From Acidimicrobiia bacterium (lineage in GTDB: Bacteria > Actinomycetota > Acidimicrobiia > Spongiisociales > Spongiisociaceae), in the NCBI GenBank assembly GCA_009841105.1, contig VXMM01000023.1, positions 62,001-126,000 of the forward strand: a stretch of 64,000 nucleotides of DNA. The letters are read 5' to 3'. Shown here in pieces: positions 1 through 64,000 of this stretch. The position numbers and the translations under genes were made by a program. Each line of letters opens with the position of its first letter. The stretch's first letter is position 1. The notes below the pieces were generated by a model. It worked only from the letters and a program-made list of their open reading frames with translations, was not told where the DNA came from and made no database searches.

Positions 1-1194
1 GTCGCTGAGAACAACCTCACGGAATCCCAGCGCGAGATCGACCGGCTCCGGGGTCGCCAGCTCGGCTGGTTGAAGATGGTGATCCGGCAGCGGGGGATCG
101 TCCGGGACGGTTACCGATCGCTGGTCGATTGGACGGCTTCCCGCCTCGACATACCGCATACGGTGGCCCGCGACCTCGCCTACCTGGCCCGGCGGCTGGA
201 CGACGACACCATTGACCTGATGAAAAGGGGCCACCTCCCGTTCGACCGGACCGTCTCCACCCAGCGCCTCGTCCAGGCAGGAGGGAGATCAGCCGACGTC
301 GCCGCGTCAGCTGATCTGGACCTGGCGGGCGTCGCCAAGCTGGCCACCAAGTTCCGCAAGCTCAGCCGGGGCTACGAACGGAAGGCCTTCGAGCGACAGT
401 ACGTGAACCTGAAGGTGTCCGAGGACGGCGCCGCATGGCACCTGTCGGGCAGGCTCACCGCCACCGACGGCCAGATCGTGCGCAAGGCTCTCGACCGGCG
501 GGCTGACCGGATCCCTTCTATGGCTTTCCCATCTGATGTCGATTCCGACCTCTCGCCGGGACAGAAACAGGCCATCGGCCTCGCAACCATGGCCCAGGAC
601 GACCTGGATCAACACCTCACACCCGGCGATCCCACGGGCAGGGAGCCGGTCATCATGCTCGTCAAGGACCAAGCTCTCGCCGACGAGTCCGGCAACACCC
701 GAGGCGTCGAGCTGTTCAACGGTCCCCGAGTGGGACCTCAAACCGTTGAACTGGTCGAATGCGAGGGCCGCACCGAACCGGTCACCCTCCAAGACGGCCA
801 AGTCGCGGAAACCGGGCGGCCGCATCGCCAGGTCCCCAGACGGCTCCGCCGAGCCGTACTCGCAAGAGACCGCAAGTGCGTCATCGACTCCTGCCAGAGC
901 AGCTACCGGCTCCAGACCCACCACGTCATTCCCAGACGCGACGGCGGCGCCAACACCGCCGCCAACCTGGCCACCCTCTGCTGGTACCACCACCACATCG
1001 CCGTCCACCGGCGAGGACACCGGATCGACCCCGACACACCACCACACCGCCGCCGGCTACTCCCACCCCCAACCTGGACCGGCTACCGGCACCCCACCAA
1101 CGTTGAATACTTCAGCCCCTTCCAGCAGCAACAACGGGCCTACCAGGAATACCTGGACAGATACCAACCCCAACTGCCCGACCCCGGCGGATAG
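1..1194 (+). CDS. HNH endonuclease domain protein, 13E12-repeat type (5' end outside window)
   Basis: The reading frame is open from the first base, so the gene starts upstream of the window. An internal ATG at position 70 is probably not the true start. The C-terminal part (about 880-1010) has a Cys-rich HNH fold: two Cys in CVIDSC, the HHVIPRRDGG core, then CWYHHH and a further His. This fits the DUF222/13E12 proteins that are abundant and multi-copy in Actinobacteria. These are presumed DNA endonucleases, often considered selfish or repeat-associated, and the cellular role of this copy is unknown. The Pro/His/Arg-rich tail is usual for the family. Family assignment is firm; biological function is not. 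Confidence 0.8.
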   Translation, partial: VAENNLTESQREIDRLRGRQLGWLKMVIRQRGIVRDGYRSLVDWTASRLDIPHTVARDLAYLARRLDDDTIDLMKRGHLPFDRTVSTQRLVQAGGRSADVAASADLDLAGVAKLATKFRKLSRGYERKAFERQYVNLKVSEDGAAWHLSGRLTATDGQIVRKALDRRADRIPSMAFPSDVDSDLSPGQKQAIGLATMAQDDLDQHLTPGDPTGREPVIMLVKDQALADESGNTRGVELFNGPRVGPQTVELVECEGRTEPVTLQDGQVAETGRPHRQVPRRLRRAVLARDRKCVIDSCQSSYRLQTHHVIPRRDGGANTAANLATLCWYHHHIAVHRRGHRIDPDTPPHRRRLLPPPTWTGYRHPTNVEYFSPFQQQQRAYQEYLDRYQPQLPDPGG

Positions 1195-1284
1195 GCGCTC
1201 CGCGGAACCCTCGCCGGGTCGATAGCGGGGGAGCGCGGCCTGTAGATTCTTCCCCCTGGCGCGTACGAGAATCCGGAGTTGCCA

Positions 1285-2523
1285 TTGAGAAGTCGCCATA
1301 GCCCCGATCCGACGCGGGTGGCTCGAGCGGCCCGGTTCGTGGCCATCAGCGTCGTCCTTCTGGTCATGTGGGGGCACCCGGTCGGGCCTACCGCCGGGTC
1401 ACCGACGGAAGTCGCGCCCATCGGAGGCCAAGGCGCCATGATCGTGAACGGATTCGCGGTGCCCATCCCGCGTCCGACGAACGATGAACTCGTAATGCGC
1501 CCGGTTGCCCGGATCGCGGGTGAATTCGCTCCCAAGTCGGTCGTGGCGTCGGGAACCGGGTTGTACCTGGCCCAGAACATGATGTACCGGCACACGATCT
1601 CGGTCCTGGACCACAACAAGCGCCTCGTCAAGACCATCGACGATTCGGTCGACCTGCGGGAGTTCGGGTTCGACGCCTCGGGCGATGTCTACCGGGGAGC
1701 ACCCGTGGAGGCGGCCTTCACGTCGGATGGTTCGTTCGCCTTCGTGTCGAACTACCGCATGTACGGTCCCGGATACGACCCGCAGGCCGGCAGCGACAAC
1801 TGCGGGAGGGAGCAGGGGCAAGACAGCTTTGTATACCGCGTAGACACCACGGCGCTCGCGATCGACCGTGTCTATCAGGTCGGTCCGGTACCCAAACACC
1901 TGGCCGTGACACCGGACGATCGTCTCCTGGTGGTCTCAAACTGGTGCGGCTTCGATGTCACCGTGATCGACCTGGTCACGCACGAGACGCTTGCCGAAAT
2001 CGACGTCGGTCGCCACCCGAGAGGAGTTGCCGTCACGAGTGACAGCCGGACCGCGTACGTGGCCGTGATGGGATCCACCGGCGTCGCCGCCATAGACCTC
2101 TCGGCTTTCTCACCCCACAACGGGAGCACCACCACAGGCCAACCGGCGCCGACGTATATACGCGGGGTCGGGATCACGCCGCGCCATCTGGTGCTTAGCC
2201 CCGACGACAAGACGCTCTACGTCACTCTGAACCGAGAGCACGCGGTCGTAGCGGTCGATCTCGACTCGGGGCAGGTCATCCGCCGCGCACGGACCGGCCG
2301 AGCGCCCCGCAGCATGGATATCTCCTCCGACGGAACGGCCCTCTATGTCGTCAACTACGAGTCGAACACCATGAGCAAGATACGGACTGGTGACTTCGCG
2401 ATCCTCCAGGAATTCGACACGACACCCAGGCCCATCGGGATCACCTACGACCCCTTCAACAACGAGGTCTGGGTATCGACCTATTCGGGCACGATCCACG
2501 TGTACGCCGAGCGGCCCGAATAA
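1285..2523 (+). CDS. Secreted YVTN-family beta-propeller protein
   Basis: Repeated blades of the type P-R-x-(L/V)-x-(L/V)-(S/T)-x-D-x-(K/R)-x-x-Y-V-(T/A) are visible, for example at residues about 205-240 and 290-400. This is the signature of YVTN/lactonase-like seven-bladed propellers. A basic N-terminus followed by a hydrophobic stretch (AISVVLLVMWG) looks like a signal peptide or membrane anchor, so the protein should act outside the membrane. TTG at 1285 is preferred because CGGAG at 1274-1278 lies six bases upstream. TTG at 1279 touches that motif directly. Such proteins are often substrate-binding scaffolds or surface proteins. No catalytic residues could be assigned, and the neighbours do not point to a pathway. 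Confidence 0.75.
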   Translation: MRSRHSPDPTRVARAARFVAISVVLLVMWGHPVGPTAGSPTEVAPIGGQGAMIVNGFAVPIPRPTNDELVMRPVARIAGEFAPKSVVASGTGLYLAQNMMYRHTISVLDHNKRLVKTIDDSVDLREFGFDASGDVYRGAPVEAAFTSDGSFAFVSNYRMYGPGYDPQAGSDNCGREQGQDSFVYRVDTTALAIDRVYQVGPVPKHLAVTPDDRLLVVSNWCGFDVTVIDLVTHETLAEIDVGRHPRGVAVTSDSRTAYVAVMGSTGVAAIDLSAFSPHNGSTTTGQPAPTYIRGVGITPRHLVLSPDDKTLYVTLNREHAVVAVDLDSGQVIRRARTGRAPRSMDISSDGTALYVVNYESNTMSKIRTGDFAILQEFDTTPRPIGITYDPFNNEVWVSTYSGTIHVYAERPE

Positions 2524-2588
2524 CTACCCGAGGGGTGGAGTGATCCCGAGACAGATCAAATCTCCGTTACAAGAGCTGCAAGAGGGTT

Positions 2589-3302
2589 TTACTTCAACTT
2601 GACGTAGAAGTGCCCGCTCGCGGCCTTCGATGCTCGTGTCTCGAAGCGTCTCGGACGGGATTTGATCAGCAAGGACAGTTGTCTGTACCCATAACTACGA
2701 GAGTCGAATGCCGGATCCAATTTGCGTATGTTGGTACCGACCACCCCGAGGGCAGCCCATCCGTCCTCCTGTGTGGCCATCTCGACCGCCTTTTCCACTG
2801 TCCGAATCCACCCTGACTTATCGAGCGCAGGGGCCGTCGGCTCACCCTCTTTCGGCCGATTGAGGTTCTCCGTATGAACGAAGATCTCGCATGCCTTCAC
2901 GAAGGACTCCGGAGTCTGATACTGGCCGATACCCATTACAAATAGACCCTGTTCACGGATTCGTGTTGCCAGTCGTGTATAGTCGCTATCACTGGATACT
3001 ATGCAAAACCCGTCGACAGTCTCCCCGTGTAGTAGATCCATCGCATCGATAATCAGGGCACTGTCGGTGGCGTTCTTACCCACCGTGTAACGGAACTGTT
3101 GGATGGGTTGGATCGCGGAGGTGTGCAGGGAGTCCTTCCAACCTTTCATCTGCGGCACAGTCCAGTCACCGTAGATACGCCTCGTGGTTACGATCCCGTA
3201 TTTGGCGATCTCGGCAAGGATGTCCTCGATCAGAGAAGGCTGCGCATTATCACCGTCAACCAACATGGCTATACGACGTGATTCTTCGATCGATGGCTCC
3301 AT
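2589..3302 (-). CDS. NYN-domain (LabA/DUF88-like) protein with C-terminal LOTUS/OST-HTH-like domain
   Basis: The N-terminus has MLVDGDNAQ (first conserved Asp) and later SALIIDAMDLLHG and CIVSSDSDYTRLATRIRE. This is the acidic-residue pattern of NYN nucleases (PIN-like, metal-dependent RNases). Residues about 160-237 (WIRTVEKAVEMATQEDGWAA, then a YGYRQLSLLI segment) resemble an OST-HTH/LOTUS winged-helix RNA-binding domain, a common partner of NYN domains. The predicted role is RNA cleavage or RNA quality control in the cytoplasm. The gene looks less GC-rich than its neighbours and runs against them, which suggests acquisition by transfer. The start ATG lacks an obvious Shine-Dalgarno sequence. 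Domain calls rest on motif reading only. Confidence 0.8.
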   Translation of the reverse strand: MEPSIEESRRIAMLVDGDNAQPSLIEDILAEIAKYGIVTTRRIYGDWTVPQMKGWKDSLHTSAIQPIQQFRYTVGKNATDSALIIDAMDLLHGETVDGFCIVSSDSDYTRLATRIREQGLFVMGIGQYQTPESFVKACEIFVHTENLNRPKEGEPTAPALDKSGWIRTVEKAVEMATQEDGWAALGVVGTNIRKLDPAFDSRSYGYRQLSLLIKSRPRRFETRASKAASGHFYVKLK

Positions 3303-3404
3303 GTGGTCACTCTAGCCAGGCACCGAGGACCGGACGGGTAGCGAGGACGGCCTCGTACCGGACATGCCCGGCGGTCCCGAAAGACCTGACAGTAAGGTGT
3401 TTCC

Positions 3405-3944
3405 ATGCGTGTCAGGACTGCGGAATCGCGGGATGCCAAGTCGCTCGCCAGGGTTCACGTCGATTCATGGCGGTCCACCTATGCCGGCATCTTGCCCGAC
3501 GAGTTCTTGGCCGGACTCTCCTACCGGGATAGGGAATCCTTCTGGGAACAGGTCCTGACTACGGCGCGGCCCACCGTCAGCAATTTCCTCGCGGAGACCG
3601 AGTCCGGTGATGTGGTCGGCTTGGCCGCGGGAGGGCCGGAGCGAACCGGGAGTGAGACCTACCTGGGGGAGCTCTATCTCGTCTACCTGCTCGAGCAGTA
3701 CCAGCGCAGGGGTCTGGGGCGCCTCCTCGTCTCGGCCGTGGCCGAGAGGCTGTTGGCGGACGGGTTCGGCTCGATGCTGCTGTGGGTAGCGAAGGACAAT
3801 CATCCCGCGTGCCGCTTCTACGAGGCGCTCGGAGGGGAGCCGATCGACACCAGAACCATCGACGTCGCCGGAGCAGACTTAGATGAGGTGGCCTACGGAT
3901 GGCAGCAGGTCGCCGACCTGGTGACCGATCACGCGGGAGTTTGA
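3405..3944 (+). CDS. GNAT family N-acetyltransferase
   Basis: This is a 179-residue GNAT-fold protein. The acetyl-CoA pyrophosphate-binding motif is visible as YQRRGLGRLLVSAVAERLL (R/Q-x-x-G-x-G), preceded by the beta-4 strand LGELYLVYLLEQ and followed by ARFYEALG-like motif B (CRFYEALGG). The N-terminus (RTAESRDAKSLARVHVDSWRSTY) is typical of RimI-like or phosphinothricin-type acetyltransferases. The substrate cannot be named. ATG at 3405 has AAGG seven bases upstream. The next gene starts 10 bases after the stop, so the two are probably co-transcribed. Length is normal for the family. Confidence 0.85.
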   Translation: MRVRTAESRDAKSLARVHVDSWRSTYAGILPDEFLAGLSYRDRESFWEQVLTTARPTVSNFLAETESGDVVGLAAGGPERTGSETYLGELYLVYLLEQYQRRGLGRLLVSAVAERLLADGFGSMLLWVAKDNHPACRFYEALGGEPIDTRTIDVAGADLDEVAYGWQQVADLVTDHAGV

Positions 3945-3954
3945 GCAACCCACA

Positions 3955-4779
3955 GTGCGAGTAGCGATCTTGGGCTCGGGGTGGTGGCACCGCACCCGAG
4001 GCGGCCCGGCCCATGTCGTGTCCTTCGGGGACACCAACGTCATGTTCGACTGCGGCCGAAAGGCGGTTAGCCGTCTCTTTCGCGTCGGGATTCCCCCGTC
4101 GGAGGTGTCGGCGCTCTTCATATCGCACAGCCACTTCGACCACAACATGAGCCTGGTCGAGTTCCTGTTCGGTTCTTGGCTCACCGGGCGCACCGAACCG
4201 ATCCCCGTCTACGGACCGAAAGGCACGGCCGCGCTCATCGCGTCCCTCGTCGGCCCGGAGGGCTTCTATGCCCGTGACATCGCCTCTCGCACCGACGGCT
4301 CGGTCGGTATGGATCCGAGGGGAATCGAGGTACTGGCCGGCGACGTGGCGGCCCCCGGGGTGGTCTACGAGGGAGAGAACTGGAAGGTCACGGCGGCGGC
4401 CGTTCCCCACTCCCGTTTCCTGGACGCCTGGGCATACCGGCTGGACACCGAACAAGGGTCCGTGGCCTATTCGGGAGACACGGCGCCGTCGGACGAGATG
4501 ATCCGGCTGGCGCAGGGAGCCGACCTGCTCATCCACGAGTGCACGGCCACGGAGAGGATCGTCCGGGAAAAGGGTCTCGGGGACTTCCACACGTCATCGA
4601 CGGAAGTAGGGCGGATCGCCTCGGAAGCGGGCGTGCGGATGGTGGCGATCGTGCACTTCGGCGGGAACGGTGATGCCACCGGGCGGAGGGCGGTGAGGCG
4701 CATGGCCCATGAGGTCCGGCGGGGCTTCAAGGGCAAGGTGTTCGTCGGAGGCGACCCGCGCACAATCCGGATAGGCTGA
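3955..4779 (+). CDS. MBL-fold metal-dependent hydrolase, ribonuclease Z-like
   Basis: The metallo-beta-lactamase metal motif HSHFDHN occupies residues 58-64. Further ligands are plausibly the Asp in YSGDTAPSD, HECTA, and the His in VAIVHFGGNG near the C-terminus. The overall layout (IGLGSG-like start, then FDCGRKAVSRL, then HxHxDH) matches RNase Z/ElaC-type enzymes. Candidate functions are therefore tRNA 3' processing or cleavage of a small phosphodiester or ester. The length (274) is somewhat short for classical RNase Z, and the exosite was not identified. The GTG start follows the GNAT gene by 10 bases. Confidence 0.8.
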   Translation: MRVAILGSGWWHRTRGGPAHVVSFGDTNVMFDCGRKAVSRLFRVGIPPSEVSALFISHSHFDHNMSLVEFLFGSWLTGRTEPIPVYGPKGTAALIASLVGPEGFYARDIASRTDGSVGMDPRGIEVLAGDVAAPGVVYEGENWKVTAAAVPHSRFLDAWAYRLDTEQGSVAYSGDTAPSDEMIRLAQGADLLIHECTATERIVREKGLGDFHTSSTEVGRIASEAGVRMVAIVHFGGNGDATGRRAVRRMAHEVRRGFKGKVFVGGDPRTIRIG

Positions 4780-4834
4780 GCGTCGGTGGTAGTTCGCACG
4801 GCGGCGCCCGTTGGGGAAACATCCTGGAGGTGAG

Positions 4835-7066
4835 ATGGATGCTCCGAACGTCGTCATGATCGTCCTTGACGACTTGGGATTCGCCCAACTCGGGTGCTAC
4901 GGCGCTGACATCGACACTCCCAATATCGACCTGCTCGCGGACGAAGGCCTCCGCTACAACAGTTTTCACGTCACATCACTATGCGGACCGACCAGAGCCA
5001 CGCTCATAACAGGTCGCAACCACCACGCTGTCGGTATGGGGATCGGTCCCGAGGTCCCGATGGGCCTTCCCGGCTATACCGGGCGGATACCGAAGTCTGC
5101 GGGAACCCTTCCCAGGCTGCTGCGTGACGCCGGCTACAGCACCCTTGCAGTGGGGAAGTGGCACCTGACACCCCGCTTCGAGCGCAATCAGGCAGGCCCG
5201 TTCGAGCACTGGCCCCTCGGTCTCGGCTTCGAGCGCTACTACGGCTTTCTCGGCGCACTGACCGATCAGTGGAATCCACATCTCGTCTGCGACAACCGCT
5301 TCGTCGAACCGCCGCTCACCCCCGAGGAGGGCTATCACCTGACCGAGGACCTGGCGTCTCAGGCAATCCGGCTAATGCAGGATCAACAGCAAGCAGCACC
5401 CGACAAGCCGTTCTTCCTGTACTTCGCCACTGCGGCTCCTCACTCACCTCACCAGGTCCCGGACCCCTGGGTCGAGCCCTACCGGGGACGGTTCGACGAC
5501 GGGTGGGAGGCGGCGCGTTCTCGCGCCTTCCTGAGGCAGAAGGAACTGGGCGTCATACCGCCCGGCACGATCAACACCGGGCGCCCCTCCTGGGTGGCCC
5601 CATGGGACGACCTGCCCGTCAACGAACGTCAACTCTATGCACGCATGATGGAGGTGTACGCCGGGTTCGTCACGCATACCGACGCCCAGATCGGGCGCCT
5701 CATCGGGTTTCTCGATGCTATGGGCATAGCGGACAACACCCTGGTGATGTTTCTGTCCGACAACGGCGCCAGCGCCGACGCAGGCCCCCACGGCATGGTC
5801 CGCCGCTACGGGCAAGGACCATGCAACGCCGACATCGACTCCATGGTGGGTCATATCGACGACCTCGGGGGGATAGGCGTGGCGAGTGACTACGCCTGGG
5901 GGTGGGCCTGGGCCGGCAACACCCCGTTCCGGCTGTGGAAGCGATATACCTGGCTGGGCGGGGTCCGGACTCCGTTGATCGTCAGGTGGCCGGCAGGCAT
6001 CCCGGCCGGACACAACGGCGATGTACGCCGGCAGTTCTGCCACGCCATCGACCTGATGCCCACGGCTCTCGACGCGGCCGGAGCAGACAGTCCCGCCCTG
6101 CTCGACGGTGTCGGCCAGCAGGACCTCCACGGAGAGAGCCTCCTGCCGACGTTCCGTGAGACGGACGCCCGGATAGAACGGGCTCCCCAGTACTTCGAGA
6201 TGCTGGGATCCCGCGCCATCTACCACGAGGGCTGGAAGGCAACCACCGACCACGTCGGCAGCATGCTTGAAGCCGAACGCGAACTCATCGAGGGCAGCGA
6301 CGACTTCGAGTCCGATCGGTGGTCGCTATACAACCTGGAGGAGGATTTCTCAGAGGCGAACGACGTCGCGGGGGAGTACCCCGGACGGTTGCAGCACCTC
6401 GTTGACCTCTGGTGGCACGAAGCAGACCGGAATCAAGTCCTACCGCTCATGGATGGCTTCTGGGACTCGAACCAGGCCGCGGCCATCGAGCCCCCTCCGT
6501 ACGTCGGGCGGCGTCGATACGTCTACCTGCCCGGGGGAGGCCCCATCCTCACTTCCGCGCTGGTGTCCAGCTTCCGCCTCGTGGCCGACATCGAGATAGG
6601 GGGAGACCGGAGTGCCGCCGGGATCATCTGCACGCAGCGGCTAGGCATGATGGACCACTTCACCGACCATGGGTGGGCTCTCTACTTTCTCGACGGCCAC
6701 CCGATCGTGACCTTCAACCTACAGGGCACACCCGAACGCCTCGTGGCCGCCCAACGGATCCCGGCAGGCACACACCAGCTCGAGCTCCTGTACACCGAGA
6801 GCTCAGACGTGAACGACCACACCATCAGCATGTCGTTGAACGGTCGAGAGGTGGGCGCCGTGGGCCTTTCGGACAACCCTATGGCCACCCAGTTTCGGCT
6901 GGGGAGGTTGCTGGTCGGTCGGGACTACGGGACACCCGTCAGCAACGACTACCAACCACCCTTTCCCTTCACGGGACACATTCAACGCGTCGTTTGCGAG
7001 GACCTCAGCCAACCCGAACCTGAGGACCTACGAGAACAAATCATCAGTACCATCGAGAATGACTGA
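4835..7066 (+). CDS. Type I (formylglycine-dependent) arylsulfatase
   Basis: Sulfatase signature: LDDLGFAQLGCYG supplies the N-terminal metal Asp pair (residues 12-13). SLCGPTRATLITGR contains the C-x-P-T-R core with Cys50, the residue converted to formylglycine. GKWHLTPR and FLSDNGASADAG supply further active-site residues. The protein is about 743 residues, with a C-terminal beta-sandwich-like region (from about 560) as in large arylsulfatases of the AtsA type. It would release sulfate from sulfate esters of sugars or aryl compounds. ATG at 4835 is chosen because GGAGG at 4826-4830 sits just upstream; an earlier TTG at 4811 lacks such a site. No formylglycine-generating enzyme gene and no obvious signal peptide are seen here. 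Confidence 0.92.
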   Translation: MDAPNVVMIVLDDLGFAQLGCYGADIDTPNIDLLADEGLRYNSFHVTSLCGPTRATLITGRNHHAVGMGIGPEVPMGLPGYTGRIPKSAGTLPRLLRDAGYSTLAVGKWHLTPRFERNQAGPFEHWPLGLGFERYYGFLGALTDQWNPHLVCDNRFVEPPLTPEEGYHLTEDLASQAIRLMQDQQQAAPDKPFFLYFATAAPHSPHQVPDPWVEPYRGRFDDGWEAARSRAFLRQKELGVIPPGTINTGRPSWVAPWDDLPVNERQLYARMMEVYAGFVTHTDAQIGRLIGFLDAMGIADNTLVMFLSDNGASADAGPHGMVRRYGQGPCNADIDSMVGHIDDLGGIGVASDYAWGWAWAGNTPFRLWKRYTWLGGVRTPLIVRWPAGIPAGHNGDVRRQFCHAIDLMPTALDAAGADSPALLDGVGQQDLHGESLLPTFRETDARIERAPQYFEMLGSRAIYHEGWKATTDHVGSMLEAERELIEGSDDFESDRWSLYNLEEDFSEANDVAGEYPGRLQHLVDLWWHEADRNQVLPLMDGFWDSNQAAAIEPPPYVGRRRYVYLPGGGPILTSALVSSFRLVADIEIGGDRSAAGIICTQRLGMMDHFTDHGWALYFLDGHPIVTFNLQGTPERLVAAQRIPAGTHQLELLYTESSDVNDHTISMSLNGREVGAVGLSDNPMATQFRLGRLLVGRDYGTPVSNDYQPPFPFTGHIQRVVCEDLSQPEPEDLREQIISTIEND

Positions 7067-7197
7067 TTTGCTACAACCCGTAGTCACCTGCTGCGCTGCC
7101 TCTACCATTCGCTCCGGTGTATCCTCGTGCGATTGATCAAGTTTGCATGCCCAGGGCGGGGAGTGGGACGTCCTTGGCAGGTCTGGAGGTTTCTGAG

Positions 7198-9258
7198 GTG
7201 TCAGAACACGATGTTGGCAAGTTGAGTGGAGTGGCGACTTATCGGGCTCGGTTAGCATTATGTGGCGTTCTTGTTGGGCTGCTGGTCGTGGCCTCTGTTG
7301 CTTCGAGTGCTCAGGCGACAGGTGAAGAGTCCGGTGAAAACGGCAGCTCGTCTATGGGTAGGACGGTGGTGGTAAAGCCCGGTGACACGCTGCGGAAGAT
7401 CGCTATGGAACACCTCGGTGACGAGAACCGCTGGCCGGAGATCTACGAGATCAATGAGGGCGTTGTCCAAGCCGACGGTAGAGCACTGACCGACCCCGAC
7501 CTCATACGTATCGGTTGGGTGCTCCAGATCGGCCAAGCGGCATCAGATAGATCCGAACTCATAGCCCGACTACGAGAGAACGCCGAGCGTTTTGAGTATG
7601 CCATAGGAACACCTGGTGGCACGCTGACCATCGCGACAATTTCCAAGCCGCTCACGTTCAACCTGGCCCTCGCCAATGACACCGGCTCGACAGGACTACT
7701 CGGATACCTTTTCGAGGGCCTGACCGATACGTCTTGGTTGACCAACCAGGTAGAACCAGGACTGGCTGAGAGTTGGGAACGTTCAGAAGACGGTCTGAAG
7801 TGGACCTTCCACCTTCGTAGGGACGCTCACTGGCACGATGGAGAACCATTCACCGCCCAAGACGTTGACTTCACATTCAACCGTATCATTTACAACGACG
7901 ATCTCCCTGTTAGCGCGAGGTCCGTGTTCACATTCAGACACTTCGACGATGCCGGCGGCGCGTGGGAAGAGTCGGAGATGACTGTCACAGCGCTGGACGC
8001 GCACACTGTCGAATTCGTTCTTCCCGCACCGTTCGCGCCGTTCCTGCGGTCCCTGGGCACACCCGTCTACCCGCGGCACATACTTGAGAGACACGTGGAC
8101 GACGGCAGCTTCTCCACTACGTGGGACATCGACACCGACCCCGCGGAGGTCATAGGCACCGGCCCATTCCTCATCGAGGACTACCGCCCCGGCGAACGGG
8201 TTGTCCTAAAGCGCAACCCGCACTACTGGATGAAGGACGAAGCAGGGAACAGTCTTCCCTATCTCGATCAGGTCGTGCGCCTCATAGTCCCGGACCTTGA
8301 GGCCGAGCTTGCCGGCTTCCTGTCCACCGCGTCGGATGTGCACGGTGTATCCGGTGAGGAGTTCGCCCAACTCGAGCCGCTCCAGGAGAGCCAGAACTTC
8401 ACGATCCACCGGCGAGGGCCGGGATTCGGCACCACGTTCCTGGTATTCAATATGAACCCCGGCACGGATACGGACACAGGCAATCCCTATGTTGCACCCG
8501 AAATGCTGGAATGGTTCAGAAACAAACAGTTCCGCCAAGCGGTCGCCCACAGCATTGACAAGGACGCGATCATCGACGGAATCCAGCATGGCCTCGCCTA
8601 CGAGCAGTGGTCATCGATAAGCCCCGCCGCCGGGGACTTCCACAACCCGGATGTCCGCAAGTACGAGTACGACATCGCTAAGGCCAACCAGATCCTCGAC
8701 AGCATCGGTTGGACCGACACCAACGGCGACGGCATACGAGAGGACACCAACGGCAACGACCTCGAATTCAGTCTGGTGACCAACTCCGGTAACAGCGTCC
8801 GCGAAAGGGTCACGACACTGATCCAAAAGGGCATGAAGGCGATAGGTCTCAGGGTGAACCATCAGACGGTCGCCTTTGGCGACCTCGTCAAGCAACTGAC
8901 CGAATCCTACGACTGGGAGGCCGTTGTCATCGGCCTCAGCGGTGGTTCAGACCCCTACGGCGGGATCGACACCTGGCACAGCAGCGGTGGCCTTCACATG
9001 TGGCACCCCAAGCAACCGCAACCGGAGACCGCATGGGAAGCGACAATCGATGGCCTCTACGTCGAGGGCAGCCAGGAGCTGGATCGCCAGAAGCGTGTGG
9101 AGCTCTACCATCGAGCCCAGGAAATCGTCGCCGAGAATGTGCCACTCATCTACACGACGCTGGCCGAGCGACTGACAGCAACGCGAAACGTCTTCGGCAA
9201 CACCACACCAACCCTCTACGGTCTCTGGGACATCCGCTACCTCTACCGGACCGACTAG
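7198..9258 (+). CDS. LysM-domain-containing ABC transporter substrate-binding protein (SBP family 5)
   Basis: GTG at 7198 is preferred, with GGAGG at 7185-7189 eight bases upstream. It gives a signal peptide or anchor (LALCGVLVGLLVVASVASS). Next comes a LysM module (VVVKPGDTLRKIAMEHLG ... WPEIYEIN, roughly residues 57-113), then a full family 5 solute-binding domain (ESWERSEDGLKWTFHLRRDA; DVDFTFNRI; DPAEVIGTGPFLIEDYRPGE). Family 5 proteins deliver oligopeptides, nickel or glycosides to ABC importers. Here no permease or ATPase genes are adjacent, so its transporter is elsewhere or it works differently. LysM binds peptidoglycan-like glycans, suggesting cell-wall retention. The combination is unusual. 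Codon use appears less GC-biased than in the sulfatase gene. Confidence 0.88.
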   Translation: MSEHDVGKLSGVATYRARLALCGVLVGLLVVASVASSAQATGEESGENGSSSMGRTVVVKPGDTLRKIAMEHLGDENRWPEIYEINEGVVQADGRALTDPDLIRIGWVLQIGQAASDRSELIARLRENAERFEYAIGTPGGTLTIATISKPLTFNLALANDTGSTGLLGYLFEGLTDTSWLTNQVEPGLAESWERSEDGLKWTFHLRRDAHWHDGEPFTAQDVDFTFNRIIYNDDLPVSARSVFTFRHFDDAGGAWEESEMTVTALDAHTVEFVLPAPFAPFLRSLGTPVYPRHILERHVDDGSFSTTWDIDTDPAEVIGTGPFLIEDYRPGERVVLKRNPHYWMKDEAGNSLPYLDQVVRLIVPDLEAELAGFLSTASDVHGVSGEEFAQLEPLQESQNFTIHRRGPGFGTTFLVFNMNPGTDTDTGNPYVAPEMLEWFRNKQFRQAVAHSIDKDAIIDGIQHGLAYEQWSSISPAAGDFHNPDVRKYEYDIAKANQILDSIGWTDTNGDGIREDTNGNDLEFSLVTNSGNSVRERVTTLIQKGMKAIGLRVNHQTVAFGDLVKQLTESYDWEAVVIGLSGGSDPYGGIDTWHSSGGLHMWHPKQPQPETAWEATIDGLYVEGSQELDRQKRVELYHRAQEIVAENVPLIYTTLAERLTATRNVFGNTTPTLYGLWDIRYLYRTD

Positions 9259-9655
9259 CAAGGCCGACCTAGACAACGGTTGGCTACGAGAGGGCAGGTT
9301 CCGGCTCGTATTCGTAGTTCACGACACTCCCTCGTCTTACCGCAACGGGTAACCCCGAACGGCGCGACGTGACGGTCAAGGCAAGACGCCGCGGATGGCG
9401 GTACTACGTGGGTAGAACGTCTTGATAACTACCGCTTGCAGCGCGGGCGTCGAACCAGAACCGTCAAGCCCCGAGTCCCACACGTTGCACAAGTCATTGA
9501 CCTACGCGTGGATAGCCTGGTCAGTGACTCGCGTTCTCCGATGGTTGTTGCACCACGTTACGCAAAGGGATTTATCTGGAAGGTGATCCCAGGGGCTACC
9601 AGCTGGCGCCTGCAGGTGGTCAGCTCACCTACCGGCAACTCACCAGGTCTGACTG
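9259..9655. other. Non-coding gap, nothing recognised
   Basis: About 400 bases between the binding-protein gene and a small membrane-protein gene. A plus-strand open frame (9436-9714) has no recognisable motif, no convincing ribosome site, and runs through the small minus-strand gene, so it is not called. A short hairpin (TTACC/GGTAA around 9337-9352) is too weak to interpret. No tRNA, IS end or terminator with a T-run was seen. Confidence 0.5.
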
Positions 9656-9808
9656 CTAGCTGCTCTTGCCGAACCAGCCGCCTACACCGAACCCGACCAG
9701 GGCTACACCGATGAAGAACAGCCCCAGCCCCTCATTGCCGGCGACCATGGACACGATGGCCCCCACGACAGCGGCTACTCCTATACCAATCGATACCCAA
9801 CGAACCAT
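9656..9808 (-). CDS. Small (50-residue) hydrophobic membrane protein
   Basis: This short frame begins with ATG at 9808 and has a strong ribosome site (AGGAGGAA, about four bases upstream). It encodes 50 residues: MVRWVSIGIGVAAVVGAIVS..., a short Gly/Asn/Glu turn (AGNEGLG), a second hydrophobic stretch (LFFIGVALVGFGVGG), and a basic tail (WFGKSS). This is two transmembrane helices with a tight loop. The Shine-Dalgarno sequence, Gly-rich packing motifs and clean helix-turn-helix hydrophobicity argue for a real gene. It matches no family I can name. Possible roles are a small membrane regulator or a holin-like or toxin-like peptide; none is supported beyond size and hydrophobicity. Confidence 0.6.
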   Translation of the reverse strand: MVRWVSIGIGVAAVVGAIVSMVAGNEGLGLFFIGVALVGFGVGGWFGKSS

Positions 9809-10123
9809 TGGTTCCTCCTGCTGAGCTACACAGAGCGGAGGCTAGTCGGGTATCTCGAAGAGCGTCCGACCCCGGTCAGGCTGTCGCCCCAGACGAGGTT
9901 GGGCAGCAACGACGGGCTCAACTCGACAAGAGTCTCGAAACAGCCCTTTGGGCCCGCCCCCGTGCCAACCCGAGCCGCGTAGATGAGGATCTCATACGTG
10001 CGAGTGAGAACTATCCAATCGCCGTTCTGCTGGTCCGCGACGGCCAATCCACGTGACACGGGTTATGCGCCATCGAAACGTTGCTACGGCCGCTGCCTGC
10101 ACCAGCGCTTCGGTATCCAGCCC
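9809..10123. other. Non-coding gap, nothing recognised
   Basis: Roughly 315 bases upstream of the small membrane gene and downstream of higA. Open frames on both strands (9808-10056 plus, 9826-10059 minus) have atypical composition, no motifs and no credible start. It may contain the promoter of the small membrane gene and decayed sequence; I cannot identify either. Confidence 0.45.
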
Positions 10124-10429
10124 TCAGGCGAGCTCTGTGTGAACGGCGATCATGTCAAGCCGCTCCGCAAGGCGGTCATGGGTGACCTCGAGGTCATACT
10201 GACTCTGGAGTCCCATCCAGAAGCCTGGGGAATTGCCGAAGAACCGTGCGAGCAGCAGTGCCGTCTCCGCGGTGATGGACCGCTCCCCATGGACGATGGA
10301 GTGAATCCGCCTGGCGTCCACACCGATGGACTTCGCCAGCCGGTACTGGGTGACTCCCATGGGCACGAGGAACTCCTCGTTGAGGACTTCGCCCGGATGG
10401 ATGGGAGGTAGCTTGGTCTCTGCGCTCAT
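10124..10429 (-). CDS. higA: HigA-type antitoxin (XRE/VapI family)
   Basis: The 101-residue protein starts with PPIHPGEVLNEEFLVPMGV, the hallmark N-terminus of HigA/VapI addiction-module antitoxins. A Cro/C1-type helix-turn-helix follows (TQYRLAKSIGVDARRIHSIVHGERSITAETALLLARFFG), then GNSPGFWMGLQSQYDLE. It should bind operator DNA and neutralise a HigB RNase toxin. A ribosome site (GGAGAG) precedes the ATG. The gene lies directly downstream of what remains of higB, in the normal higBA order. Because the toxin is broken, this looks like an orphan antitoxin, possibly retained as a regulator or as an anti-addiction gene. Confidence 0.9.
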   Translation of the reverse strand: MSAETKLPPIHPGEVLNEEFLVPMGVTQYRLAKSIGVDARRIHSIVHGERSITAETALLLARFFGNSPGFWMGLQSQYDLEVTHDRLAERLDMIAVHTELA

Positions 10430-10441
10430 CGGCTCTCCACC

Positions 10442-10560
10442 TCAGTGGTAATCGACTATTTCGACTCGGTAGGCGTTGCCGTCGCTCCAGACGAAGCAGA
10501 TTCGCCACTGGCGAACCGCGCTCAACGGGTGCCTTGGTATCCCTCGCGCTGCCGTAGGAA
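10442..10560 (-). pseudogene. higB: Truncated, frameshifted HigB toxin remnant
   Basis: The C-terminal strand set of a RelE/HigB toxin is intact (VRQWRICFVWSDGNAYRVEIVDYH, split by me at VW for description), ending 12 bases before higA. Upstream of this, the residues that match the family (REG-type motif) lie in another frame that runs into a TGA. The rest of the expected roughly 90 residues is missing, because the 3' end of the DUF262 gene occupies that space. A start could only be supplied by an out-of-context ATG inside the neighbouring gene. I conclude that the toxin is inactivated. Confidence 0.65.
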
Positions 10561-10563
10561 CGA

Positions 10564-12537
10564 TTACCCGGATACGGTCGGCCCCTCCGAGCCCGAGGGG
10601 TTTATCTCGACTCTTACGTATTTGAGGAACGCTTCGACGCTTGTGAAACACCTGAAGTCGCTGGCGCCAGCCAGGGACAAGGTCTCGTGGTCCTCGTCCA
10701 ATAGCACTGCGACGGGTTGACTCAGCCCGGGTTGGAGACCGTCCGGCCAGGCGATGTCAAGTACCGCGAGAGGTTCGCCAGTCGGCGATGAGCATTCGTA
10801 CTCCACCTCGCCCGCGGGAAGACCCTGGTCGACAACCCAGTCGTTGATGAAGATCACCGCAGCCTCTTCGTCCTTGGTCTCGATGCCACCGGGGACTACC
10901 TCGGGCGGGGGAGGGGCCTCCACCGGCGCCTGGCGACCCAGCCAGCGGGTGTCGCCGTGGAGCAGGCTCTGCAGCAACCGATTGGCGGCGTTCGCGAGCA
11001 GCTCGCGTCGCGCCTCAAGGAAAGCCGGGTAGTTCTCGATCTTCCACAGCTCAGGATCCTCGGGTATCCACTGTGAACGGAGAGCGCCCGGATGACTGGC
11101 TTCAACTTCTGGCAAGTAGTCCGCCGGTAGCCGGTTGCCTATCTCGAGGTTGGTGTCCTTGGTGAGGAAGCAGAAGTTGGCCAAGGCGTTCACCTCGGGT
11201 CGGCGGTAGCCATGCGGGTAGAGCTGCGACTCGTGCCTGTAGAGCCGCGACTTGGGGAATATGTGGTGCATCTCGAGTTGGTTCATCTTGCCCCACATTC
11301 CCTGCTTCAGCGGAAGGCCGGTACCCCAATCCTTGGCTTCGTTCTTGCGGGTCAGCATGTATAGAACGGGATAGAACCGCGCTCCCCGACTCCATCCCTT
11401 GAAGTGATCGGGCTCCACAGCCAGGTCCCCGTGCCACAGGCGAAGATCGTCCAGCAAAGCGTCGATGGGCTCGGCTTCAGTATCCAGGATTTCGAGACAA
11501 CGGTCGATGGCCGTCTCCGTCGACCCGGAGAACCTCCCCCACATACCGGCCTGCGCAAACCAGAAGGCCAGCTTGTCCCGTTCCCGTGCCGAAGCCCAAC
11601 CGCTTCGTTGGTCGTAGTGGCGGACCATGACCGGAATGGCGAAGCGTCCGAACAGGACGCGGTCGTGATCCAGTCCGAGTTGGGCATCTATGAGGAGGAG
11701 GATGCTGTCGATTGCCTTCTCGGCCCGGGAGAGGCTGTCCTGGACTTCGACGGCGGTCCTGTCGTGAAGATGCTGGAACCTGGCCTCGCCCGTAAGCACG
11801 GTGTTGACCGAACGGAGCAGCCAGTCGAGGTTGAACTTGTAGCCTCCGGTTTCCCACTTGCCGACGGCCCGTTTCATCGCCTCACGCGCTTGTGGCCAGT
11901 CGGCGCAGATCTTGGCCAGAGCCAGGTCGCCCTTCGAGAGCTTCGTGCCTCCGCTGTTGACTCGATTGAAAATGTCGACCACCAGATCCAGAGACTTGTC
12001 AACTCCAGTTATCTGTTCTACATGAAGGTCGGTCGCCAGAATGCCCTGAAGGTCCGCAACGCGCCCGACATACTGTGCGAACCGAGGTGATGTCTGATCC
12101 AAATCGGGAATGACTGCGGTCACGCCACCCTGCATAACGGTCGTCACGTCGATCCAAAGCGGATCATCTCGCATCTTGACCGGCTGATAGAAGGAGAACT
12201 CCTCGTCCTCGAGATGGAAGTGCAACCCTCGGAACATTGACGGATTGCCTTCAAAGAACGGCGGTGGCTTGCCCTGTGTGACACTGTAGACGGTAGTTAT
12301 CCGTTGCTGGCCGTCTAGTAAGAGGTTGACCATTCCGGGTGCCAACTCGACGTCACCCCGAGCGTCGGCCGCTTGCGACTGGGTAACCCACACCAAGAGA
12401 CCACCTACCGGATGCCTGCGATAGAGAGAAGAAAAGAGGGCCCTGACCTGGTCCCTGTTCCACACGTAGCCGCGTTGGAACTCTGGTAGTGCCATGAGGC
12501 CGTTGTCGATGTTGGCGATAATCGTAGAGATCTTCAT
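10564..12537 (-). CDS. DUF262/DUF1524 protein (GmrSD-like restriction family)
   Basis: ATG at 12537 starts MKISTIIANI; longer upstream frames are spurious. The N-terminal DUF262 (ParB-like nuclease/NTPase) domain shows PEFQRGYVWNRDQVRAL and LLLDGQQRITTVY (DGQQR at residues 75-79). The C-terminal DUF1524 His-Me nuclease motif is seen as MHHIFPKSRL (around residue 423), followed by NALANFCFLT. Fused DUF262-DUF1524 proteins include the type IV restriction enzyme GmrSD, which cleaves glucosylated hydroxymethylcytosine DNA. Many relatives sit in phage-defence islands. At 657 residues the length suits a single-chain version. The substrate here is unknown. It shares a divergent promoter region with the CBS-domain gene. 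Confidence 0.88.
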   Translation of the reverse strand: MKISTIIANIDNGLMALPEFQRGYVWNRDQVRALFSSLYRRHPVGGLLVWVTQSQAADARGDVELAPGMVNLLLDGQQRITTVYSVTQGKPPPFFEGNPSMFRGLHFHLEDEEFSFYQPVKMRDDPLWIDVTTVMQGGVTAVIPDLDQTSPRFAQYVGRVADLQGILATDLHVEQITGVDKSLDLVVDIFNRVNSGGTKLSKGDLALAKICADWPQAREAMKRAVGKWETGGYKFNLDWLLRSVNTVLTGEARFQHLHDRTAVEVQDSLSRAEKAIDSILLLIDAQLGLDHDRVLFGRFAIPVMVRHYDQRSGWASARERDKLAFWFAQAGMWGRFSGSTETAIDRCLEILDTEAEPIDALLDDLRLWHGDLAVEPDHFKGWSRGARFYPVLYMLTRKNEAKDWGTGLPLKQGMWGKMNQLEMHHIFPKSRLYRHESQLYPHGYRRPEVNALANFCFLTKDTNLEIGNRLPADYLPEVEASHPGALRSQWIPEDPELWKIENYPAFLEARRELLANAANRLLQSLLHGDTRWLGRQAPVEAPPPPEVVPGGIETKDEEAAVIFINDWVVDQGLPAGEVEYECSSPTGEPLAVLDIAWPDGLQPGLSQPVAVLLDEDHETLSLAGASDFRCFTSVEAFLKYVRVEINPSGSEGPTVSG

Positions 12538-12609
12538 GGAATCCCCGTTACGCGGAGGACCAGCAGGATACTCTGTAGTGTAGAGATCTCCACGGGCCTG
12601 ACCGCGATC

Positions 12610-12624
12610 GAGCGAGATTCGCTC
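12610..12624. promoter_or_regulatory. Perfect 6-bp inverted repeat in divergent promoter region
   Basis: GAGCGA and TCGCTC flank a three-base centre, between the divergent starts of the DUF262 gene (12537) and the CBS gene (12698). The position suits an operator for a dimeric repressor controlling one or both genes. No clear -10/-35 pair could be placed, so function is inferred from symmetry and location only. Confidence 0.3.
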
Positions 12625-12697
12625 TTCACGCTGACCACGGCCCGCAGATAAGCTCACAAGTTGTTCACACAGAGCAGCGTTGAAGGAGAGTACCCGT

Positions 12698-13129
12698 ATG
12701 ACGCAGACTGGCATCAGCCAGAGTGGCCGTGGCGACCGGCGAGCAATCACTTTGCTTCACTTCCACATCGCTCTCGATGAGGCCCACACCGTGACCCTGT
12801 CAGACACGCTCCAGGATGTTGAACGGGTCATGGACCGACACAACATCGATCAGGTGCCGGTTGTAGGCGCAGAGTTTGACGGAGCCATGGTGGTCACCCG
12901 TAGGGGAGTCGCGACGGTCTCGCCCACCGAACGAGCCGATACGCCCGTCTCGGTTGCGTTGCAAGAACACAGCAATGATCCGAACCAAAGAGTCCGTGCT
13001 TCAACCCTTCTTGCGGAAGCGGCGGAGTGCCTCATCGAGTACGACTGGGTTCTTACAACGGACGAGGAGGGCAGGCCAATGGGACTCGCGACCGTAGGTG
13101 ATGCACTCCGCGCCGCACTAAAGGGTTGA
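12698..13129 (+). CDS. CBS-domain protein
   Basis: ATG at 12698 has AAGGAGAG at 12683-12690, seven bases upstream; an earlier TTG is within that site. The 143-residue protein holds two CBS-like modules. The first reads TLQDVERVMDRHNIDQVPVVG, the second RASTLLAEAAECLIEYDWVLTTDEEGRPMGLATVGDALRA. A CBS pair (Bateman module) usually binds adenosine nucleotides or SAM and regulates a partner protein. No enzyme domain is attached, so it is a stand-alone sensor. Its divergent neighbour is the DUF262 nuclease, but a functional link is unproven. The N-terminal 30 residues are not explained. Confidence 0.6.
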   Translation: MTQTGISQSGRGDRRAITLLHFHIALDEAHTVTLSDTLQDVERVMDRHNIDQVPVVGAEFDGAMVVTRRGVATVSPTERADTPVSVALQEHSNDPNQRVRASTLLAEAAECLIEYDWVLTTDEEGRPMGLATVGDALRAALKG

Positions 13130-13219
13130 TCGGGAGAGCGCCGAGCAATGTGACAGGGCCTTCGGTGGAGCCAGCATGGATGACCTAACGACGTAGGGAC
13201 AGGTCAGACGAGAACCGAA

Positions 13220-13247
13220 TTGTCCCATAATGCACGTTATGTAAAGT
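13220..13247 (+). other. dif: Putative dif site (XerCD recombination, chromosome dimer resolution)
   Basis: The 28-bp layout is XerC-type arm TTGTCCCATAA (13220-13230), six-base centre TGCACG, and XerD-type arm TTATGTAAAGT (13237-13247). The right arm differs from the Bacillus subtilis dif right arm at one position of 11 and from the E. coli arm at two. The inner CATAA/TTATG inverted repeat is exact. It lies in a 418-base gap between the CBS and fic genes. Genes to the left are mainly plus and genes to the right mainly minus, as expected for forks converging here. Other dif-like sites exploited by mobile elements are a possible alternative. Confidence 0.7.
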
Positions 13248-13512
13248 TGTGGTCTCGATGCTCCACCTATACCGCTACCGCCACCCTCGATGCCCGATCC
13301 CATCCAAGACTGGGGACATCCCAAGACTGACCTGGCAAGAGAGCCCAGGGACCGTGGTGAGTCGCGAAAACCGTCGAGTTCTAGTGTGTTCACTCCCTTT
13401 GGCCCCGAGTTCCGACGCCGCATCTGTCGGCTACTGGCATCCTCCGCGATCGCGAACAACGCTGTTGCCCCAGTGTGCCTGTCCAGCACAACTCGCAGAC
13501 ACTCGGGATCCT

Positions 13513-13545
13513 GATGCGGTGATTACCTGCTATAATCACCGCATC
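13513..13545 (+). promoter_or_regulatory. Palindromic operator overlapping an extended -10 promoter of the fic gene
   Basis: A perfect 13-bp inverted repeat (GATGCGGTGATTA, 13513-13525, and its complement 13533-13545) is separated by seven bases. The centre and right arm contain TGC-TATAAT (13528-13536), an extended -10 element. The fic ATG begins at 13548, three bases after the palindrome, so the transcript would be leaderless or nearly so. A protein bound here would block RNA polymerase. The Fic protein carries a C-terminal helix-turn-helix, making autorepression the simplest model. A weaker third half-site (13548-13561) lies within the first codons. Confidence 0.7.
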
Positions 13546-13547
13546 TC

Positions 13548-14714
13548 ATGCGGCGGTTATTTGTTCATGAGCATCCGGGATGGCCCCAACTCCGTTGGCA
13601 AACCGACAAACTGGCGGACAGCTTGGCAGTTGTCCGCTACAAGCAAGGACGCTTGGTGGGCCAGATGCATTCGTTGGGATTCGACCTCCGGCAGGAGGCG
13701 ATACTCGAGACCCTGACCCAAGACGTTCACAAGTCCAGCGACATCGAGGGTGAACGTCTCGACCTAGAACAGGTCCGCTCCTCCGTCGGGCGTCGCCTCG
13801 GTTTGGACATCGGTGGTCTTCGCCATGCAGAGGACAAGGTCGAGGGCGGCGTGAAGATGATGCTGGACGCAACCGGCAACTATGACCTGCCCCTGACAGT
13901 GGAGCGGCTGTGGGGCTGGCAGGCGGCTCTCTTCCCGACCGGGCGCAGCCGGATGCGACCGATCACCGTAGGCGGCTGGCGTGACGACCGTACCGGACCC
14001 ATGCAGGTGATCTCGGGGCCCATCGGCAAGGAACGGGTGCATTTCGAAGCACCCGCAGCGGAGCGGATCGACAACGAGATGGGCATGTTCCTCAGGTGGT
14101 TCAACAAGCCGTCGGACACTGACGGCGTGCTTCGGGCGGCATTGGCCCATCTTTGGTTCGTGACCATCCATCCCTTCGACGACGGCAATGGGCGCATAGC
14201 TCGGGCGATCAGTGATATGGCCCTAGCCCGCTCGGAGGACAGCTCGCAGCGTTTCTACAGCATGTCATCGCAGATCCGGTTGGATCGTCGCGGCTACTAC
14301 CGGATCCTCGAACGGACACAGAAGGGAACACCGGATGTTTCGGAGTGGATGGAGTGGTTCCTAGGGTGCCTCGGCCGAGCGATCGACGGAGCCGAGACGA
14401 CCCTGGCATCCGTTCTCACCAAAGCTCGCTTCTGGCAACAGGTAGAAGACGTCCCGCTCAACGTGCGCCAGCGGAGGGTTCTCAACCGACTCCTGGGCGG
14501 GTTCGAGGGCAAACTGACCACATCGAAGTGGGCCAAGCTAGCCAAATGCTCGCAAGACACAGCTCTACGCGACATAACTGCCCTGGTAGACGACGGGATT
14601 CTCGTGCGAAGTTCGGCCCGGGGTCGCAGCACCAACTACTCCCTCACCACCCGATCACCGGCGGTACATCCTCTCGCTCCCGGAGATGTCGAGCTGCGAT
14701 CCACTACGCGGTGA
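13548..14714 (+). CDS. Fic-domain AMP-transferase with DUF4172-like N-terminus and C-terminal winged helix
   Basis: The catalytic Fic loop HPFDDGNGRI lies near residue 208. An N-terminal inhibitory motif, S-x-x-x-E-G (KSSDIEGERLD, residues about 62-70), marks a class II, self-inhibited Fic enzyme. The first 60 residues resemble DUF4172. The C-terminal segment (KLTTSKWAKLAKCSQDTALRDITALVDDGIL) is a winged helix of the type that ends many Fic proteins. Such enzymes transfer AMP from ATP to protein hydroxyls. Targets of DUF4172-Fic proteins are largely unknown. It should be autoregulated through the palindrome just upstream. The amidase gene on the other strand ends eight bases after the stop. 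Confidence 0.92.
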   Translation: MRRLFVHEHPGWPQLRWQTDKLADSLAVVRYKQGRLVGQMHSLGFDLRQEAILETLTQDVHKSSDIEGERLDLEQVRSSVGRRLGLDIGGLRHAEDKVEGGVKMMLDATGNYDLPLTVERLWGWQAALFPTGRSRMRPITVGGWRDDRTGPMQVISGPIGKERVHFEAPAAERIDNEMGMFLRWFNKPSDTDGVLRAALAHLWFVTIHPFDDGNGRIARAISDMALARSEDSSQRFYSMSSQIRLDRRGYYRILERTQKGTPDVSEWMEWFLGCLGRAIDGAETTLASVLTKARFWQQVEDVPLNVRQRRVLNRLLGGFEGKLTTSKWAKLAKCSQDTALRDITALVDDGILVRSSARGRSTNYSLTTRSPAVHPLAPGDVELRSTTR

Positions 14715-14722
14715 GGATGGCT

Positions 14723-16096
14723 TCAGTCGGGTGGGGGTCTTGACGCCACTAGTCCGGTCTGTTCCAGGAACTCCCCGACATCGAGCAGGAGCTCCTCCTC
14801 CCACCAGGGAGCGATCAACTGCACTGCCGGAGGGGGCGTCCATTCGTCGGTGAGGGGCAGGGAGATCGCCGGGCAGCCCAACACGTTGACCGGGGACGTG
14901 AAACCGCCCATAACGTCGCCGGTCCAGTGGCGTTTGCCCCCGACCACGATGCCGTCGACCCCGATCGTCTTGCGGTTGTGGCCGACCGTCGGCGTCAGGA
15001 TCAGGTCGTATTCGGAGAAGACCCTCCGGGCCACCTGAATTAATCCGGACCTCCATCGCAGCGCCCGCGTGTACTCGTCGGTCGTGGTGCGTATCGCCGT
15101 CTCCACGCGCCCCCGCACTTCGGGTCCGTATGGCTTGTCGGGGTCGCCGATCCACTGCCGGTGGACGGCGGCTGCTTCTGCGGACGACAGCGCCATGCGG
15201 ATCGGATCCGGGACCAAGGCCGGGTCCCGGAGCAGTTCTACCCCGATGCCGGTGTCCCCGAGCCGGTCGCAGAACGTTTCGAAGGAGGTTCGTATCGCAT
15301 CAGACGTCGGCACCCACTCGAGCCAGTCCAGGGGCAGGGCGACCCGGATCCCATCCGGCGAGCCGAGCCTACGGCCCGGTAGGTCTCTGGGGTCGGACCA
15401 GGGGTCGCTCTCGTCGAACCCCTTGACAGCCCTGTACACGAGGCGGGCGTCGCCGCACGTGGTAGCCAGCGGTCCCACAGTGTCCATCGATCCGGCGAAC
15501 GGGAACACGCCTGTCAGCGGAACGCGGCCGTGGGTCACCTTGAGGCCGACGGTGCCGCACATGGCGGCCGGTACTCGTACCGAACCTCCTGTGTCCGTTC
15601 CGATGGCGGCGGGGGCCATCCCCGCCGCCACGGCTACGGACGACCCGCCAGACGACCCGCCTGGCGACAGGTTGCGGTCCCAAGGGTTGCGAACCACCCC
15701 GAACCAGGGATTCTCGGAGGTGCCTCCGTACGCGAACTCGTCCAGCCCGGTGCGGCCCATGATGATCGCCCCCGCGGCCTCCAGGCGTTCGACCACGGGG
15801 GCCGACACCGTGGCTTCGTTCCGGTAGAAGGCCGACCCGGCGGTCGTCACATGCCCGGCATGATCGATCAGGTCCTTGAGGGCTATCGGCACGCCCGCCA
15901 GCGAGCCGGCTCGGGACCCGGCGTCGACCAGATCGGCCTGTCGCAGCGCGCCGACGCGGTCGAGTTCGGTGAAAGCATTGAGGCCCGGGTTCTTCGCCTC
16001 GGCGATCTCGAGATAGTCCTCGACCACCTCGCGGGCGGTCCGCCTGCCGTCGCGGACAGACCTGGCGATGGACTCGGCGGGGCCTACCCCATTCAC
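14723..16096 (-). CDS. Amidase signature-family enzyme
   Basis: The Lys-cisSer-Ser triad is visible: Lys74 in IALKDLIDHAG, the Ser pair in SPGGSSGGSSV (148-149), and the nucleophile Ser172 in GTDTGGSVRVPAA. The length of 457 is typical. This family hydrolyses amides or acts as GatA in tRNA-dependent amidation. The lack of gatB/gatC neighbours makes a stand-alone amidase more likely. GTG at 16096 (VNGVGPAES) is used because longer frames run into the divergent oxygenase gene. The ribosome site is weak. The substrate is unknown. Confidence 0.88.
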   Translation of the reverse strand: MNGVGPAESIARSVRDGRRTAREVVEDYLEIAEAKNPGLNAFTELDRVGALRQADLVDAGSRAGSLAGVPIALKDLIDHAGHVTTAGSAFYRNEATVSAPVVERLEAAGAIIMGRTGLDEFAYGGTSENPWFGVVRNPWDRNLSPGGSSGGSSVAVAAGMAPAAIGTDTGGSVRVPAAMCGTVGLKVTHGRVPLTGVFPFAGSMDTVGPLATTCGDARLVYRAVKGFDESDPWSDPRDLPGRRLGSPDGIRVALPLDWLEWVPTSDAIRTSFETFCDRLGDTGIGVELLRDPALVPDPIRMALSSAEAAAVHRQWIGDPDKPYGPEVRGRVETAIRTTTDEYTRALRWRSGLIQVARRVFSEYDLILTPTVGHNRKTIGVDGIVVGGKRHWTGDVMGGFTSPVNVLGCPAISLPLTDEWTPPPAVQLIAPWWEEELLLDVGEFLEQTGLVASRPPPD

Positions 16097-16244
16097 CTGA
16101 AGTCTATCCCGCCCGGTACAAGCGGACCGGACATCGTGGGAGACCCAATCGCTAGTGGCCTGTCTGTGTAATGGCCGCCAGAGCACCCGGTTGTTTCGCA
16201 GACAGACCACTAGGATCGGACGCGGTTGCCGAGAGGAAAACGTG

Positions 16245-17081
16245 ATGTCCAAGCGCCTTACCGCCGACCAGGTGGCTCAGTACCGGCAGGACGGGTACAT
16301 GTGCCCGGTTCGGGTGATGGATGCGGCCCGTGCGGCCGGCTACCGGCGGATGCTTGAACAGTTCGAATCCGAACAGGGCGGGCCGGTGGCAGGCGCCCTT
16401 CGCAACAAGTGCCACCTGCTGTTCCGCTGGGTCGACGAGTTGATGCGTGACGCGACGGTGCTCGACGCGGTCGAGGACCTGATCGGCGAGAACATCCTGT
16501 GCTGGAACACGCTGTTCTGGATCAAGGAGCCCGAGACCAAGTCCTACGTTTCGTGGCACCAGGACCTCAATTACTGGGGGCTGGACACCGACGACCTGAT
16601 CACGGTGTGGCTGGCATTGTCACCCGCTACACCCGAGAGTGGCTGCATGAGCGTCCTTCCGGGAAGCCACCGCGGCGAGTTCATGCCCCATAGCGACACG
16701 TTCCAAGAGGACAACATGCTGACCCGTGGCCAGGAGATAACGGTGGAGGTCGATGAGGCCGAGACAGTCTCGATGCCGTTACAGCCCGGCGAGATCTCGA
16801 TGCACAACGGCCGGCTGGCTCATGCCTCCTCCCCCAACACGTCCGGAGACCGCCGGATCGGGGTCTCGTTCCACTACATGCCGACCAGGACCCGCCAGAT
16901 CATCGGCGACTGGGACAGTGCGGCCCTGGTCCGCGGCGAGGACACCCACCGGCACTTCACCCACACCCCTAGGCCCACAAGGGACTTCGACCCGGAAACG
17001 GTGAAGTTCCACAGCAAGGCCTCCGACGCGGTGCGCGACATCCTGTTCCATGGAGCCGACAAGGTACGCCAGACCCTCTGA
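16245..17081 (+). CDS. Phytanoyl-CoA dioxygenase (PhyH) family protein
   Basis: This is a non-heme Fe(II)/2-oxoglutarate oxygenase. The facial-triad HxD is His105/Asp107 in SWHQDLNYWG, the distal His is probably His193 in RLAHASSPN, and the 2-oxoglutarate-binding Arg is near 203-204 (GDRRIGVSFHY). The LSPATPESGCMSVLPGSH stretch is typical of PhyH. ATG at 16245 has GAGAGG at 16231-16236. The 278-residue length is normal. The family hydroxylates fatty acyl-CoAs, ectoine, quinones and natural products, and the substrate is not evident. PhyH genes are often expanded in sponge-associated Actinobacteria and other marine bacteria. Confidence 0.88.
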   Translation: MSKRLTADQVAQYRQDGYMCPVRVMDAARAAGYRRMLEQFESEQGGPVAGALRNKCHLLFRWVDELMRDATVLDAVEDLIGENILCWNTLFWIKEPETKSYVSWHQDLNYWGLDTDDLITVWLALSPATPESGCMSVLPGSHRGEFMPHSDTFQEDNMLTRGQEITVEVDEAETVSMPLQPGEISMHNGRLAHASSPNTSGDRRIGVSFHYMPTRTRQIIGDWDSAALVRGEDTHRHFTHTPRPTRDFDPETVKFHSKASDAVRDILFHGADKVRQTL

Positions 17082-17115
17082 ACCTGGGCCGCTCCGACGG
17101 CTGGACTCAGCCTTG

Positions 17116-17502
17116 CTAGATGACCTCGATGGGGCCTTGGTAAAGACCTAGGGTGGCGTCCGCGGTTAGGAGCGTTATTCCCTCGATCCGGGCCTGGGCC
17201 ACCAGCATGCGATCAAAGGGGTCCCGGTGGATGGGAGGAAGCAAGTCGACCGCAACCGCATGGGTACCGGTTACCGGCAACTCCGTGTAGCCGTTCTCCA
17301 GCAGACCTCGGCGCAGCACGCGCGGGTCCACCGCGAAGCCAGGCCGGCCCAAGCCGCTCTTGATAGCAATCTCCCACAGTGACGCCGCGCTGTAAATGAC
17401 CTCGGTACCCGGGTCCTCGACCGCAAGACGTACTCGTTCGGGCAGCCGGTCGGGCTCACCCGCAACCCACAGCAGGACGTGGGTATCTAGTAGCAGGCTC
17501 AC
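17116..17502 (-). CDS. vapC: VapC-type PIN-domain toxin (RNase)
   Basis: The 128-residue PIN domain carries the expected acidic residues: Asp6 in LLLDTHVLLW, Glu in ASLWEIAIKSGLG, Asp in HRDPFDRMLVAQA, and Asp in LLTADATLG. The sequence type (LDTHVLLW ... SLWEIAIK) is the Sll0205-like branch of VapC. It probably cleaves tRNA or rRNA and is held inactive by VapB. The GTG start overlaps the antitoxin stop by four bases (GTGA), giving translational coupling. Confidence 0.93.
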   Translation of the reverse strand: MSLLLDTHVLLWVAGEPDRLPERVRLAVEDPGTEVIYSAASLWEIAIKSGLGRPGFAVDPRVLRRGLLENGYTELPVTGTHAVAVDLLPPIHRDPFDRMLVAQARIEGITLLTADATLGLYQGPIEVI

Positions 17503-17744
17503 GCGTCAGATTCGAACAGGCCCGATATCTCGCCAGCGCCCATGCGATCGAAGTCATCGGGCACCGAGAAACGGCCCTCCAGGAACCCCACCCGCCGCTT
17601 TGGTCCGGGCGCCGGAGCGTCAACCGCTATCACCTTGACCAGAGGGGTCCCGGCCCGTGCGATAACGAACGGCTCACCATTCGCTGCGGCCGCTACAAGG
17701 CGCGACAGGTGGGTCTTGGCTTCATGCATGTTGACGATTTGCAT
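17499..17744 (-). CDS. vapB: Phd/YefM-type antitoxin of the VapC toxin
   Basis: The 81-residue protein starts MQIVNMHEAKTHLSRLV, the standard Phd/YefM DNA-binding N-terminus, followed by GEPFVIARAGTPLVKVIAV. The acidic/aromatic tail (GEISGLFESD) would wrap the toxin. ATG at 17744 follows GGGAGA by about seven bases; an upstream TTG at 17759 is less likely. Order and 4-bp overlap with vapC are typical. The module is divergent from mazEF and shares a region of about 90 bases with it. Two copies of ACTTAGT (17763-17769 and 17777-17783) in that region could be operator half-sites. Confidence 0.92.
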   Translation of the reverse strand: MQIVNMHEAKTHLSRLVAAAANGEPFVIARAGTPLVKVIAVDAPAPGPKRRVGFLEGRFSVPDDFDRMGAGEISGLFESDA

Positions 17745-17812
17745 TGTGTTGTCTCCCAACCAACTTAGTCCACAAGACTTAGTTTAACACGGTATGTAGG
17801 AGTAGAGTAGTT

Positions 17813-17829
17813 GTATACATAATGTATAC
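17813..17829. promoter_or_regulatory. Perfect 17-bp palindrome upstream of mazEF
   Basis: GTATACAT and ATGTATAC surround one central A. The motif ends nine bases before the mazE start codon and its TATACAT-type sequence could include the -10 element. Ribbon-helix-helix antitoxins usually bind such AT-rich palindromes and repress their own operon. It is the only such motif in the divergent vapBC/mazEF region. Confidence 0.65.
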
Positions 17830-17837
17830 TCAAGGCT

Positions 17838-18074
17838 ATGAGTACCACAACGGTCCGGATAGACAGGGAGACGCACGCGCGCCTCGTGCGGATGAGCGAG
17901 CTGGCCGGTGTATCTCTCGGAGCGACCATCCGGGAGGCGGCCGAGGCGCTTAGTCGCCAACGGTTCGCCCATCGTGTGGCGGCCGAAGTCGAGGAACTCC
18001 GGAGGGACCGGGCAGCATGGTCCTCCTACCTGGCGCAGGCGGAGTCGACCTCCGTTGCCGATGGCCTCGATTGA
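17838..18074 (+). CDS. Ribbon-helix-helix antitoxin of the MazF toxin
   Basis: The 78-residue protein begins TTTVRIDRETHARLVRMSELAGVS, a ribbon-helix-helix DNA-binding fold, with a long C-terminal helix (VAAEVEELRRDRAAWSSYLAQAE) for toxin binding. It should neutralise the downstream MazF-like RNase and repress the operon through the 17-bp palindrome. The ATG has only a close AAGG (two bases), so the leader is very short. Its end overlaps the start of mazF by 14 bases. Confidence 0.85.
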   Translation: MSTTTVRIDRETHARLVRMSELAGVSLGATIREAAEALSRQRFAHRVAAEVEELRRDRAAWSSYLAQAESTSVADGLD

Positions 18075-18399
18075 TGAACTCTGGCTCGTAGACTTCGGCA
18101 ACCCGTATCCCGGAGAGCCGGCATCGCAAAGGCCGGCCCTGGTTATCGGTCCGCCGCCGACGTTCGGGACCGGATTCCCGTTCGTCATCGTCGTTCCGCT
18201 GACGACCACGCATCGACGCCTCTCCCTCCATATCGAGGTCGAGCCGACACCTCAGACGGGTCTCGACCGCACGAGCTTCATCCAGTGCGAGCTCATTCGC
18301 TCGATCAACCGCAACAGACTCGTACGCCGCCTCGGCTTGGTAGCCCCCGACACCAGTCATCAGGTCAGACGGATTGTCGAAACGCTCCTGGACCACTGA
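18061..18399 (+). CDS. mazF: MazF/PemK-family mRNA interferase toxin
   Basis: ATG at 18061 lies within the antitoxin gene (14-base overlap), the usual coupling for these modules. The 112 residues show the MazF core: LWLVDFGNPYPGEPASQRPALVIGP, then FVIVVPLTTTHR, then a C-terminal SFIQCELIRSINRNRLVRRLG region. MazF toxins cut single-stranded RNA at short motifs. An upstream extension in the same frame reads through the antitoxin and is rejected. Confidence 0.92.
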   Translation: MASIDELWLVDFGNPYPGEPASQRPALVIGPPPTFGTGFPFVIVVPLTTTHRRLSLHIEVEPTPQTGLDRTSFIQCELIRSINRNRLVRRLGLVAPDTSHQVRRIVETLLDH

Positions 18400-18453
18400 C
18401 CTGACGCCGGCCGGCTGCCACTACGCGGGCGCCGGCGCTACCCTCCCCCGGCC

Positions 18454-19155
18454 ATGGACGACCTTGCACCTCCGAACAGCCATGTACCGCCGTCTGCCCG
18501 CACGAGGGTCCGCCGCGGTCGGGAACGGGCCCGCTATGACCGGGCAGATGTGCTGGAGATTCTGGACTCCGGCGTCATAGCCCATGTCGGTGTGGCCACA
18601 CCCGACGGACCCCTCGTTCTCCCGATGGCTTACGGCCGTGACGACGAAATGCTCTACCTGCACGGTGCCATCGCCAATCACCTCCTCGGTTCGGGTGAGG
18701 AACAGGAGATCTGCGCCACCGTAACGCACCTCGACGGGCTCGTGATGGCCCGCTCCCCCTTCCACAATTCGATGAACTACCGCTCGGTGGTTGTGCGCGG
18801 CCGCGGTCGACGGATCCGCGACGATCGGCGGAAGCTCGAGGCTCTCAGGCTCATCACCGACCATGTGGTACGGCACTGGGACGATGTCCGCCCACCGTCA
18901 CGGTCCGAGCTTCGCAAGACCCTGGTCCTTGAACTCCCTCTGTTGGAAGCCTCAGCCAAGGTGAGAACCGGGGATCCGATCGACGATCCCGAGGACATCG
19001 AAGGCCCCTGGTGGGCAGGGACGGTACCGATCACGACCCGCTTTGGCCGGGCGACACCGTCGGCAGATCTGGAGTCCGGCTCGGGCATCCCGGCACGCCT
19101 GACTGCGCTGACCGATCTGACGCTGGACGAACGCCCGCAGCCTCATCGCCGGTGA
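18454..19155 (+). CDS. Pyridoxamine 5'-phosphate oxidase-like flavin-binding protein
   Basis: The 233-residue protein contains VLEILDSGVIAHVGVATPDGPLVLPMAYGRDDEMLYLHGAIANHLL (described in parts), the split-barrel FMN-binding fold of the Pyridox_ox_2 group. The SPFHNSMNYRSVVVRGRGRRI strand pair also fits the family. Enzymes of this group act as FMN- or F420-dependent oxidoreductases or heme-binding proteins. True PNPOx substrate residues were not recognised, so the specific reaction is unknown. No ribosome site is seen at the ATG, which may mean a leaderless mRNA. It lies downstream of mazF but is unrelated to the TA module. Confidence 0.8.
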   Translation: MDDLAPPNSHVPPSARTRVRRGRERARYDRADVLEILDSGVIAHVGVATPDGPLVLPMAYGRDDEMLYLHGAIANHLLGSGEEQEICATVTHLDGLVMARSPFHNSMNYRSVVVRGRGRRIRDDRRKLEALRLITDHVVRHWDDVRPPSRSELRKTLVLELPLLEASAKVRTGDPIDDPEDIEGPWWAGTVPITTRFGRATPSADLESGSGIPARLTALTDLTLDERPQPHRR

Positions 19156-19170
19156 TTTAGAAAAGAGAGA

Positions 19171-20793
19171 TCAGAGACCGATGGCGCAACCGTCGCCCCT
19201 GGGATCGGAGCCGCCCCAGAGCACGCCGGTCTCCGGGTCGCGCACGATGATCTGCCCTTGGCCTACCACTCTTGTTCGCAGGGCGCCCGAAGCGGGACGG
19301 ACGGGGTGCCCGAGTCGGGCCAGTGCGCTGATCGTGCCCTCCGGTATGGTGTCCTCGACCCAGATGTTGCCATTCGGTGGGTCGTCGTAGATCGAGAAGC
19401 GAGGCTCGTCTATGGCACTCTGGGGATCCATACCGCGGTCCACCAGATTGATCACCGCCTGGACGTGTCCCTGGGGCTGATTCCACCCGCCCATCACCCC
19501 GAAGGGCCCCACGAGCGACCCGTCGGGCCGGGTGAGCATGGCAGGGATGATGGTGTGGTAGGGGCGCTTCCCGCCCTCCAGGGCATTGGGGTGGTCGGGT
19601 TCGAGAACGAACCCGGCACCGCGGTTCTGCAGGCTGAATCCGCAGCTACGGGGCACGATGCCGCTTCCGAAGCCGTGATAGTTGCTGTTGATGAAGGAGC
19701 ATGCGTTCCCCTCTCCGTCGACCGAGCATAGGTAGACGGTGTCGGAGCCGCCCGGCAGGTGTCCGGCGGTTGCGAACTCGATGGCGCCCTCGTAGGAGAT
19801 GAGGCGGCGACGCTTCGCCGCGTACCGTTTGCTGAGCATGGCGGCGACGGGGACGCGGGAGCGGTTGGGATCCGCGACGTAGGCCCGGGCGTCGGCGAAG
19901 GCCAGGCGGATCGCCTCGATGGTCGTGTGCAACGCCTCCGGCGACCTCGGTCGGGTCGAGGGGATGTCGAATCCCTCCAGGATGTTCAGAGCCATTAGCG
20001 CGGTGATGCCTTGGCCGTTGGGAGGACACTCGTAGACGGTGTAGCCACGGTAGGTGGTTGAGATCGGGTTGTCGAAGGATGAACGGTGATCTCGGAGATC
20101 TTCGGCCGTCATGCAGCCGCCGTTCAGCTGCACAGCCTCGACGATGGCCCGTGCCGGCCACCCGCTATAGAAGGCATCGGCGCCGCCCTCCGCCACGGCG
20201 CGCATCACGCGGGCGATCGACACGTTTCTCCACACCTCCCCTGGCCTGGGAGCACCGCCGTCCACCAGCAGATCGTGGCCGGCAGGTCCCGTGGCCCTCA
20301 AGAGATCTTCTTGCCCCTTCCAGCCGCCGCTGATTATGGGCGTCACCGGAAACCCGTCCTCGGCCAGCGCGATGGCCGGCGCCAGCACCTCAGCCATCGA
20401 CATACGCCCGAAGCGCTCCACGGTGTCCACCCAGCCTGCGACCGTGCCAGGCACAGTTACGGCGTGGGGTCCCTGGGGATCGAAACCGGCCGGTCCCCCA
20501 GCCATTTCTGGTGTCAGAGCCTTGGGGCTCCGTCCGCTGCCGTTGACGGCATCGACCACGCCTCGGCCGGCGTCATAGAAGAGGGAGAAGCAGTCACCGC
20601 CGATGCCCGTGGAGCCCGGTTCGACCACCGCCAGCGCCGCGGCGGTCGCAACGGCGCCGTCAGCTGCATTGCCACCCGACTGCAGCACCGAGATTCCGGC
20701 CAGGGTGGCCAGCGGCTGGCTTGAGGCCACCACACCCCTCGTCGACAGGATCGGCGAGCGTCGGGACTCCCATCGGATCGGGTGCCCGTACAC
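19171..20793 (-). CDS. ggt: Gamma-glutamyltransferase (Ntn-hydrolase)
   Basis: The 540-residue length and order of motifs match GGT/cephalosporin acylase: VVASSQPLATLAGISVLQSGGNAADGAVA, STGIGGDCFSLFYD, then the autocleavage site before SDTVYLCSVDGEGNACS, with nucleophile Thr352. LQNRGAGF and the AMLTRPDG / FGVMGGWNQPQGHVQ region follow. It should split gamma-glutamyl bonds such as those of glutathione. No signal peptide is apparent, so it may act in the cytoplasm or be a GGT-like hydrolase of another substrate. The start is GTG with no clear ribosome site. Function within the family is inferred. Confidence 0.88.
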   Translation of the reverse strand: MYGHPIRWESRRSPILSTRGVVASSQPLATLAGISVLQSGGNAADGAVATAAALAVVEPGSTGIGGDCFSLFYDAGRGVVDAVNGSGRSPKALTPEMAGGPAGFDPQGPHAVTVPGTVAGWVDTVERFGRMSMAEVLAPAIALAEDGFPVTPIISGGWKGQEDLLRATGPAGHDLLVDGGAPRPGEVWRNVSIARVMRAVAEGGADAFYSGWPARAIVEAVQLNGGCMTAEDLRDHRSSFDNPISTTYRGYTVYECPPNGQGITALMALNILEGFDIPSTRPRSPEALHTTIEAIRLAFADARAYVADPNRSRVPVAAMLSKRYAAKRRRLISYEGAIEFATAGHLPGGSDTVYLCSVDGEGNACSFINSNYHGFGSGIVPRSCGFSLQNRGAGFVLEPDHPNALEGGKRPYHTIIPAMLTRPDGSLVGPFGVMGGWNQPQGHVQAVINLVDRGMDPQSAIDEPRFSIYDDPPNGNIWVEDTIPEGTISALARLGHPVRPASGALRTRVVGQGQIIVRDPETGVLWGGSDPRGDGCAIGL

Positions 20794-20855
20794 GCTGCCA
20801 GGCTACACAGCCGGTGAGCGCGAACTCAGGCGGCGCCAGTTCGTCGCGCGGCCAT

Positions 20856-22031
20856 TCACTTAGGGTTGACCTCGTGGAGGCGCGCCCACGGCATGAGCGT
20901 CCCGTCCGAGCGGATCTGGAGTTCGTCGCCCCCGTACACCACCATGATGTCGGACGGGCGAGGTATGGAGGCCATGTGCCGCTGGACCGTCCTTCCGGCA
21001 CGGAGGAAACTCGAAGAAGGGGTGATCCCCGACTTGGCTTCCACGAGGGTGATCCCGTCCGGACGGTCGATCAGCAGATCGATCTCGACGCCGTTGCGAT
21101 CCCGATAGAACGAGAGCCCGCCCGGCTCTCCCTGGTTGGTGCGCTGCTTGGTGATCTCGGAGACGACCCATGTCTCGAAGATCGCGCCCCGCAGCGGGTG
21201 AGTACGCAGTTGTTCGGGTGTCCGGATGCCGAGAAGCCAGCAGACCAGGCCCGTGTCGTAGAAGTGCAGCTTGGGCATCTTGACGAGCCGCTTGCGCAGG
21301 TTCGAGTGGAACGCTTGAAGCCGGAACACGACGAACCCTGCTTCGAGGACCGAAAGCCACGCCTTTGCGGTCGGTTGCGATACTCCGCAGTCGCCTGCCA
21401 GAGAGGAGTAGTTGAGCAACTGGGCGGTGCGTCCGGCGCACAGTTGGACGAAGCGTTGGAAGGTGGCGAGATCTCCGATAGTCCTAATCGATCGGACGTC
21501 GCGTTCGATGTAGGTGGCGACGTAGGATCGGAGCCAGTCGGATGGGTCGAGGTCACGGTCGAATATCCGTGGATAGGAACCTGCCAGCAGTGACTCCTCG
21601 AGACCTGTCGGGTAACTGGGGAAGCGCACGATCTCGCCACGGGTCAGCGTGAACAGATTGTGGAGGGCTGTCCGCCCGGCCAGTGACTGGCTGACCGCCT
21701 CCAGCAAAGCGAGATTCTGCGATCCGGTCAGGATCCAACGTCCTGGCGCCGGATCGTCATCGATGAGGCCTTGAAGGTACGACAGGATGTGCGGTGCGCG
21801 CTGCACCTCGTCGATCACCGCGCCCTCGGATAGCCCCTCCAGGAAACCACGAGGATCCTCGGTGGCGAACGCGTGCGTATCAGGAGCTTCGAGCGTCACG
21901 TAAAGATGATCGGGAAAAAGCGTGCGGCACAGGGTGGTCTTGCCGCTCTGGCGTGGTCCGGTCAGAGTGACAGCCGGCATCTTCTGCGCTGCCGCGAGTA
22001 CCTGCGGCGCCAGGTCCCTGTCGATGAGCAT
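20856..22031 (-). CDS. AAA-type ATPase with DUF4143 domain
   Basis: Walker A GPRQSGKTT lies at residues 25-33, Walker B is GAVIDEVQRAP, and the sensor-like ILTGSQN follows. This is the AAA_14 domain. The C-terminal DUF4143 part has YRDRNGVEIDLLIDRPDGITLVEAKSG (described in parts), a PD-(D/E)xK-like arrangement, so nuclease activity is possible. These proteins are widespread, often in variable genome regions, and their function is not established. It is a stand-alone gene with a long inverted repeat about 26 bases upstream of its ATG. Confidence 0.88.
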   Translation of the reverse strand: MLIDRDLAPQVLAAAQKMPAVTLTGPRQSGKTTLCRTLFPDHLYVTLEAPDTHAFATEDPRGFLEGLSEGAVIDEVQRAPHILSYLQGLIDDDPAPGRWILTGSQNLALLEAVSQSLAGRTALHNLFTLTRGEIVRFPSYPTGLEESLLAGSYPRIFDRDLDPSDWLRSYVATYIERDVRSIRTIGDLATFQRFVQLCAGRTAQLLNYSSLAGDCGVSQPTAKAWLSVLEAGFVVFRLQAFHSNLRKRLVKMPKLHFYDTGLVCWLLGIRTPEQLRTHPLRGAIFETWVVSEITKQRTNQGEPGGLSFYRDRNGVEIDLLIDRPDGITLVEAKSGITPSSSFLRAGRTVQRHMASIPRPSDIMVVYGGDELQIRSDGTLMPWARLHEVNPK

Positions 22032-22056
22032 ACCCGGCAGCTTAGATAGAGGTTCA

Positions 22057-22087
22057 GGCTAATTCAGAGTTTGATTTTGAACTAGCC
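22057..22087. promoter_or_regulatory. Inverted repeat upstream of the AAA/DUF4143 gene
   Basis: GGCTAATTC (22057-22065) pairs with GAACTAGCC (22079-22087), with one mismatch, around an AT-rich 13-base centre. It lies between the ATPase start (22031) and the gcvPB stop (22101), in an unusually AT-rich patch. It could be an operator or promoter region for the ATPase gene. A terminator for gcvPB is less likely, given the weak stem. Confidence 0.35.
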
Positions 22088-22100
22088 TAATTCTTGGGCG

Positions 22101-23582
22101 CTATGTGCTGTCTTCTTGCCAGCGGAGTACGGGGCGGCGGGCGGCGGTGGCCTCGTCCAGGCGGCCTATGGGTGCGGTCCAGGGGGCGTGGTGCAGCGTA
22201 TCGGGATCGCTCTCGGCTTCCTCCGCCACCGAGATCAGGGCATCGACCAGTGCTTCGATAGCCTCGGGAGGCTCGGATTCGGTGGGCTCGATCATCAGCG
22301 CCTCCTCGACGATCAACGGGAAGTAGACCGTCGGCGGGTGGAAACCGTGGTCGATCAGGCGCTTGGCGATGTCGTAGGTTCGCACCCCGAGCTCCCGGCG
22401 CTGGCGGGAGCCGGAGAAGACCACTTCATGCAGCACCGGACGGTCGTACGGGAGGTCGTAATGGCCGTGGAGCAATGCGCGCACGTAGTTGGCGTTGAGC
22501 ACGGCCTGGCCCGAAGCGGCACGCAGGCCTTCCAGGCCCAACGCTCGCATGTATGCATAGGCGCGGATCAGGACGGCGGCGTTGCCTTGGAACTGCTGGA
22601 GCCGGCCGATGCTGCGCTCGGGAGCGACCAGGCGCACGAGACCGTCGTCGCCCTCCTCCACCACCGGCGTGGGCAGGTAGGGAGCCAACTCCTCGGAGCA
22701 CAAAACGGGTCCGGAGCCCGGGCCTCCGCCACCGTGGGGGGTGCTGAAGCTCTTGTGGAGGTTGAGGTGGACGACATCGAAGCCCAGGTCTCCGAAGCGC
22801 ACCCTTCCCATGATCGCGTTGAAGTTCGCTCCGTCCCCGTACAGGTAACCACCGGCGTCGTGGATCAGGCCGGCGACTTCCTCGATGCCGTTTTCCCACA
22901 GGCCGAGGGTATTCGGGGCGGTGACCATGACGGCCGCCACCGTCTCGTCGAGCTCCCGCTCGATCGTGGCCCGGTCGAGCGATCCATCGGCGCCGGTCGG
23001 GATCTGGGTGACCTTGAATCCGGCCATGGCGGCGGTGGCCGGGTTGGTGCCGTGGGCCGAGTCCGGAACGAGGATGCGGCGGCGGGTTTCGATTTCTCCC
23101 CGATCCTCGAGGGCGCGGGCCACCATGAAGACGCCTGCCAACTCTCCGTGCGCGCCCGCGGCGGGAGCGAAGCTGACATTCGGAAGGCCGGTGAGCTCCC
23201 CCAGGCCAAGAGCCAACTCCAGTTGGATACGCAGCGTGCCCTGGATGTCCTCCGCCGGGGCCTGCGGATGTGCCCGTGCGAGCCCCGGAAGGTTCGCCAC
23301 CGTGTCGTTGACCTTCGGGTTGTACTTCATGGTGCACGATCCCAGCGGGTACGTGCCGGAGTCGATGCCGAAGTTCCGGGCCGACATGGCCGTGTAGTAG
23401 CGCACCAACCCTCCCTGGCTGAGTTCGGGCAACCGCACCGAGTCACGCAGCAGGTGATCGTCCGGCAGAGGAGTCTCCTCCGCCGCCCACGAGGGCACAT
23501 CGACGGCCCGACGGCCCGGTTCTCCGCGATCGAAGCTCAAGCGCGCTCCGAAGTCCGCTACGCCGGGCCCGGGGTCCCTCAC
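22101..23582 (-). CDS. gcvPB: Glycine dehydrogenase (decarboxylating) subunit 2
   Basis: This is the C-terminal half of the P-protein in the two-subunit form. PLP is held by Lys277 in HLNLHKSFSTPHGGGGPGSG; GTYPLGSCTMKYNPK and SAHGTNPATAAMAG are typical. With gcvPA it decarboxylates glycine and passes the aminomethyl group to lipoyl-GcvH. The GTG start overlaps the gcvPA stop by four bases. It is last in the gcvT-gcvH-gcvPA-gcvPB operon. The length of 493 is normal. Split P-proteins are less common in Actinobacteria, which more often have a single gcvP. Confidence 0.97.
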   Translation of the reverse strand: MRDPGPGVADFGARLSFDRGEPGRRAVDVPSWAAEETPLPDDHLLRDSVRLPELSQGGLVRYYTAMSARNFGIDSGTYPLGSCTMKYNPKVNDTVANLPGLARAHPQAPAEDIQGTLRIQLELALGLGELTGLPNVSFAPAAGAHGELAGVFMVARALEDRGEIETRRRILVPDSAHGTNPATAAMAGFKVTQIPTGADGSLDRATIERELDETVAAVMVTAPNTLGLWENGIEEVAGLIHDAGGYLYGDGANFNAIMGRVRFGDLGFDVVHLNLHKSFSTPHGGGGPGSGPVLCSEELAPYLPTPVVEEGDDGLVRLVAPERSIGRLQQFQGNAAVLIRAYAYMRALGLEGLRAASGQAVLNANYVRALLHGHYDLPYDRPVLHEVVFSGSRQRRELGVRTYDIAKRLIDHGFHPPTVYFPLIVEEALMIEPTESEPPEAIEALVDALISVAEEAESDPDTLHHAPWTAPIGRLDEATAARRPVLRWQEDST

Positions 23583-24943
23583 GCCTCTCCCCCGATCTCC
23601 GCCAGGGCCCCGATCAAGGCGTCCACGTGCGCATCGGGCGTCGCCTCCGTCACGGCGAACAGCAAGGCATCGCGCGCTTCGGGCTCCGGCCGCGCCGACA
23701 CATCGAGACCCGCTCCGATGCCGCGGGCCGCCAGTCGGGCGGCCAGGTCGGCGGCAGGGACAGGCCCCCGAACGAGGAACTCCTGGAACCAGGGCCCGCG
23801 ATCGGGTGTCTCGTAACCGGGCAGCGCCGCGATGCGCGAGGCGGCGTCGTGGGCGCGCTGGTAGCAGAGCACGGCGGATTCCCGCATCCCGCTCGGGCCG
23901 AGCGCCTGGACGGTAATCGTGAAGGCGACCGCTATCAAGGCCTGCGCGGTGGACACGTTCGAGGTGGCCCGCTCCCTCCGGATGAACTGCTCCCGGGCCT
24001 GCAGGGTGAGCACGTAGCCGGTGCGTTCCTCTCCCCCGCCGTTTCCGTCGGCGAGTTCCCTGGTACGCCCGACAATGCGACCCGGCATCTGCCTCAGGTA
24101 CTTCGTGCGCGCCGCGAACAACCCGAGGGACGGTCCGCCGTAGTTGGGAGGTCCGGCCAGATCACGGCCCTCGCCGGTCACGATGTCCGCGCCGGCGTCA
24201 CCCGGCGGGCGCAGCAGGCCCAGCGCGAACGGATCGGCGACCGCCACGAACAATGCCCCTACCGCATGGGCCGCCTCGGCCAGCGGTTCGAGATCCGCGA
24301 TGGTTCCGAGGAAGTCCGGCTGCTGGGCCACCAGGCAGGCGTGCTCGTCGCCGATCTCCTCGGGCGACGAGATGGCATCCACTCCCAGCCCCGCGCCGTG
24401 GGCGTAGGTGCGAACCACTTCGGCGGTTCCGGGATGGATCGGTTCGAGCAGCGCGACGGTTCTCCGCTTGGTGACGCGGGCTGCCAGCAGGCAGGCTTCG
24501 GCGGTGGAGCTGGCCACGTCGTAGAGCCCGGCGTTGGACACGTCCATCCCGGTCAGCTCGCAGACGACCGACTGGTATTCGAATGCAGCCTGCAGGGTCC
24601 CCTGGCTGATCTCCGGCTGGTATGCCGTGTAGGAAGTGGCGAACTCGGAACGCCCGATCAGGTACCCGGTGATGGACGGGATGGAACGCCGGTACGCCCC
24701 CGCGCCAAGAAAGTCGGGCCGCGACGGAGATGCGTTGGCGCCGGCATGTTCCTCCATCAACGCGATCAAGTCCGGCTCCGGTAGCGCGGGCGGGAGGTCG
24801 ATCGCCGGATCCCGCATGGCTGCGGGCAGGTCGGCGAACAGAGCACCTACGTCAGGAACTCCGATGCGCTCCAGCATCCGCGCCCGGTCCGCCCCCGTGG
24901 CCGGAATGTACGGATGAGGTGAAGCGGAGGACCGCGACGACAC
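23579..24943 (-). CDS. gcvPA: Glycine dehydrogenase (decarboxylating) subunit 1
   Basis: The 455-residue N-terminal half of the glycine cleavage P-protein. Typical motifs are FLGAGAYRRSIPSI, YTAYQPEISQGTLQAAFEYQ and LTGMDVSNAGLYDVASSTAEA. It forms the heterotetramer with GcvPB and contributes to the PLP site. GTG at 24943 is used; a TTG immediately before it is also possible. It begins seven bases after the gcvH stop, so it is in the same transcript. Confidence 0.97.
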   Translation of the reverse strand: MSSRSSASPHPYIPATGADRARMLERIGVPDVGALFADLPAAMRDPAIDLPPALPEPDLIALMEEHAGANASPSRPDFLGAGAYRRSIPSITGYLIGRSEFATSYTAYQPEISQGTLQAAFEYQSVVCELTGMDVSNAGLYDVASSTAEACLLAARVTKRRTVALLEPIHPGTAEVVRTYAHGAGLGVDAISSPEEIGDEHACLVAQQPDFLGTIADLEPLAEAAHAVGALFVAVADPFALGLLRPPGDAGADIVTGEGRDLAGPPNYGGPSLGLFAARTKYLRQMPGRIVGRTRELADGNGGGEERTGYVLTLQAREQFIRRERATSNVSTAQALIAVAFTITVQALGPSGMRESAVLCYQRAHDAASRIAALPGYETPDRGPWFQEFLVRGPVPAADLAARLAARGIGAGLDVSARPEPEARDALLFAVTEATPDAHVDALIGALAEIGGEA

Positions 24944-24950
24944 CAAGGTC

Positions 24951-25355
24951 TCAGTGCTCCTCGAGCAGCGTCCGGTAAGCAGCTGCCTCGAGCAGGTCGT
25001 CGAGTTGAGACGCGTCGGCCATGCGGACGCGGATCATCCAGCCGTCTCCGTAGGGTGAGTCGTTCACCAACTCCGGCTGGTCTTCGAGCTCCCCGTTGAC
25101 CGCGATCACCTCGCCGTCCACCGGGGCGTAAAGGTCGGAAACGGTCTTGGCCGATTCGATCTCGCCGCAGGACTCACCGGCAGTGACGCGGTCACCTTCG
25201 GAGGGGAGGTCCAGGTACACCACGTCGCCCACGCCGTCCTGGGCGAAGTCCGTGATGCCGATGGTGCCCTCGTCCGGGTTCTCCTCGTCCCGGCGAAGCC
25301 ACTCGTGCTCCTCCGAGTAGAGGAGGTCGTCCGGAATCTCGAACTCGGCCTTCAT
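24951..25355 (-). CDS. gcvH: Glycine cleavage system H protein
   Basis: 134 residues with the lipoyl-lysine Lys70 in ESCGEIESAKTVSDLYAPVDG, plus SEEHEWLRRDE and GITDFAQDGVGDVVYLDLP (described in parts). GcvH carries the aminomethyl group between P, T and L proteins. Its ATG overlaps the gcvT stop codon by one base (TAATG), indicating translational coupling. No lipoate ligase or synthase gene is near. Confidence 0.97.
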   Translation of the reverse strand: MKAEFEIPDDLLYSEEHEWLRRDEENPDEGTIGITDFAQDGVGDVVYLDLPSEGDRVTAGESCGEIESAKTVSDLYAPVDGEVIAVNGELEDQPELVNDSPYGDGWMIRVRMADASQLDDLLEAAAYRTLLEEH

Positions 25356-26470
25356 TACTCCCTCGACTTTCTATAGAACGGGCGGCGTACCACTTCGACC
25401 GGCAGCATGCGGCCGCGTACGTCGACTTCGAACCGGCCCCCGGTCTTCGCAAGCTCCACAGGAAGGTAGGCCATTCCGATACCGAGACGCAAGCTCGGGC
25501 TGAAGCTTCCGCTGGTGAGGCGAGCGACGGGTTCCCCGCCGTCCGGAGGGTGCACCGCGTAGCCCGCCCGGAGCACACCGCGGCCCCGCGCCGCCAGGTG
25601 GGCGAGCCGCCGTACGAGGGGTCGCTCCCGCGCCTGGACCAGCGCATCGCGTCCCGTAAAGGACGCCCCGTCATCGAGGGTGATCGCGAACCCCAGGCCG
25701 GCCTCGTAAGGGATGGTCGCTGCATCGATGTCGTTGCCGTACAGGGGCAACGCAGCCTCCAGGCGCAACGTATCCCGCGCCCCGAGACCCGCCGGAGAAG
25801 CACCTCCTTCGATCAGCGCATCCCACAGCGCCGCGGCGTGCGCCACCCCCACCATGCACTCGCCGCCGTCCTCGCCCGTATAGCCGGTGCGGGCGAACGT
25901 GACCGTTCCACCCTCCCAGTCAAGTTCCACGCATGAGCGCAGATCGAGCCTCGCGACGTCATCCCCGAGGACGCTGCCCAGAAGCGCCATCGCGTCCGGG
26001 CCCTGAACGGCCAGCATCACGGTCTCCGCGGTTATCTCGGAAGCCATGTCACCGGATACGGACCGGAGCCGGCCGAAGTCCTGGTCGGCGTTGGAAGCGT
26101 TGTGGACGACCAGCCATCGCTCCCCCGCCAGGCGATAGATGAAGACGTCATCCTCGATTCCCCCGGACTCGTTGCAGTAGAGCGAGTAGTGGGCCTTGCC
26201 GACGGCCAGCCTGTTCACGTCGAAGGTGGTAACCGATCGGAGCAGCCGGGCCGCCTGCGAACCCTCCAACCGGGCCCGGCCCAGGTGTGAGACATCGAAG
26301 ACGCCGACCCCTTGGCGCACGGCATGGTGCTCACCGACTATTCCCTGGTACTGGAGCGGCATATCCCAGCCTGAGAAGGGTGCGAAACGGGCTCCGAGAG
26401 CTTCGTGCCGGTCCCGCAGTGCTAGCTGTCTGAGCCTGCGTCCGGCGCCGGAGCCGCCGTCTTCTGTCAC
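25355..26470 (-). CDS. gcvT: Aminomethyltransferase (glycine cleavage T protein)
   Basis: 371 residues with the tetrahydrofolate-binding features of GcvT: FAPFSGWDMPLQYQGIVGEHHAVR at the N-terminus, GVFDVSHLGR, then ARTGYTGEDGGECMV, and GLGARDTLRLEAALPLYGNDI. It transfers the methylene group from the H protein to tetrahydrofolate and releases ammonia. The GTG start lies 84 bases downstream of the aldolase gene. A small hairpin (26474-26490) overlaps the region where a ribosome site would be. No glycine riboswitch was recognised upstream. Confidence 0.96.
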   Translation of the reverse strand: MTEDGGSGAGRRLRQLALRDRHEALGARFAPFSGWDMPLQYQGIVGEHHAVRQGVGVFDVSHLGRARLEGSQAARLLRSVTTFDVNRLAVGKAHYSLYCNESGGIEDDVFIYRLAGERWLVVHNASNADQDFGRLRSVSGDMASEITAETVMLAVQGPDAMALLGSVLGDDVARLDLRSCVELDWEGGTVTFARTGYTGEDGGECMVGVAHAAALWDALIEGGASPAGLGARDTLRLEAALPLYGNDIDAATIPYEAGLGFAITLDDGASFTGRDALVQARERPLVRRLAHLAARGRGVLRAGYAVHPPDGGEPVARLTSGSFSPSLRLGIGMAYLPVELAKTGGRFEVDVRGRMLPVEVVRRPFYRKSRE

Positions 26471-26473
26471 GGG

Positions 26474-26490
26474 CCGGAGTTTAGCTCCGG
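26474..26490 (-). promoter_or_regulatory. Small hairpin just upstream of gcvT start
   Basis: CCGGAG and CTCCGG form a six-base stem around a five-base loop, ending four bases before the gcvT GTG. Its 5' arm on the mRNA holds the only GGAG nearby, so it could sequester the ribosome site and tune gcvT translation. This is inference from symmetry and position. Confidence 0.3.
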
Positions 26491-26494
26491 TTCC

Positions 26495-26520
26495 GGGCCG
26501 CCCTTGCCTTGGGCGGGCCC
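26495..26520 (-). terminator. GC-rich hairpin after the aldolase gene
   Basis: GGGCCGCCC and GGGCGGGCCC surround a seven-base loop, giving a stem of about nine pairs with one bulge, between the aldolase stop (26555) and gcvT. It lacks a T-run, so it may be a U-tail-less terminator or merely a processing hairpin separating the aldolase and gcv transcripts. Confidence 0.4.
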
Positions 26521-26554
26521 ACCGAAGGCGCCTCGCAGGCGGACGTCCATACCA

Positions 26555-27439
26555 CTACGTTGCCGAAGCTCCGAACACGTTGTCCACCAGCCGGTCCAGT
26601 ACCGCATCGAAATCCTCCTGGGACTGGTCCACAGCCAAGCCCTCCAGGAGGGCCCGGCTGAAGCTCGCCACCATGCCGCGTTGCCGGGCCAGGCGTTCGC
26701 ACGCCTCGACGTGGTCATAGCCCCCGGAGAGGGCTGCCACCCGGATCACGTTGGGATGCTCGATCAGACCCAGGTACAGATCGTCCTGGCTGGGGAGGGT
26801 CAGCTTCAGCATCACGCCGGAGTCCCCGAGCCGGCTCAGCCGGGACAGGATCGCCCCGAGTAGCAGGTGCTCGGCTTCGGCCTTCTCCGGGCAGTTGATG
26901 TCCACCTCCGGCTCGAGGATCGGGATCATTCCGGCCTCAAGTATCCGCTCCCCCACCTCGAACTGCTGCTCCACGTTCGCCTCAATGCCATCCCTGTCGG
27001 CCATCTTGATGACCGAGCGCATCTTGGTGCCGAAGATGGCGTTCTTCCGACCCTCTTCGAGCAGATCGTCCAGGGCGGTCATCGGCTTCATGAGCTGGAC
27101 ACCGTCCCGCTCCTCGTCCAGGCCCTCGTCCACCTTCAGGAAGGGCACCACGCCCTTCTCCCTCCACAGGTAACGCGCCGTGGAAACACCCTCTATCCGG
27201 CGGCGCATCGTGTCGGCGAACAGGATGGCGCCCAAGATCCTGTCCCCTCCGAAACCGGGGCTGGTGATGATCCGGGTTCGCATATCGTGGATCAGATCGA
27301 ACATCTCATCGCTGGTCGAGTAGGCGTCCTCCGGTACCCCGTATCCCGCCAGCGCCTTGGGCGAGCTACCCCCGCTCTGATCCAGCGCGGCGATGAACCC
27401 TCTCCCGTCCTTAACCTTCTGCAACTGGTTTAAGTTCAT
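26555..27439 (-). CDS. Fructose-bisphosphate aldolase, class I
   Basis: 294 residues with the class I aldolase pattern: ALDQSGGSSPKALAGYG, EEGRKNAIFGTKMRSVI and the Schiff-base Lys212 in GVMLKLTLPSQDD. The GMIPILEPEVDI strand is characteristic. It splits fructose-1,6-bisphosphate into two triose phosphates without metal. Class I enzymes of this fda type are found in scattered bacteria; most Actinobacteria rely on class II. Its ATG lies near an AT-rich patch in the divergent region with an MFS gene. Confidence 0.94.
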   Translation of the reverse strand: MNLNQLQKVKDGRGFIAALDQSGGSSPKALAGYGVPEDAYSTSDEMFDLIHDMRTRIITSPGFGGDRILGAILFADTMRRRIEGVSTARYLWREKGVVPFLKVDEGLDEERDGVQLMKPMTALDDLLEEGRKNAIFGTKMRSVIKMADRDGIEANVEQQFEVGERILEAGMIPILEPEVDINCPEKAEAEHLLLGAILSRLSRLGDSGVMLKLTLPSQDDLYLGLIEHPNVIRVAALSGGYDHVEACERLARQRGMVASFSRALLEGLAVDQSQEDFDAVLDRLVDNVFGASAT

Positions 27440-27518
27440 ATTCTCGTTCCGGTTTGTCCGACTCCTGCACCACCACCGGGCGGGACGATCCGCCCGTGCT
27501 CGCGGCTACGTTAATGGC

Positions 27519-28811
27519 ATGAACACCGGCTCTCCGCCGCCCCGACCACCCTCGAAGATTTACCGCGCCACCCGGGCAGTGGGCCGCAAGATCGAGGAGC
27601 AGTTCTCACGACATGGCTGGGCCTTCCGGCGGCTTGCCATCTCCCACGCCACCAACGTGACCGGAGACGCCCTGGTGGCCCTGGCCCTGGCCGACACGCT
27701 GTTCTTCTCGGTGCCCACTACCGAGGCTCGGGGCAACGTGGTTGCGTTCCTTCTCCTCACCCTGGCTCCCTTCGCCGTAATCGGACCCCTCCTCGGCTCG
27801 CTGGTCCATCGGTTGCCTCGCAGCCACCGCGCCGGCCTGGCGTTCGGATCACTGGGGCGGGTGGTGCTCGTTATCGCCATGATGCGAGCGGAGGCCGACC
27901 TCGTGATGCTGTCGATGGTGTTCGGGATCCTGGTGCTATCCCGGATCTACGGGATCAGCCGTAGCTCCATCCTGCCCACCGCCCTACCAAATCCGGCCGA
28001 TCTGGTTGAGGCCAACGCCCGCCTCGCCCGGCTTGGAATCCTCGCCGGCGGCGCCGTCCTCCCGGTCGGGCTGGGCGCCATCAATCTGTTGGGGAACGAA
28101 GCGGCCCTGGTGCTGGCAGCCTGCGTCTTCGCCTGGTCGGGCGTTGCGGCCCTGGGTCTGCGGGTCGACCTCCGGCCGGCCGCGCGGGAACCGGGCGCCG
28201 GTGTGGCTCATGTCGCCCGCTCGCCCGCCTCCCGGCGGGCCGTACGGCATGCCCGGATAGCCACCGCCATCGTCCGCCTCCTGAACGGCTACCTCCTCCT
28301 CCTGGTGGCTTTCGTGTTCCGGGACAGCGAGGCGGGAATAGTGGGATTCGGCGGCTTGCTGCTTGCTGCCGGCGCCGGCTTCGGCGTTTCATCGCTGCTG
28401 GCGCAGTTCCTGGCGCGGCGGCTCCGAGAGGAGCCCATGGTGGTGGCTGCTCTCGCCTTGGAGGCAGCCGCCGCGTTCATCAGCGCCCACGTGTTCGGGG
28501 TGTGGTCGGCGGCGGCCGTGGCGTTCTTCGCCGGGCTCGCCTGGGGAACGGCCAAGTTCGGATACGACGGGCTCCTCCACGCCAGCGTCAGGCCCGAGGA
28601 CCGAGGGCGCATGTTCACCTATTCGGAAACCCTCTTCCAACTCGCCTGGGTAGTGGGGGCGGTCATTCCCGTACTGGTACGGATCCCTGCCACGCTCGGG
28701 CTGATCCTGGCCGGATGCGCCGCGTTACTGGCCCAGGTCGTCCTGGTCAGCGCCCTGCTTATCTCGATGGCTGAACCCGCCGATACGGATCCCTACGGCA
28801 TCCATCGATAG
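27519..28811 (+). CDS. Major facilitator superfamily-like membrane transporter
   Basis: ATG at 27519 gives a 430-residue protein; an earlier frame from 27393 overlaps the aldolase gene and is rejected. Multiple hydrophobic helices are evident, for example VVAFLLLTLAPFAVIGPLLGSLV, ILAGGAVLPVGLGAINLL, and AGIVGFGGLLLAAGAGFGVSSLLAQFLA (described in parts), with basic cytoplasmic loops. The fold is consistent with MFS exporters; substrate unknown. A helix-loop stretch at about residues 210-225 is Arg-rich. No ribosome site is visible. Confidence 0.8.
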   Translation: MNTGSPPPRPPSKIYRATRAVGRKIEEQFSRHGWAFRRLAISHATNVTGDALVALALADTLFFSVPTTEARGNVVAFLLLTLAPFAVIGPLLGSLVHRLPRSHRAGLAFGSLGRVVLVIAMMRAEADLVMLSMVFGILVLSRIYGISRSSILPTALPNPADLVEANARLARLGILAGGAVLPVGLGAINLLGNEAALVLAACVFAWSGVAALGLRVDLRPAAREPGAGVAHVARSPASRRAVRHARIATAIVRLLNGYLLLLVAFVFRDSEAGIVGFGGLLLAAGAGFGVSSLLAQFLARRLREEPMVVAALALEAAAAFISAHVFGVWSAAAVAFFAGLAWGTAKFGYDGLLHASVRPEDRGRMFTYSETLFQLAWVVGAVIPVLVRIPATLGLILAGCAALLAQVVLVSALLISMAEPADTDPYGIHR

Positions 28812-28815
28812 ACCA

Positions 28816-30369
28816 CTAATCTCGGCGCCCTCCGCGTTCCTCGAATATCCGGTGAATCCGCTGGATGGTGTCGGCCTGATCCGGCGGCTTGTCGGGCCGA
28901 TACTGCTTGACACGGGCGAAACGGAGCGCTACCTCGCCCGGATACACCGGGCTCGACTGAACCCCGTCGAAGGCCACCTCCACCACCACCTCCGGCCGTA
29001 GGAACACGACATGACGTTCCCGGCGGACCGCGATCTCTAGAAACCGTTCGGTCTGCCAGGCCAGCATCGCATCGGTCAGGCCCTTGAAGGTCTTGCCCAC
29101 CATCACAAACCGGCCGCTCTCGGTGTCCCTCGCTCCGAGGTGCAGGTTGGAGAGCCGCCCGGTCCGGCGCCCGTGGCCCCATTCGGCGGCCAGCACCACC
29201 AAGTCCAGGTGATAGGCCGGCTTGACCTTGAGCCAGGCCGATCCCCTCCTTCCCGCCTGGTAGGTCGAGCCAATCGCCTTGACCATGATCCCTTCGTGGC
29301 GGCTCCGGCGGGCCTCCGACAGAGCGCCCTCCGCTTCCGGGATCCGGTCGGTGACCAACCTGGGAACCAGACACTCGCTGGGGACCAGGCTCTCGAGCGT
29401 TGCGATACGCCGGCCGAGGGGCAGGTCGATCAAGTCCTCGCCGTCGAGATGCAGGATGTCGAAGAAGTACGGGAAAAGCGGTGTCCTGTCGCCGTCCTGA
29501 TGAGTTCCGAAACGGCTCATGATCTGCTCGAAGCGCTCCGGCCGACCCTCGAGATCGTGAGCCAATACCTCCCCGTCGAGCACCACGCTCGAAACGGGAA
29601 GGCCGAACACCACCTCGGCCACCACCGGCAGCCGGTCCGTGACCTCGTTGAGCCGCCGGCTGAAGACCGCCACCCTCGTACCGGCCCGGTGCGCCTGGAT
29701 GCGGACACCGTCGAGCTTCCACTCCACCGACGCCCTGCCTGAGGACTCCATCGCATCGGCAGCGGACCCGGAGCTCGACGCCAGCATGGGCCGGACCGGC
29801 CGCAGCGGGACGATGCGCATCGCCCTCAGGGCGGCCTCTCCCTCCGTAAACGCCGGGACGGCGATCGATCCGAGGTCGCCCCCGAGCATGGCGGCCCGCC
29901 GCACCACCGCGGCGTCGACGCCCGCCGCCACCGCCACCGCGTCCATCATCAAGCCCTCTAGTGCTCCGTGCCGGAGTTCTCCGGTGAGCAGCCTCCGCAG
30001 GTAGTCCTGCTCGTCGGCGGTGGCTCTGCCGAGCAGGGACTCGAGCAGGGCGGTCCGCCGAGCCTGGGAACCGGAGCCTGTTATCCCCGGGATCGCGCCG
30101 ATAACCCGATCGACTTCCGCGATGTCGAGGACCGGTTCCGGCGCGGGATCGATCTCAGACGCCCACAACGCGGCCGGGCCTACACCGATGCGGCCCTGGC
30201 GCGGCCGGCCGGCCAGAAACCCGACCAGGATCGGTATCTCGTCCGGCGCCGCCCGAGCGAGGAGATCGGCCAGACCGGCCACCTTGGCGCGGCGCGCCCT
30301 GGTACCCGCGATCTTCTGCGAAGTCGCCACTACCTCGGCAAGTCTCAACTGCGCCTCCGATCGCTCCAC
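28816..30369 (-). CDS. ATP-dependent DNA ligase (LigB/archaeal type)
   Basis: 517 residues. The N-terminal DNA-binding domain includes TGSGSQARRTALLESLL. Adenylation-domain motif I is EWKLDGVRIQ with AMP-acceptor Lys218, motif III lies around VVLDGEVLAH, motif IV is HEGIMVKAIGSTYQAGRR, and motif V is WLKVKPAY. It seals nicks in double-stranded DNA using ATP, whereas replication in bacteria uses an NAD-dependent LigA. It is therefore probably a repair ligase; actinobacteria often carry such LigB/LigC/LigD enzymes. No Ku gene is adjacent. GTG start without an obvious ribosome site. Confidence 0.93.
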   Translation of the reverse strand: MERSEAQLRLAEVVATSQKIAGTRARRAKVAGLADLLARAAPDEIPILVGFLAGRPRQGRIGVGPAALWASEIDPAPEPVLDIAEVDRVIGAIPGITGSGSQARRTALLESLLGRATADEQDYLRRLLTGELRHGALEGLMMDAVAVAAGVDAAVVRRAAMLGGDLGSIAVPAFTEGEAALRAMRIVPLRPVRPMLASSSGSAADAMESSGRASVEWKLDGVRIQAHRAGTRVAVFSRRLNEVTDRLPVVAEVVFGLPVSSVVLDGEVLAHDLEGRPERFEQIMSRFGTHQDGDRTPLFPYFFDILHLDGEDLIDLPLGRRIATLESLVPSECLVPRLVTDRIPEAEGALSEARRSRHEGIMVKAIGSTYQAGRRGSAWLKVKPAYHLDLVVLAAEWGHGRRTGRLSNLHLGARDTESGRFVMVGKTFKGLTDAMLAWQTERFLEIAVRRERHVVFLRPEVVVEVAFDGVQSSPVYPGEVALRFARVKQYRPDKPPDQADTIQRIHRIFEERGGRRD

Positions 30370-30515
30370 GGCCGGGCCGTCCGGGCCGGAATTTACTCGT
30401 GAAACGCCCCGGCGTACCGTAGAGTCCTAATGACCAAGGGACGGAACACAAGCCCGCGGCCGGAGAGAGATGAGCACCCTCCTGGCGGGCCGGCCAGAGT
30501 GAACGGGAGGAACAC

Positions 30516-31016
30516 ATGAACCCGCAAACGATGATCATCGCCATCGGCTTGGTGGCGCTCCTGATCGCCTACGCGGCCGTCCGCGATTCCCAGGGCGGGT
30601 GGTCGGGCACGGTCGGCCCGCTGCAGTGGTCCTTCTCCGGAAGCTGGTCGTCGAGTATCGCGGTGGTGCTGGCCCTGGTCCTGGTGCTGCTTGGGGCGGG
30701 GGCGCAGGCCACCATGCTCGCCTTCGGGATACTGACGGTGCTGGCACCCCTGATATACAAGGGGATCGGTCGGTCCGAGGGGGCTTCGAAGCCCGTCTTC
30801 TTCATCGTTGCGGTGATCATGACCTGGTCCACGCTGGTCATCCTCTACACGGCCGCCACCACGGTTCCTTCGCTGGTGAGTTCGCTTCCGATCCTTTCCG
30901 TCCTGGTAATTGACGCCGCCCTGGTCCTCGCCCTCCTCGGAGCGGTGATCAGCAGCGTCCGCAACCTGGCCGCAGCGGCGTCGGGCGACGGCTCGGAGGC
31001 CTGGATCCTGCCCTGA
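30516..31016 (+). CDS. Conserved-looking membrane protein, function unknown
   Basis: 166 residues with four or five predicted transmembrane helices: MIIAIGLVALLIAYAAV, SIAVVLALVLVLLGAG, TMLAFGILTVLAPLIY, and VFFIVAVIMTWSTLVILYTAA, then ILSVLVIDAALVLALLGAVI. GGGAGG lies six bases upstream of the ATG. No motif assigns a function. It lies between DNA ligase and a small minus-strand gene without an operon partner. Confidence 0.7.
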   Translation: MNPQTMIIAIGLVALLIAYAAVRDSQGGWSGTVGPLQWSFSGSWSSSIAVVLALVLVLLGAGAQATMLAFGILTVLAPLIYKGIGRSEGASKPVFFIVAVIMTWSTLVILYTAATTVPSLVSSLPILSVLVIDAALVLALLGAVISSVRNLAAAASGDGSEAWILP

Positions 31017-31028
31017 ACTAGTCGGGGT

Positions 31029-31304
31029 TCAGCTGCCGAAGGGCGAATCCCCACTGCCCAGCACCGACAGCTGGCGCTGCCGGCCCGACACCGGGCCCGG
31101 AAGGATCAGAGCGGGCGCCCGAAAGGAACCGGGAACCTCCAGGTCGACCATCATGGTCTTGCCGTCGAGCGCGCCTCCGCTCCACACGGTCATGGTGCCA
31201 CCCCAGCGGTGGCCCGGGTGGTCGATGGGACCCAGCGAAGCCTCGGCCACATCCAGGATGTTCCCGCTCTCGCCGATGACCCGCACGTAACCCTGGTAAC
31301 TCAC
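31029..31304 (-). CDS. Small hypothetical protein
   Basis: A 91-residue frame with GTG start preceded by AAGGA (seven bases). Composition is balanced (VRVIGESGNILDVAEASLG; GKTMMVDLEVPGSF). It lies immediately downstream of the ABC permease gene on the same strand, so it may belong to that operon. No family is recognised. Spurious translation remains possible. Confidence 0.45.
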   Translation of the reverse strand: MSYQGYVRVIGESGNILDVAEASLGPIDHPGHRWGGTMTVWSGGALDGKTMMVDLEVPGSFRAPALILPGPVSGRQRQLSVLGSGDSPFGS

Positions 31305-31375
31305 CTACGCATCCTTGCCCGGCTCGCTTGCTGTCGCGACATCGTACCCACGCCGCTCGATCCTACCGGCCATGG

Positions 31376-32611
31376 TCACCCGGCCGCCCCGGCCCGGAGC
31401 GAGTCGACCGGCGCCATCCGGGAGGCGCGCAGCGCCGGGTAGAGACCGGCCAGCAACCCCACCAGCGCACCGAGAACCGGCGCAGCCAGGGCGATCCTGG
31501 GGTCCATCACGGGAGTCCAGGTGCGGAGAGCCGATACGGTGACCACCACCAAGACCCCGGTGCTGGCGCCGATCACACCGCCGAAGAGGCCCACTCCGGT
31601 GGACTCCAAGAGGAACTGGTAGGCGATGTGGCGCCTACCGGCGCCCAGCGCCCGGCGCAACCCGATCTCGCCGATCCGCTCGAGGACCGAGACGAGGGTC
31701 ACGTTGGCGATTCCGATGGCGCCAACCAGGAGCGAAACCCCTCCCAGTATGAGGAACAGCGCGTTGACGTCCTCCTCTACGCCCGCTCGGACCTCGTCCG
31801 GCTCCAGCGGCGCCTGCACCTGGACTGCACCAGGATCATCGGGCGACACGGCGATCGGCGCCTGCTCCGATATGAGGGAGGCCGCACCGACCTCGACGTC
31901 GATCTGGACCGTGGTGGGCGACTCGAGGTCGTACATCTCCCGGGCGGTTCCCTCGGGGATGATGAGGGCGTTGAGCAACTCCGGCTGGCGCTGTGTGTCC
32001 TCCAGGATCCCCAGCACTGCGAAGCTGGCGTCCCCCACGAACACCACCGGCTGCTGGTCCACCCTGGTCACGTTGAGCCGCTGGGCCGCGCCGGTTCCCA
32101 GCACCACCACCCGGTCGGCCCGCTCGGAATGGCCCCGGTCGAACCACCGGCCTGTCGAGAGCTCCCCCCGGGCGGCCGCATAGAGGCCGGGCGATGCCGC
32201 GATCATCGGCATCTGGAACTCGGTCAGGCCCAAGGGATCGTTCACCGGGACCGCCGAGGTCAGCCTTCCACCGAGCTGGACATCCGCCATGGTGCCGGCC
32301 GCCACCACCCCGTTGAGCCTGGAGATGCGTTCCTCCGAATCCCACGGGAGGGCCGCCTGGGTCTGGCTGGTTCCGAAGAAACCCCGGTCGTTGGTGACCA
32401 CTACCGAGGTGGCGGCCAACTCGTCGAAAGCGGTGACGATCTGAGCGCCGGCCGTCTCGGCGATGCCCAGCGTGGCCACCAGCGACGCGATGCCGAGCAC
32501 TGCACCCAATGCGGTGAGCAGCGAACGTCCGGGCCGGGTGAAGAGGCCGGCCAGCGCCTCGGCAAACAGGTCTCGAACCCGGAGCCTGGCCCTCAACCGC
32601 ACCACCGCCAT
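31376..32611 (-). CDS. MacB-like ABC transporter permease
   Basis: 411 residues. The N-terminal helix (LFTRPGRSLLTALGAVLGIASLVATLGIA) precedes a large extracytoplasmic MacB_PCD-type domain (about residues 50-270). Three C-terminal helices follow with FtsX-type motifs: ERIGEIGLRRALGAGRRHIAYQFLLES and LVGLLAGLYPALRASRMAPVDSLRAG (described in parts). It would transmit ATP hydrolysis to the extracytoplasmic space, expelling or pulling substrates with the adaptor protein. It starts three bases after the ATPase gene. In monoderm bacteria this class forms MacB-type mechanotransmission systems for lipoproteins, peptides or toxins. Confidence 0.92.
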   Translation of the reverse strand: MAVVRLRARLRVRDLFAEALAGLFTRPGRSLLTALGAVLGIASLVATLGIAETAGAQIVTAFDELAATSVVVTNDRGFFGTSQTQAALPWDSEERISRLNGVVAAGTMADVQLGGRLTSAVPVNDPLGLTEFQMPMIAASPGLYAAARGELSTGRWFDRGHSERADRVVVLGTGAAQRLNVTRVDQQPVVFVGDASFAVLGILEDTQRQPELLNALIIPEGTAREMYDLESPTTVQIDVEVGAASLISEQAPIAVSPDDPGAVQVQAPLEPDEVRAGVEEDVNALFLILGGVSLLVGAIGIANVTLVSVLERIGEIGLRRALGAGRRHIAYQFLLESTGVGLFGGVIGASTGVLVVVTVSALRTWTPVMDPRIALAAPVLGALVGLLAGLYPALRASRMAPVDSLRAGAAG

Positions 32612-32614
32612 GCG

Positions 32615-33301
32615 CTAGACCGCCACCGGTTCCGACAGGCGCCCGTCATGCATGCGGACAATGCGTTCCGCCCGGGCACTCACCGCGTCATCGTGAGTCA
32701 CCACCAGCAGGGTCAGCCCGTCCGAACGCAGGTCGTCGAACAGCTCCAACACCGACTCCGTGCTCGCAGAGTCGAGATTGCCCGTCGGCTCGTCGCAGAT
32801 CAGGATCGCCGGACGGGTGGCTATCGCCCTCGCGATGGCGACCCGTTGCCGCTCCCCTCCCGAGAGGCGTCCCGGTCGGAACCCGGCCCGATGGTCGAGA
32901 CCCACCCGGTCGAGGGCCGCCCTGGCCCGTGCCCTGCGCTCCCGGGGAGGCACGCTGTTGTACAGCATCGACATGATGACGTTCTCGGTGACCGTCCGGT
33001 GCGCAAGGAGATGGAAAGATTGGAAGACGAACCCGATCCGATGGGCCCGCAGACCGGTCCGGGCGCCCTCGGAGAGTTCCGTTACATCCGTGCCCTCGAA
33101 GCGGTAGGTGCCGGACGTGTGGCGATCCAGCAGCGCGATGATGTTGAGCAGCGTCGACTTCCCGCTGCCCGAGGGCCCTACGATCGACAGGTATTCACCC
33201 CGCCTGACCTCCAGGTCGGCGTCCCGCAGCGCCCGCACCTCGATATCGCCCGACCGGAAGGTCCGGCCCACCCCCAACAGACGGATCAGCTCATCGGTCA
33301 C
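32615..33301 (-). CDS. MacB/LolD-type ABC ATP-binding protein
   Basis: 228 residues with Walker A GPSGSGKST (residues 42-50), Q-loop FVFQSFHLLAHRTVTEN, signature LSGGERQRVAIARA, Walker B LICDEPTGNLDS and switch His in VVTHD. The close similarity to LolD/MacB ATPases pairs it with the downstream permease. Its start overlaps the adaptor gene by 11 bases, consistent with translational coupling. Confidence 0.96.
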   Translation of the reverse strand: MTDELIRLLGVGRTFRSGDIEVRALRDADLEVRRGEYLSIVGPSGSGKSTLLNIIALLDRHTSGTYRFEGTDVTELSEGARTGLRAHRIGFVFQSFHLLAHRTVTENVIMSMLYNSVPPRERRARARAALDRVGLDHRAGFRPGRLSGGERQRVAIARAIATRPAILICDEPTGNLDSASTESVLELFDDLRSDGLTLLVVTHDDAVSARAERIVRMHDGRLSEPVAV

Positions 33302-35459
33302 CCGACGCCACTCCTATCACCACCAGATCACCCTCTGCGATCTCACCATCCAGCGGCGTGATCTCAACCAGTCCATCCGCCGACAGGCCCGGTTCCACCC
33401 GCACGAACCGGGTCGTCCCATCCGGCTCCCGGACCTCGACCCGGGTCGATCCGTCGGCGGTGGCGGACAGGGCCGCGGCCGGCACGGCCAGCACCTCGCC
33501 GGCGGTGCCGCCCACCGGGATCACCACCTTGACGTTGGAACCGACCAGCTCATCGGGTATCCCCTCGGCCACTATCTCGATGTAGTAGCGGCTGCTCGCC
33601 ACCCCGTTGGTGCCGGGACGGTCGGCGACATGCCGGATCTCACCGCGGAGCGGCTCCGCCAGCAGGGAGTCCTCGATCAATGCCTCTCCACCCTCCCGCA
33701 CCAGGGCCACGTCGGTATCGAGTACCGAGCCGCGTATCGCCAGCTCCGAGCCCGAGACCGTCATGAAGGAGGCCGTGACGGAGCTGCCCGTCTCGGCGGT
33801 GATCAGGTCGACCCGGACCGGCAGGCGTTCCAGGAAGATCAACTCGCCGGCCGGAATCCAGATCCCTGTCCTATCCTCGAGTTCTACCAAGGCGTCGCGA
33901 GCCTCTATCACCTCCATCTCGGCGTCCTCGACGCCGGCTTCGGCGTCCTCGATGGCCGACTGGGCGTCCTCGGTCTCCGCCTGGGCATCCTCCAGAGCAT
34001 CCCGGGCGTTTCCGACCGCCCGCTCCTCGGCGGCCGAGTCCGGAGGCACCAGCAGGTCCTCCAGGGCCGACCGGGCCTCCGCCAGGCCGTCGGCGGCGGC
34101 TCGGATGGCGGCGCCTGTCTCGATCACCCGCCGGTCCAGATCCTCGTAGGCCTCTTTGATTTCCCGTTCGGCGGCGGCCGAGTCCGGAGGCACCAGCAGG
34201 TCCTCCAGGGCCGATCGGGCTTCTGCCAGGCCGTCGGCGGCGGCTCGGATGGCGGCGTCTGTCTCGATCACCCGCCGGTCCAGATCCTCGTAGGCCTCCT
34301 CGATTCCCCGTTCGGCAGCGTCGAGGGCCGACGAGGCGACGTCCACAGCCTGGCGGAGGTTCTCCAGCTGGCTCCCTGTCGGCGGCGTTCCGGTATCGGG
34401 ATGCACGCCCAACCTGGCGCTGTCCCACCGGTACCCGGCCGCCGCGTAGTCCACTGCCGCCCGCTCTCGCTGCGCCTCTGCCTCGATGATGGCGCGCTCG
34501 GCCGCGGCCACGCTCCGCTCCGCGTCGGCCTGGGCGAACGCCAACTGCTCCTCCGCCGACGCCTGTGCCGACCGCGCTTGGCGGATCGCCAACTCGTCAG
34601 GACCCTCCCGCGCCTCTGCCTCGATGATGGCGCGCTCGGCCGCGGCCACGCTCCGCTCCGCGTCGGCCTGGGCGAACGCCAACTGCTCCTCCGCCGACGC
34701 CTGTGCCGACCGGGCTTGGCGGATCGCCAACTCGTCAGGACCCTCCCGCGCCTCTGCGAGGGCTTCGCGAGCCTGCGCGAGCTCGTATCGGGCGTTGTCC
34801 TCCTGCCTGATGGCTGCCGCCAGCCGGTCTTCGGCAGCCTCGAGCTGATCCTGGGCGGTCCTCACGCCCTGCTCGGCCGACTTCACCGCCTCCCCGGCGG
34901 TCTCGAGCCGGAGCAGGTCCTCGTCACTGATCCCGTTCGCTTCATAGCCCGCCGCGGCATACCACGCCTCGACGGCCACCTCCGTTGCAGGCGTTAATAA
35001 CTCGTCGGGCTCCTCGGAGAGGTAGCCGAGCCTGGCCAGGGCCTCCTCCACTTGGCGGACATCCGGGCCCTCGGCCTGGGGTAGCAAGTCCCGGTAGACG
35101 GGAATCCCTCCCTGCAGCAGGAAGACGGGCCGTCCGGAGACCTCGACCGCCACAGCCCCTTCCGACAACTCGTCCCCGCGCTCCCGGGCAGAAGTGACGA
35201 TCAGGGTCGAAGGACGTCCACCCAGGGCGCCACCGAGCCGGAGCGAAACCGGATCGTCATAGCCGACGTCGGCCCTGGTGATGACGTCGGCCACCAACTC
35301 GGTGCGCTCCACCTCGACCGTGATGAGGGATGGTGCGGGCGGCTCCGCTTCGAGCGCCACCTGCGCAGGCGACCGGATGTTGCGAGCAGCCATCCACCCC
35401 AGGCCGGCAGCTACCGAGACGGCCAGCAACACGGCGCCGACGGCTACGGCTCGCCTCAT
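33291..35459 (-). CDS. HlyD/MacA-like adaptor with peptidoglycan-binding domain and long coiled coil
   Basis: 722 residues: N-terminal anchor (AVAVGAVLLAVSVAAGLGWMA), first barrel half, then a PG_binding_1-type domain (LLPQAEGPDVRQVEEALARLGYLS). A long Ala/Glu/Arg-rich coiled coil (about 200-530) follows, then a C-terminal barrel (LAVPAAALSATADGSTRVEV). The coiled coil carries two tandem duplications: 46 residues at about 238-329 and 48 residues at about 382-477. Between them a Gly/Pro-rich stretch (GVHPDTGTPPTGS, about 351-363) looks like the hairpin turn. It should link the ABC pump to the wall or outside. The protein is longer than usual because of the repeats. Confidence 0.9.
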   Translation of the reverse strand: MRRAVAVGAVLLAVSVAAGLGWMAARNIRSPAQVALEAEPPAPSLITVEVERTELVADVITRADVGYDDPVSLRLGGALGGRPSTLIVTSARERGDELSEGAVAVEVSGRPVFLLQGGIPVYRDLLPQAEGPDVRQVEEALARLGYLSEEPDELLTPATEVAVEAWYAAAGYEANGISDEDLLRLETAGEAVKSAEQGVRTAQDQLEAAEDRLAAAIRQEDNARYELAQAREALAEAREGPDELAIRQARSAQASAEEQLAFAQADAERSVAAAERAIIEAEAREGPDELAIRQARSAQASAEEQLAFAQADAERSVAAAERAIIEAEAQRERAAVDYAAAGYRWDSARLGVHPDTGTPPTGSQLENLRQAVDVASSALDAAERGIEEAYEDLDRRVIETDAAIRAAADGLAEARSALEDLLVPPDSAAAEREIKEAYEDLDRRVIETGAAIRAAADGLAEARSALEDLLVPPDSAAEERAVGNARDALEDAQAETEDAQSAIEDAEAGVEDAEMEVIEARDALVELEDRTGIWIPAGELIFLERLPVRVDLITAETGSSVTASFMTVSGSELAIRGSVLDTDVALVREGGEALIEDSLLAEPLRGEIRHVADRPGTNGVASSRYYIEIVAEGIPDELVGSNVKVVIPVGGTAGEVLAVPAAALSATADGSTRVEVREPDGTTRFVRVEPGLSADGLVEITPLDGEIAEGDLVVIGVASGDR
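34029..34316 (-). repeat. Tandem duplication, 144-bp unit, within the adaptor gene
   Basis: Two copies (34029-34172 and 34173-34316) are nearly identical, with a handful of substitutions. They encode 48-residue units of the type EAYEDLDRRVIETxAAIRA plus ADGLAEARSALEDLLVP. They extend the second coiled-coil arm. Copies have diverged slightly, so this duplication looks older than the other one. Confidence 0.85.
34473..34748 (-). repeat. Tandem duplication, 138-bp unit, within the adaptor gene
   Basis: Two copies (34473-34610 and 34611-34748) differ by about one base. Each encodes 46 residues, starting EAREGPDELAIRQARSAQ, in the first coiled-coil arm. Near-identity suggests very recent duplication, ongoing gene conversion or assembly error. 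Confidence 0.88.
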
Positions 35460-35475
35460 ACCGCCATCCCGTGGA

Positions 35476-36642
35476 TTAGGTCCGGAGCCGCTCGAGCACG
35501 TCCCGGTTCTCCTTCACGAAGTCGCCTTCGTACTCCCGGAAGACTTCCATGACCGTTTCGTTCAACTCCTCGCCACACTCGAACGAGGCCACCGCGATGT
35601 CACGCTCCTCCTGCTGGAGAGCCGCCAAGGCTTCCTGATCGATGCCCGCCATCGCCTCCTGCCGGGCCTGGTCGAAGAAGTCCTCTATCTCCTCCTGGGA
35701 GCGCTCTTCCCAGAATTGCTGGACTTCCTCTTCGCTCATTCCCGTGAACGGGTCGAAATACGCATCCACGTTGCCCACGATCTCATCCAGACGCCGGCCG
35801 AACTCCTCGTTGACCTGTTCGAACATGGTTTCCTGGGTGTCGTACGGGAAGCCCCGATCAGCCATGCAACCCGCCCAGATCTCCTCGGCCTCCCGGAAGC
35901 GGGGATCGGCCTCCACCCGCTGGTTGAGCTCCTCCAGCTGGGGCCCCAACTCGGTGAATACGGCTGTCATCGCTCCGTAGACCTCCTCATAGGCCTTCCC
36001 GTTGCAGCCGCCTCCCCACAGATCGCCGATCGACTCGACTTCTCCGGACGGGCCCGGATCACCGAATGAGATCTCTCCATAGAGCACCTCCTGGTAGGCG
36101 TCCATCTCCGACTCGGAGAGCGACGCGATGATCTCGCCGTTCGGGTCCACCCATTCCTCATCCCCGGCCGCGAAAATGCCCTCCTCCCCGAACCAGGTCG
36201 TGATCCCGAACCCCCGCTCCCGGGCGTACTCCTCCTGTTCGAAGGAGAAGAAGCCGGCGTCCTGCGGGCGGACGGCCGGGATGTATTCGAACCCCTCCTG
36301 TGCCATGCACAAGGCGATGGATTCCTGCACTCGGCGCTCCATGTCCGCCGCGAAGGCCGCATTGGCTTCCGGATCGTCGAAACTGAACCCGAGGAAGTCT
36401 TCCAGCCTCTCGGGCTCGCCCTCGCCCTCGTCGTCCCCGTTCTCACCCCGATCATCCCCGGTCGCGGTCGCGGGCGGCGCGACCGGTGCCCCATCGGTCA
36501 CGCTTTCGACGGAGGCCGTGTCGGCGATGGTGTCACCGGTGGTTCCGGGGACGGGCTCCGCCTCCTCCGAGCCTCCACCACATGCCGTGGCCAGGATCGC
36601 GAGCACCGCGATCATTGCCATCCGTTTCCTCGTTAGGTTCAT
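35476..36642 (-). CDS. Secreted lipoprotein with conserved cysteine motifs, function unknown
   Basis: ATG at 36642 gives MNLTRKRMAMIAVLAILATACGGG, with lipobox LATAC (Cys21). The acidic, Glu-rich mature protein of about 368 residues has spaced Cys motifs: ALCMAQEGFEY, GGGCNGKAYEE, WAGCMADRGFPY and SFECGEELNE. CM-x3-G-(F/Y)-x-Y occurs twice, suggesting disulfide-stabilised repeats. I know no function. Tight spacing (16 bases to both neighbours) places it in the operon with the adaptor-ABC genes and the SLH gene, so it may be a substrate-binding or accessory lipoprotein of that complex. An upstream frame to 36801 is discarded as it overlaps the SLH gene. Confidence 0.85.
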   Translation of the reverse strand: MNLTRKRMAMIAVLAILATACGGGSEEAEPVPGTTGDTIADTASVESVTDGAPVAPPATATGDDRGENGDDEGEGEPERLEDFLGFSFDDPEANAAFAADMERRVQESIALCMAQEGFEYIPAVRPQDAGFFSFEQEEYARERGFGITTWFGEEGIFAAGDEEWVDPNGEIIASLSESEMDAYQEVLYGEISFGDPGPSGEVESIGDLWGGGCNGKAYEEVYGAMTAVFTELGPQLEELNQRVEADPRFREAEEIWAGCMADRGFPYDTQETMFEQVNEEFGRRLDEIVGNVDAYFDPFTGMSEEEVQQFWEERSQEEIEDFFDQARQEAMAGIDQEALAALQQEERDIAVASFECGEELNETVMEVFREYEGDFVKENRDVLERLRT

Positions 36643-36658
36643 TCCAGATCCCCGATCG

Positions 36659-38122
36659 TCAGTCGTCCCACGTAACGGTGATCTCATCCGAGATCTCGGC
36701 CGGACCGTCGTGTATCCAGTTGTCGTTGCGGTCCCAGAACACCCTGATGATCTCCACCAGCTCTTCGTCGTTGTTGGACGAGGGGTCGTCCGGACCGGCA
36801 TACACGAAGCTCACCCTCCCGCTGTAGGGCGTCGTCCGCCATACGGTGTGAACGGTTATCCCGTCACGTATCACCATCATCACCAGTTTTCGCCCGCCTC
36901 TGTTGGACCCGACCAGCCGCACTTCGACCTCAATCACCTCGTCGTAGCGGGCGTCGATCGGACCGTCGATCTCTATCCGGTCCGGAACGTCAACCCATTC
37001 AACTCGTACTGAAACTTGATGGGGACGGCTCTCCCGGAACTCCTGCCCGAGATCCCCGACCCAGGCATGGATACGGCTCGTCCCGCGCCGCGGCGCGTGC
37101 GCCAGGCTTGCCTTGATCTGCCCCAGGTAGTTGGTACGCGGATCGGCGCGGTCGATCACGCAGTCCTCCGACGTGCCGGCGTCGACGCCGTAGAGCCAGG
37201 CGTCGGTGACCAGGAAGCAGGTGCCGTCGTGCCTGTGGCCGATCCCGGAGACGAACATGTCGACCAGCAGCCCGCGGTAGGGGCTTCCGTTCGGCTTGGT
37301 GGCCGTGACGGTGACCACGATCGCCTCGTTGTGGAGGTTCACGGTGCTGGACACCTCGATGGCCAGGACCACATGGCGAGCGTCTCCGGCCTCGAGGGTG
37401 CCGGCCAGCAGGAGAGCCGCTTCTTCACGGGTAACCGGACGCACCGGCTCGAAGAGGTCCGTGGCGGCCGGCCACTCGATCCCCAGCGCCGCCAGGCCCG
37501 CTACCGCGTTCACGGTCTCGTCCGACCATCCCTCCAGGTCCGAGTACGGCAGGGCGTCTGGATCGGCCTCGCCCTCAATACCCGCTGCAGCCAGGGTACG
37601 TGACAGGAAGAGCACCATCTGGCGGCGATTCACGAGCGCATCGGGATCGAACACTCCGGGTCGCCTCCCGGTGGTGATCCCCAACTCGTACAACTGGACC
37701 ACGGAACGTCGGCCGTTGGCTCCGAGACCGGAAATGTCCTCGAAGGGCGCGGAGTCACCGGCGGGAAGCTCCACCCCCAAAGCCCCGGCAGTTCTGATCA
37801 GGAACCGAGCCATCTGGGAACGGGTCAGGTAGTCGCCCGGCGAATAGGTGGTGGTGCTGGTCCCGGTGGTGATCCCGTAGTGCGCCAGGCAGTCGATGGC
37901 GTGGACCGACTCGCTGCTCAGGTCCCCGATGTCCAGGAAACCGGCGGACGAGATCGTGGAGGGGCAGGCGTCGCCTCCTGGCTGCTGGATTCCCTGCTCT
38001 TGCGCCGAGGCGGTCCCCACGAGAAGTAACAGGACGGGCGCCAGGATGCCGAGCGCCACCGACCGCCTCGGGCGCTTACTTTCGATTGGCTCGTCCGCCA
38101 TGCCAGCCAGCCTATTGGACAC
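36659..38122 (-). CDS. Secreted protein with three SLH-type repeats and a C-terminal beta domain
   Basis: The signal peptide (SVALGILAPVLLLLVGTASAQ) is followed by three S-layer-homology-like modules (about residues 60-245), with GFLDIGDLSSESVHAIDCLAHYGITTGTS, YLTRSQMARFLIRTA and YSDLEGWSDETVNAVAGL (described in parts). The C-terminal half has repeated beta-rich segments (VVLAIEVSSTVNLHNEAIVVTVTA). SLH domains bind secondary cell-wall polymers in many bacteria. GTG at 38122 has GGGAGAG upstream; ATG at 38101 is an alternative. First gene of the five-gene operon ending with the ABC permease. Confidence 0.8.
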   Translation of the reverse strand: MSNRLAGMADEPIESKRPRRSVALGILAPVLLLLVGTASAQEQGIQQPGGDACPSTISSAGFLDIGDLSSESVHAIDCLAHYGITTGTSTTTYSPGDYLTRSQMARFLIRTAGALGVELPAGDSAPFEDISGLGANGRRSVVQLYELGITTGRRPGVFDPDALVNRRQMVLFLSRTLAAAGIEGEADPDALPYSDLEGWSDETVNAVAGLAALGIEWPAATDLFEPVRPVTREEAALLLAGTLEAGDARHVVLAIEVSSTVNLHNEAIVVTVTATKPNGSPYRGLLVDMFVSGIGHRHDGTCFLVTDAWLYGVDAGTSEDCVIDRADPRTNYLGQIKASLAHAPRRGTSRIHAWVGDLGQEFRESRPHQVSVRVEWVDVPDRIEIDGPIDARYDEVIEVEVRLVGSNRGGRKLVMMVIRDGITVHTVWRTTPYSGRVSFVYAGPDDPSSNNDEELVEIIRVFWDRNDNWIHDGPAEISDEITVTWDD

Positions 38123-38248
38123 GGGACCGTAGCTCTCCCGTACGAAACCCTGAAAGCTCCCCGAGCAGGCTCCCGGAGCCTAGGGCTCTTCCCCCAATTG
38201 CCGCCGCGCCGGTCCGTACCCTCTCCGTCCGGCCGGTGGGCGCGGGTG

Positions 38249-39094
38249 CTAGTTATCGATCAGGTGACGGTGCTGGTCGAGTAGCGGTACCACGACGTCA
38301 GCGGGTGCGGGGGGCAGGAAGATAGTCACCCGGGACACCCCCAAGGCTTCGTACCCCTTCCACAGCTCGGGGTCCGGCTGGGAGCCGTATACGCCGATCT
38401 CCACTTCCGACGGATCTCTCCCGGCCTTCTCAAGTAGCCCGCGCAAGGTGGCGATGTCCCCGGCCAGGTTCTGCGGATGCACAGGCATCCAGCCGTCGCA
38501 GTACTCGGCCACCGCAGCCAGCGCCATGGGGCCACCTCCGCTTCCCATCACGATGGGAGGATGCGGCTTCTGGTATGGCTTGGGCCACGCCCAACTCTCC
38601 TCCAGGGTGATCACTTCCCCCTGGTAGGACACCCGGTCCTCGGTCCACAGAGCCTTCATCAGGGCGACCTTCTCCCGGACCAACCTGTGCCTCGTCCGAG
38701 ATTCGATACCGTGGCTGGCCATCTCCTCCCGGTTCCAACCGAACCCGATCCCGAACTCGAACCGGCCTTCGGAGATGATGTCCAGCGACGCCACCTCCTT
38801 GGCCAGCCAGATCGGATCCCGTTGCGCCACGAGGGCGATGCCGGTGCCGATCTTCAGCCGATCAGTGGTCGCTGCGACCGCTGCCAGCGCCACGAAGGAG
38901 TCGTAGGTGTACCGGTACTCCTTCGGCAGCGGCGGAGCATCCTTCCGCCCACCCCAAGGAGTATCTCGGCTGGTCGGGATATGGCTGTGCTCCGCCACCC
39001 AGAGCGACTCGTATCCCCGAGCCTCCAGTTCCTCCCCCAGCTGAACCGGCTGGATCGAGTACTCGGTGAGGAATATGTTTACCCCGACGCGCAT
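38249..39094 (-). CDS. Luciferase-like (LLM class) F420-dependent oxidoreductase
   Basis: ATG at 39094 (MRVGVNIFLTEYSIQP) has GGAGGTG eight bases upstream; the ATG-upstream frame is excluded. About 281 residues in the TIM-barrel luciferase-like family: LWVAEHSHIPTSRDTPWGG, LKIGTGIALVAQRDPIWLAKEVASLD, FGIGFGWNREEMASHG, then PPIVMGSGGGPMALAAVAEYCDGWMPV (all described in parts). It matches a probable F420-dependent subfamily common in Actinobacteria. Substrate unknown. Monocistronic, with msrA divergent. Confidence 0.88.
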   Translation of the reverse strand: MRVGVNIFLTEYSIQPVQLGEELEARGYESLWVAEHSHIPTSRDTPWGGRKDAPPLPKEYRYTYDSFVALAAVAATTDRLKIGTGIALVAQRDPIWLAKEVASLDIISEGRFEFGIGFGWNREEMASHGIESRTRHRLVREKVALMKALWTEDRVSYQGEVITLEESWAWPKPYQKPHPPIVMGSGGGPMALAAVAEYCDGWMPVHPQNLAGDIATLRGLLEKAGRDPSEVEIGVYGSQPDPELWKGYEALGVSRVTIFLPPAPADVVVPLLDQHRHLIDN

Positions 39095-39240
39095 CTGTGC
39101 ACACCTCCAAAGTCCCAAGTCGATTCGGCGATCCCGACCACGAGGCGAGGGAGGTCTGGACCCGCGAACTGCCCGATGAGGGCTCCGGGCGTGCAGGGTA
39201 GCAACGGGTCGGCAGTAGGATTCCGGGGAGGCGAAAGAGG

Positions 39241-39894
39241 GTGAGGTTCATGTTCAGGACCACCAAGAACCTGTTGATCTCAGCGGAGTCGGCCCTGCCG
39301 GGAAGGGCCGCCCCGGTCCTGGAGCCGCGCCCCCATTTCGTACACGGTCGAACCATCGCGCCGCCGTTTCCGGATGGTATGGAAGTCGCCTATTTCGGCA
39401 TGGGTTGCTTCTGGGGGGTCGAACGTATCTACTGGCAGATTCCGGGGGTGTACACGACCGCGGCCGGTTACCAGGGTGGGTTCACCCCCAATCCGACCTA
39501 CCGGGAGGTCTGTAGCGGACACACAGGGCATACCGAGGCCGTGATGGTGGTGTTCGATCCGGAAGTAGTCTCGTACGGTGACCTGTTGAAGCGGTTCTGG
39601 GAGGAACACGACCCGACTCAGGGGATGCGCCAAGGTAACGATCGGGGCACCCAGTACCGGTCGGCGATCTACTGGACATCCGACGCCCAACGCGAGCTGG
39701 CCCTCCAGACCAAGGAGGCCTACGAGCGGGATCTGGCCGCCCGGGGCTTCGGCCCGGTCACCACCGAGATCCGGTCGGCGCCCCCCTTCTACTACGCCGA
39801 GGAGTACCACCAGCAGTACCTGGCCAAGGTCCCTAACGGCTACTGCGGTCTGAAGGGGACCGGGGTGTCCTGCCGGGTCCCCGCACCCCGGTGA
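39241..39894 (+). CDS. msrA: Peptide methionine sulfoxide reductase A
   Basis: Catalytic Cys56 sits in [18 protein letters not shown]. The C-terminal [11 protein letters not shown] supplies the likely resolving cysteines. [17 protein letters not shown] and [22 protein letters not shown] are diagnostic. It repairs S-methionine sulfoxide in proteins. The N-terminus (about 45 residues) is longer than the shortest MsrA forms. GTG at 39241 is the annotated start; ATG at 39250 is equally plausible. Its stop overlaps the next gene's start (GTGA), so both are co-translated. Confidence 0.96.
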
Positions 39895-40361
39895 GCCGAG
39901 CCCACCCCAGCCTGGCTTCCCTGGCCTTCCTCGTCGGAACATGGAGGGGTAGGGGCAACGGCCGGTACCCCACCATCGAACCCTTCGAGTATGTCGAGGA
40001 AGCGGTCTTCACCCCTGGCCCCGGCAAGCCGTTCATCGCGTACCGGCAACGGACCAGGCGAGCCGGAGCAGGCGAACCGCTCCACTCCGAATCGGGGTAC
40101 ATACGGCCCGGAGGTACCGATGGCACCGAGTTGGTGATAGCCCAACCGACCGGGATAGTCGAGGTCCATACCGGAGAGATCGATGGCGACCAGGTGCATT
40201 TCCGGTCCACGGAGGTCAGGACGAGCTCCACCGCGGTCGACGTGTCCCGGGTAGAGCGTTACATCCGGGTGGTGGGAGACACCATGCGGTACCGCCTGTG
40301 GATGGCGGCGGTCGGCCAGCCTCTTCAAGTTCATCTCGAGGCCGAACTCACTCGGGTCTGA
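39891..40361 (+). CDS. Nitrobindin (heme-binding peroxynitrite isomerase family)
   Basis: 156-residue FABP-like/DUF1794 protein. [17 protein letters not shown] is the diagnostic nitrobindin motif, and the C-terminal [12 protein letters not shown] contains the proximal heme His. Nitrobindins bind ferric heme and react with NO and peroxynitrite. Coupled to msrA (four-base overlap), so both plausibly serve oxidative and nitrosative defence. Confidence 0.92.
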
Positions 40362-40386
40362 GAGGTGCTGAGAAGGTCCGGTCCCT

Positions 40387-41394
40387 CTACCGCACCAGGA
40401 AGCCGTACCGGAAGGGGTCATCCGGTTCGATGACGAACGAAGCGCTGCCGGTATAGAAGGCCCTTCCGCACACCTCCACCGTGACCGCCGGCAGGTCACC
40501 AACCATGCGCTCTGCCACGATCCGTCCGGTCATGGTCGATCCGGTGACGCTCTCGAAAACGCACTCCTCCCCCGGACCCACCTGTCCGCGAGCGTGGCCT
40601 AGGGCCATCCGAGCAGTCACTCCCGAACCGGTCGGGCTCCGATCGACCTGAGAGTCTGCGAAGACGCAGACGTTGGCCGTGACAGGTCCGCCGTCCCGTC
40701 CGTCGGTCAGTACCGAGCCGTAGAGGTAGCCCAGGTCGCCGGCATCGGGATGGGCGAGCTCGACATGTTCCCGCACAGCTCCGGACAGGGCGTTGGCGGC
40801 CTTGACCAGATCCGCGACCGGGGAACCCGGCACCTCCAGCCCGAACCGGCCGGCGTCCGCCACGGCGTAGAAGGCGCCCCCGTACGCCACGTCGCATGAG
40901 ACCGAACCATAACCTTCTACTTTGACTTTAAGATCAAGGGAGTGGGCGAAAGCGGGCACGCTCTCGAAGCCAACGGCCCCGGCATTGCCTCCGTCCACCT
41001 CGACGCGGACCGCTACCGGCCCGCAGGGGCACTGGATCACCATCCCGGTCTCGGGCGCCACCTTTGGAACCAGTCCCCTGTCCACCGCATACCTGCCCAA
41101 CGCTATGACCGCGTGGCCACACATGGTGGAGTAACCCTCATTGTGCATGAACAGCACCGCTAGGTCGGCTTCAGGAAGGTCGGGTTCCACGGGAATCACC
41201 CCGTACATGTCGAAGTGGCCGCGCGGTTCGTGCATCAGAGCCGTACGCAGGTGGTCGAGTTCCGAGCGGACGTGGCGGCGCTTGTCCAGGATGGTGGCCC
41301 CCGGGATGGGCGGGTATCCGGATTCCACGATCCGGACCGGCTCTCCGCCGGTGTGCATCTCGGTGGTCGTGATCGTGTATGCCCTGTTGATCAT
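40387..41394 (-). CDS. Proline racemase-family enzyme, probably trans-3-hydroxy-L-proline dehydratase
   Basis: 335 residues. The first active-site residue is Cys92 in YSTMCGHAVIALGR. The second motif reads DRSPTGSGV with Thr255 where true proline racemases and 4-hydroxyproline epimerases have Cys (SPCGTG type). This Cys-to-Thr change is the known mark of trans-3-hydroxy-L-proline dehydratases, which form 1-pyrroline-2-carboxylate. The ATG of INRAYTI is used; the upstream extension enters the divergent gene. A dehydratase would need a pyrroline reductase, which is not nearby. Activity inferred from two residues. Confidence 0.85.
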   Translation of the reverse strand: MINRAYTITTTEMHTGGEPVRIVESGYPPIPGATILDKRRHVRSELDHLRTALMHEPRGHFDMYGVIPVEPDLPEADLAVLFMHNEGYSTMCGHAVIALGRYAVDRGLVPKVAPETGMVIQCPCGPVAVRVEVDGGNAGAVGFESVPAFAHSLDLKVKVEGYGSVSCDVAYGGAFYAVADAGRFGLEVPGSPVADLVKAANALSGAVREHVELAHPDAGDLGYLYGSVLTDGRDGGPVTANVCVFADSQVDRSPTGSGVTARMALGHARGQVGPGEECVFESVTGSTMTGRIVAERMVGDLPAVTVEVCGRAFYTGSASFVIEPDDPFRYGFLVR

Positions 41395-41472
41395 CCCGGC
41401 TGGCGATGGTACCCGCCTGCCGCCGAGATATCCCGGACGTCGGAGTAACCTGTCAACCGTCCTAGGAGGCCG

Positions 41473-42624
41473 ATGGGTTTCAGAACAGACCAGATACATG
41501 CCGGCGTGACGCCTGACCCGGCCAGCGGCGCCATCCTCACGCCTATCCATCAGTCCACCACCTTCGTGCAGCCCTCCGTGGAGGACTACATGGCCACCGG
41601 TTACTCGTACTCCCGGTCCGGCAACCCCACCGTCACGGCGCTTCAGGCTCGGGTCGCCAAGCTAGAGGGCGGGGTCGCATCGGCGGCCTTCTCGAGCGGT
41701 ATGGCTGCCACCAATGCCGTCTTCATGGCGCTGCTCAACGCGGGGGATCACGCCGTTGTCAGCGATGTCGCCTACGGTGGCACCTACCGCCTCGCCACCA
41801 AGGTGTTCGCCCGATTCGGAGTGGACTTCACCTTCGCCGACACGTCAGATCTCGACGCAGTGAGGGCCGCCATCACCGAACGGACCAGGCTCGTCTTCAC
41901 CGAGACACCCGCCAACCCCACCCTCAAGTACACGGATATCGCCGGAGTCTCCGAGATAGCCACCTCGCTGGGTATCCCCCACGCGGTCGACAACACCTTC
42001 CTCACGCCCTATTTCCAGCGCCCGCTCCAGCTCGGCGCCGATCTGGTGGTGCACTCCACCACCAAGTATTTCGACGGTCACAACGCCACCGTGGGCGGAG
42101 CGGTGGTAAGCCGGACGGAGGAACTCTCGGAGGCAGTGGCCTTCGTACAGAACGCCGCCGGCCTGATCATGTCGCCCATGGTCGCCTGGCTAACACTCCA
42201 AGGGAGCAAGACCCTCAGCGAACGGATGGACCGCCAATCGGCCAGCGCCATGGCCGTGGCCGAGTTCCTGGAAGACCATCCCAAGGTGACCTACGTCTCC
42301 TACCCCGGGCTGGCTTCGTTCCCGCAGCACGAGCTGGCCACCGAGCAGGCTTCCGGATACGGCGCCATGGGATGGTTCGAGGTCGAAGGCGGCGTTGAGG
42401 CCGCCAAGTCGCTTATGAGATCGCTCCGGGTGTGGACCCTGGCCGAGAACCTCGGGTCGGTGGAGTCTCTGATCACCCATCCGGTCACCATGACACACGC
42501 CGACGTGGAGGAGCCGGAGCGTCTCCGGGTCGGTATAACCGACGGGCTGGTGCGCATCTCCGTAGGCCTGGAAGACGTCGAGGACCTCATCGAGGACCTG
42601 GCCCAAGGGCTGGACCGCCTCTAG
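41473..42624 (+). CDS. Cystathionine gamma-synthase/gamma-lyase family PLP enzyme
   Basis: 383 residues with PLP-Lys198 in VVHSTTKYFDGHN, plus TPIHQSTTFVQPS, YSYSRSGNPTVTALQ and SSGMAATNAVFMALL. The Cys/Met metabolism family includes gamma-synthase (metB), gamma-lyase and methionine gamma-lyase, which cannot be separated by reading. Divergent from the hydroxyproline enzyme, with overlap only of unsupported upstream frame. A second family member (MetY-like) lies 2.9 kb away. Confidence 0.9.
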   Translation: MGFRTDQIHAGVTPDPASGAILTPIHQSTTFVQPSVEDYMATGYSYSRSGNPTVTALQARVAKLEGGVASAAFSSGMAATNAVFMALLNAGDHAVVSDVAYGGTYRLATKVFARFGVDFTFADTSDLDAVRAAITERTRLVFTETPANPTLKYTDIAGVSEIATSLGIPHAVDNTFLTPYFQRPLQLGADLVVHSTTKYFDGHNATVGGAVVSRTEELSEAVAFVQNAAGLIMSPMVAWLTLQGSKTLSERMDRQSASAMAVAEFLEDHPKVTYVSYPGLASFPQHELATEQASGYGAMGWFEVEGGVEAAKSLMRSLRVWTLAENLGSVESLITHPVTMTHADVEEPERLRVGITDGLVRISVGLEDVEDLIEDLAQGLDRL

Positions 42625-42652
42625 TCCCCCACGTCCCCCAAGTCGCGAGAAA

Positions 42653-42865
42653 CGGTGCTTCGCACCGGGCCCACCCCCGCCTCCACCGCCGTTGCTGCTT
42701 GGAGCGTGGTCGGCCATACCCGGCCGGATGCCCGGAATCGGCCCTCGCTCCATGAAGCTCGTATGTTCCCTCGGACCGGCAAAGCCAATGGCGTAGTTCA
42801 TGTACCGGTTGTCGGTGCTTGGCAGTGGGCAACGTACAGCGGAGGTGGGACAGATTCAAACCCCC
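42653..42865. repeat. Structured dispersed repeat, copy A
   Basis: About 213 bp, matching copy B at 49601-49809 throughout with few gaps. It begins with a hairpin (GGTGC-TTC-GCACC) and contains a long stem-loop from GGAGCG (42701-42706) to CGCTCC (42746-42751). It ends with a conserved GACAG-TTCAA-type block. No credible ORF, transposase or terminal inverted repeats. It begins 28 bases after the gamma-synthase stop and occupies most of the 350-base gap before the acyl-CoA dehydrogenase gene. Confidence 0.75.
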
Positions 42866-42974
42866 TCTTGGCGGAACGCGGAGAATGTGCTGGTGCCTTC
42901 GAACCAGGTCCCGCGCTCTCCTCGGCCGGTGGACACGGACGAAAGCCACTCGCGCGGACCTAGAATCGCGGCCC

Positions 42975-44732
42975 ATGTCCGGCTACGTGGCCCCGCTCCG
43001 AGACGTCCACTTCGCCCTCGCACACGTCGCCGGCCTTGATGACGTCCTCGGCCTCGAACCGTTCCGTCACGCCGAGCCGGACATGGTGGGTTCACTGCTG
43101 GAGGAGTGCGCTCGCTTTGTCCAGGACCTGGTGGCGCCTCTCAACCGGGTCGGGGACGTGGAGGGATCGACCCTGGAGGACGGCCATGTGGTCACCCCGC
43201 CCGGTTTCCAGGAGGCCTACAAGTCCTACGTCAACGCCGGATGGGGGACGATAGGCGCACCGGCTCGGTGGGGTGGCGCGGACATGCCCCGCGTCCTCGG
43301 GGTGGCCGTCGAGGAGCTCTTCACCTCGGGATGCCTCTCCTTCAGTACCGGCCCACTGCTGACCGCCAGCGCCGTCTCCGCCCTCGCCGCCCACGGAACC
43401 GGTGAGCAGAAGGACCTGTACCTTCCCAGGCTGATCACGGGCGAGTGGTCGGCCACGATGAACCTAACCGAGCCCCACGCCGGATCTGACGTGGGCGCCC
43501 TCGACACCAGGGCCCATCCTGCCGGGGACGGAACCTACCGCCTGACCGGCACCAAGATCTTCATCACCTACGGCGACCATGACATGGCGGGCAACGTGAT
43601 ACATCTGGTCCTCGCCCGCATCACCGGTTCGCCGCCCGGCACTAAGGGAATCTCGATGTTCATCGTGCCCAAGCTCCTGCCGGACGCAAGCGGCGAGCCG
43701 GGCGAGCCCAACGACGTCAAAGTGGTGTCGCTGGAGCACAAGCTCGGTATCAAGGCCACCCCTACATGTGTCATGGTCTACGGCGAGGACCGGGGCGGAG
43801 CGGTCGGGTACCTTCTAGGAGGCACCGATCAAGGCATGCGGAACATGTTCACGATGATGAACACCGCCCGGATATCGGTGGGCATCCAGGGCATGGCCGC
43901 GGCGGAACGGGCCTACCAGCAGGCGGTCGCCTACGCCAGAGAACGTCGGCAGGGGCGTGCGGTGGGCGCCACCGAGCCGATGTCGCTGATCATCAACCAC
44001 CCTGACGTGCGCCGCATGCTTATGACCATGCGGTCCTACACGGAAGCCATGCGATCGCTGATCTACCGGGCTGCCATGCATCAGGACCTGTCACGCGCCG
44101 CGCCGGGCGAAGGTCAGCGCCACCGGCACTCCAAGTGCCTGGCCCTCCTCACACCAATCGTCAAGTCGTGGTGCACCGAGATTGGTGTGGAGGTGGCTTC
44201 GATCGGGATCCAGGTCCACGGCGGCATGGGCTACATCGAGGAGACAGGCGCCGCCCAGCACTGGCGCGACGCTCGCATCACCCCGATCTACGAGGGAACC
44301 AACGGTATCCAGGCCATCGACCTGGTGATGCGCAAGCTGCCCATGGATGGAGGCCGGTTCGTCGAGTCATACATCCGCTCGTTATGGCCTTCCGTGGCCG
44401 CCTTGCGCGAGGTGGATTGGCACGGAGCAGCGGACAGTCTCGAAGCGGCTCTCTCTCGACTCGAGGATGCCACCGGCCGGCTGCTCGCCGAGAGCGACCG
44501 GCCCAACCGGGTGCTGGCCGGGGCCAGTCCCTACTGCCTCATGTTCGGAGGTGTGGCCGCCGGAGCGCTGATGGCGGAGTCCGCGACGGCGGCGATCTCA
44601 GCAGGAGACCGTCGCAAGCAGGCCACCTGCCGTTTCTACATCGAACAACTGCTACCTCTCAGCACGGCTCTTCACGGTGCCGTCACCGGCGGGGAGGAAG
44701 TCCTGTTCGACATCGGGGCGGCCGACTTCTGA
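42975..44732 (+). CDS. Acyl-CoA dehydrogenase family protein
   Basis: 585 residues; ATG at 42975 is used and the longer frame through the repeat is rejected. Motifs: MNLTEPHAGSDVGALDT, YRLTGTKIFITYGDHD, GIKATPTCVMVYG, NTARISVGIQGMAAAERAYQQAV, GGMGYIEETGAAQHWRDARI and YEGTNGIQAIDL with the likely catalytic Glu. It has the C-terminal extension typical of large fadE/acdh proteins. It oxidises acyl-CoA with FAD. A TAGAAT sequence at 42961-42966 ends eight bases before the ATG and could be a -10 box for a leaderless mRNA, but no -35 was found. No ETF genes nearby. Confidence 0.93.
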   Translation: MSGYVAPLRDVHFALAHVAGLDDVLGLEPFRHAEPDMVGSLLEECARFVQDLVAPLNRVGDVEGSTLEDGHVVTPPGFQEAYKSYVNAGWGTIGAPARWGGADMPRVLGVAVEELFTSGCLSFSTGPLLTASAVSALAAHGTGEQKDLYLPRLITGEWSATMNLTEPHAGSDVGALDTRAHPAGDGTYRLTGTKIFITYGDHDMAGNVIHLVLARITGSPPGTKGISMFIVPKLLPDASGEPGEPNDVKVVSLEHKLGIKATPTCVMVYGEDRGGAVGYLLGGTDQGMRNMFTMMNTARISVGIQGMAAAERAYQQAVAYARERRQGRAVGATEPMSLIINHPDVRRMLMTMRSYTEAMRSLIYRAAMHQDLSRAAPGEGQRHRHSKCLALLTPIVKSWCTEIGVEVASIGIQVHGGMGYIEETGAAQHWRDARITPIYEGTNGIQAIDLVMRKLPMDGGRFVESYIRSLWPSVAALREVDWHGAADSLEAALSRLEDATGRLLAESDRPNRVLAGASPYCLMFGGVAAGALMAESATAAISAGDRRKQATCRFYIEQLLPLSTALHGAVTGGEEVLFDIGAADF

Positions 44733-44771
44733 GCCGGACCTGGTCCGCCGGTCCAGCGTTCACGAAGGGGC

Positions 44772-45455
44772 TCAGAGCCCGGCCCGGGCAGGCGTCATGG
44801 CCTCCACCGCTTCGGCGATGCTCCGTTTCACGGCCCGGAGCGGTTGGCCCGGCTTCTCGCACAGGGTGTTCGCGAGTTCCCGGACCGCATCATCGAGCTC
44901 TCCGGGAGGGATCACCTTGGTCAGAAACCCGGCTTCCTTGGCCTCGTGGGCGGTGAAGGGACGGCAGGTGAGCATCAGTTCCCGGGTCAGGGAGGGTCCC
45001 AGCTCTCGCACCAACCGGGGAACACCGCCCCAGCGGACCGGCACCCCCAGGTCGACCTCCGGAAGGGCGAAATAGGTGTCCTCGGCGGCGATCCGCAGGT
45101 CGCACGCCGAAGCGAGCACCACCCCGCCTCCCACGACCGCCCCCTTCAGCACGGCCACGGTGACCGCCGGGATGGCGTCGAATGCCTCCATAACGGTCTG
45201 ACCACCCCGGACGATCTCCCGGACCGGGACTCCGCAGTCGAGCTCCAGCATGCGCAGGTCGAGCCCGGAAGAAAACGCCCGCCCCCTCCCCTCCAGCAGT
45301 ACGACCGTGCGCGCGGTCCGCCGGGCCGCCCCCTCGGCCGCGGCCCGGGGCCCGGGCGGGCGGTTGGGCGACGCCCGGGAGTTCAGCGGGTCAGGCCGCT
45401 CGATGGTGATCGTGGCCTGGAAGTCGCCGCGATAGCTGATCGATACTTCGTCCAT
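44772..45455 (-). CDS. Enoyl-CoA hydratase/isomerase family protein
   Basis: 227 residues. GRAFSSGLDLRMLE is the first oxyanion-hole region and AVLKGAVVGGGVVLASACDLRIAAEDTYFALPEVDLGV (described in parts) carries the second. The N-terminal segment (RASPNRPPGPRAAAEGAA) is atypically Pro/Ala-rich and may lack the usual helix. The pair of acidic catalytic residues typical of hydratases was not confirmed (LPEVDLG has one Glu), so the reaction is uncertain. It converges with the dehydrogenase gene and could serve beta-oxidation. Confidence 0.82.
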   Translation of the reverse strand: MDEVSISYRGDFQATITIERPDPLNSRASPNRPPGPRAAAEGAARRTARTVVLLEGRGRAFSSGLDLRMLELDCGVPVREIVRGGQTVMEAFDAIPAVTVAVLKGAVVGGGVVLASACDLRIAAEDTYFALPEVDLGVPVRWGGVPRLVRELGPSLTRELMLTCRPFTAHEAKEAGFLTKVIPPGELDDAVRELANTLCEKPGQPLRAVKRSIAEAVEAMTPARAGL

Positions 45456-45548
45456 GCGGTGCCTGATACCTCCCGGCCGGGACCTCTCCCCGCCTTCCCG
45501 GCCTGCGTGCCCAGCAGCATTAGGCTCTGTTCGCCGGATAGGAGAGCC

Positions 45549-46841
45549 GTGGTTGATCCGAAACTATTGAACTTCGACACGCTGAGCGTGCACGCCGGGC
45601 ATCATCCCGATACCGACCATGGTGCCCGCGCCATCCCAATCTATCAAACCACCTCCTTCGTGTTCCGGGATGTAGAACATGCGGCCGGTCTGTTCAATCT
45701 GGAACGCCAGGGCCATATCTACAGCCGGATCTCGAACCCGACCGTGGCCGCCTTGGAGGAAAGGCTGGCCGCGCTCGAGGGAGGCGTCGGGGCGATAGCC
45801 ACCGCCTCGGGCATGTCCGCCCTGTTCCTCGCCATCGCCACCCTCATGGGTGCCGGTGACCACATCGTCTCTTCCTCGTCCCTGTACGGGGGATCCAACA
45901 ACCTGCTCGCCACCACCCTCCCCCGCTTCGGGATCCGGACCACCTTCGTGGATCCCCGAGACACGGACGGTTTCCGGGATGCCATCCGTCCCGAGACCCG
46001 GCTGGTGTACGGGGAGACTCTCGGCAACCCCGGCCTCGAGATCATGGACGTGGAGGCAGTGGCGGCCATCGCGCACGAGGCCCGAGTGCCCTTCATGCTG
46101 GACAACACCTTTGCCACGCCCTACCTGTTCCGCCCTTTCGAATGGGGCGTCGACCTGTCCTATCACTCCGTGACCAAGTTCATCGGCGGCCACGGGGTGG
46201 CCGTGGGCGGAGCGCTGGTCGACAGCGGTCGGTTCGACTGGGAGGCGTCCGGGAAGTTCCCCACACTGACAGAGCCGTATCCCAGCTACCACGGCCTCCG
46301 GTTCACCGAGGAGTTCGGAACCCAGGCCTTCATCATCCGGGGGCGGGTGGAAGGCTTGCGGGACTTCGGTGCGCCTCTGGCCCCGCAGAACGCCTTCTAC
46401 ATCCTCCAGGGTATGGAGACCCTGGCGATCCGGATGCAGAGGCACGTAGCCAACACTCGGGTGGTGTTGGACTTCCTCTCAAGTCGGGACGAGGTGGCCT
46501 GGATCAGCCATCCCGACCTGCCCGAGCACCCGGACCACGACCGGGCGGCCCGGTTGATGCCTGACGGGTGTGGCGCCATTCTGGCGTTCGGCATCAAGGG
46601 TGGGCGGGACGCCGGCCGGCGGTTCATCGAGCGCCTCAGCATCTTCTCGCACCTGGCCAATGTGGGAGACGCCAAGTCACTGGTCATCCACCCGGCATCG
46701 ACCACCCATTCGACCATGAGCGCCGGACAATTGGCCAGGGCCGGGGTCGGGGAGGACCTCATCCGGCTCTCGGTGGGCCTGGAGGATCCGGACGACCTGC
46801 TGGACGATCTGGCTGCTGCCCTTCGAGCCTCCCGGGGTTGA
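45549..46841 (+). CDS. metY: O-acetylhomoserine sulfhydrylase-like PLP enzyme
   Basis: 430 residues from GTG at 45549 (GGAGAG just upstream); upstream frame to 44844 runs through the enoyl-CoA hydratase gene and is rejected. PLP-Lys210 is in SYHSVTKFIGGHGVAVGG. IYQTTSFVFRDVEHAAGLF and RISNPTVAALEERLAALEGG are typical of MetY, which makes homocysteine from O-acetylhomoserine and sulfide. The length of about 430 fits MetY better than gamma-synthase. The alpha/beta hydrolase follows six bases downstream. Confidence 0.9.
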   Translation: MVDPKLLNFDTLSVHAGHHPDTDHGARAIPIYQTTSFVFRDVEHAAGLFNLERQGHIYSRISNPTVAALEERLAALEGGVGAIATASGMSALFLAIATLMGAGDHIVSSSSLYGGSNNLLATTLPRFGIRTTFVDPRDTDGFRDAIRPETRLVYGETLGNPGLEIMDVEAVAAIAHEARVPFMLDNTFATPYLFRPFEWGVDLSYHSVTKFIGGHGVAVGGALVDSGRFDWEASGKFPTLTEPYPSYHGLRFTEEFGTQAFIIRGRVEGLRDFGAPLAPQNAFYILQGMETLAIRMQRHVANTRVVLDFLSSRDEVAWISHPDLPEHPDHDRAARLMPDGCGAILAFGIKGGRDAGRRFIERLSIFSHLANVGDAKSLVIHPASTTHSTMSAGQLARAGVGEDLIRLSVGLEDPDDLLDDLAAALRASRG

Positions 46842-46847
46842 GTCGGC

Positions 46848-47654
46848 ATGGAACTGACCGTCAGGGACTCCAGAGTCTCCGCCACCACCGGCGGGCGAGA
46901 CCTCGACCAGGGGTTGCCGCTCCTCGTGTTCATCCACGGAGCGGCACTCGACAAGACCACCTGGCAACTCCAGACCCGCTACTTCGCGCACCACGGCTTC
47001 TCGGTGCTGGCAGTGGACCTTCCCGGTCACGGCGCATCCGACGGCCCAGTGCTCGGCGCCATCGAGGACTACGCCGACTGGGTGGCGGAGTTGGTGGCGG
47101 CGGCGGGATTCGGCGAGGCCCATCTGGTGGGTCATTCGATGGGTGCACTGATCGCCCTCGAGGCGGCGGCGCGCCATCCGCGTCGCGCTACCACCCTCAC
47201 CATGTGCGGGGGGGCAGCCGCCATCCGGGTTCATCCCGGTCTGCTAGCCGCGTCTGAGAAGGGAGAGCAGTTGGCGTACGAGCTGATGTCCTCCTGGGGT
47301 CACGGGAAGCCCTTCCACCTGGGCGGCCACCAGACACCCGGCCTCTGGATGATGGGCGGCACCATCCGGTTGTGGGAACGGGCGCCCACCGGGGTCCTGG
47401 CGTCGGATCTCCACGCTTGTAATGCCTACAGGCGCGGTCCTGAGGCGGCTGGCCGGATCCGGTGCCGGGCGCTTCTCGTCAGCGGCTCGCTGGACATCAT
47501 GACACCGTCACGGGCGGCGGCACCTCTGAGGGAACGCTTGGCCGGCCTCCAGGAAGTCACCATCGAAGGCGCGGGCCACATCATGATGGTCGAGCAACCC
47601 GACCCGGTGATCGACGCCATCGCCGGCTTCCTGGAAGACCCAGCCCCTCGCTGA
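46848..47654 (+). CDS. Alpha/beta hydrolase
   Basis: 268 residues. The HGAALDKTTWQ oxyanion strand, VDLPGHGASDGP, nucleophile elbow GHSMG (Ser97), and catalytic His in GAGHIMMVEQPD complete the triad. Asp is probably in SGSLDIMTPS. Next to MetY (six bases), so co-transcribed. The homoserine O-acetyltransferase MetX also has this fold, but the size and motifs here fit a general hydrolase or esterase better. Substrate unknown. Confidence 0.88.
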   Translation: MELTVRDSRVSATTGGRDLDQGLPLLVFIHGAALDKTTWQLQTRYFAHHGFSVLAVDLPGHGASDGPVLGAIEDYADWVAELVAAAGFGEAHLVGHSMGALIALEAAARHPRRATTLTMCGGAAAIRVHPGLLAASEKGEQLAYELMSSWGHGKPFHLGGHQTPGLWMMGGTIRLWERAPTGVLASDLHACNAYRRGPEAAGRIRCRALLVSGSLDIMTPSRAAAPLRERLAGLQEVTIEGAGHIMMVEQPDPVIDAIAGFLEDPAPR

Positions 47655-47703
47655 AGGTCCGGCCCCCGCCGCCTGTTACAACCTCCACTCTGAGGGCACC
47701 TGT

Positions 47704-48411
47704 TCAGCCCGCGTCGAAGAGGACGCCTTGGGGGTCCGGTCTCACGTAACGTGGGATCCCCGTCCAGGGCATGTGGTCCATGAACACCCAACTCCTGCGG
47801 TGGATGGCAGACGGACCCCATGCCTGCAGGGCGGCCTTGTGAGTCGGGCACGGGTAACCCTTGTTGTTCTCGAAACCGTAGTTCGGATAGTGGGCCGCGA
47901 GACGGCGCATCATCCGGTCACGCGTCACCTTGGCCAGTATCGAGGCGGCCGATATGGAAAGGGACGTTGCATCCCCCCGGACCAGCCTGATGGTCTTCGA
48001 CCCGCCCACGAAGTCCCAGCGACCATCGATCAGGATGCGGTCGGGTGTCAAACCCAGGCCGGCGAGCGCGCGGCGGGCGGCCAGGCGTTGGGCTTCCGAC
48101 ATGCCCAGCCGGTCACACTCCCGGTGGTCGGCATGCCCGGTCGACCACCGCACACACCAGCCAGCCACGCGATCGAACAAGGCCTCCCGCTCGGCTTCGG
48201 TGAGCATCTTGGAATCGCGTAGCTTGTAGACGCGCCGGTCCTTAGGGATGACGGCGGCTCCGACCGTCAATGGGCCCGCCCAGGCACCCCTCCCGACCTC
48301 GTCCACACCCACAACCACCTCGTGTCCGACCTCCCAGAGCCGCTTTTCGACCCGAAGGTTGGGACTCTGCTTCTTGAGGACCGGTCGGAGCTTGGGGACG
48401 GTGTTCGCCAC
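47704..48411 (-). CDS. rnhB: Ribonuclease HII
   Basis: 235 residues. VVVGVDEVGRGAWAGPLTVGAAV holds the first two acidic active-site residues (DE). ILIDGRWDF, then SISAASILAKVTRDRMM, and CPTHKAALQAWGPSAIHRRSW are characteristic. It degrades RNA in RNA/DNA hybrids and removes ribonucleotides misinserted in DNA. Monocistronic here. Confidence 0.97.
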   Translation of the reverse strand: MANTVPKLRPVLKKQSPNLRVEKRLWEVGHEVVVGVDEVGRGAWAGPLTVGAAVIPKDRRVYKLRDSKMLTEAEREALFDRVAGWCVRWSTGHADHRECDRLGMSEAQRLAARRALAGLGLTPDRILIDGRWDFVGGSKTIRLVRGDATSLSISAASILAKVTRDRMMRRLAAHYPNYGFENNKGYPCPTHKAALQAWGPSAIHRRSWVFMDHMPWTGIPRYVRPDPQGVLFDAG

Positions 48412-48469
48412 CGGTTCAGACTACAACCCTTCCCGCACGTTTTCGGCCCTACACCACACCATCCGGCGC

Positions 48470-49567
48470 CTACTCCGCAACGAGGGCGAACTCCTCCGCG
48501 TAGAGGAGGTCCAGTTCCTCCGTGTAGTCGAGGAGCACCAGCCGCTCCCGAGCCTGCAGCGTCGGATAGAGCGTCCGGTTGGCAGCGGTCTCGGGCATCA
48601 GGTACGAAAGCGATGCGGTGTTCGCGGTAGCCTCACCGATGTGATCGGCCACGACCGCGCCCGTCCGGGGCTCAAGTAGGAAGTCAATGAAGGAATGAGA
48701 GCTGCAAGGATGCTGGGACGTAATGGGTACGGCCATCACCTCCAACCAGATCGCGGCCCCCTCCCGGGGCAGGGAGTAAAGAAAGTCGTCCGAGTCGGGT
48801 GAGAGGGCCTCCATGAAGTCATCCGACCTGCCTTGAGCAAGGTCGAGTCCCCCATCGGCCAACCTGGCGGCGTAGCCGTCAGAATCGAATCCCCTCAGGT
48901 GGGCTTTTGCCTCCGCCACCACCCGGCCGGCCTCCCGCACCTCGTCGCGGTTCATGGAGTTCGGCGAGTAGCCGAGGTAGAACATGGCGGCGGCCATTAC
49001 ATGACGGGGATCATCCAGGACTGAGACCCGGCCCGCGTAGATCCAAGCCTGGGAGAGATCGAAGATGAGCCCCCAACTCGTTTCGGCGGTGTCGGCCACC
49101 ACGTTGACGTTCAAACCGATCCCTACCGTGCCCCAGACCAGGGGCACCGAGTAGAAGCCCTCCGCATCCGAAGTCGGTTGTGTGAGTTGGGTATCGAGGT
49201 TGACCCGACCCGGCAGGGCGATCGGATCAAGCGTGTGGAGCTGGCCTCCACGCCAGAGAATCGCCGCCAGATCCTGGCGGAGCAGCACCACATCGAAGGG
49301 ATCGGCGCCGGCGGTCACGCGAGAGAGTAGCTCATCGTCGGTCTCGTAGAACAACTCCTTGACGTCCACCGCGTAGCGCCGCTCGAACCGGTCGATGACA
49401 TCCGGTGAGATCTGATCGGCGCGGGTGAGCAGAACCACCTCACCGTCGATCTGACCGGACGCACAGACCGGGGAAGGCACCTCCTCGGTCTGGTCGGATC
49501 CGAACCCGCATGCGACGAGGGATGGCATGAGCAACGCCATGATCGCCAGACGCCAGTGCCGGATCAT
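48470..49567 (-). CDS. Spermidine/putrescine-type ABC solute-binding lipoprotein
   Basis: ATG at 49567 gives MIRHWRLAIMALLMPSLVACG with lipobox LVAC. The mature part has ISPDVIDRFERRYAVDVKELFYETDDELLSRV, DVVLLRQDLAAIL, and SVPLVWGTVGIGLNVNVV (described in parts), matching PotD/family 1 proteins. About 365 residues. No permease or ATPase nearby. A frame extending to 49810 runs through repeat copy B and is excluded. A second binding protein lies just upstream. Confidence 0.88.
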   Translation of the reverse strand: MIRHWRLAIMALLMPSLVACGFGSDQTEEVPSPVCASGQIDGEVVLLTRADQISPDVIDRFERRYAVDVKELFYETDDELLSRVTAGADPFDVVLLRQDLAAILWRGGQLHTLDPIALPGRVNLDTQLTQPTSDAEGFYSVPLVWGTVGIGLNVNVVADTAETSWGLIFDLSQAWIYAGRVSVLDDPRHVMAAAMFYLGYSPNSMNRDEVREAGRVVAEAKAHLRGFDSDGYAARLADGGLDLAQGRSDDFMEALSPDSDDFLYSLPREGAAIWLEVMAVPITSQHPCSSHSFIDFLLEPRTGAVVADHIGEATANTASLSYLMPETAANRTLYPTLQARERLVLLDYTEELDLLYAEEFALVAE

Positions 49568-49600
49568 CCCGAGAACGCGAAAATCGGCCCCGCGGCAAGC

Positions 49601-49809
49601 CGGTGCTCCGCACCGGGCCCTCCCCCACCACCACCTTTCCTTTTTGGAGCGTGGTCGGCCATGCCCGGCTGGATGCCGGGATGAAGGCCCTTCGCTCCTA
49701 GAAGCTGAATGTTCCCTCGGGTCGGTCAAGCCAATTGGCAGAGCTCTCGACCGGCGCAGGTGCTTGGCGATAGGCAATGTATGGCGAGGGTGTGACAGTT
49801 TCAACCCCA
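49601..49809. repeat. Structured dispersed repeat, copy B
   Basis: About 209 bp. It begins with CCGGTGC-TCC-GCACCGG (49600-49616). The main stem runs from GGAGCG (49646-49651) to CGCTCC (49693-49698), enclosing nested GGCC pairing and a CCCGGC/GCCGGG hairpin. Compared with copy A, the inner stem keeps pairing despite base changes, arguing for selected structure. It sits 34 bases upstream of a solute-binding gene and downstream of another. Confidence 0.75.
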
Positions 49810-49833
49810 TTGGGTGATGCTCACGATCTGTCC

Positions 49834-50871
49834 TCAGGATCGATCATCCCAGAGGGCGGCCCGATCGAGGAAGATTCGAGGATCGGCCAGCCACTCGGCC
49901 AGGCCGATCCGGCCCCCGTCGGTCAGCCAGGCAATAGCCTCGTTGATGTCTTGCAAGAGCCCGGTGTCGTCGATATCGACCACGAATCCCCCTCGCTCCG
50001 GACGGGAGTCGAGGGCGGTGACCACGAAGGCGTTGCCCGAGGAGGCCGCCGCGAGCGTGTTGCCCGCGGTGCCTCGTGCTATGGCGTCGATCGTCGCGTC
50101 GGACAGTGCCTCCAGGAGTTCCGGCTCCCCAACTTCCGCGCCGGGCTCTTCCCCCAGATAGAGGATCTGCGGTCGGTCGGGATCGGCCGCGATGAGGCGG
50201 GTGCGAACCGCTAACTCCGGCGAGGCGCGGGCGGCGCTGATGGTGAGGGCACCGTCCGTCTCCACCGTTACCCAGCCGGATGGTGTCTCGATGCGGGTGC
50301 CGGCCGCCAGGCCCCCGTCCTCGTCCGCCACCCCCAGAAGCTGGAGCAACCTGGCCTCTCCCGTGGTATTGGCGAGAACTCCCACCACGTCCGTAGGCAG
50401 CAGCGCCTCGTGATCGGGAATGCGGAGGGCATCTTCGGCGCGTACCAGGAGCGACTGGGTGAAGTCGATGTGGCCTTCGGCGAAAGCCACAACCGCTACC
50501 CCGGACTCATCCCGGGTACGGGCGTCGAGGATGGTGATACCCCCGCCGGCAAGGTCGAACTCGGCGCTGGCCGGCCTCAGCCAGATGTCGGTCCATTGGG
50601 GAATGGCGGTCCGGTTGAAGCGCAGGCCGTAACCCTCCATCGCTTCTATAGCGGTGAGAAGATCGGCTTCGTAGCCGACGTGAACGTTGAAGTCGGGTGA
50701 TGCGGGATCGGCGTCCGCCGACGAACTCACCGGCTCGAAGAAGGCGTAGAAGCCCACCTCGACGACGCGATCCTCACTCCCTGCCGAGCAACCCGCGTTC
50801 GCCAGCAGGAGGAGGACCGCCAGTGCCGCGAACAGACCACCGGCCGGGCGCAGGGTCAGCCGGGGGGCCAA
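49834..50871 (-). CDS. Amino acid-type ABC solute-binding lipoprotein
   Basis: A hydrophobic signal (GLFAALAVLLLLANAGC) precedes a lipobox-like Cys. The mature part shows VGYEADLLTAIEAMEGYGLRF, GGGITILDARTRDESGV and HIDFTQSLLVRAEDAL, typical of family 3 binding proteins for polar amino acids. TTG at 50871 is the best guess at the start; the frame to 51000 overlaps the HIT gene. No permease genes are near, so it is an orphan binding protein, like its downstream neighbour. Confidence 0.8.
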   Translation of the reverse strand: MAPRLTLRPAGGLFAALAVLLLLANAGCSAGSEDRVVEVGFYAFFEPVSSSADADPASPDFNVHVGYEADLLTAIEAMEGYGLRFNRTAIPQWTDIWLRPASAEFDLAGGGITILDARTRDESGVAVVAFAEGHIDFTQSLLVRAEDALRIPDHEALLPTDVVGVLANTTGEARLLQLLGVADEDGGLAAGTRIETPSGWVTVETDGALTISAARASPELAVRTRLIAADPDRPQILYLGEEPGAEVGEPELLEALSDATIDAIARGTAGNTLAAASSGNAFVVTALDSRPERGGFVVDIDDTGLLQDINEAIAWLTDGGRIGLAEWLADPRIFLDRAALWDDRS

Positions 50872-51212
50872 CTCAGCCGTCTGCCACCCAGGACGTGGAA
50901 GTGGAGATGATCGACCGACTGTCCGCCGTCCTCGCCGATATTGGTCACCACCCGGTAGCCTGACTCGGCCACGCCCTCCTGCTCCGCAACCGCTGCACAC
51001 ACCCCCAGGAGATGGCCTACGAGGGCCTGATCGTCCGCTGCGGCGTGGGCAAGGCTCCGAACGTGCCGGCGGGGGATCACCAGGACGTGCACCGGAGCTT
51101 GGGGCGCTATGTCTCGGAAGGCGACGGCAAGCTCGTCCTCGTAGACGATGTCGGCGGGAATCTCGCCCCTCAGGATCATCCCGAACACCGTGTCGTTACG
51201 CTGCTCAGCCAC
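50856..51212 (-). CDS. HIT family protein (nucleotide hydrolase or transferase)
   Basis: 118 residues from GTG at 51212. TVFGMILRGEIPADIVYEDELAVAF and the histidine triad HLHFHVLGG (102-110) define the HINT/HIT branch, which cleaves nucleoside phosphoramidates or adenylated compounds. Its start overlaps the Trm112 gene by eight bases and its end overlaps the start of the downstream lipoprotein gene, so the three are likely co-transcribed. Confidence 0.95.
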   Translation of the reverse strand: MAEQRNDTVFGMILRGEIPADIVYEDELAVAFRDIAPQAPVHVLVIPRRHVRSLAHAAADDQALVGHLLGVCAAVAEQEGVAESGYRVVTNIGEDGGQSVDHLHFHVLGGRRLSWPPG

Positions 51213-51408
51213 GCGCCATCGCGTCCTCCCACTCGTCCATCGGCATCCGTTCGCCCTCCTCCACCAACATGACCGGAATGGTGCCCTCAATCCGGTAACG
51301 CATCCTGGTCTCCGGGTCGGTGGAGACCAGAGCGCCGTCGATCTCCTTGAGAGATGCCTTGGTGAGAGGGCAAACCAGAATGTCCAACAGCACCGGATCG
51401 ATTGCCAT
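51205..51408 (-). CDS. Trm112-family protein
   Basis: 67 residues: DPVLLDILVCPLTKASLKEI then RYRIEGTIPVMLVEEGERM. Zinc-ribbon-like Trm112 proteins activate methyltransferases in eukaryotes; bacterial relatives are small and less well understood. Here only one Cys pair member (LVCP) is evident, so a full zinc site is not preserved. Coupled to the HIT gene by overlap. Confidence 0.88.
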   Translation of the reverse strand: MAIDPVLLDILVCPLTKASLKEIDGALVSTDPETRMRYRIEGTIPVMLVEEGERMPMDEWEDAMARG

Positions 51409-51483
51409 GGGTCTGAGTATCGCACGTCTCGGGCGGGTTCCGGTTGGCTCAGGCCATCACACCTGCCACCATGCAGCCGGATC

Positions 51484-51990
51484 ATGGGTAACGACATCGC
51501 TCAGCGGGTGCAGGACGCTCTGGCAGCCCTCCAAGCCGACTTCACGGTCATCGACATCGACCCTGCATTCACCCACACCGCGGACTTCTGCGCGCAGTAC
51601 GGCTACTCGCCGGAGCTATCGGGCAACGCCATCGTGGTGGCTTCGAAGCGTCCGCAAGGTCACAACGCGGTCTGCCTGGCGACCGCCACCACCCGGCTCG
51701 ACGTGAACCGCCGGGTACGTGGCCTCCTCGGGGTCCGGAAGCTGTCCTTCGCCTCCGCCGATTTGACGATGCAGCTGACCGGAATGGAGATCGGCGGCGT
51801 AACGCCCTTCGGACTCCCGGAGGGCCTTCCGGTCTATGTGGACGCCCGGATCATGTCACTTGACGAGATACTCGTGGGCGGGGGAAACCGTTCTACCAAG
51901 ATCTCGGTCAACCCGGAGGTGTTCGACCGGATGCCGTCAGTCAGCGTTATCGAAGGCCTGGCTAATCCGCTGCCCGAGCCTTCCGTCTGA
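51484..51990 (+). CDS. YbaK/EbsC-type aminoacyl-tRNA deacylase
   Basis: 168 residues starting MGNDIAQRVQDALAALQADFTVIDIDPAF. The YbaK/prolyl-editing fold is indicated by AIVVASKRPQGHNAVCLATATTRLDVNRRVRGLLG and EIGGVTPFGLPEGLPVYVDARIM (described in parts). Such proteins hydrolyse mischarged tRNA, for example Cys- or Ala-tRNA(Pro). The GTPFG-type motif is present as VTPFGLP. Convergent with SURF1, with a 29-base overlap. Confidence 0.88.
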   Translation: MGNDIAQRVQDALAALQADFTVIDIDPAFTHTADFCAQYGYSPELSGNAIVVASKRPQGHNAVCLATATTRLDVNRRVRGLLGVRKLSFASADLTMQLTGMEIGGVTPFGLPEGLPVYVDARIMSLDEILVGGGNRSTKISVNPEVFDRMPSVSVIEGLANPLPEPSV

Positions 51991-52732
51991 GGCCCGGCCT
52001 CAACTCTCGACGCATCAGCGCCGCATATCCGACAACCGCGACGGCTGCGAACGAGAACCACTGCACGGCGTAGGACAGGTGAGATCCTTCGCCGACTTCG
52101 GGCAACGGTACGGGGATGGGAATGCGGCCCGGGTCGTGCGGTTCGACCAGCTGGATCCAGAACGGCAGGAGCGGCAACTCCACCTGCTGCTGGATCCGGT
52201 CGATGTCGATCCGAGCCACCGTATCGAGCGGGCCGGGAGGTTCTGATCGGCCCAGGGCGGGCCTCTTCTGGTCGGCCCGGACCAGGCCGCTCAGTTCGAT
52301 CTGTCCGGACTCGCCGAAGAAATCGGCAATCGAGCCGATCTCCACGTCGATAGGGAACCAGCCTACGTTGACCAGCACGGCGGTTCCGTCGCCCAGCTCC
52401 ATCGCATAGACACCATGCACCCCGGCCTGTCCGCTGACTACCTGGGAGCGGACCAGCACCCTACCCCGGTCGCTCAGCCCTCCCGAGGCCGTCACTCTCG
52501 TGTGCTCGTAGTCGGCCGGATCGACCTCTACCCCCTGCTCCGGCCGGAGCGCGGATCTCAGGTCCTCGAGCGGGATCGACTCGCGCGCCAACCTGGCAGC
52601 CAGGACGGCGTTGGACGCCCGGCGTTCCTCCAGACGGCTCAGCTGCCAGAACCCCAGAAAAACGCAGGCGACCGACACGAAGACCACCAGAACTGAGAAG
52701 ACGATCCATCGGGGACGAACTGCAATCCGCAC
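51962..52732 (-). CDS. SURF1 family protein
   Basis: 256 residues with an N-terminal helix (VFSVLVVFVSVACVFLGFWQLSRLEERRASN) and a C-terminal helix (SYAVQWFSFAAVAVVGYAALM), flanking the extracytoplasmic domain. GVYAMELGDGTAVLVNVGWFPID is typical. SURF1 assists assembly of cytochrome c oxidase, probably heme a delivery. No cox genes are in the window. The ATG start lies in a clean gap. Confidence 0.9.
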   Translation of the reverse strand: MRIAVRPRWIVFSVLVVFVSVACVFLGFWQLSRLEERRASNAVLAARLARESIPLEDLRSALRPEQGVEVDPADYEHTRVTASGGLSDRGRVLVRSQVVSGQAGVHGVYAMELGDGTAVLVNVGWFPIDVEIGSIADFFGESGQIELSGLVRADQKRPALGRSEPPGPLDTVARIDIDRIQQQVELPLLPFWIQLVEPHDPGRIPIPVPLPEVGEGSHLSYAVQWFSFAAVAVVGYAALMRRELRPGLRRKARAAD

Positions 52733-52829
52733 GATTCCATTATCCCGCTTCGGATCGCATAGCCCGCAATCAGTGTTTCCGTGGTGGCCGTTCGTGTGCG
52801 GCCCGTATTCCTGCGTTCCGATTCGGGAT

Positions 52830-53186
52830 TCAGGCTGTCGCTTCGATCTCGCCTATTACGAGCTCGGTGGCCACAACCTCGACCCGGCTGTGACGGCCCT
52901 CCGCATCGGTCCAGAAGCGCCGGTGCACCTGACCTACTACGTCGACAGGAGTGCCGCGTTCGGCCTCGATGACCGCAGCCTCCGGTTCCCAGACTGTTAC
53001 CGGGATGACGTCGGTCCTGGTTCTCGGGGAGGACAGGCGGATCGTCACCAGCAGGCGGGCCAGTGACGCGCCCGATCCGAAGACCCGATGCTCGGGTGCG
53101 GTGGTCAGCACGCCTCGCAGAACGACCTCGTTGCAGTCGTGCCGCTGCGTGTCTTCGGTCTTGGCCGACTTGTTGCTCTTGACCAT
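52830..53186 (-). CDS. Single-stranded DNA-binding (SSB-like) protein
   Basis: 118 residues of OB-fold type: NEVVLRGVLTTAPEHRVFGSGASLARLLVTIRL, DVIPVTVWEPEAAVIEAERGTPVDVVGQVHRRFW and SRVEVVATELVIG (described in parts). It lacks the long acidic tail of a housekeeping SSB, so it is probably a secondary SSB or related OB protein. It is preceded by an unusually AT-rich gap. Confidence 0.85.
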   Translation of the reverse strand: MVKSNKSAKTEDTQRHDCNEVVLRGVLTTAPEHRVFGSGASLARLLVTIRLSSPRTRTDVIPVTVWEPEAAVIEAERGTPVDVVGQVHRRFWTDAEGRHSRVEVVATELVIGEIEATA

Positions 53187-53383
53187 GAGATTGGCTCTTT
53201 AATCACAGGGAGAAGTGCGATAGGTTGGCCAATATATGGAATAGGTATGACATAAATATATACAGTGATAAATAGTAAGGATATAACGAATGCAAGCAGG
53301 GCGCGCTGACCGCGACTTCCAGCCGTGCCGCGTCGTCGGCTGCGACTACCGGCGGCATCGGCAGCGTTGACAGACGATCCGGG
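53187..53383. other. AT-rich gap, probably a promoter region
   Basis: From about 53205 to 53295 the sequence is strongly AT-rich (many TATA- and AATA-type runs) inside a GC-rich genome, between the SSB-like gene and a minus-strand Arg-rich gene. Several -10-like hexamers occur but no single promoter can be chosen. It may be the ssb promoter or a horizontally gained patch. Confidence 0.4.
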
Positions 53384-54412
53384 CTAGCTCGGTCCCGGCC
53401 CAGCTTCCTCCACCTCTTCGATCAGATCCTCGAGTCCCGGCATCTCCGGATCTGCTCGGCGGATTGCCTCTGTCAACCGGGCAGCCACGCACGTCTCCCC
53501 CATGGCCAAGGCGGCTCGCGCGGCCACGAACCAGCACCGCCTCTCGTACGGTTGCGCATCTTCGGCAAGACGATCGGGTCCGGCGATCGCCCATGCATCC
53601 GGAGCCCTCCCCCGGTCGAGCAGGTACGAGGCATAGACGACTCTCGCCTCGGCCTCGGTGGGCCGATCACCGCCGAGCTCCACAAACCGCTCCCACGTCG
53701 TTTCCACATCCCGGTCGCGCTTCAATGCGCGGAGGGAATCCATCTCCACGGGCATGTGGGTGGTGTCCCCGGCCAGTCGCCGGAAGGCCCGGAGCTCGGC
53801 CAGGGCTTCATCCCACTTCCGGCACCGGTAGGAACTGAGCCCGAGCAGTTCCCGGATCGTGGATGACCGCGGACTGAGTTGCTTGGCCTCCATCAGCTTG
53901 CGGCGTGCGGCCGGGAAAGCCTCGTCGCCGTAGGAGTCAACCGCGCCCGACAGCAGCTGTAGAGCGGCAGCCCGGCGATCCTTCTTGGTGACCCGGTGGA
54001 TCTCCTCTCGCATCCAGCGCGGCAGGTTCTGTGCTCCCACTCCGGCATGGGGCGGCTTCCGGCCCGCCGGCCGCCCCCGTGACTCCTGCTCTGGCCGGCG
54101 GGCCCGTCCCGGTGCCCTTCGATCATTCCTCGATCGCGAACCGGCGCCAGCCCGGGCGGAACCTCCACCTCTCGATCGCGGCGCCGAACCCCGCCCGGGT
54201 TTGGAACCCCGACCCGATGCCCGCCCGGAACGCGGCTTGGCCCCCGGCCCGCCCTTACGCCGGCGTGGGGGGGTCGCTCCGGGCCGCCCGGATCGGCCGC
54301 CTGGTCCCGGGCCGCGGCGCCGGCCCTTCTGCGGTTTGCCGCCGGGCCGGGCGGGACGTGATGTGCGGTGGGATCGTTCGGATCCTGATCGTTGTCGTGG
54401 ACGGTCGGACAC
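53384..54412 (-). CDS. Arg/Gly-rich protein with TPR-like helical repeats
   Basis: 342 residues. The first 115 are extremely Arg/Gly/Pro-rich, probably disordered and nucleic-acid binding. From about 125, TPR-like helices occur: RRKLMEAKQLSPRSSTIRELLGLSSYRCRKWDEALAELRAFRRLAGDT (described in parts) and later YASYLLDRGRAPDAWAIAG. The predicted role is protein-protein interaction, possibly near nucleic acid. No enzymatic motif. GTG start, no ribosome site visible. Lies downstream of recA with a gap of about 180 bases. Confidence 0.75.
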   Translation of the reverse strand: MSDRPRQRSGSERSHRTSRPARPGGKPQKGRRRGPGPGGRSGRPGATPPRRRKGGPGAKPRSGRASGRGSKPGRGSAPRSRGGGSARAGAGSRSRNDRRAPGRARRPEQESRGRPAGRKPPHAGVGAQNLPRWMREEIHRVTKKDRRAAALQLLSGAVDSYGDEAFPAARRKLMEAKQLSPRSSTIRELLGLSSYRCRKWDEALAELRAFRRLAGDTTHMPVEMDSLRALKRDRDVETTWERFVELGGDRPTEAEARVVYASYLLDRGRAPDAWAIAGPDRLAEDAQPYERRCWFVAARAALAMGETCVAARLTEAIRRADPEMPGLEDLIEEVEEAGPGPS

Positions 54413-54545
54413 GGCCAGCCCCTTCCCGGGTGCTCGGAGTTACGCAGCGCGGACTCACGATGGGGTCCGCGATGCGAGCCCTCGTTGTACGGGGAGGCTA
54501 ACCAACAGGCAGGCGCCGACGTAACGGGCTTGCTCGGTCGAGCCA

Positions 54546-54573
54546 GGCCCGACCCGCCAGCGCGGGTCTGGCC
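54546..54573 (-). terminator. Strong hairpin downstream of recA
   Basis: GACCCGC and GCGGGTC pair exactly around CAGC, extended outward by GGCC/GGCC with one mismatch, giving about 12 pairs. It starts roughly 20 bases beyond the recA stop on the minus strand. No T-run follows, so it is a tentative intrinsic terminator. Confidence 0.5.
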
Positions 54574-54594
54574 GGCGCCCTCCCGTCAAACGGA

Positions 54595-55632
54595 CTAGTC
54601 GGTTCCGACTTCGACAGCCTCAGACCCGGCTTCCTCCGGATCTGTGATTCCGACCGCCGCCAGGACCTTCGCCTCGAGCAACATCGCCAGGTCGGGATTC
54701 TCACGCAAGAACCTCTTCGCCTTCTCGCGGCCTTGCCCCAGCTGGTCGCCCTCGAACGTGTACCAGGCACCGCTCTTCCTGACGATTCCGGCGGCCACCG
54801 CCACGTCCAGGAGACTGCCCTCGCGGGAGATGCCCTGTCCGAACATGATGTCGAACTCGGCCATCCGGAAAGGAGGCGCCAGCTTGTTCTTGACCACCTT
54901 CACCCGCGTCCGGTTACCGATCTGTTCCCTACCGTCCTTGATCGCTTCGATGCGACGGATATCCAGGCGCACACTCGAATAGAACTTCAGGGCCCGACCA
55001 CCGGGTGTGACCTCCGGAGAACCGAACATCACTCCGATCTTCTCGCGGAGCTGGTTGATGAAAATGGCGGTGGTCATCGATCGGTTGACGTTGGCGGTCA
55101 GCTTGCGCAGAGCCTGGGACATCAGCCGGGCCTGGAGACCCACGTGGGTATCGCCCATCTCGCCCTCGATCTCGGCCCTGGGCACCAGCGCGGCCACCGA
55201 GTCGATCACCAACACATCGAGAGCGCCGGAGCGGATCAGCGTATCTGCGATTTCCAAGGCCTGCTCACCCGTGTCGGGCTGGGAGATCAGGAGCTCGTCG
55301 ATGTCCACCCCGACCGCCTTCGCATAGACGGGGTCAAGGGCATGTTCGGCGTCCACGAAAGCGGCCAGCCCTCCGTTGCGCTGGGCTTCGGCCACGATAT
55401 GAAGGGCGAGGGTGGTCTTCCCGCTCGATTCGGGACCGTACACCTCGACTATGCGGCCCCTGGGTACTCCCCCGATCCCCAGAGCCAGGTCAAGGGACAG
55501 CGCCCCGGTGGAAATATGGGCGATCTTCTGGGCGGCGGTCGAACCGAGCCTCATGATGGACCCCTTGCCGAACTGCCGCTCGATCTGCGACATGGCCGTA
55601 TCCAGAGCCTGCGTACGTTCCTTGTTCTTCAT
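54595..55632 (-). CDS. recA: Recombinase RecA
   Basis: 345 residues. Walker [10 protein letters not shown] (66-74), [21 protein letters not shown] and [26 protein letters not shown] (described in parts) are diagnostic. It forms filaments on single-stranded DNA for strand exchange and triggers LexA self-cleavage. The ATG has a perfect AAGGAG seven bases upstream. A LexA-box palindrome lies about 230 bases upstream, so it is SOS-controlled. No recX gene follows. Confidence 0.98.
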
Positions 55633-56012
55633 CGGTTACTCCTTCGTGTCATCGAGCCGACGGATTCGTGCCGGGCCTGTACTCGACCAAAGGTAAGAAG
55701 AGGCTGTGACAGAAAACGCCGGTCCCTCCTTGCTCGGCCGGGCAGACCCCGAAACTCGACTCGATATACACAATTACACCTGCCGAACTACAGTCGTGTT
55801 ATCCACAGCCAAGGTTAGCGGTCTGCCACAGACAGATCACGGCACCACCCTGGACGCCACGAACACATGTTCGCATCCACCTTACACGGTGTCTCGGCGG
55901 AACACCAGCATTTTCCGGCCGACCTCAACTAGGACGTGTTCACGCTATGCGCGCTCGCTAGTTGTGCTGGTCCCGTGGTCACAGACCGACCAAAGATCAA
56001 CTATCACAACTC
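55633..56012. other. recA upstream region (about 380 bases)
   Basis: This gap separates recA from thpR and contains the LexA box (55860-55873). A plus-strand frame here shows no motif. The part near recA is mixed in composition; promoter elements other than the SOS box could not be placed with confidence. It may also encode a leader, but no small gene was recognised. Confidence 0.5.
55860..55873. promoter_or_regulatory. LexA/SOS box upstream of recA
   Basis: CGAAC-ACAT-GTTCG is a perfect palindrome of the Bacillus/Actinobacteria LexA type (CGAAC-N4-GTTCG). It lies 228 bases upstream of the recA ATG and roughly 140 bases from the thpR stop. It should be bound by LexA and released on DNA damage. 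Confidence 0.85.
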
Positions 56013-56561
56013 TCAGGCCAGCGGGAACCTCTCCAACGGGTGGTAGGCGGTGCGCGGACCCTCGGTGCGACTCCGGTAGAACACCACCTCCGTGGCGCGG
56101 GCGGGAATCCCGGCGGGAGGGCGGGCGATCACCGCACGGAGATCTCGGGGCGGCCGGATCCTCGCCAGGGTGAGGTGGGCTCGAAACGGACGTTCCTCGA
56201 GACCGAACCCGGCCGAGGCCACAGCCTCATCAACCACCGAGGCCAGCACGGACAGCCTGCCCCCGTCGCCCTCCAACCCGACCCACCCCACCGTCGCCTT
56301 GCGCGGCCTGGGGAAGGCCCCGAGGCCGCCGATTCGGTATGGGAAGGACAGGCCGAGATCGGCAGTGTCCAGTGCCCCCATGATCCGCTCCTGCCCGACC
56401 CGGTCGACCGACCCCACGAACCGCAACGTCACGTGGAACTTCTCCGGCGGTACCGGCCGGCCCGGCAGGTCCAAGGCGTCGCGCCAGTCCCTCACCGCGA
56501 AGCGGATCTCCGGACGGAGGGGCAGGGCCACGAAATAGCGGATCAGGGAGGAGGCGGTCAC
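56013..56561 (-). CDS. thpR: RNA 2',3'-cyclic phosphodiesterase
   Basis: Two HxTx motifs, FHVTLRF and AHLTLAR, define the 2H phosphoesterase family. Length (182) and strand order are those of ThpR/LigT. It opens 2',3'-cyclic RNA ends and is related to 2'-5' RNA ligase. GTG at 56561 overlaps the cinA stop by four bases, a frequent arrangement; a GTG at 56573 is also possible. It sits in the conserved cinA-thpR-recA order. Confidence 0.93.
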   Translation of the reverse strand: MTASSLIRYFVALPLRPEIRFAVRDWRDALDLPGRPVPPEKFHVTLRFVGSVDRVGQERIMGALDTADLGLSFPYRIGGLGAFPRPRKATVGWVGLEGDGGRLSVLASVVDEAVASAGFGLEERPFRAHLTLARIRPPRDLRAVIARPPAGIPARATEVVFYRSRTEGPRTAYHPLERFPLA

Positions 56562-57805
56562 TCCCCCGACCACTCGCCCAGGATGGCGAGCCGGGCCAGC
56601 TGGAGAACCGTGGTGGTGGCATAGGCCCGGACCCTTTCCCGGTCTCCCGGCATCCGCAGGAGCCTGGACCGGGTATCGAGGGGAGTTCGAATCGCCACGG
56701 CAACCGTCCCCGGTGGATGGCCCAGGTAGTCCGGACCCGCCACACCGGTGGTGGCCACCGCCACGTCGACCTCCAGAACCTGGGCCGCCCCCTCCGCCAT
56801 CGCAACCGCTGTCTCGGGACCTACCACCCCATGGGCCTCGATCGTCTCCACAGGCACTCCGAGGATGTTCTGCTTCACGTCGGTGGCGTAGGCGATGACG
56901 CTCCCCCTGAACACCTCCGATGCGCCCGGGAGGAGGCTAAGCCGGGCAGCCACCATCCCAGAGGTGACCGACTCGGCCGTCCCGATCGTCCATCCTCGCG
57001 CCCGCAACTCATCCAAGAGGATCATCTCGAGGGTCTCGTCGTCGGTGGCGAAGACCGACTCCCCCATCCGGCGGCGCACCTCCTTCTCGAGCGGTTCGAT
57101 GAGCGCCCTGGCCTCCTTCTCGGAACTCGCCTTGACCGACAGGCGCACCTTGACCTCACCTGCCGACGCGAGGAAGGCCACCGACGGGTTGGATGAGCCG
57201 TGGTAGAGATCATCCAGGAGCACCGCCACCGCCGATTCGCCGTGACCCCAGGTACGCAGTACCCGGCTTACCAGCACATCTCCGGTGCCGGTGGCCGCGC
57301 GAAGCCGGGGTAGCACGTGGTCGTCGAGCATCCCGTACAGCTCGGCCGGAACCCCCGGGAGGGCGAACAGCAACACCCCCTCGTGCTCCAGGAACAAGCC
57401 GGGGGCGGTTCCTCGGGGATTGACGAGCTGCTCGGCGCCGTCCGGATACTCGGCCTGGCACAGGTTGCTCTCGGGAAAAGGCCGGCCCAAGCGATCCCAG
57501 AAGGTCCTCAAGCGGGCGGCCTGCTCCTCGCTGAACAGCATCCGGCGCCTGGCTGCCTCGCAGATGGCATCCCGGGTGATGTCGTCCTGGGTAGGCCCGA
57601 GGCCGCCCGTGATGATCAGAACGTCGGCCCGCGAGAAGGCGGTCCGGATGGCGTCCACCATGCGGTCGTGGTTGTCCCCCACCACCACCTGGTAGTGGGC
57701 GTCGAGGCCCAACTCCGCGAAACGCTCCCCCAGATAGGCGGCGTTGGTGTTGACCGTCTGACCCAGCAGGAGCTCGGTCCCGACCGCCAGCACCTCGACG
57801 ATCAC
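56558..57805 (-). CDS. cinA: CinA-like nicotinamide-nucleotide amidase/ADP-ribose pyrophosphatase
   Basis: 415 residues: EVLAVGTELLLGQTVNTNAAYLGERFAELG and DVLIITGGLGPTQDDITRDA form the N-terminal molybdopterin-binding-like (COG1058) domain. WTIGTAESVTSGMVAARLSLLPGASEVFRGSVIAY is the C-terminal NMN deamidase (described in parts). Normal length. The GTG start overlaps rimO (GTGA). The frame extending to 58603 runs through rimO and is excluded. In Streptococcus, cinA accompanies recA; here the order is rimO-cinA-thpR-recA. Confidence 0.96.
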   Translation of the reverse strand: MIVEVLAVGTELLLGQTVNTNAAYLGERFAELGLDAHYQVVVGDNHDRMVDAIRTAFSRADVLIITGGLGPTQDDITRDAICEAARRRMLFSEEQAARLRTFWDRLGRPFPESNLCQAEYPDGAEQLVNPRGTAPGLFLEHEGVLLFALPGVPAELYGMLDDHVLPRLRAATGTGDVLVSRVLRTWGHGESAVAVLLDDLYHGSSNPSVAFLASAGEVKVRLSVKASSEKEARALIEPLEKEVRRRMGESVFATDDETLEMILLDELRARGWTIGTAESVTSGMVAARLSLLPGASEVFRGSVIAYATDVKQNILGVPVETIEAHGVVGPETAVAMAEGAAQVLEVDVAVATTGVAGPDYLGHPPGTVAVAIRTPLDTRSRLLRMPGDRERVRAYATTTVLQLARLAILGEWSGE

Positions 57806-59169
57806 TTCGCTCTCCCCGGCCCGTACGGATTCTCGGCGGCTCGGGAGCTGACCTCGCCGGTGAGGTCGGTCTCGTAACTGCCCGTTATCTCGACCTCCAG
57901 CCACTCGCCGGGGCTTCCGGCATCCAGGCAGATCATCCCGTCGATGTCCGGCGCCTCCCGGTAGGAGCGCCCCACCGGCACCCCGTTCTCCACCTGGTCC
58001 ACCAGTACGGTGTGCCGCCGCCCCACCTGTTCGGCGTTGCGCCGGGCCGTGATCCTCTCCTGGACCCGGCTCAGCTCCCGCACCCGGTCGGTCACCTCGT
58101 CCGCATCTATCCGTCCCGGCAGGTCGACGGCCGCCGTACCCGGCTCGGGCGAGTAGGGGAAGAAGCCGGCCCAGTCGAGTCCGGCCTCGCCCAGGAAGTC
58201 GATGAGCTCGTCCACGTCGTCCTCGGTCTCGCCCGGGTAGCCGACGACGAACGAGGACCTCAGCGCGGCATCCGGCTCGGCGTCGCGGATCCTGGAGATG
58301 AGGCGCAGGTGGCTGCCGGTGCTTCCGGGACGGCGCATCGACCGGAGCAGCCGGCGGGAGGCATGTTGGAGGCTGAGGTCGAAGTATGGCGCCAGCTTCG
58401 GGTTGGTGACCATCTCCTCGATCAGGGCAGGCCTGATCTCGGTCGGGTAAAGGTAGAGCAGGCGTATCCGGGCCAGCTCCTCCACGTCGGAGACGAACCG
58501 GAGCAGGTCGACGATGGTATCCCGGGTCGCCACCCCGATGTCGCGCCCGTAGGCAGCCAGATCCTGGGCAACCAGGACGATCTCCGACACGCCGGCCCGG
58601 CACAGCCGCTCGATCTCGTCCCTGATAGATGTGGGACGCCGCGAGCGTTGGCTACCCCGTATGAGCGGTATGGCGCAGAAGGCGCAGGTCTTGTCGCATC
58701 CTTCGGCCACCTTCACGTACGCGTAGGGGAAGACCGGCGTGGGTCGGTGCGCCAGATCGAGGATGTCCATCGGCGAGCGCCGGGGGCCCAGCCGCACCGG
58801 CGACCAGCCGGTCATCGAGTCGAGCATGCTGACCAACTCGCCGTAGCGGTCCAGGCCCACGACCGCGTCGACCGCGGTCAGGGCCTCCTCCAGATCGGTT
58901 CCGAAACGCTGCGCCATGCAGCCCATCACCACCATCCGGGCGCCTTCGGCCCTGGCGTCCTCCAGCTCGAGGATGGTCTCGACCGACTCGGCTCTGGCAG
59001 CCTCGATGAAGGCGCAGGTGTTGACCATCACCACGTCCGCCTCCTCAGGAGATCCGGCGGAGTGGTAGCCGGCCTGGTGGAGCATGGCGGACACCTTGTC
59101 GGAGTCGACCTGGTTCTTGGAACAGCCAAGGGTGGTTATGTGGACGCTGGGACTGGTACTCGACCTCAC
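57802..59169 (-). CDS. rimO: Ribosomal protein S12 methylthiotransferase RimO
   Basis: 455 residues. Radical SAM Cys motif is CDKTCAFC; the N-terminal UPF0004 Cys residues are in TLGCSKNQVDSDK, VNTCAFIEAA and GCMAQR. It adds a methylthio group to an Asp in ribosomal protein S12 using SAM and a second iron-sulfur cluster. The GTG start lacks a clear ribosome site. It is immediately upstream of cinA in the same transcript. Confidence 0.96.
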   Translation of the reverse strand: MRSSTSPSVHITTLGCSKNQVDSDKVSAMLHQAGYHSAGSPEEADVVMVNTCAFIEAARAESVETILELEDARAEGARMVVMGCMAQRFGTDLEEALTAVDAVVGLDRYGELVSMLDSMTGWSPVRLGPRRSPMDILDLAHRPTPVFPYAYVKVAEGCDKTCAFCAIPLIRGSQRSRRPTSIRDEIERLCRAGVSEIVLVAQDLAAYGRDIGVATRDTIVDLLRFVSDVEELARIRLLYLYPTEIRPALIEEMVTNPKLAPYFDLSLQHASRRLLRSMRRPGSTGSHLRLISRIRDAEPDAALRSSFVVGYPGETEDDVDELIDFLGEAGLDWAGFFPYSPEPGTAAVDLPGRIDADEVTDRVRELSRVQERITARRNAEQVGRRHTVLVDQVENGVPVGRSYREAPDIDGMICLDAGSPGEWLEVEITGSYETDLTGEVSSRAAENPYGPGRAK

Positions 59170-59210
59170 TGCGGGGAGTCTAGGAGGGTGGTCGAATCGG
59201 CCCTAGACGC

Positions 59211-60752
59211 CTAGAACGGCTGCGGTCCCTTGTCTCCGTTCCCGTTCTTCTCGGTCTCGTCCGCCGGTTGCTTCTCGGCGGGACAAGTGTTGCTGATCAC
59301 ACAGGGGTGAGCCTCGATGGTGGCGCGGACCGATCTGTAACTGACCCACCACGACTGCTGCCGGTCCTGGCCGTTGACGGTGACGGTACGGTCGATACGC
59401 ACGGTCCAACCTTTCTGCGCCGGCTGGCGCACGATCGACTCGCCGATCCCCAGGTCCGGGTTGGAGATGTACCGGGTCGGCGGCGGGTCGACGTAGCGGT
59501 AGGGACTGGAGACCTCTCCGGTGACCACCCGGGCCTCCGGCCCGCCCGGCGTCACCACCTCCAGGGTGTGCCAACCGTCCTTCCACGCCCCGATCACCGC
59601 CCTCCCGTCGTTGTCCCCGTACAGTTTCACCGTAAGGGAGGTGTCGGTGTAGTCACTCACCACCAGGACCGGGCTCTGGGTGTCGTTCCGGAAAACCAGG
59701 TCGATGTAGGGATAGTCGAGGGTTCCCTCGATCCCGGGCGGGTAGCGAGATATGTACACGCTATGGGGCCGGGAGGAACTGCCGATGAACCCTCCCCAGA
59801 AGATTGCGCTGTACATGGTGGCCGCGTACTGGCTGATTCCCCCACCGACCGTGTCCGATACCCGATCCACCACCCAGGTATCCGCAGGCACGTATCCCTT
59901 CTCCACCGTCCTCCGCCCCACCAGCGTATTGAGGCTCAGCCGTTCGCCGGGCGGCACCACGGTCCCGGTCACGGTGTCGGAGAAGAGCTCGAGGTTGGTG
60001 ACCCGAGGCTCGCAACAGTCGTGATGGGTGGTGTACCCGGCTATCAGGTGGAGGATTCCCTGCTCCTCCGCCACCTCTTCGTAGATTGCCGGAGGCGCCA
60101 GGTCGAACGCCCTGGCCAGGAATGTGATCATCTCGACCCTGGTCACCGGTTCGGACGGACAGAAGCGGAGCGGATCTTCGGAGCACCCGTTCACCAACCC
60201 GGCCGCCACCGCCGAGTCGATGTTCGGGGTATGCACCGTCCCGGCCAGGTCGCTAAAACCTGCCTCTTCGGCGGGGTCCAATCCGAACGCTCTGGTGAGG
60301 AAGCTGGCCATCGCCCCCCTCGTAACCGCGTCAGAAGGGCAGAAACGCGCCGGGTTCGTGCCGCACCCCTGACTGACACCCAACTCGGCCAGCCGCTCGG
60401 GGTAACCCGACCACCAAGCCTCCTCGTCAACGTCCGTGAAACGGCCGCGGACTGGATCGGGTTCGTCCTGGTGGTCGACCGCCCGGACCAACCAGACCGC
60501 CATGACCCAGCGCTCGATCGGCTCGTCCGGACAGAGGCGTCCGATTCCGCACTCGGTTCCCGTCACTATCCCGAGCGCGTCGAGGGCCTCGATCATCGCA
60601 GCATCGGGACCGTCCGCCGGGACATCCGAGAACGGGCGGCTCACTTCCAAGCCGCTGGATGGCGTCGTCGGCACAGCCGCGGCCACGGATAGCGAAAGCA
60701 TGCTGATCAGCGGCAGCACCAGGCCGGCCGAGAGAACCAGCGGTCGCCTCAT
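59211..60752 (-). CDS. Secreted SLH-repeat protein with VanW domain
   Basis: Signal peptide (VLSAGLVLPLISMLSLSVAAA) is followed by three SLH-like repeats (about residues 35-225), with LCPDEPIERWVMAVWLVRA-type motifs seen three times. The central part is a VanW domain (VPPGERLSLNTLVGRRTVEKGYVPADTW; GGGISQYAATMYSAIFWGG, described in parts), then a G5-like tail. VanW function is not settled but is cell-surface related. Probably anchored to wall polymers. Ends 41 bases before rimO. Confidence 0.9.
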   Translation of the reverse strand: MRRPLVLSAGLVLPLISMLSLSVAAAVPTTPSSGLEVSRPFSDVPADGPDAAMIEALDALGIVTGTECGIGRLCPDEPIERWVMAVWLVRAVDHQDEPDPVRGRFTDVDEEAWWSGYPERLAELGVSQGCGTNPARFCPSDAVTRGAMASFLTRAFGLDPAEEAGFSDLAGTVHTPNIDSAVAAGLVNGCSEDPLRFCPSEPVTRVEMITFLARAFDLAPPAIYEEVAEEQGILHLIAGYTTHHDCCEPRVTNLELFSDTVTGTVVPPGERLSLNTLVGRRTVEKGYVPADTWVVDRVSDTVGGGISQYAATMYSAIFWGGFIGSSSRPHSVYISRYPPGIEGTLDYPYIDLVFRNDTQSPVLVVSDYTDTSLTVKLYGDNDGRAVIGAWKDGWHTLEVVTPGGPEARVVTGEVSSPYRYVDPPPTRYISNPDLGIGESIVRQPAQKGWTVRIDRTVTVNGQDRQQSWWVSYRSVRATIEAHPCVISNTCPAEKQPADETEKNGNGDKGPQPF

Positions 60753-60797
60753 CCTTACCGGTAGGCGGCGGCCAAGGGTCCGTGCACCGGCAACTGT

Positions 60798-61856
60798 TCA
60801 GACCTCCTGGAACACGTAGCGAGCCAGCACCTCTAGGCGATCGCCGAAGCCGTCCGGATGCAGGTACCAGAGGGTTGCGGCCACAGTGGAGAGCATGGGG
60901 TTGCCGTCCTGTGGTGTGAAACAGAACCCGACGATGCGGTTGCCTCCCCGCACGGCCAGCGTCTCGACCGGAACCACCGTTTGGCTGAGTATGCGCCCGT
61001 AATAGCCGTGGTCTCGCCCGAAGGAGAAGATTTCGCCGGCCGAACGCTTGTAGGTGACCGCCACCCTCGGGTTCTCCATGAGGCGCTCCTGGGCCTCCTC
61101 AACGGTGATCTCCCGGTCCAGAACGATCTCGAAATGCAAGGCGTGCATGTACTGGCTGTTGACCTTGATCGCCGACGAGAACAGGTCGAGGTCCTCCCCG
61201 ACGGTCTGGAAGAGGTGATGGGCATCCCGGGCGTGGTGGGTGCCGAACCTTCCCTTGGAATGGGTTCCCACCTCCGGTGACGGGATGAAACCACCTGCCT
61301 GGCTGATGTCGTTTGCCCGCCGGATACAGAGGAAGGAGCCCTCGACGATGTGGTTGGTCCCGTCTGCGTCGAATCCGAGAGTCTTGAGCAGCACCGCGAT
61401 GTTGTGGGTGTTGCATGACACGATGTGGAGGAAGCGGTCCTCCTCCCGGTCGAGAGCCTGATCGTTGATGCCCCGGGCATACATCTTGCCGAAGCCGAAC
61501 TCGGAACCCTGGGCGAGGAACCCGCTGACGCTGGAGGCGCTCCGGTAGTACTTGTGCTTGTACTCGTTACCCGCCGGGGTGCAGTCGACCACCACCGTGG
61601 CGCGTTGGATGGCTTCCCATGCCTCCAGCTTGGGGGCGTGACCCAACTCCTCGAAGCCGGCCCAGCGATCCTGGTCGACCGAGAGATGAGCACCGCGGCT
61701 CACCAGATCGTTCACCTTGCCACGCTCGCGAAGCAAAGGCGTCCGCTTGTGGAACGTCACCTCATCGATGCCAAAGGCTTCCCGATTATCGGCCATGAGA
61801 CCGATCAAGGGCTCCCCTATGGTCCCCGTCCCCACGATATGCACGATCCTGACCAT
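60798..61856 (-). CDS. Glyceraldehyde-3-phosphate dehydrogenase, archaeal-type (type II) homolog
   Basis: 352 residues. N-terminal IVGTGTIGEPLIGLMAD is a Rossmann pyridine-nucleotide site. The active-site Cys148 sits in VSCNTHNI, where archaeal GAPDHs have SCNTT. TPAGNEYKHKYY and GRDHGYYGRIL are also like that family. ATG has AGGAG about seven bases upstream. Activity in glycolysis or a different dehydrogenase role cannot be decided; the Thr-to-His change next to the catalytic Cys is notable. Monocistronic, apparently unlinked to the class I aldolase. Confidence 0.8.
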   Translation of the reverse strand: MVRIVHIVGTGTIGEPLIGLMADNREAFGIDEVTFHKRTPLLRERGKVNDLVSRGAHLSVDQDRWAGFEELGHAPKLEAWEAIQRATVVVDCTPAGNEYKHKYYRSASSVSGFLAQGSEFGFGKMYARGINDQALDREEDRFLHIVSCNTHNIAVLLKTLGFDADGTNHIVEGSFLCIRRANDISQAGGFIPSPEVGTHSKGRFGTHHARDAHHLFQTVGEDLDLFSSAIKVNSQYMHALHFEIVLDREITVEEAQERLMENPRVAVTYKRSAGEIFSFGRDHGYYGRILSQTVVPVETLAVRGGNRIVGFCFTPQDGNPMLSTVAATLWYLHPDGFGDRLEVLARYVFQEV

Positions 61857-62089
61857 CCAGAACTCCTAGCCGCTGGCCATATCCGACGGGTTCTCATAGT
61901 AGGCGTCCGACCGCCCGATCGCACGACTTGGCACCGCGCAGTTACGCACAGCCCCCTCGCCGCCGAAGCGGGGATGCGGATGGTTCGGCGACGTGTACCG
62001 TCTACCGGAACCGGCACAGCCGGTCCCCCAGCGGCTAGGAGCGTCCGTTCATCCCGCCCAACCAGCAATCGCCCCCACATACCGACCCG

Positions 62090-62587
62090 GTGATCCGGGA
62101 GTTGGGATCCGGGGAGCGGAGGGCGGCGGTCGAGGTGATCAACACGGCAGCCGGCTGGTACCGGGAGTTCCTCCCGCCGGAGGAACTCCACAGCCCGGAG
62201 ATGGACGAGTCCGGCTGGGATGCCGAGGCAGAACGGATGACCTGGTGGGGCGCCTTCTCGGACCAGGGCCTGGTGGGGGTGACCGGCAGCGAGCCCATCG
62301 GAGACGTGGTGCTCCTCCGCCACATATACGTCCTTCCCCGGCACCAGCGAAGCGGTGTCGCCGCCGCCCTGATCCGCCATGTCGAGGAAATGTCGCCCGC
62401 GGGCATCAGGATGATCGTGGCCGGCACCTACGCGGCCAACTTCAAGGCCCGCGGCCTCCTGGAGAAGAGCGGATACCGGCCGGCTGCCGACTCCGAGCTC
62501 ACGCTCCGTACCTACTACGACATACCCGAGGACCGCCTCCTCGGTTCGGTCGCCTATGTGAAGGCTGTCGGCTCGCCCGGGCGATGA
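62090..62587 (+). CDS. GNAT family N-acetyltransferase
   Basis: 165 residues. RHQRSGVAAALIRHVEEM is the acetyl-CoA motif, with LRHIYVLP before it and NFKARGLLEKSGY as motif B. Substrate unknown. GTG start without a clear ribosome site. Follows the GAPDH gene divergently and precedes an MFS gene by about 60 bases. Confidence 0.85.
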   Translation: MIRELGSGERRAAVEVINTAAGWYREFLPPEELHSPEMDESGWDAEAERMTWWGAFSDQGLVGVTGSEPIGDVVLLRHIYVLPRHQRSGVAAALIRHVEEMSPAGIRMIVAGTYAANFKARGLLEKSGYRPAADSELTLRTYYDIPEDRLLGSVAYVKAVGSPGR

Positions 62588-62648
62588 ACAGGACTCCGAT
62601 CTAGGGTGATGGGGGTAACCTGGTCGGGATGGTCCCTGTGACACCGGG

Positions 62649-63947
62649 TTGGCTCGCCGCAACGGGCCCCAGCCATCACACCCATCCGTCCATCGTGCGG
62701 CCGCCCGCGGAATCGATACGTTGAGCTCCTTGATACGCATGTTCGGGCCGGCCTCCGGATATCGCCGGGATGACTGGCGGCTGCTGGGGCTGATGTATCT
62801 GGCCGGCCTGTTCCAGGGATACGTGCAGACCCAGGCCGTCAACACCCTCCCGTTCGTCCGGCTCACGTTCGACCTGTCCAGCGCCGACATGAGCTACCTG
62901 TTCGCCATCGCCCGCATCGGTTCCCTGGTCGCCGTCGTCTACGCGGTGTTCGGCGACCGCTGGGGGCGCCGAGGTCCCTTCCTGACCGCATACCTAATGC
63001 TCATGCTGGCCACCGGAGCCACGGCAGCGGCCTTCTCCCCCACTATGTACACCGCGCTGCAAGTGGTCGCTCGCATGGGTTCGGCCGCCACGGCGATGCT
63101 GGCGACGGTCCTGCTGGCCGAGCAGGTCAGCTGGAACAATCGAGCCTGGGCGATCAGCCTCTATTCCACCGCCGTGGCTCTCGGATCGGGAGCGGGACTC
63201 CTTGCCCTCCCGATCGCTCAGGCCACCGAGGCCGGTTGGCGCCTGCTGTTCGCAGCATCGGTTGCCGGCCTACCCATCTACCTGTGGCTGAGGGTGAGGG
63301 TCGAGGAGAGCAGGGTGTTCCGGTTCGACGCCGGTGGCGGTAGCGTGTTTGCCCCCCTGTTCGGTCGATGGGCCGGACGTTTCTGGCTGGCCGGCATCTA
63401 CAGCCTCTCGGTGAGCGCGTTCTCGGCGGTGGCGGTCACGTTCGCTCTCGAACGGCTCGTCAACGGTCTGGGGCTGACCTCCTCCGAGGCGGCCCGCATC
63501 CTGTTGATCGGCGGCACGCTGGGAGGTACCGGCTTCTTCCTGGGTGGGCGCATGGGCGACACCCTGGGACGCAAGCCGGCCATCCTCCTCTCGCTGGTGG
63601 TGGGACTGGCGGGAGGGATCGGTTTCTACTGGACGTCGAGCAGAGACCTTCTCATCGTGGCCGCCACGCTGTCGGCCTTCGGCAGCTCGGCCGCCCTACC
63701 CGTGAGCGCCGCCCAGCGAACCGAGTTGTTCCCGACCGAAATCAGAGCCACCGCCACCCAATGGCTGCACACGGTGGCCGTGCTCGGGTCGATCCTCGGC
63801 CTGACCATCGCCGGAGCCACCATCGAGATGTGGAGCCTGCCGGTGACCGTGACCGTGCTGGGTGTGGGGGTGATCGTGGCGATGCTCGCACAGCTCGCAA
63901 TTCCCGAGACGCTCGGCGACGACATGAGTCACACGACCAACCGATAG
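62649..63947 (+). CDS. MFS transporter
   Basis: 432 residues with about 12 hydrophobic helices. The motif A-like AVFGDRWGRRGPFLTAY follows helix 2; a second GGRMGDTLGRKPAIL lies in the C-terminal half. FPTEIRATATQWLHT is typical of sugar/drug-type MFS. Starts at TTG 62649, 62721 or ATG 62739 are all possible; the first 30 residues are polar and may not be translated. Substrate unknown. Confidence 0.88.
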   Translation: MARRNGPQPSHPSVHRAAARGIDTLSSLIRMFGPASGYRRDDWRLLGLMYLAGLFQGYVQTQAVNTLPFVRLTFDLSSADMSYLFAIARIGSLVAVVYAVFGDRWGRRGPFLTAYLMLMLATGATAAAFSPTMYTALQVVARMGSAATAMLATVLLAEQVSWNNRAWAISLYSTAVALGSGAGLLALPIAQATEAGWRLLFAASVAGLPIYLWLRVRVEESRVFRFDAGGGSVFAPLFGRWAGRFWLAGIYSLSVSAFSAVAVTFALERLVNGLGLTSSEAARILLIGGTLGGTGFFLGGRMGDTLGRKPAILLSLVVGLAGGIGFYWTSSRDLLIVAATLSAFGSSAALPVSAAQRTELFPTEIRATATQWLHTVAVLGSILGLTIAGATIEMWSLPVTVTVLGVGVIVAMLAQLAIPETLGDDMSHTTNR

Positions 63948-63980
63948 CGAGGATATAGGGTCACCAGGCGGAGGACGTTC

Positions 63981-64000
63981 ATGGCGACCATCGCCCACCA
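63981..64000 (+). CDS. Start of an unidentified gene (cut by window end)
   Basis: ATG at 63981 is preceded by GGAGG at 63970-63974, six bases upstream, downstream of the MFS gene. Only six codons (MATIAH) are in the window, so the product cannot be named. Confidence 0.4.

Follow-up and report, generated by a model that had tools for sequence, protein, structure and literature searches.

Predicting dif by similarity to known sites, in combination with single occurrence and GC skew, is standard, and the site predicted for Frankia alni reads CACGCCGATAATGCACATTATGTCAAGT (PMC3025954). In Corynebacterium, architecture imparting sequences (AIMS) of the forms G(A/T/C)GGGGGA and (T/C)GGGGGAG locate dif (PMC3022926, PMC3219685). 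In Escherichia coli, the G-rich, polar KOPS motif GGGNAGGG converges on dif and is contacted by FtsK. To our knowledge, the KOPS experiments performed to date were done in phyla other than Actinomycetota.

Here, we present an analysis of a 28-bp dif-like site in a member of the Acidimicrobiia (genome G000, a 3.05-Mb draft in 69 contigs). The stretch of DNA analysed, hereafter the window, comprises 64,000 nucleotides and corresponds to bases 62001-126000 of the 215.7-kb contig C57. An earlier note on this DNA had proposed that the site marks the probable replication terminus. Our findings support that window 13220-13247 is the chromosomal dif of this Acidimicrobiia genome, at which XerCD would resolve chromosome dimers with an FtsK guided by the heptamer GGGGGAG; we put the probability of this reading at roughly 0.96.

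The site resembles the predicted F. alni dif in its length of 28 bp, its 11-6-11 layout, its right arm TTATGTNAAGT, its centre TGCAC(A/G), and its single copy near the skew shift, while it differs in its left outer arm (RTGTCCC) and in an A instead of a C in the right arm. The octamers TGGGGGAG, CGGGGGAG, GTGGGGGA, and GCGGGGGA, which are polarized towards dif and were found here without prior knowledge, are the same set as the Corynebacterium AIMS. Because these octamers have already been published in Corynebacterium, GGGGGAG is an extension of a known actinobacterial signal and not a new one; the difference is that the Acidimicrobiia are another class and that the strand bias and the switch at dif were measured over six families. 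Like the E. coli KOPS, GGGGGAG is G-rich, polar, and converges on dif, and the FtsK gamma domain is conserved; unlike in E. coli, GGGNAGGG itself is weakly polar in the family, and the recognition helix of FtsK has a different sequence. In our search of the literature, the coverage of which was incomplete, we found no paper that names GGGGGAG together with FtsK, and earlier predictions of actinobacterial KOPS may exist.

Results

The site reads TTGTCCCATAA-TGCACG-TTATGTAAAGT on the plus strand. Just as the earlier note had described, it consists of two 11-bp arms around a 6-bp centre and carries an exact CATAA/TTATG inner inverted repeat, which is the anatomy of the dif class (Table 1). By established dif anatomy, the two halves are referred to as the XerC and XerD arms; according to the earlier note, the right arm differs from the B. 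subtilis arm at one position. Using CATAA-N6-TTATGTNAAGT as the search pattern and allowing up to two mismatches, we found one match in the whole 3.05-Mb genome, whereas the reversed control pattern had no match in the same genome at the same threshold. Similarly, a weight matrix built from the family sites gave 52.9 bits for dif, and the next-best position in the 215.7-kb contig scored 5.4. The many copies that, according to the earlier note, would have spoken against the proposal are thus not present in this genome. A search of plasmid records with the dif spacer gave no match.

The site was found in every one of the 12 family genomes, with one good copy per genome except in G002, which has two sites, both on short contigs of an assembly with 8% contamination. 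The extra two-mismatch matches in G005 and G011 are unlike dif outside the pattern. Class-wide, 101 of 149 Acidimicrobiia genomes have a match at one mismatch, mostly one each, and a search of a genome collection gave Acidimicrobiia MAGs as its named matches, in keeping with the placement of the family, and also recovered the dif core in unrelated bacteria, as expected for dif. Gene order around dif is kept on both flanks in those family members whose contigs extend far enough, and the DNA between dif and the conserved core genes varies among them. The GC content dips close to dif in most relatives. Among the viral contigs searched, a single one, L214 (IMGVR_UViG_3300025889_000244; 42 kb), carries the family dif core (664-684, minus strand); this contig is possibly a host fragment or a dif-using phage.

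We used G001, a family member of another genus whose assembly consists almost entirely of one contig of 3.007 Mb, to locate dif on a chromosome. In G001, dif maps to base 487 and dnaA to 1.385 Mb, which places the two opposite each other. Based on forty 20-kb samples, GC skew is negative over the stretch between dif and dnaA and mostly positive past dnaA, and dif is at the second GC-skew switch. In this relative, the skew turns at the site, as the earlier note had expected for its position; in G000, GC skew is a poor marker. There, the skew of the contig is approximately zero left of dif and −0.04 right of it, with no sign change at dif, and the cumulative maximum is shallow and lies ∼40 kb to the left, corresponding to 1.3% of the genome. 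With a flat left flank and a displaced maximum, GC skew lends weak support in G000. In a separate observation outside the window, an operon of minus-strand genes at ∼145-160 kb of C57 has a strong AT skew (up to 0.23), and its gene sizes suggest respiratory complex I.

Gene orientation is better evidence for the terminus in G000 than GC skew. Using a simple purpose-written gene caller, the counts of which agree with those of the earlier note, we found 51 plus and 14 minus genes left of dif on the contig and 29 plus and 97 minus genes right of it; G011 and G007 show similar reversals. The maximum-likelihood change point of orientation is 35 bp from dif in G007, 1.4 kb in G011, and 31 kb to the left in G000, where a block of minus genes displaces it. 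Within the window, the claim that six of seven genes before 9.3 kb are on the plus strand was reproduced, with five of six complete genes plus and a further plus gene truncated at the window boundary; after dif, 34 of 48 called genes are on the minus strand, among them recA, rimO, cinA, gcvPB, and the gene for RNase HII, as had been reported. Altogether, dif lies at the polarity switch opposite the origin, as judged from skew and dnaA in G001 and from motif polarity in G000 and its relatives, in agreement with the proposed terminus. dif indicates the terminus region and where dimers are resolved, but the forks need not meet at that very base; replicons in which the two differ are known (PMC13342612).

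Genes for XerC/XerD-like recombinases, on which the earlier proposal depended, are present, as is ftsK. All 12 family genomes encode one FtsK with a gamma domain, and each of the six genomes examined for Xer recombinases has two prominent ones. Of the pair in G000, one protein has its higher score with XerD and the other has its higher score with XerC; neither reaches the NCBIfam equivalog cut-offs, and we refer to them as XerD-like and XerC-like. In G007 (contig C69) and G011 (contig C76), the best-scoring (XerD-like) xer gene is on the same contig as dif at a distance of ∼50 kb. The gamma domain of G000 FtsK aligns with that of E. coli FtsK and matches the Pseudomonas aeruginosa gamma-KOPS entries 2ve8 and 2ve9. 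In this alignment, the recognition helix is GFARAGRIMD in G000 and GYNRAARIIE in E. coli. KOPS is contacted in the E. coli helix by the N, the second R, and the E; two of these three residues differ in G000 (N to A and E to D), and these differences may provide a lead on how KOPS is read.

Ranking all octamers, with gene strand controlled, by how they point towards dif in eight dif-centred contigs placed CGGGGGAG and TGGGGGAG at the top. Among heptamers in ten contigs from ten genomes of the family, GGGGGAG ranked first of 8420 by both measures, with 309 copies towards dif and 31 away from it (309/340; 91% polar). In G000, the ratio of plus- to minus-strand copies is 24:3 left of dif and 5:45 right of it (Fisher P = 5e-12), and 27 of the 28 copies in the window converge on dif. 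As for the KOPS-type motif polarity that the earlier note had asked to be computed, the switch interval lies 1.7-2.3 kb from dif in G000 and includes dif in G011, G007, G005, G008, and G004. In G001, the orientation of GGGGGAG turns at dnaA and then at dif, and its copy number hardly increases towards the terminus. The heptamer, picked in one family, was then tested in five further families of the Acidimicrobiia, in which the copies towards and away from dif numbered 25:0, 46:7, 26:1, 22:4, and 13:2 (pooled 132:14). GGGNAGGG is non-polar in most other families and far less polar than GGGGGAG; of the E. coli and B. subtilis motifs tried, GGGNAGGG was weak and GAGAAGGG had no polarity.

We considered that this polarity might simply result from mutational bias of the leading strand or from the orientation of genes and carry no information on FtsK, given that leading strands are commonly G-rich and that plain GGGGG is itself polar (1518:837). 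However, heptamers with the same letters (six G and one A) in rearranged order are only 66-76% polar, and the polarity of GGGGGAG persists in sense, antisense, and intergenic positions. Moreover, local GC skew does not track GGGGGAG polarity in G082 and G103, which belong to other families, arguing that base-composition bias alone does not explain the motif. Finally, the strand bias among sampled copies in G001 climbs from ∼75% in the ori halves (116:39) to ∼87% in the ter halves (136:20). GGGGGAG shares with KOPS and AIMS an ori-to-dif strand bias that switches at dif and grows towards the terminus, and an uninformative by-product appears unlikely to us.

The earlier note had reported that defence and toxin-antitoxin genes cluster near the site, and our analysis recovered these as a GmrSD/HEC-05-like gene, a Fic gene, Phd-PIN, and PemK. 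The GmrSD-like gene has no reciprocal match in the dif-region contigs of the relatives. On the right, a Fic module of ∼1.46 kb adjoins dif in G000, G004, G006, G011, and G003 and is absent from G007, G008, and G010; on the left, G000 has the GmrSD-like gene directly at dif and G011 has ∼2 kb of extra DNA. An ORF at window 12680-13129, which overlaps the opposite-strand GmrSD-like gene at its start and has a partial CBS domain match, is perhaps a remnant. Further to the right, window 17116-18399 contains two toxin-antitoxin units side by side, one being Phd/YefM-PIN and the other having a PemK/MazF toxin. The palindromic TGTATACATAATGTATAC near PemK/MazF (contig position 79812, window ∼17812-17839), which recurs in G006, G009, and G010, may be an operator.

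Because accessory genes flank the site and homology among the relatives ends exactly at its left and right borders (window 9.3-14.7 kb compared with G003, G004, G006-G008, G010, and G011), it might instead be where a mobile element, either an IMEX or a pdif-type mobile module, attaches in a Xer-dependent manner. Such an element would have a second dif-like site at its far end; we found none within 15 kb in any relative or elsewhere on the 215.7-kb contig and, at the distal ends of the insertions near dif, no near-exact half site. The usual signature of a Xer-integrated element is therefore missing, and IMEX and mobile dif modules were rejected as candidates. Moreover, throughout the family dif occurs in a single copy, in a syntenic place, and where polarity switches, and conserved core genes restart ∼3 kb away on the right flank and ∼13 kb away on the left. 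We consider an attachment site highly improbable; the breakpoints at the edges of the chromosomal dif may stem either from sites that have decayed or from plain turnover reaching as far as an essential 28 bp, and both are possible. That a 28-bp palindrome arose here by chance within a spacer, an idea favoured by nothing beyond its short length, has a negligible probability, as the pattern at up to three mismatches matches once in the window, compared with an expectation of 0.04 from shuffled sequences, and the site is conserved in 12 genomes.

Table 1. Features of the dif region (positions in the window)
Feature	Position	Strand	Basis
GGGGGAG, six copies towards dif	1227..10913 (1227, 3665, 6370, 6533, 6599, 10907)	+	Motif listing, polarity statistics
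GmrSD N-terminal domain protein, PADLOC HEC-05-like, left of dif	10564..12750	-	Accessory gene
GGGGGAG, sole copy aimed away from dif, inside the genome-specific GmrSD-like gene	11534..11540	-	
dif site, 28 bp	13220..13247	+	Sequence, single genome match, syntenic single-copy family sites
Left (XerC-type) arm TTGTCCCATAA	13220..13230	+	Alignment of family sites; consensus RTGTCCCATAA
Central region TGCACG	13231..13236	+	Alignment of family sites
Right (XerD-type) arm TTATGTAAAGT	13237..13247	+	Alignment; strongest conservation within the family
Fic-family gene (SoFic-like), immediately to the right of dif	13548..14714	+	Also in G004, G006, G011, G003
GGGGGAG, 21 copies, all towards dif (leftward)	16829..63041	-	Motif listing

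Discussion

The dif of G000 represents ordinary biology and is well supported; by analogy with E. coli and its relatives, we infer that FtsK loads on the motif, in which direction it pumps, and that the site recombines. We suggest that GGGGGAG is probably the FtsK loading site. According to this model, once sister chromosomes have formed a dimer, FtsK at the septum would load on the polar GGGGGAG copies and, as these point to dif on both arms, would pump DNA towards dif. There, the gamma domain of FtsK would activate XerD, and XerC and XerD would recombine the two dif copies, thereby separating the sisters.

More broadly, we speculate that GGGGGAG functions as KOPS throughout the Actinomycetota, from Corynebacterium to the Acidimicrobiia, read by a gamma helix unlike that of E. 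coli, and that small gene insertions in this family are bounded precisely by dif, with no second site left behind; we rate the chances of this broader proposal as even. The dif site described here fixes the terminus in a poorly studied and mostly uncultured class, the Acidimicrobiia. Moreover, the polar heptamer places dif within a few kb, even in draft genomes in which GC skew fails. Finally, our findings suggest that one FtsK guide sequence has perhaps been kept across a very deep split within the Actinomycetota.
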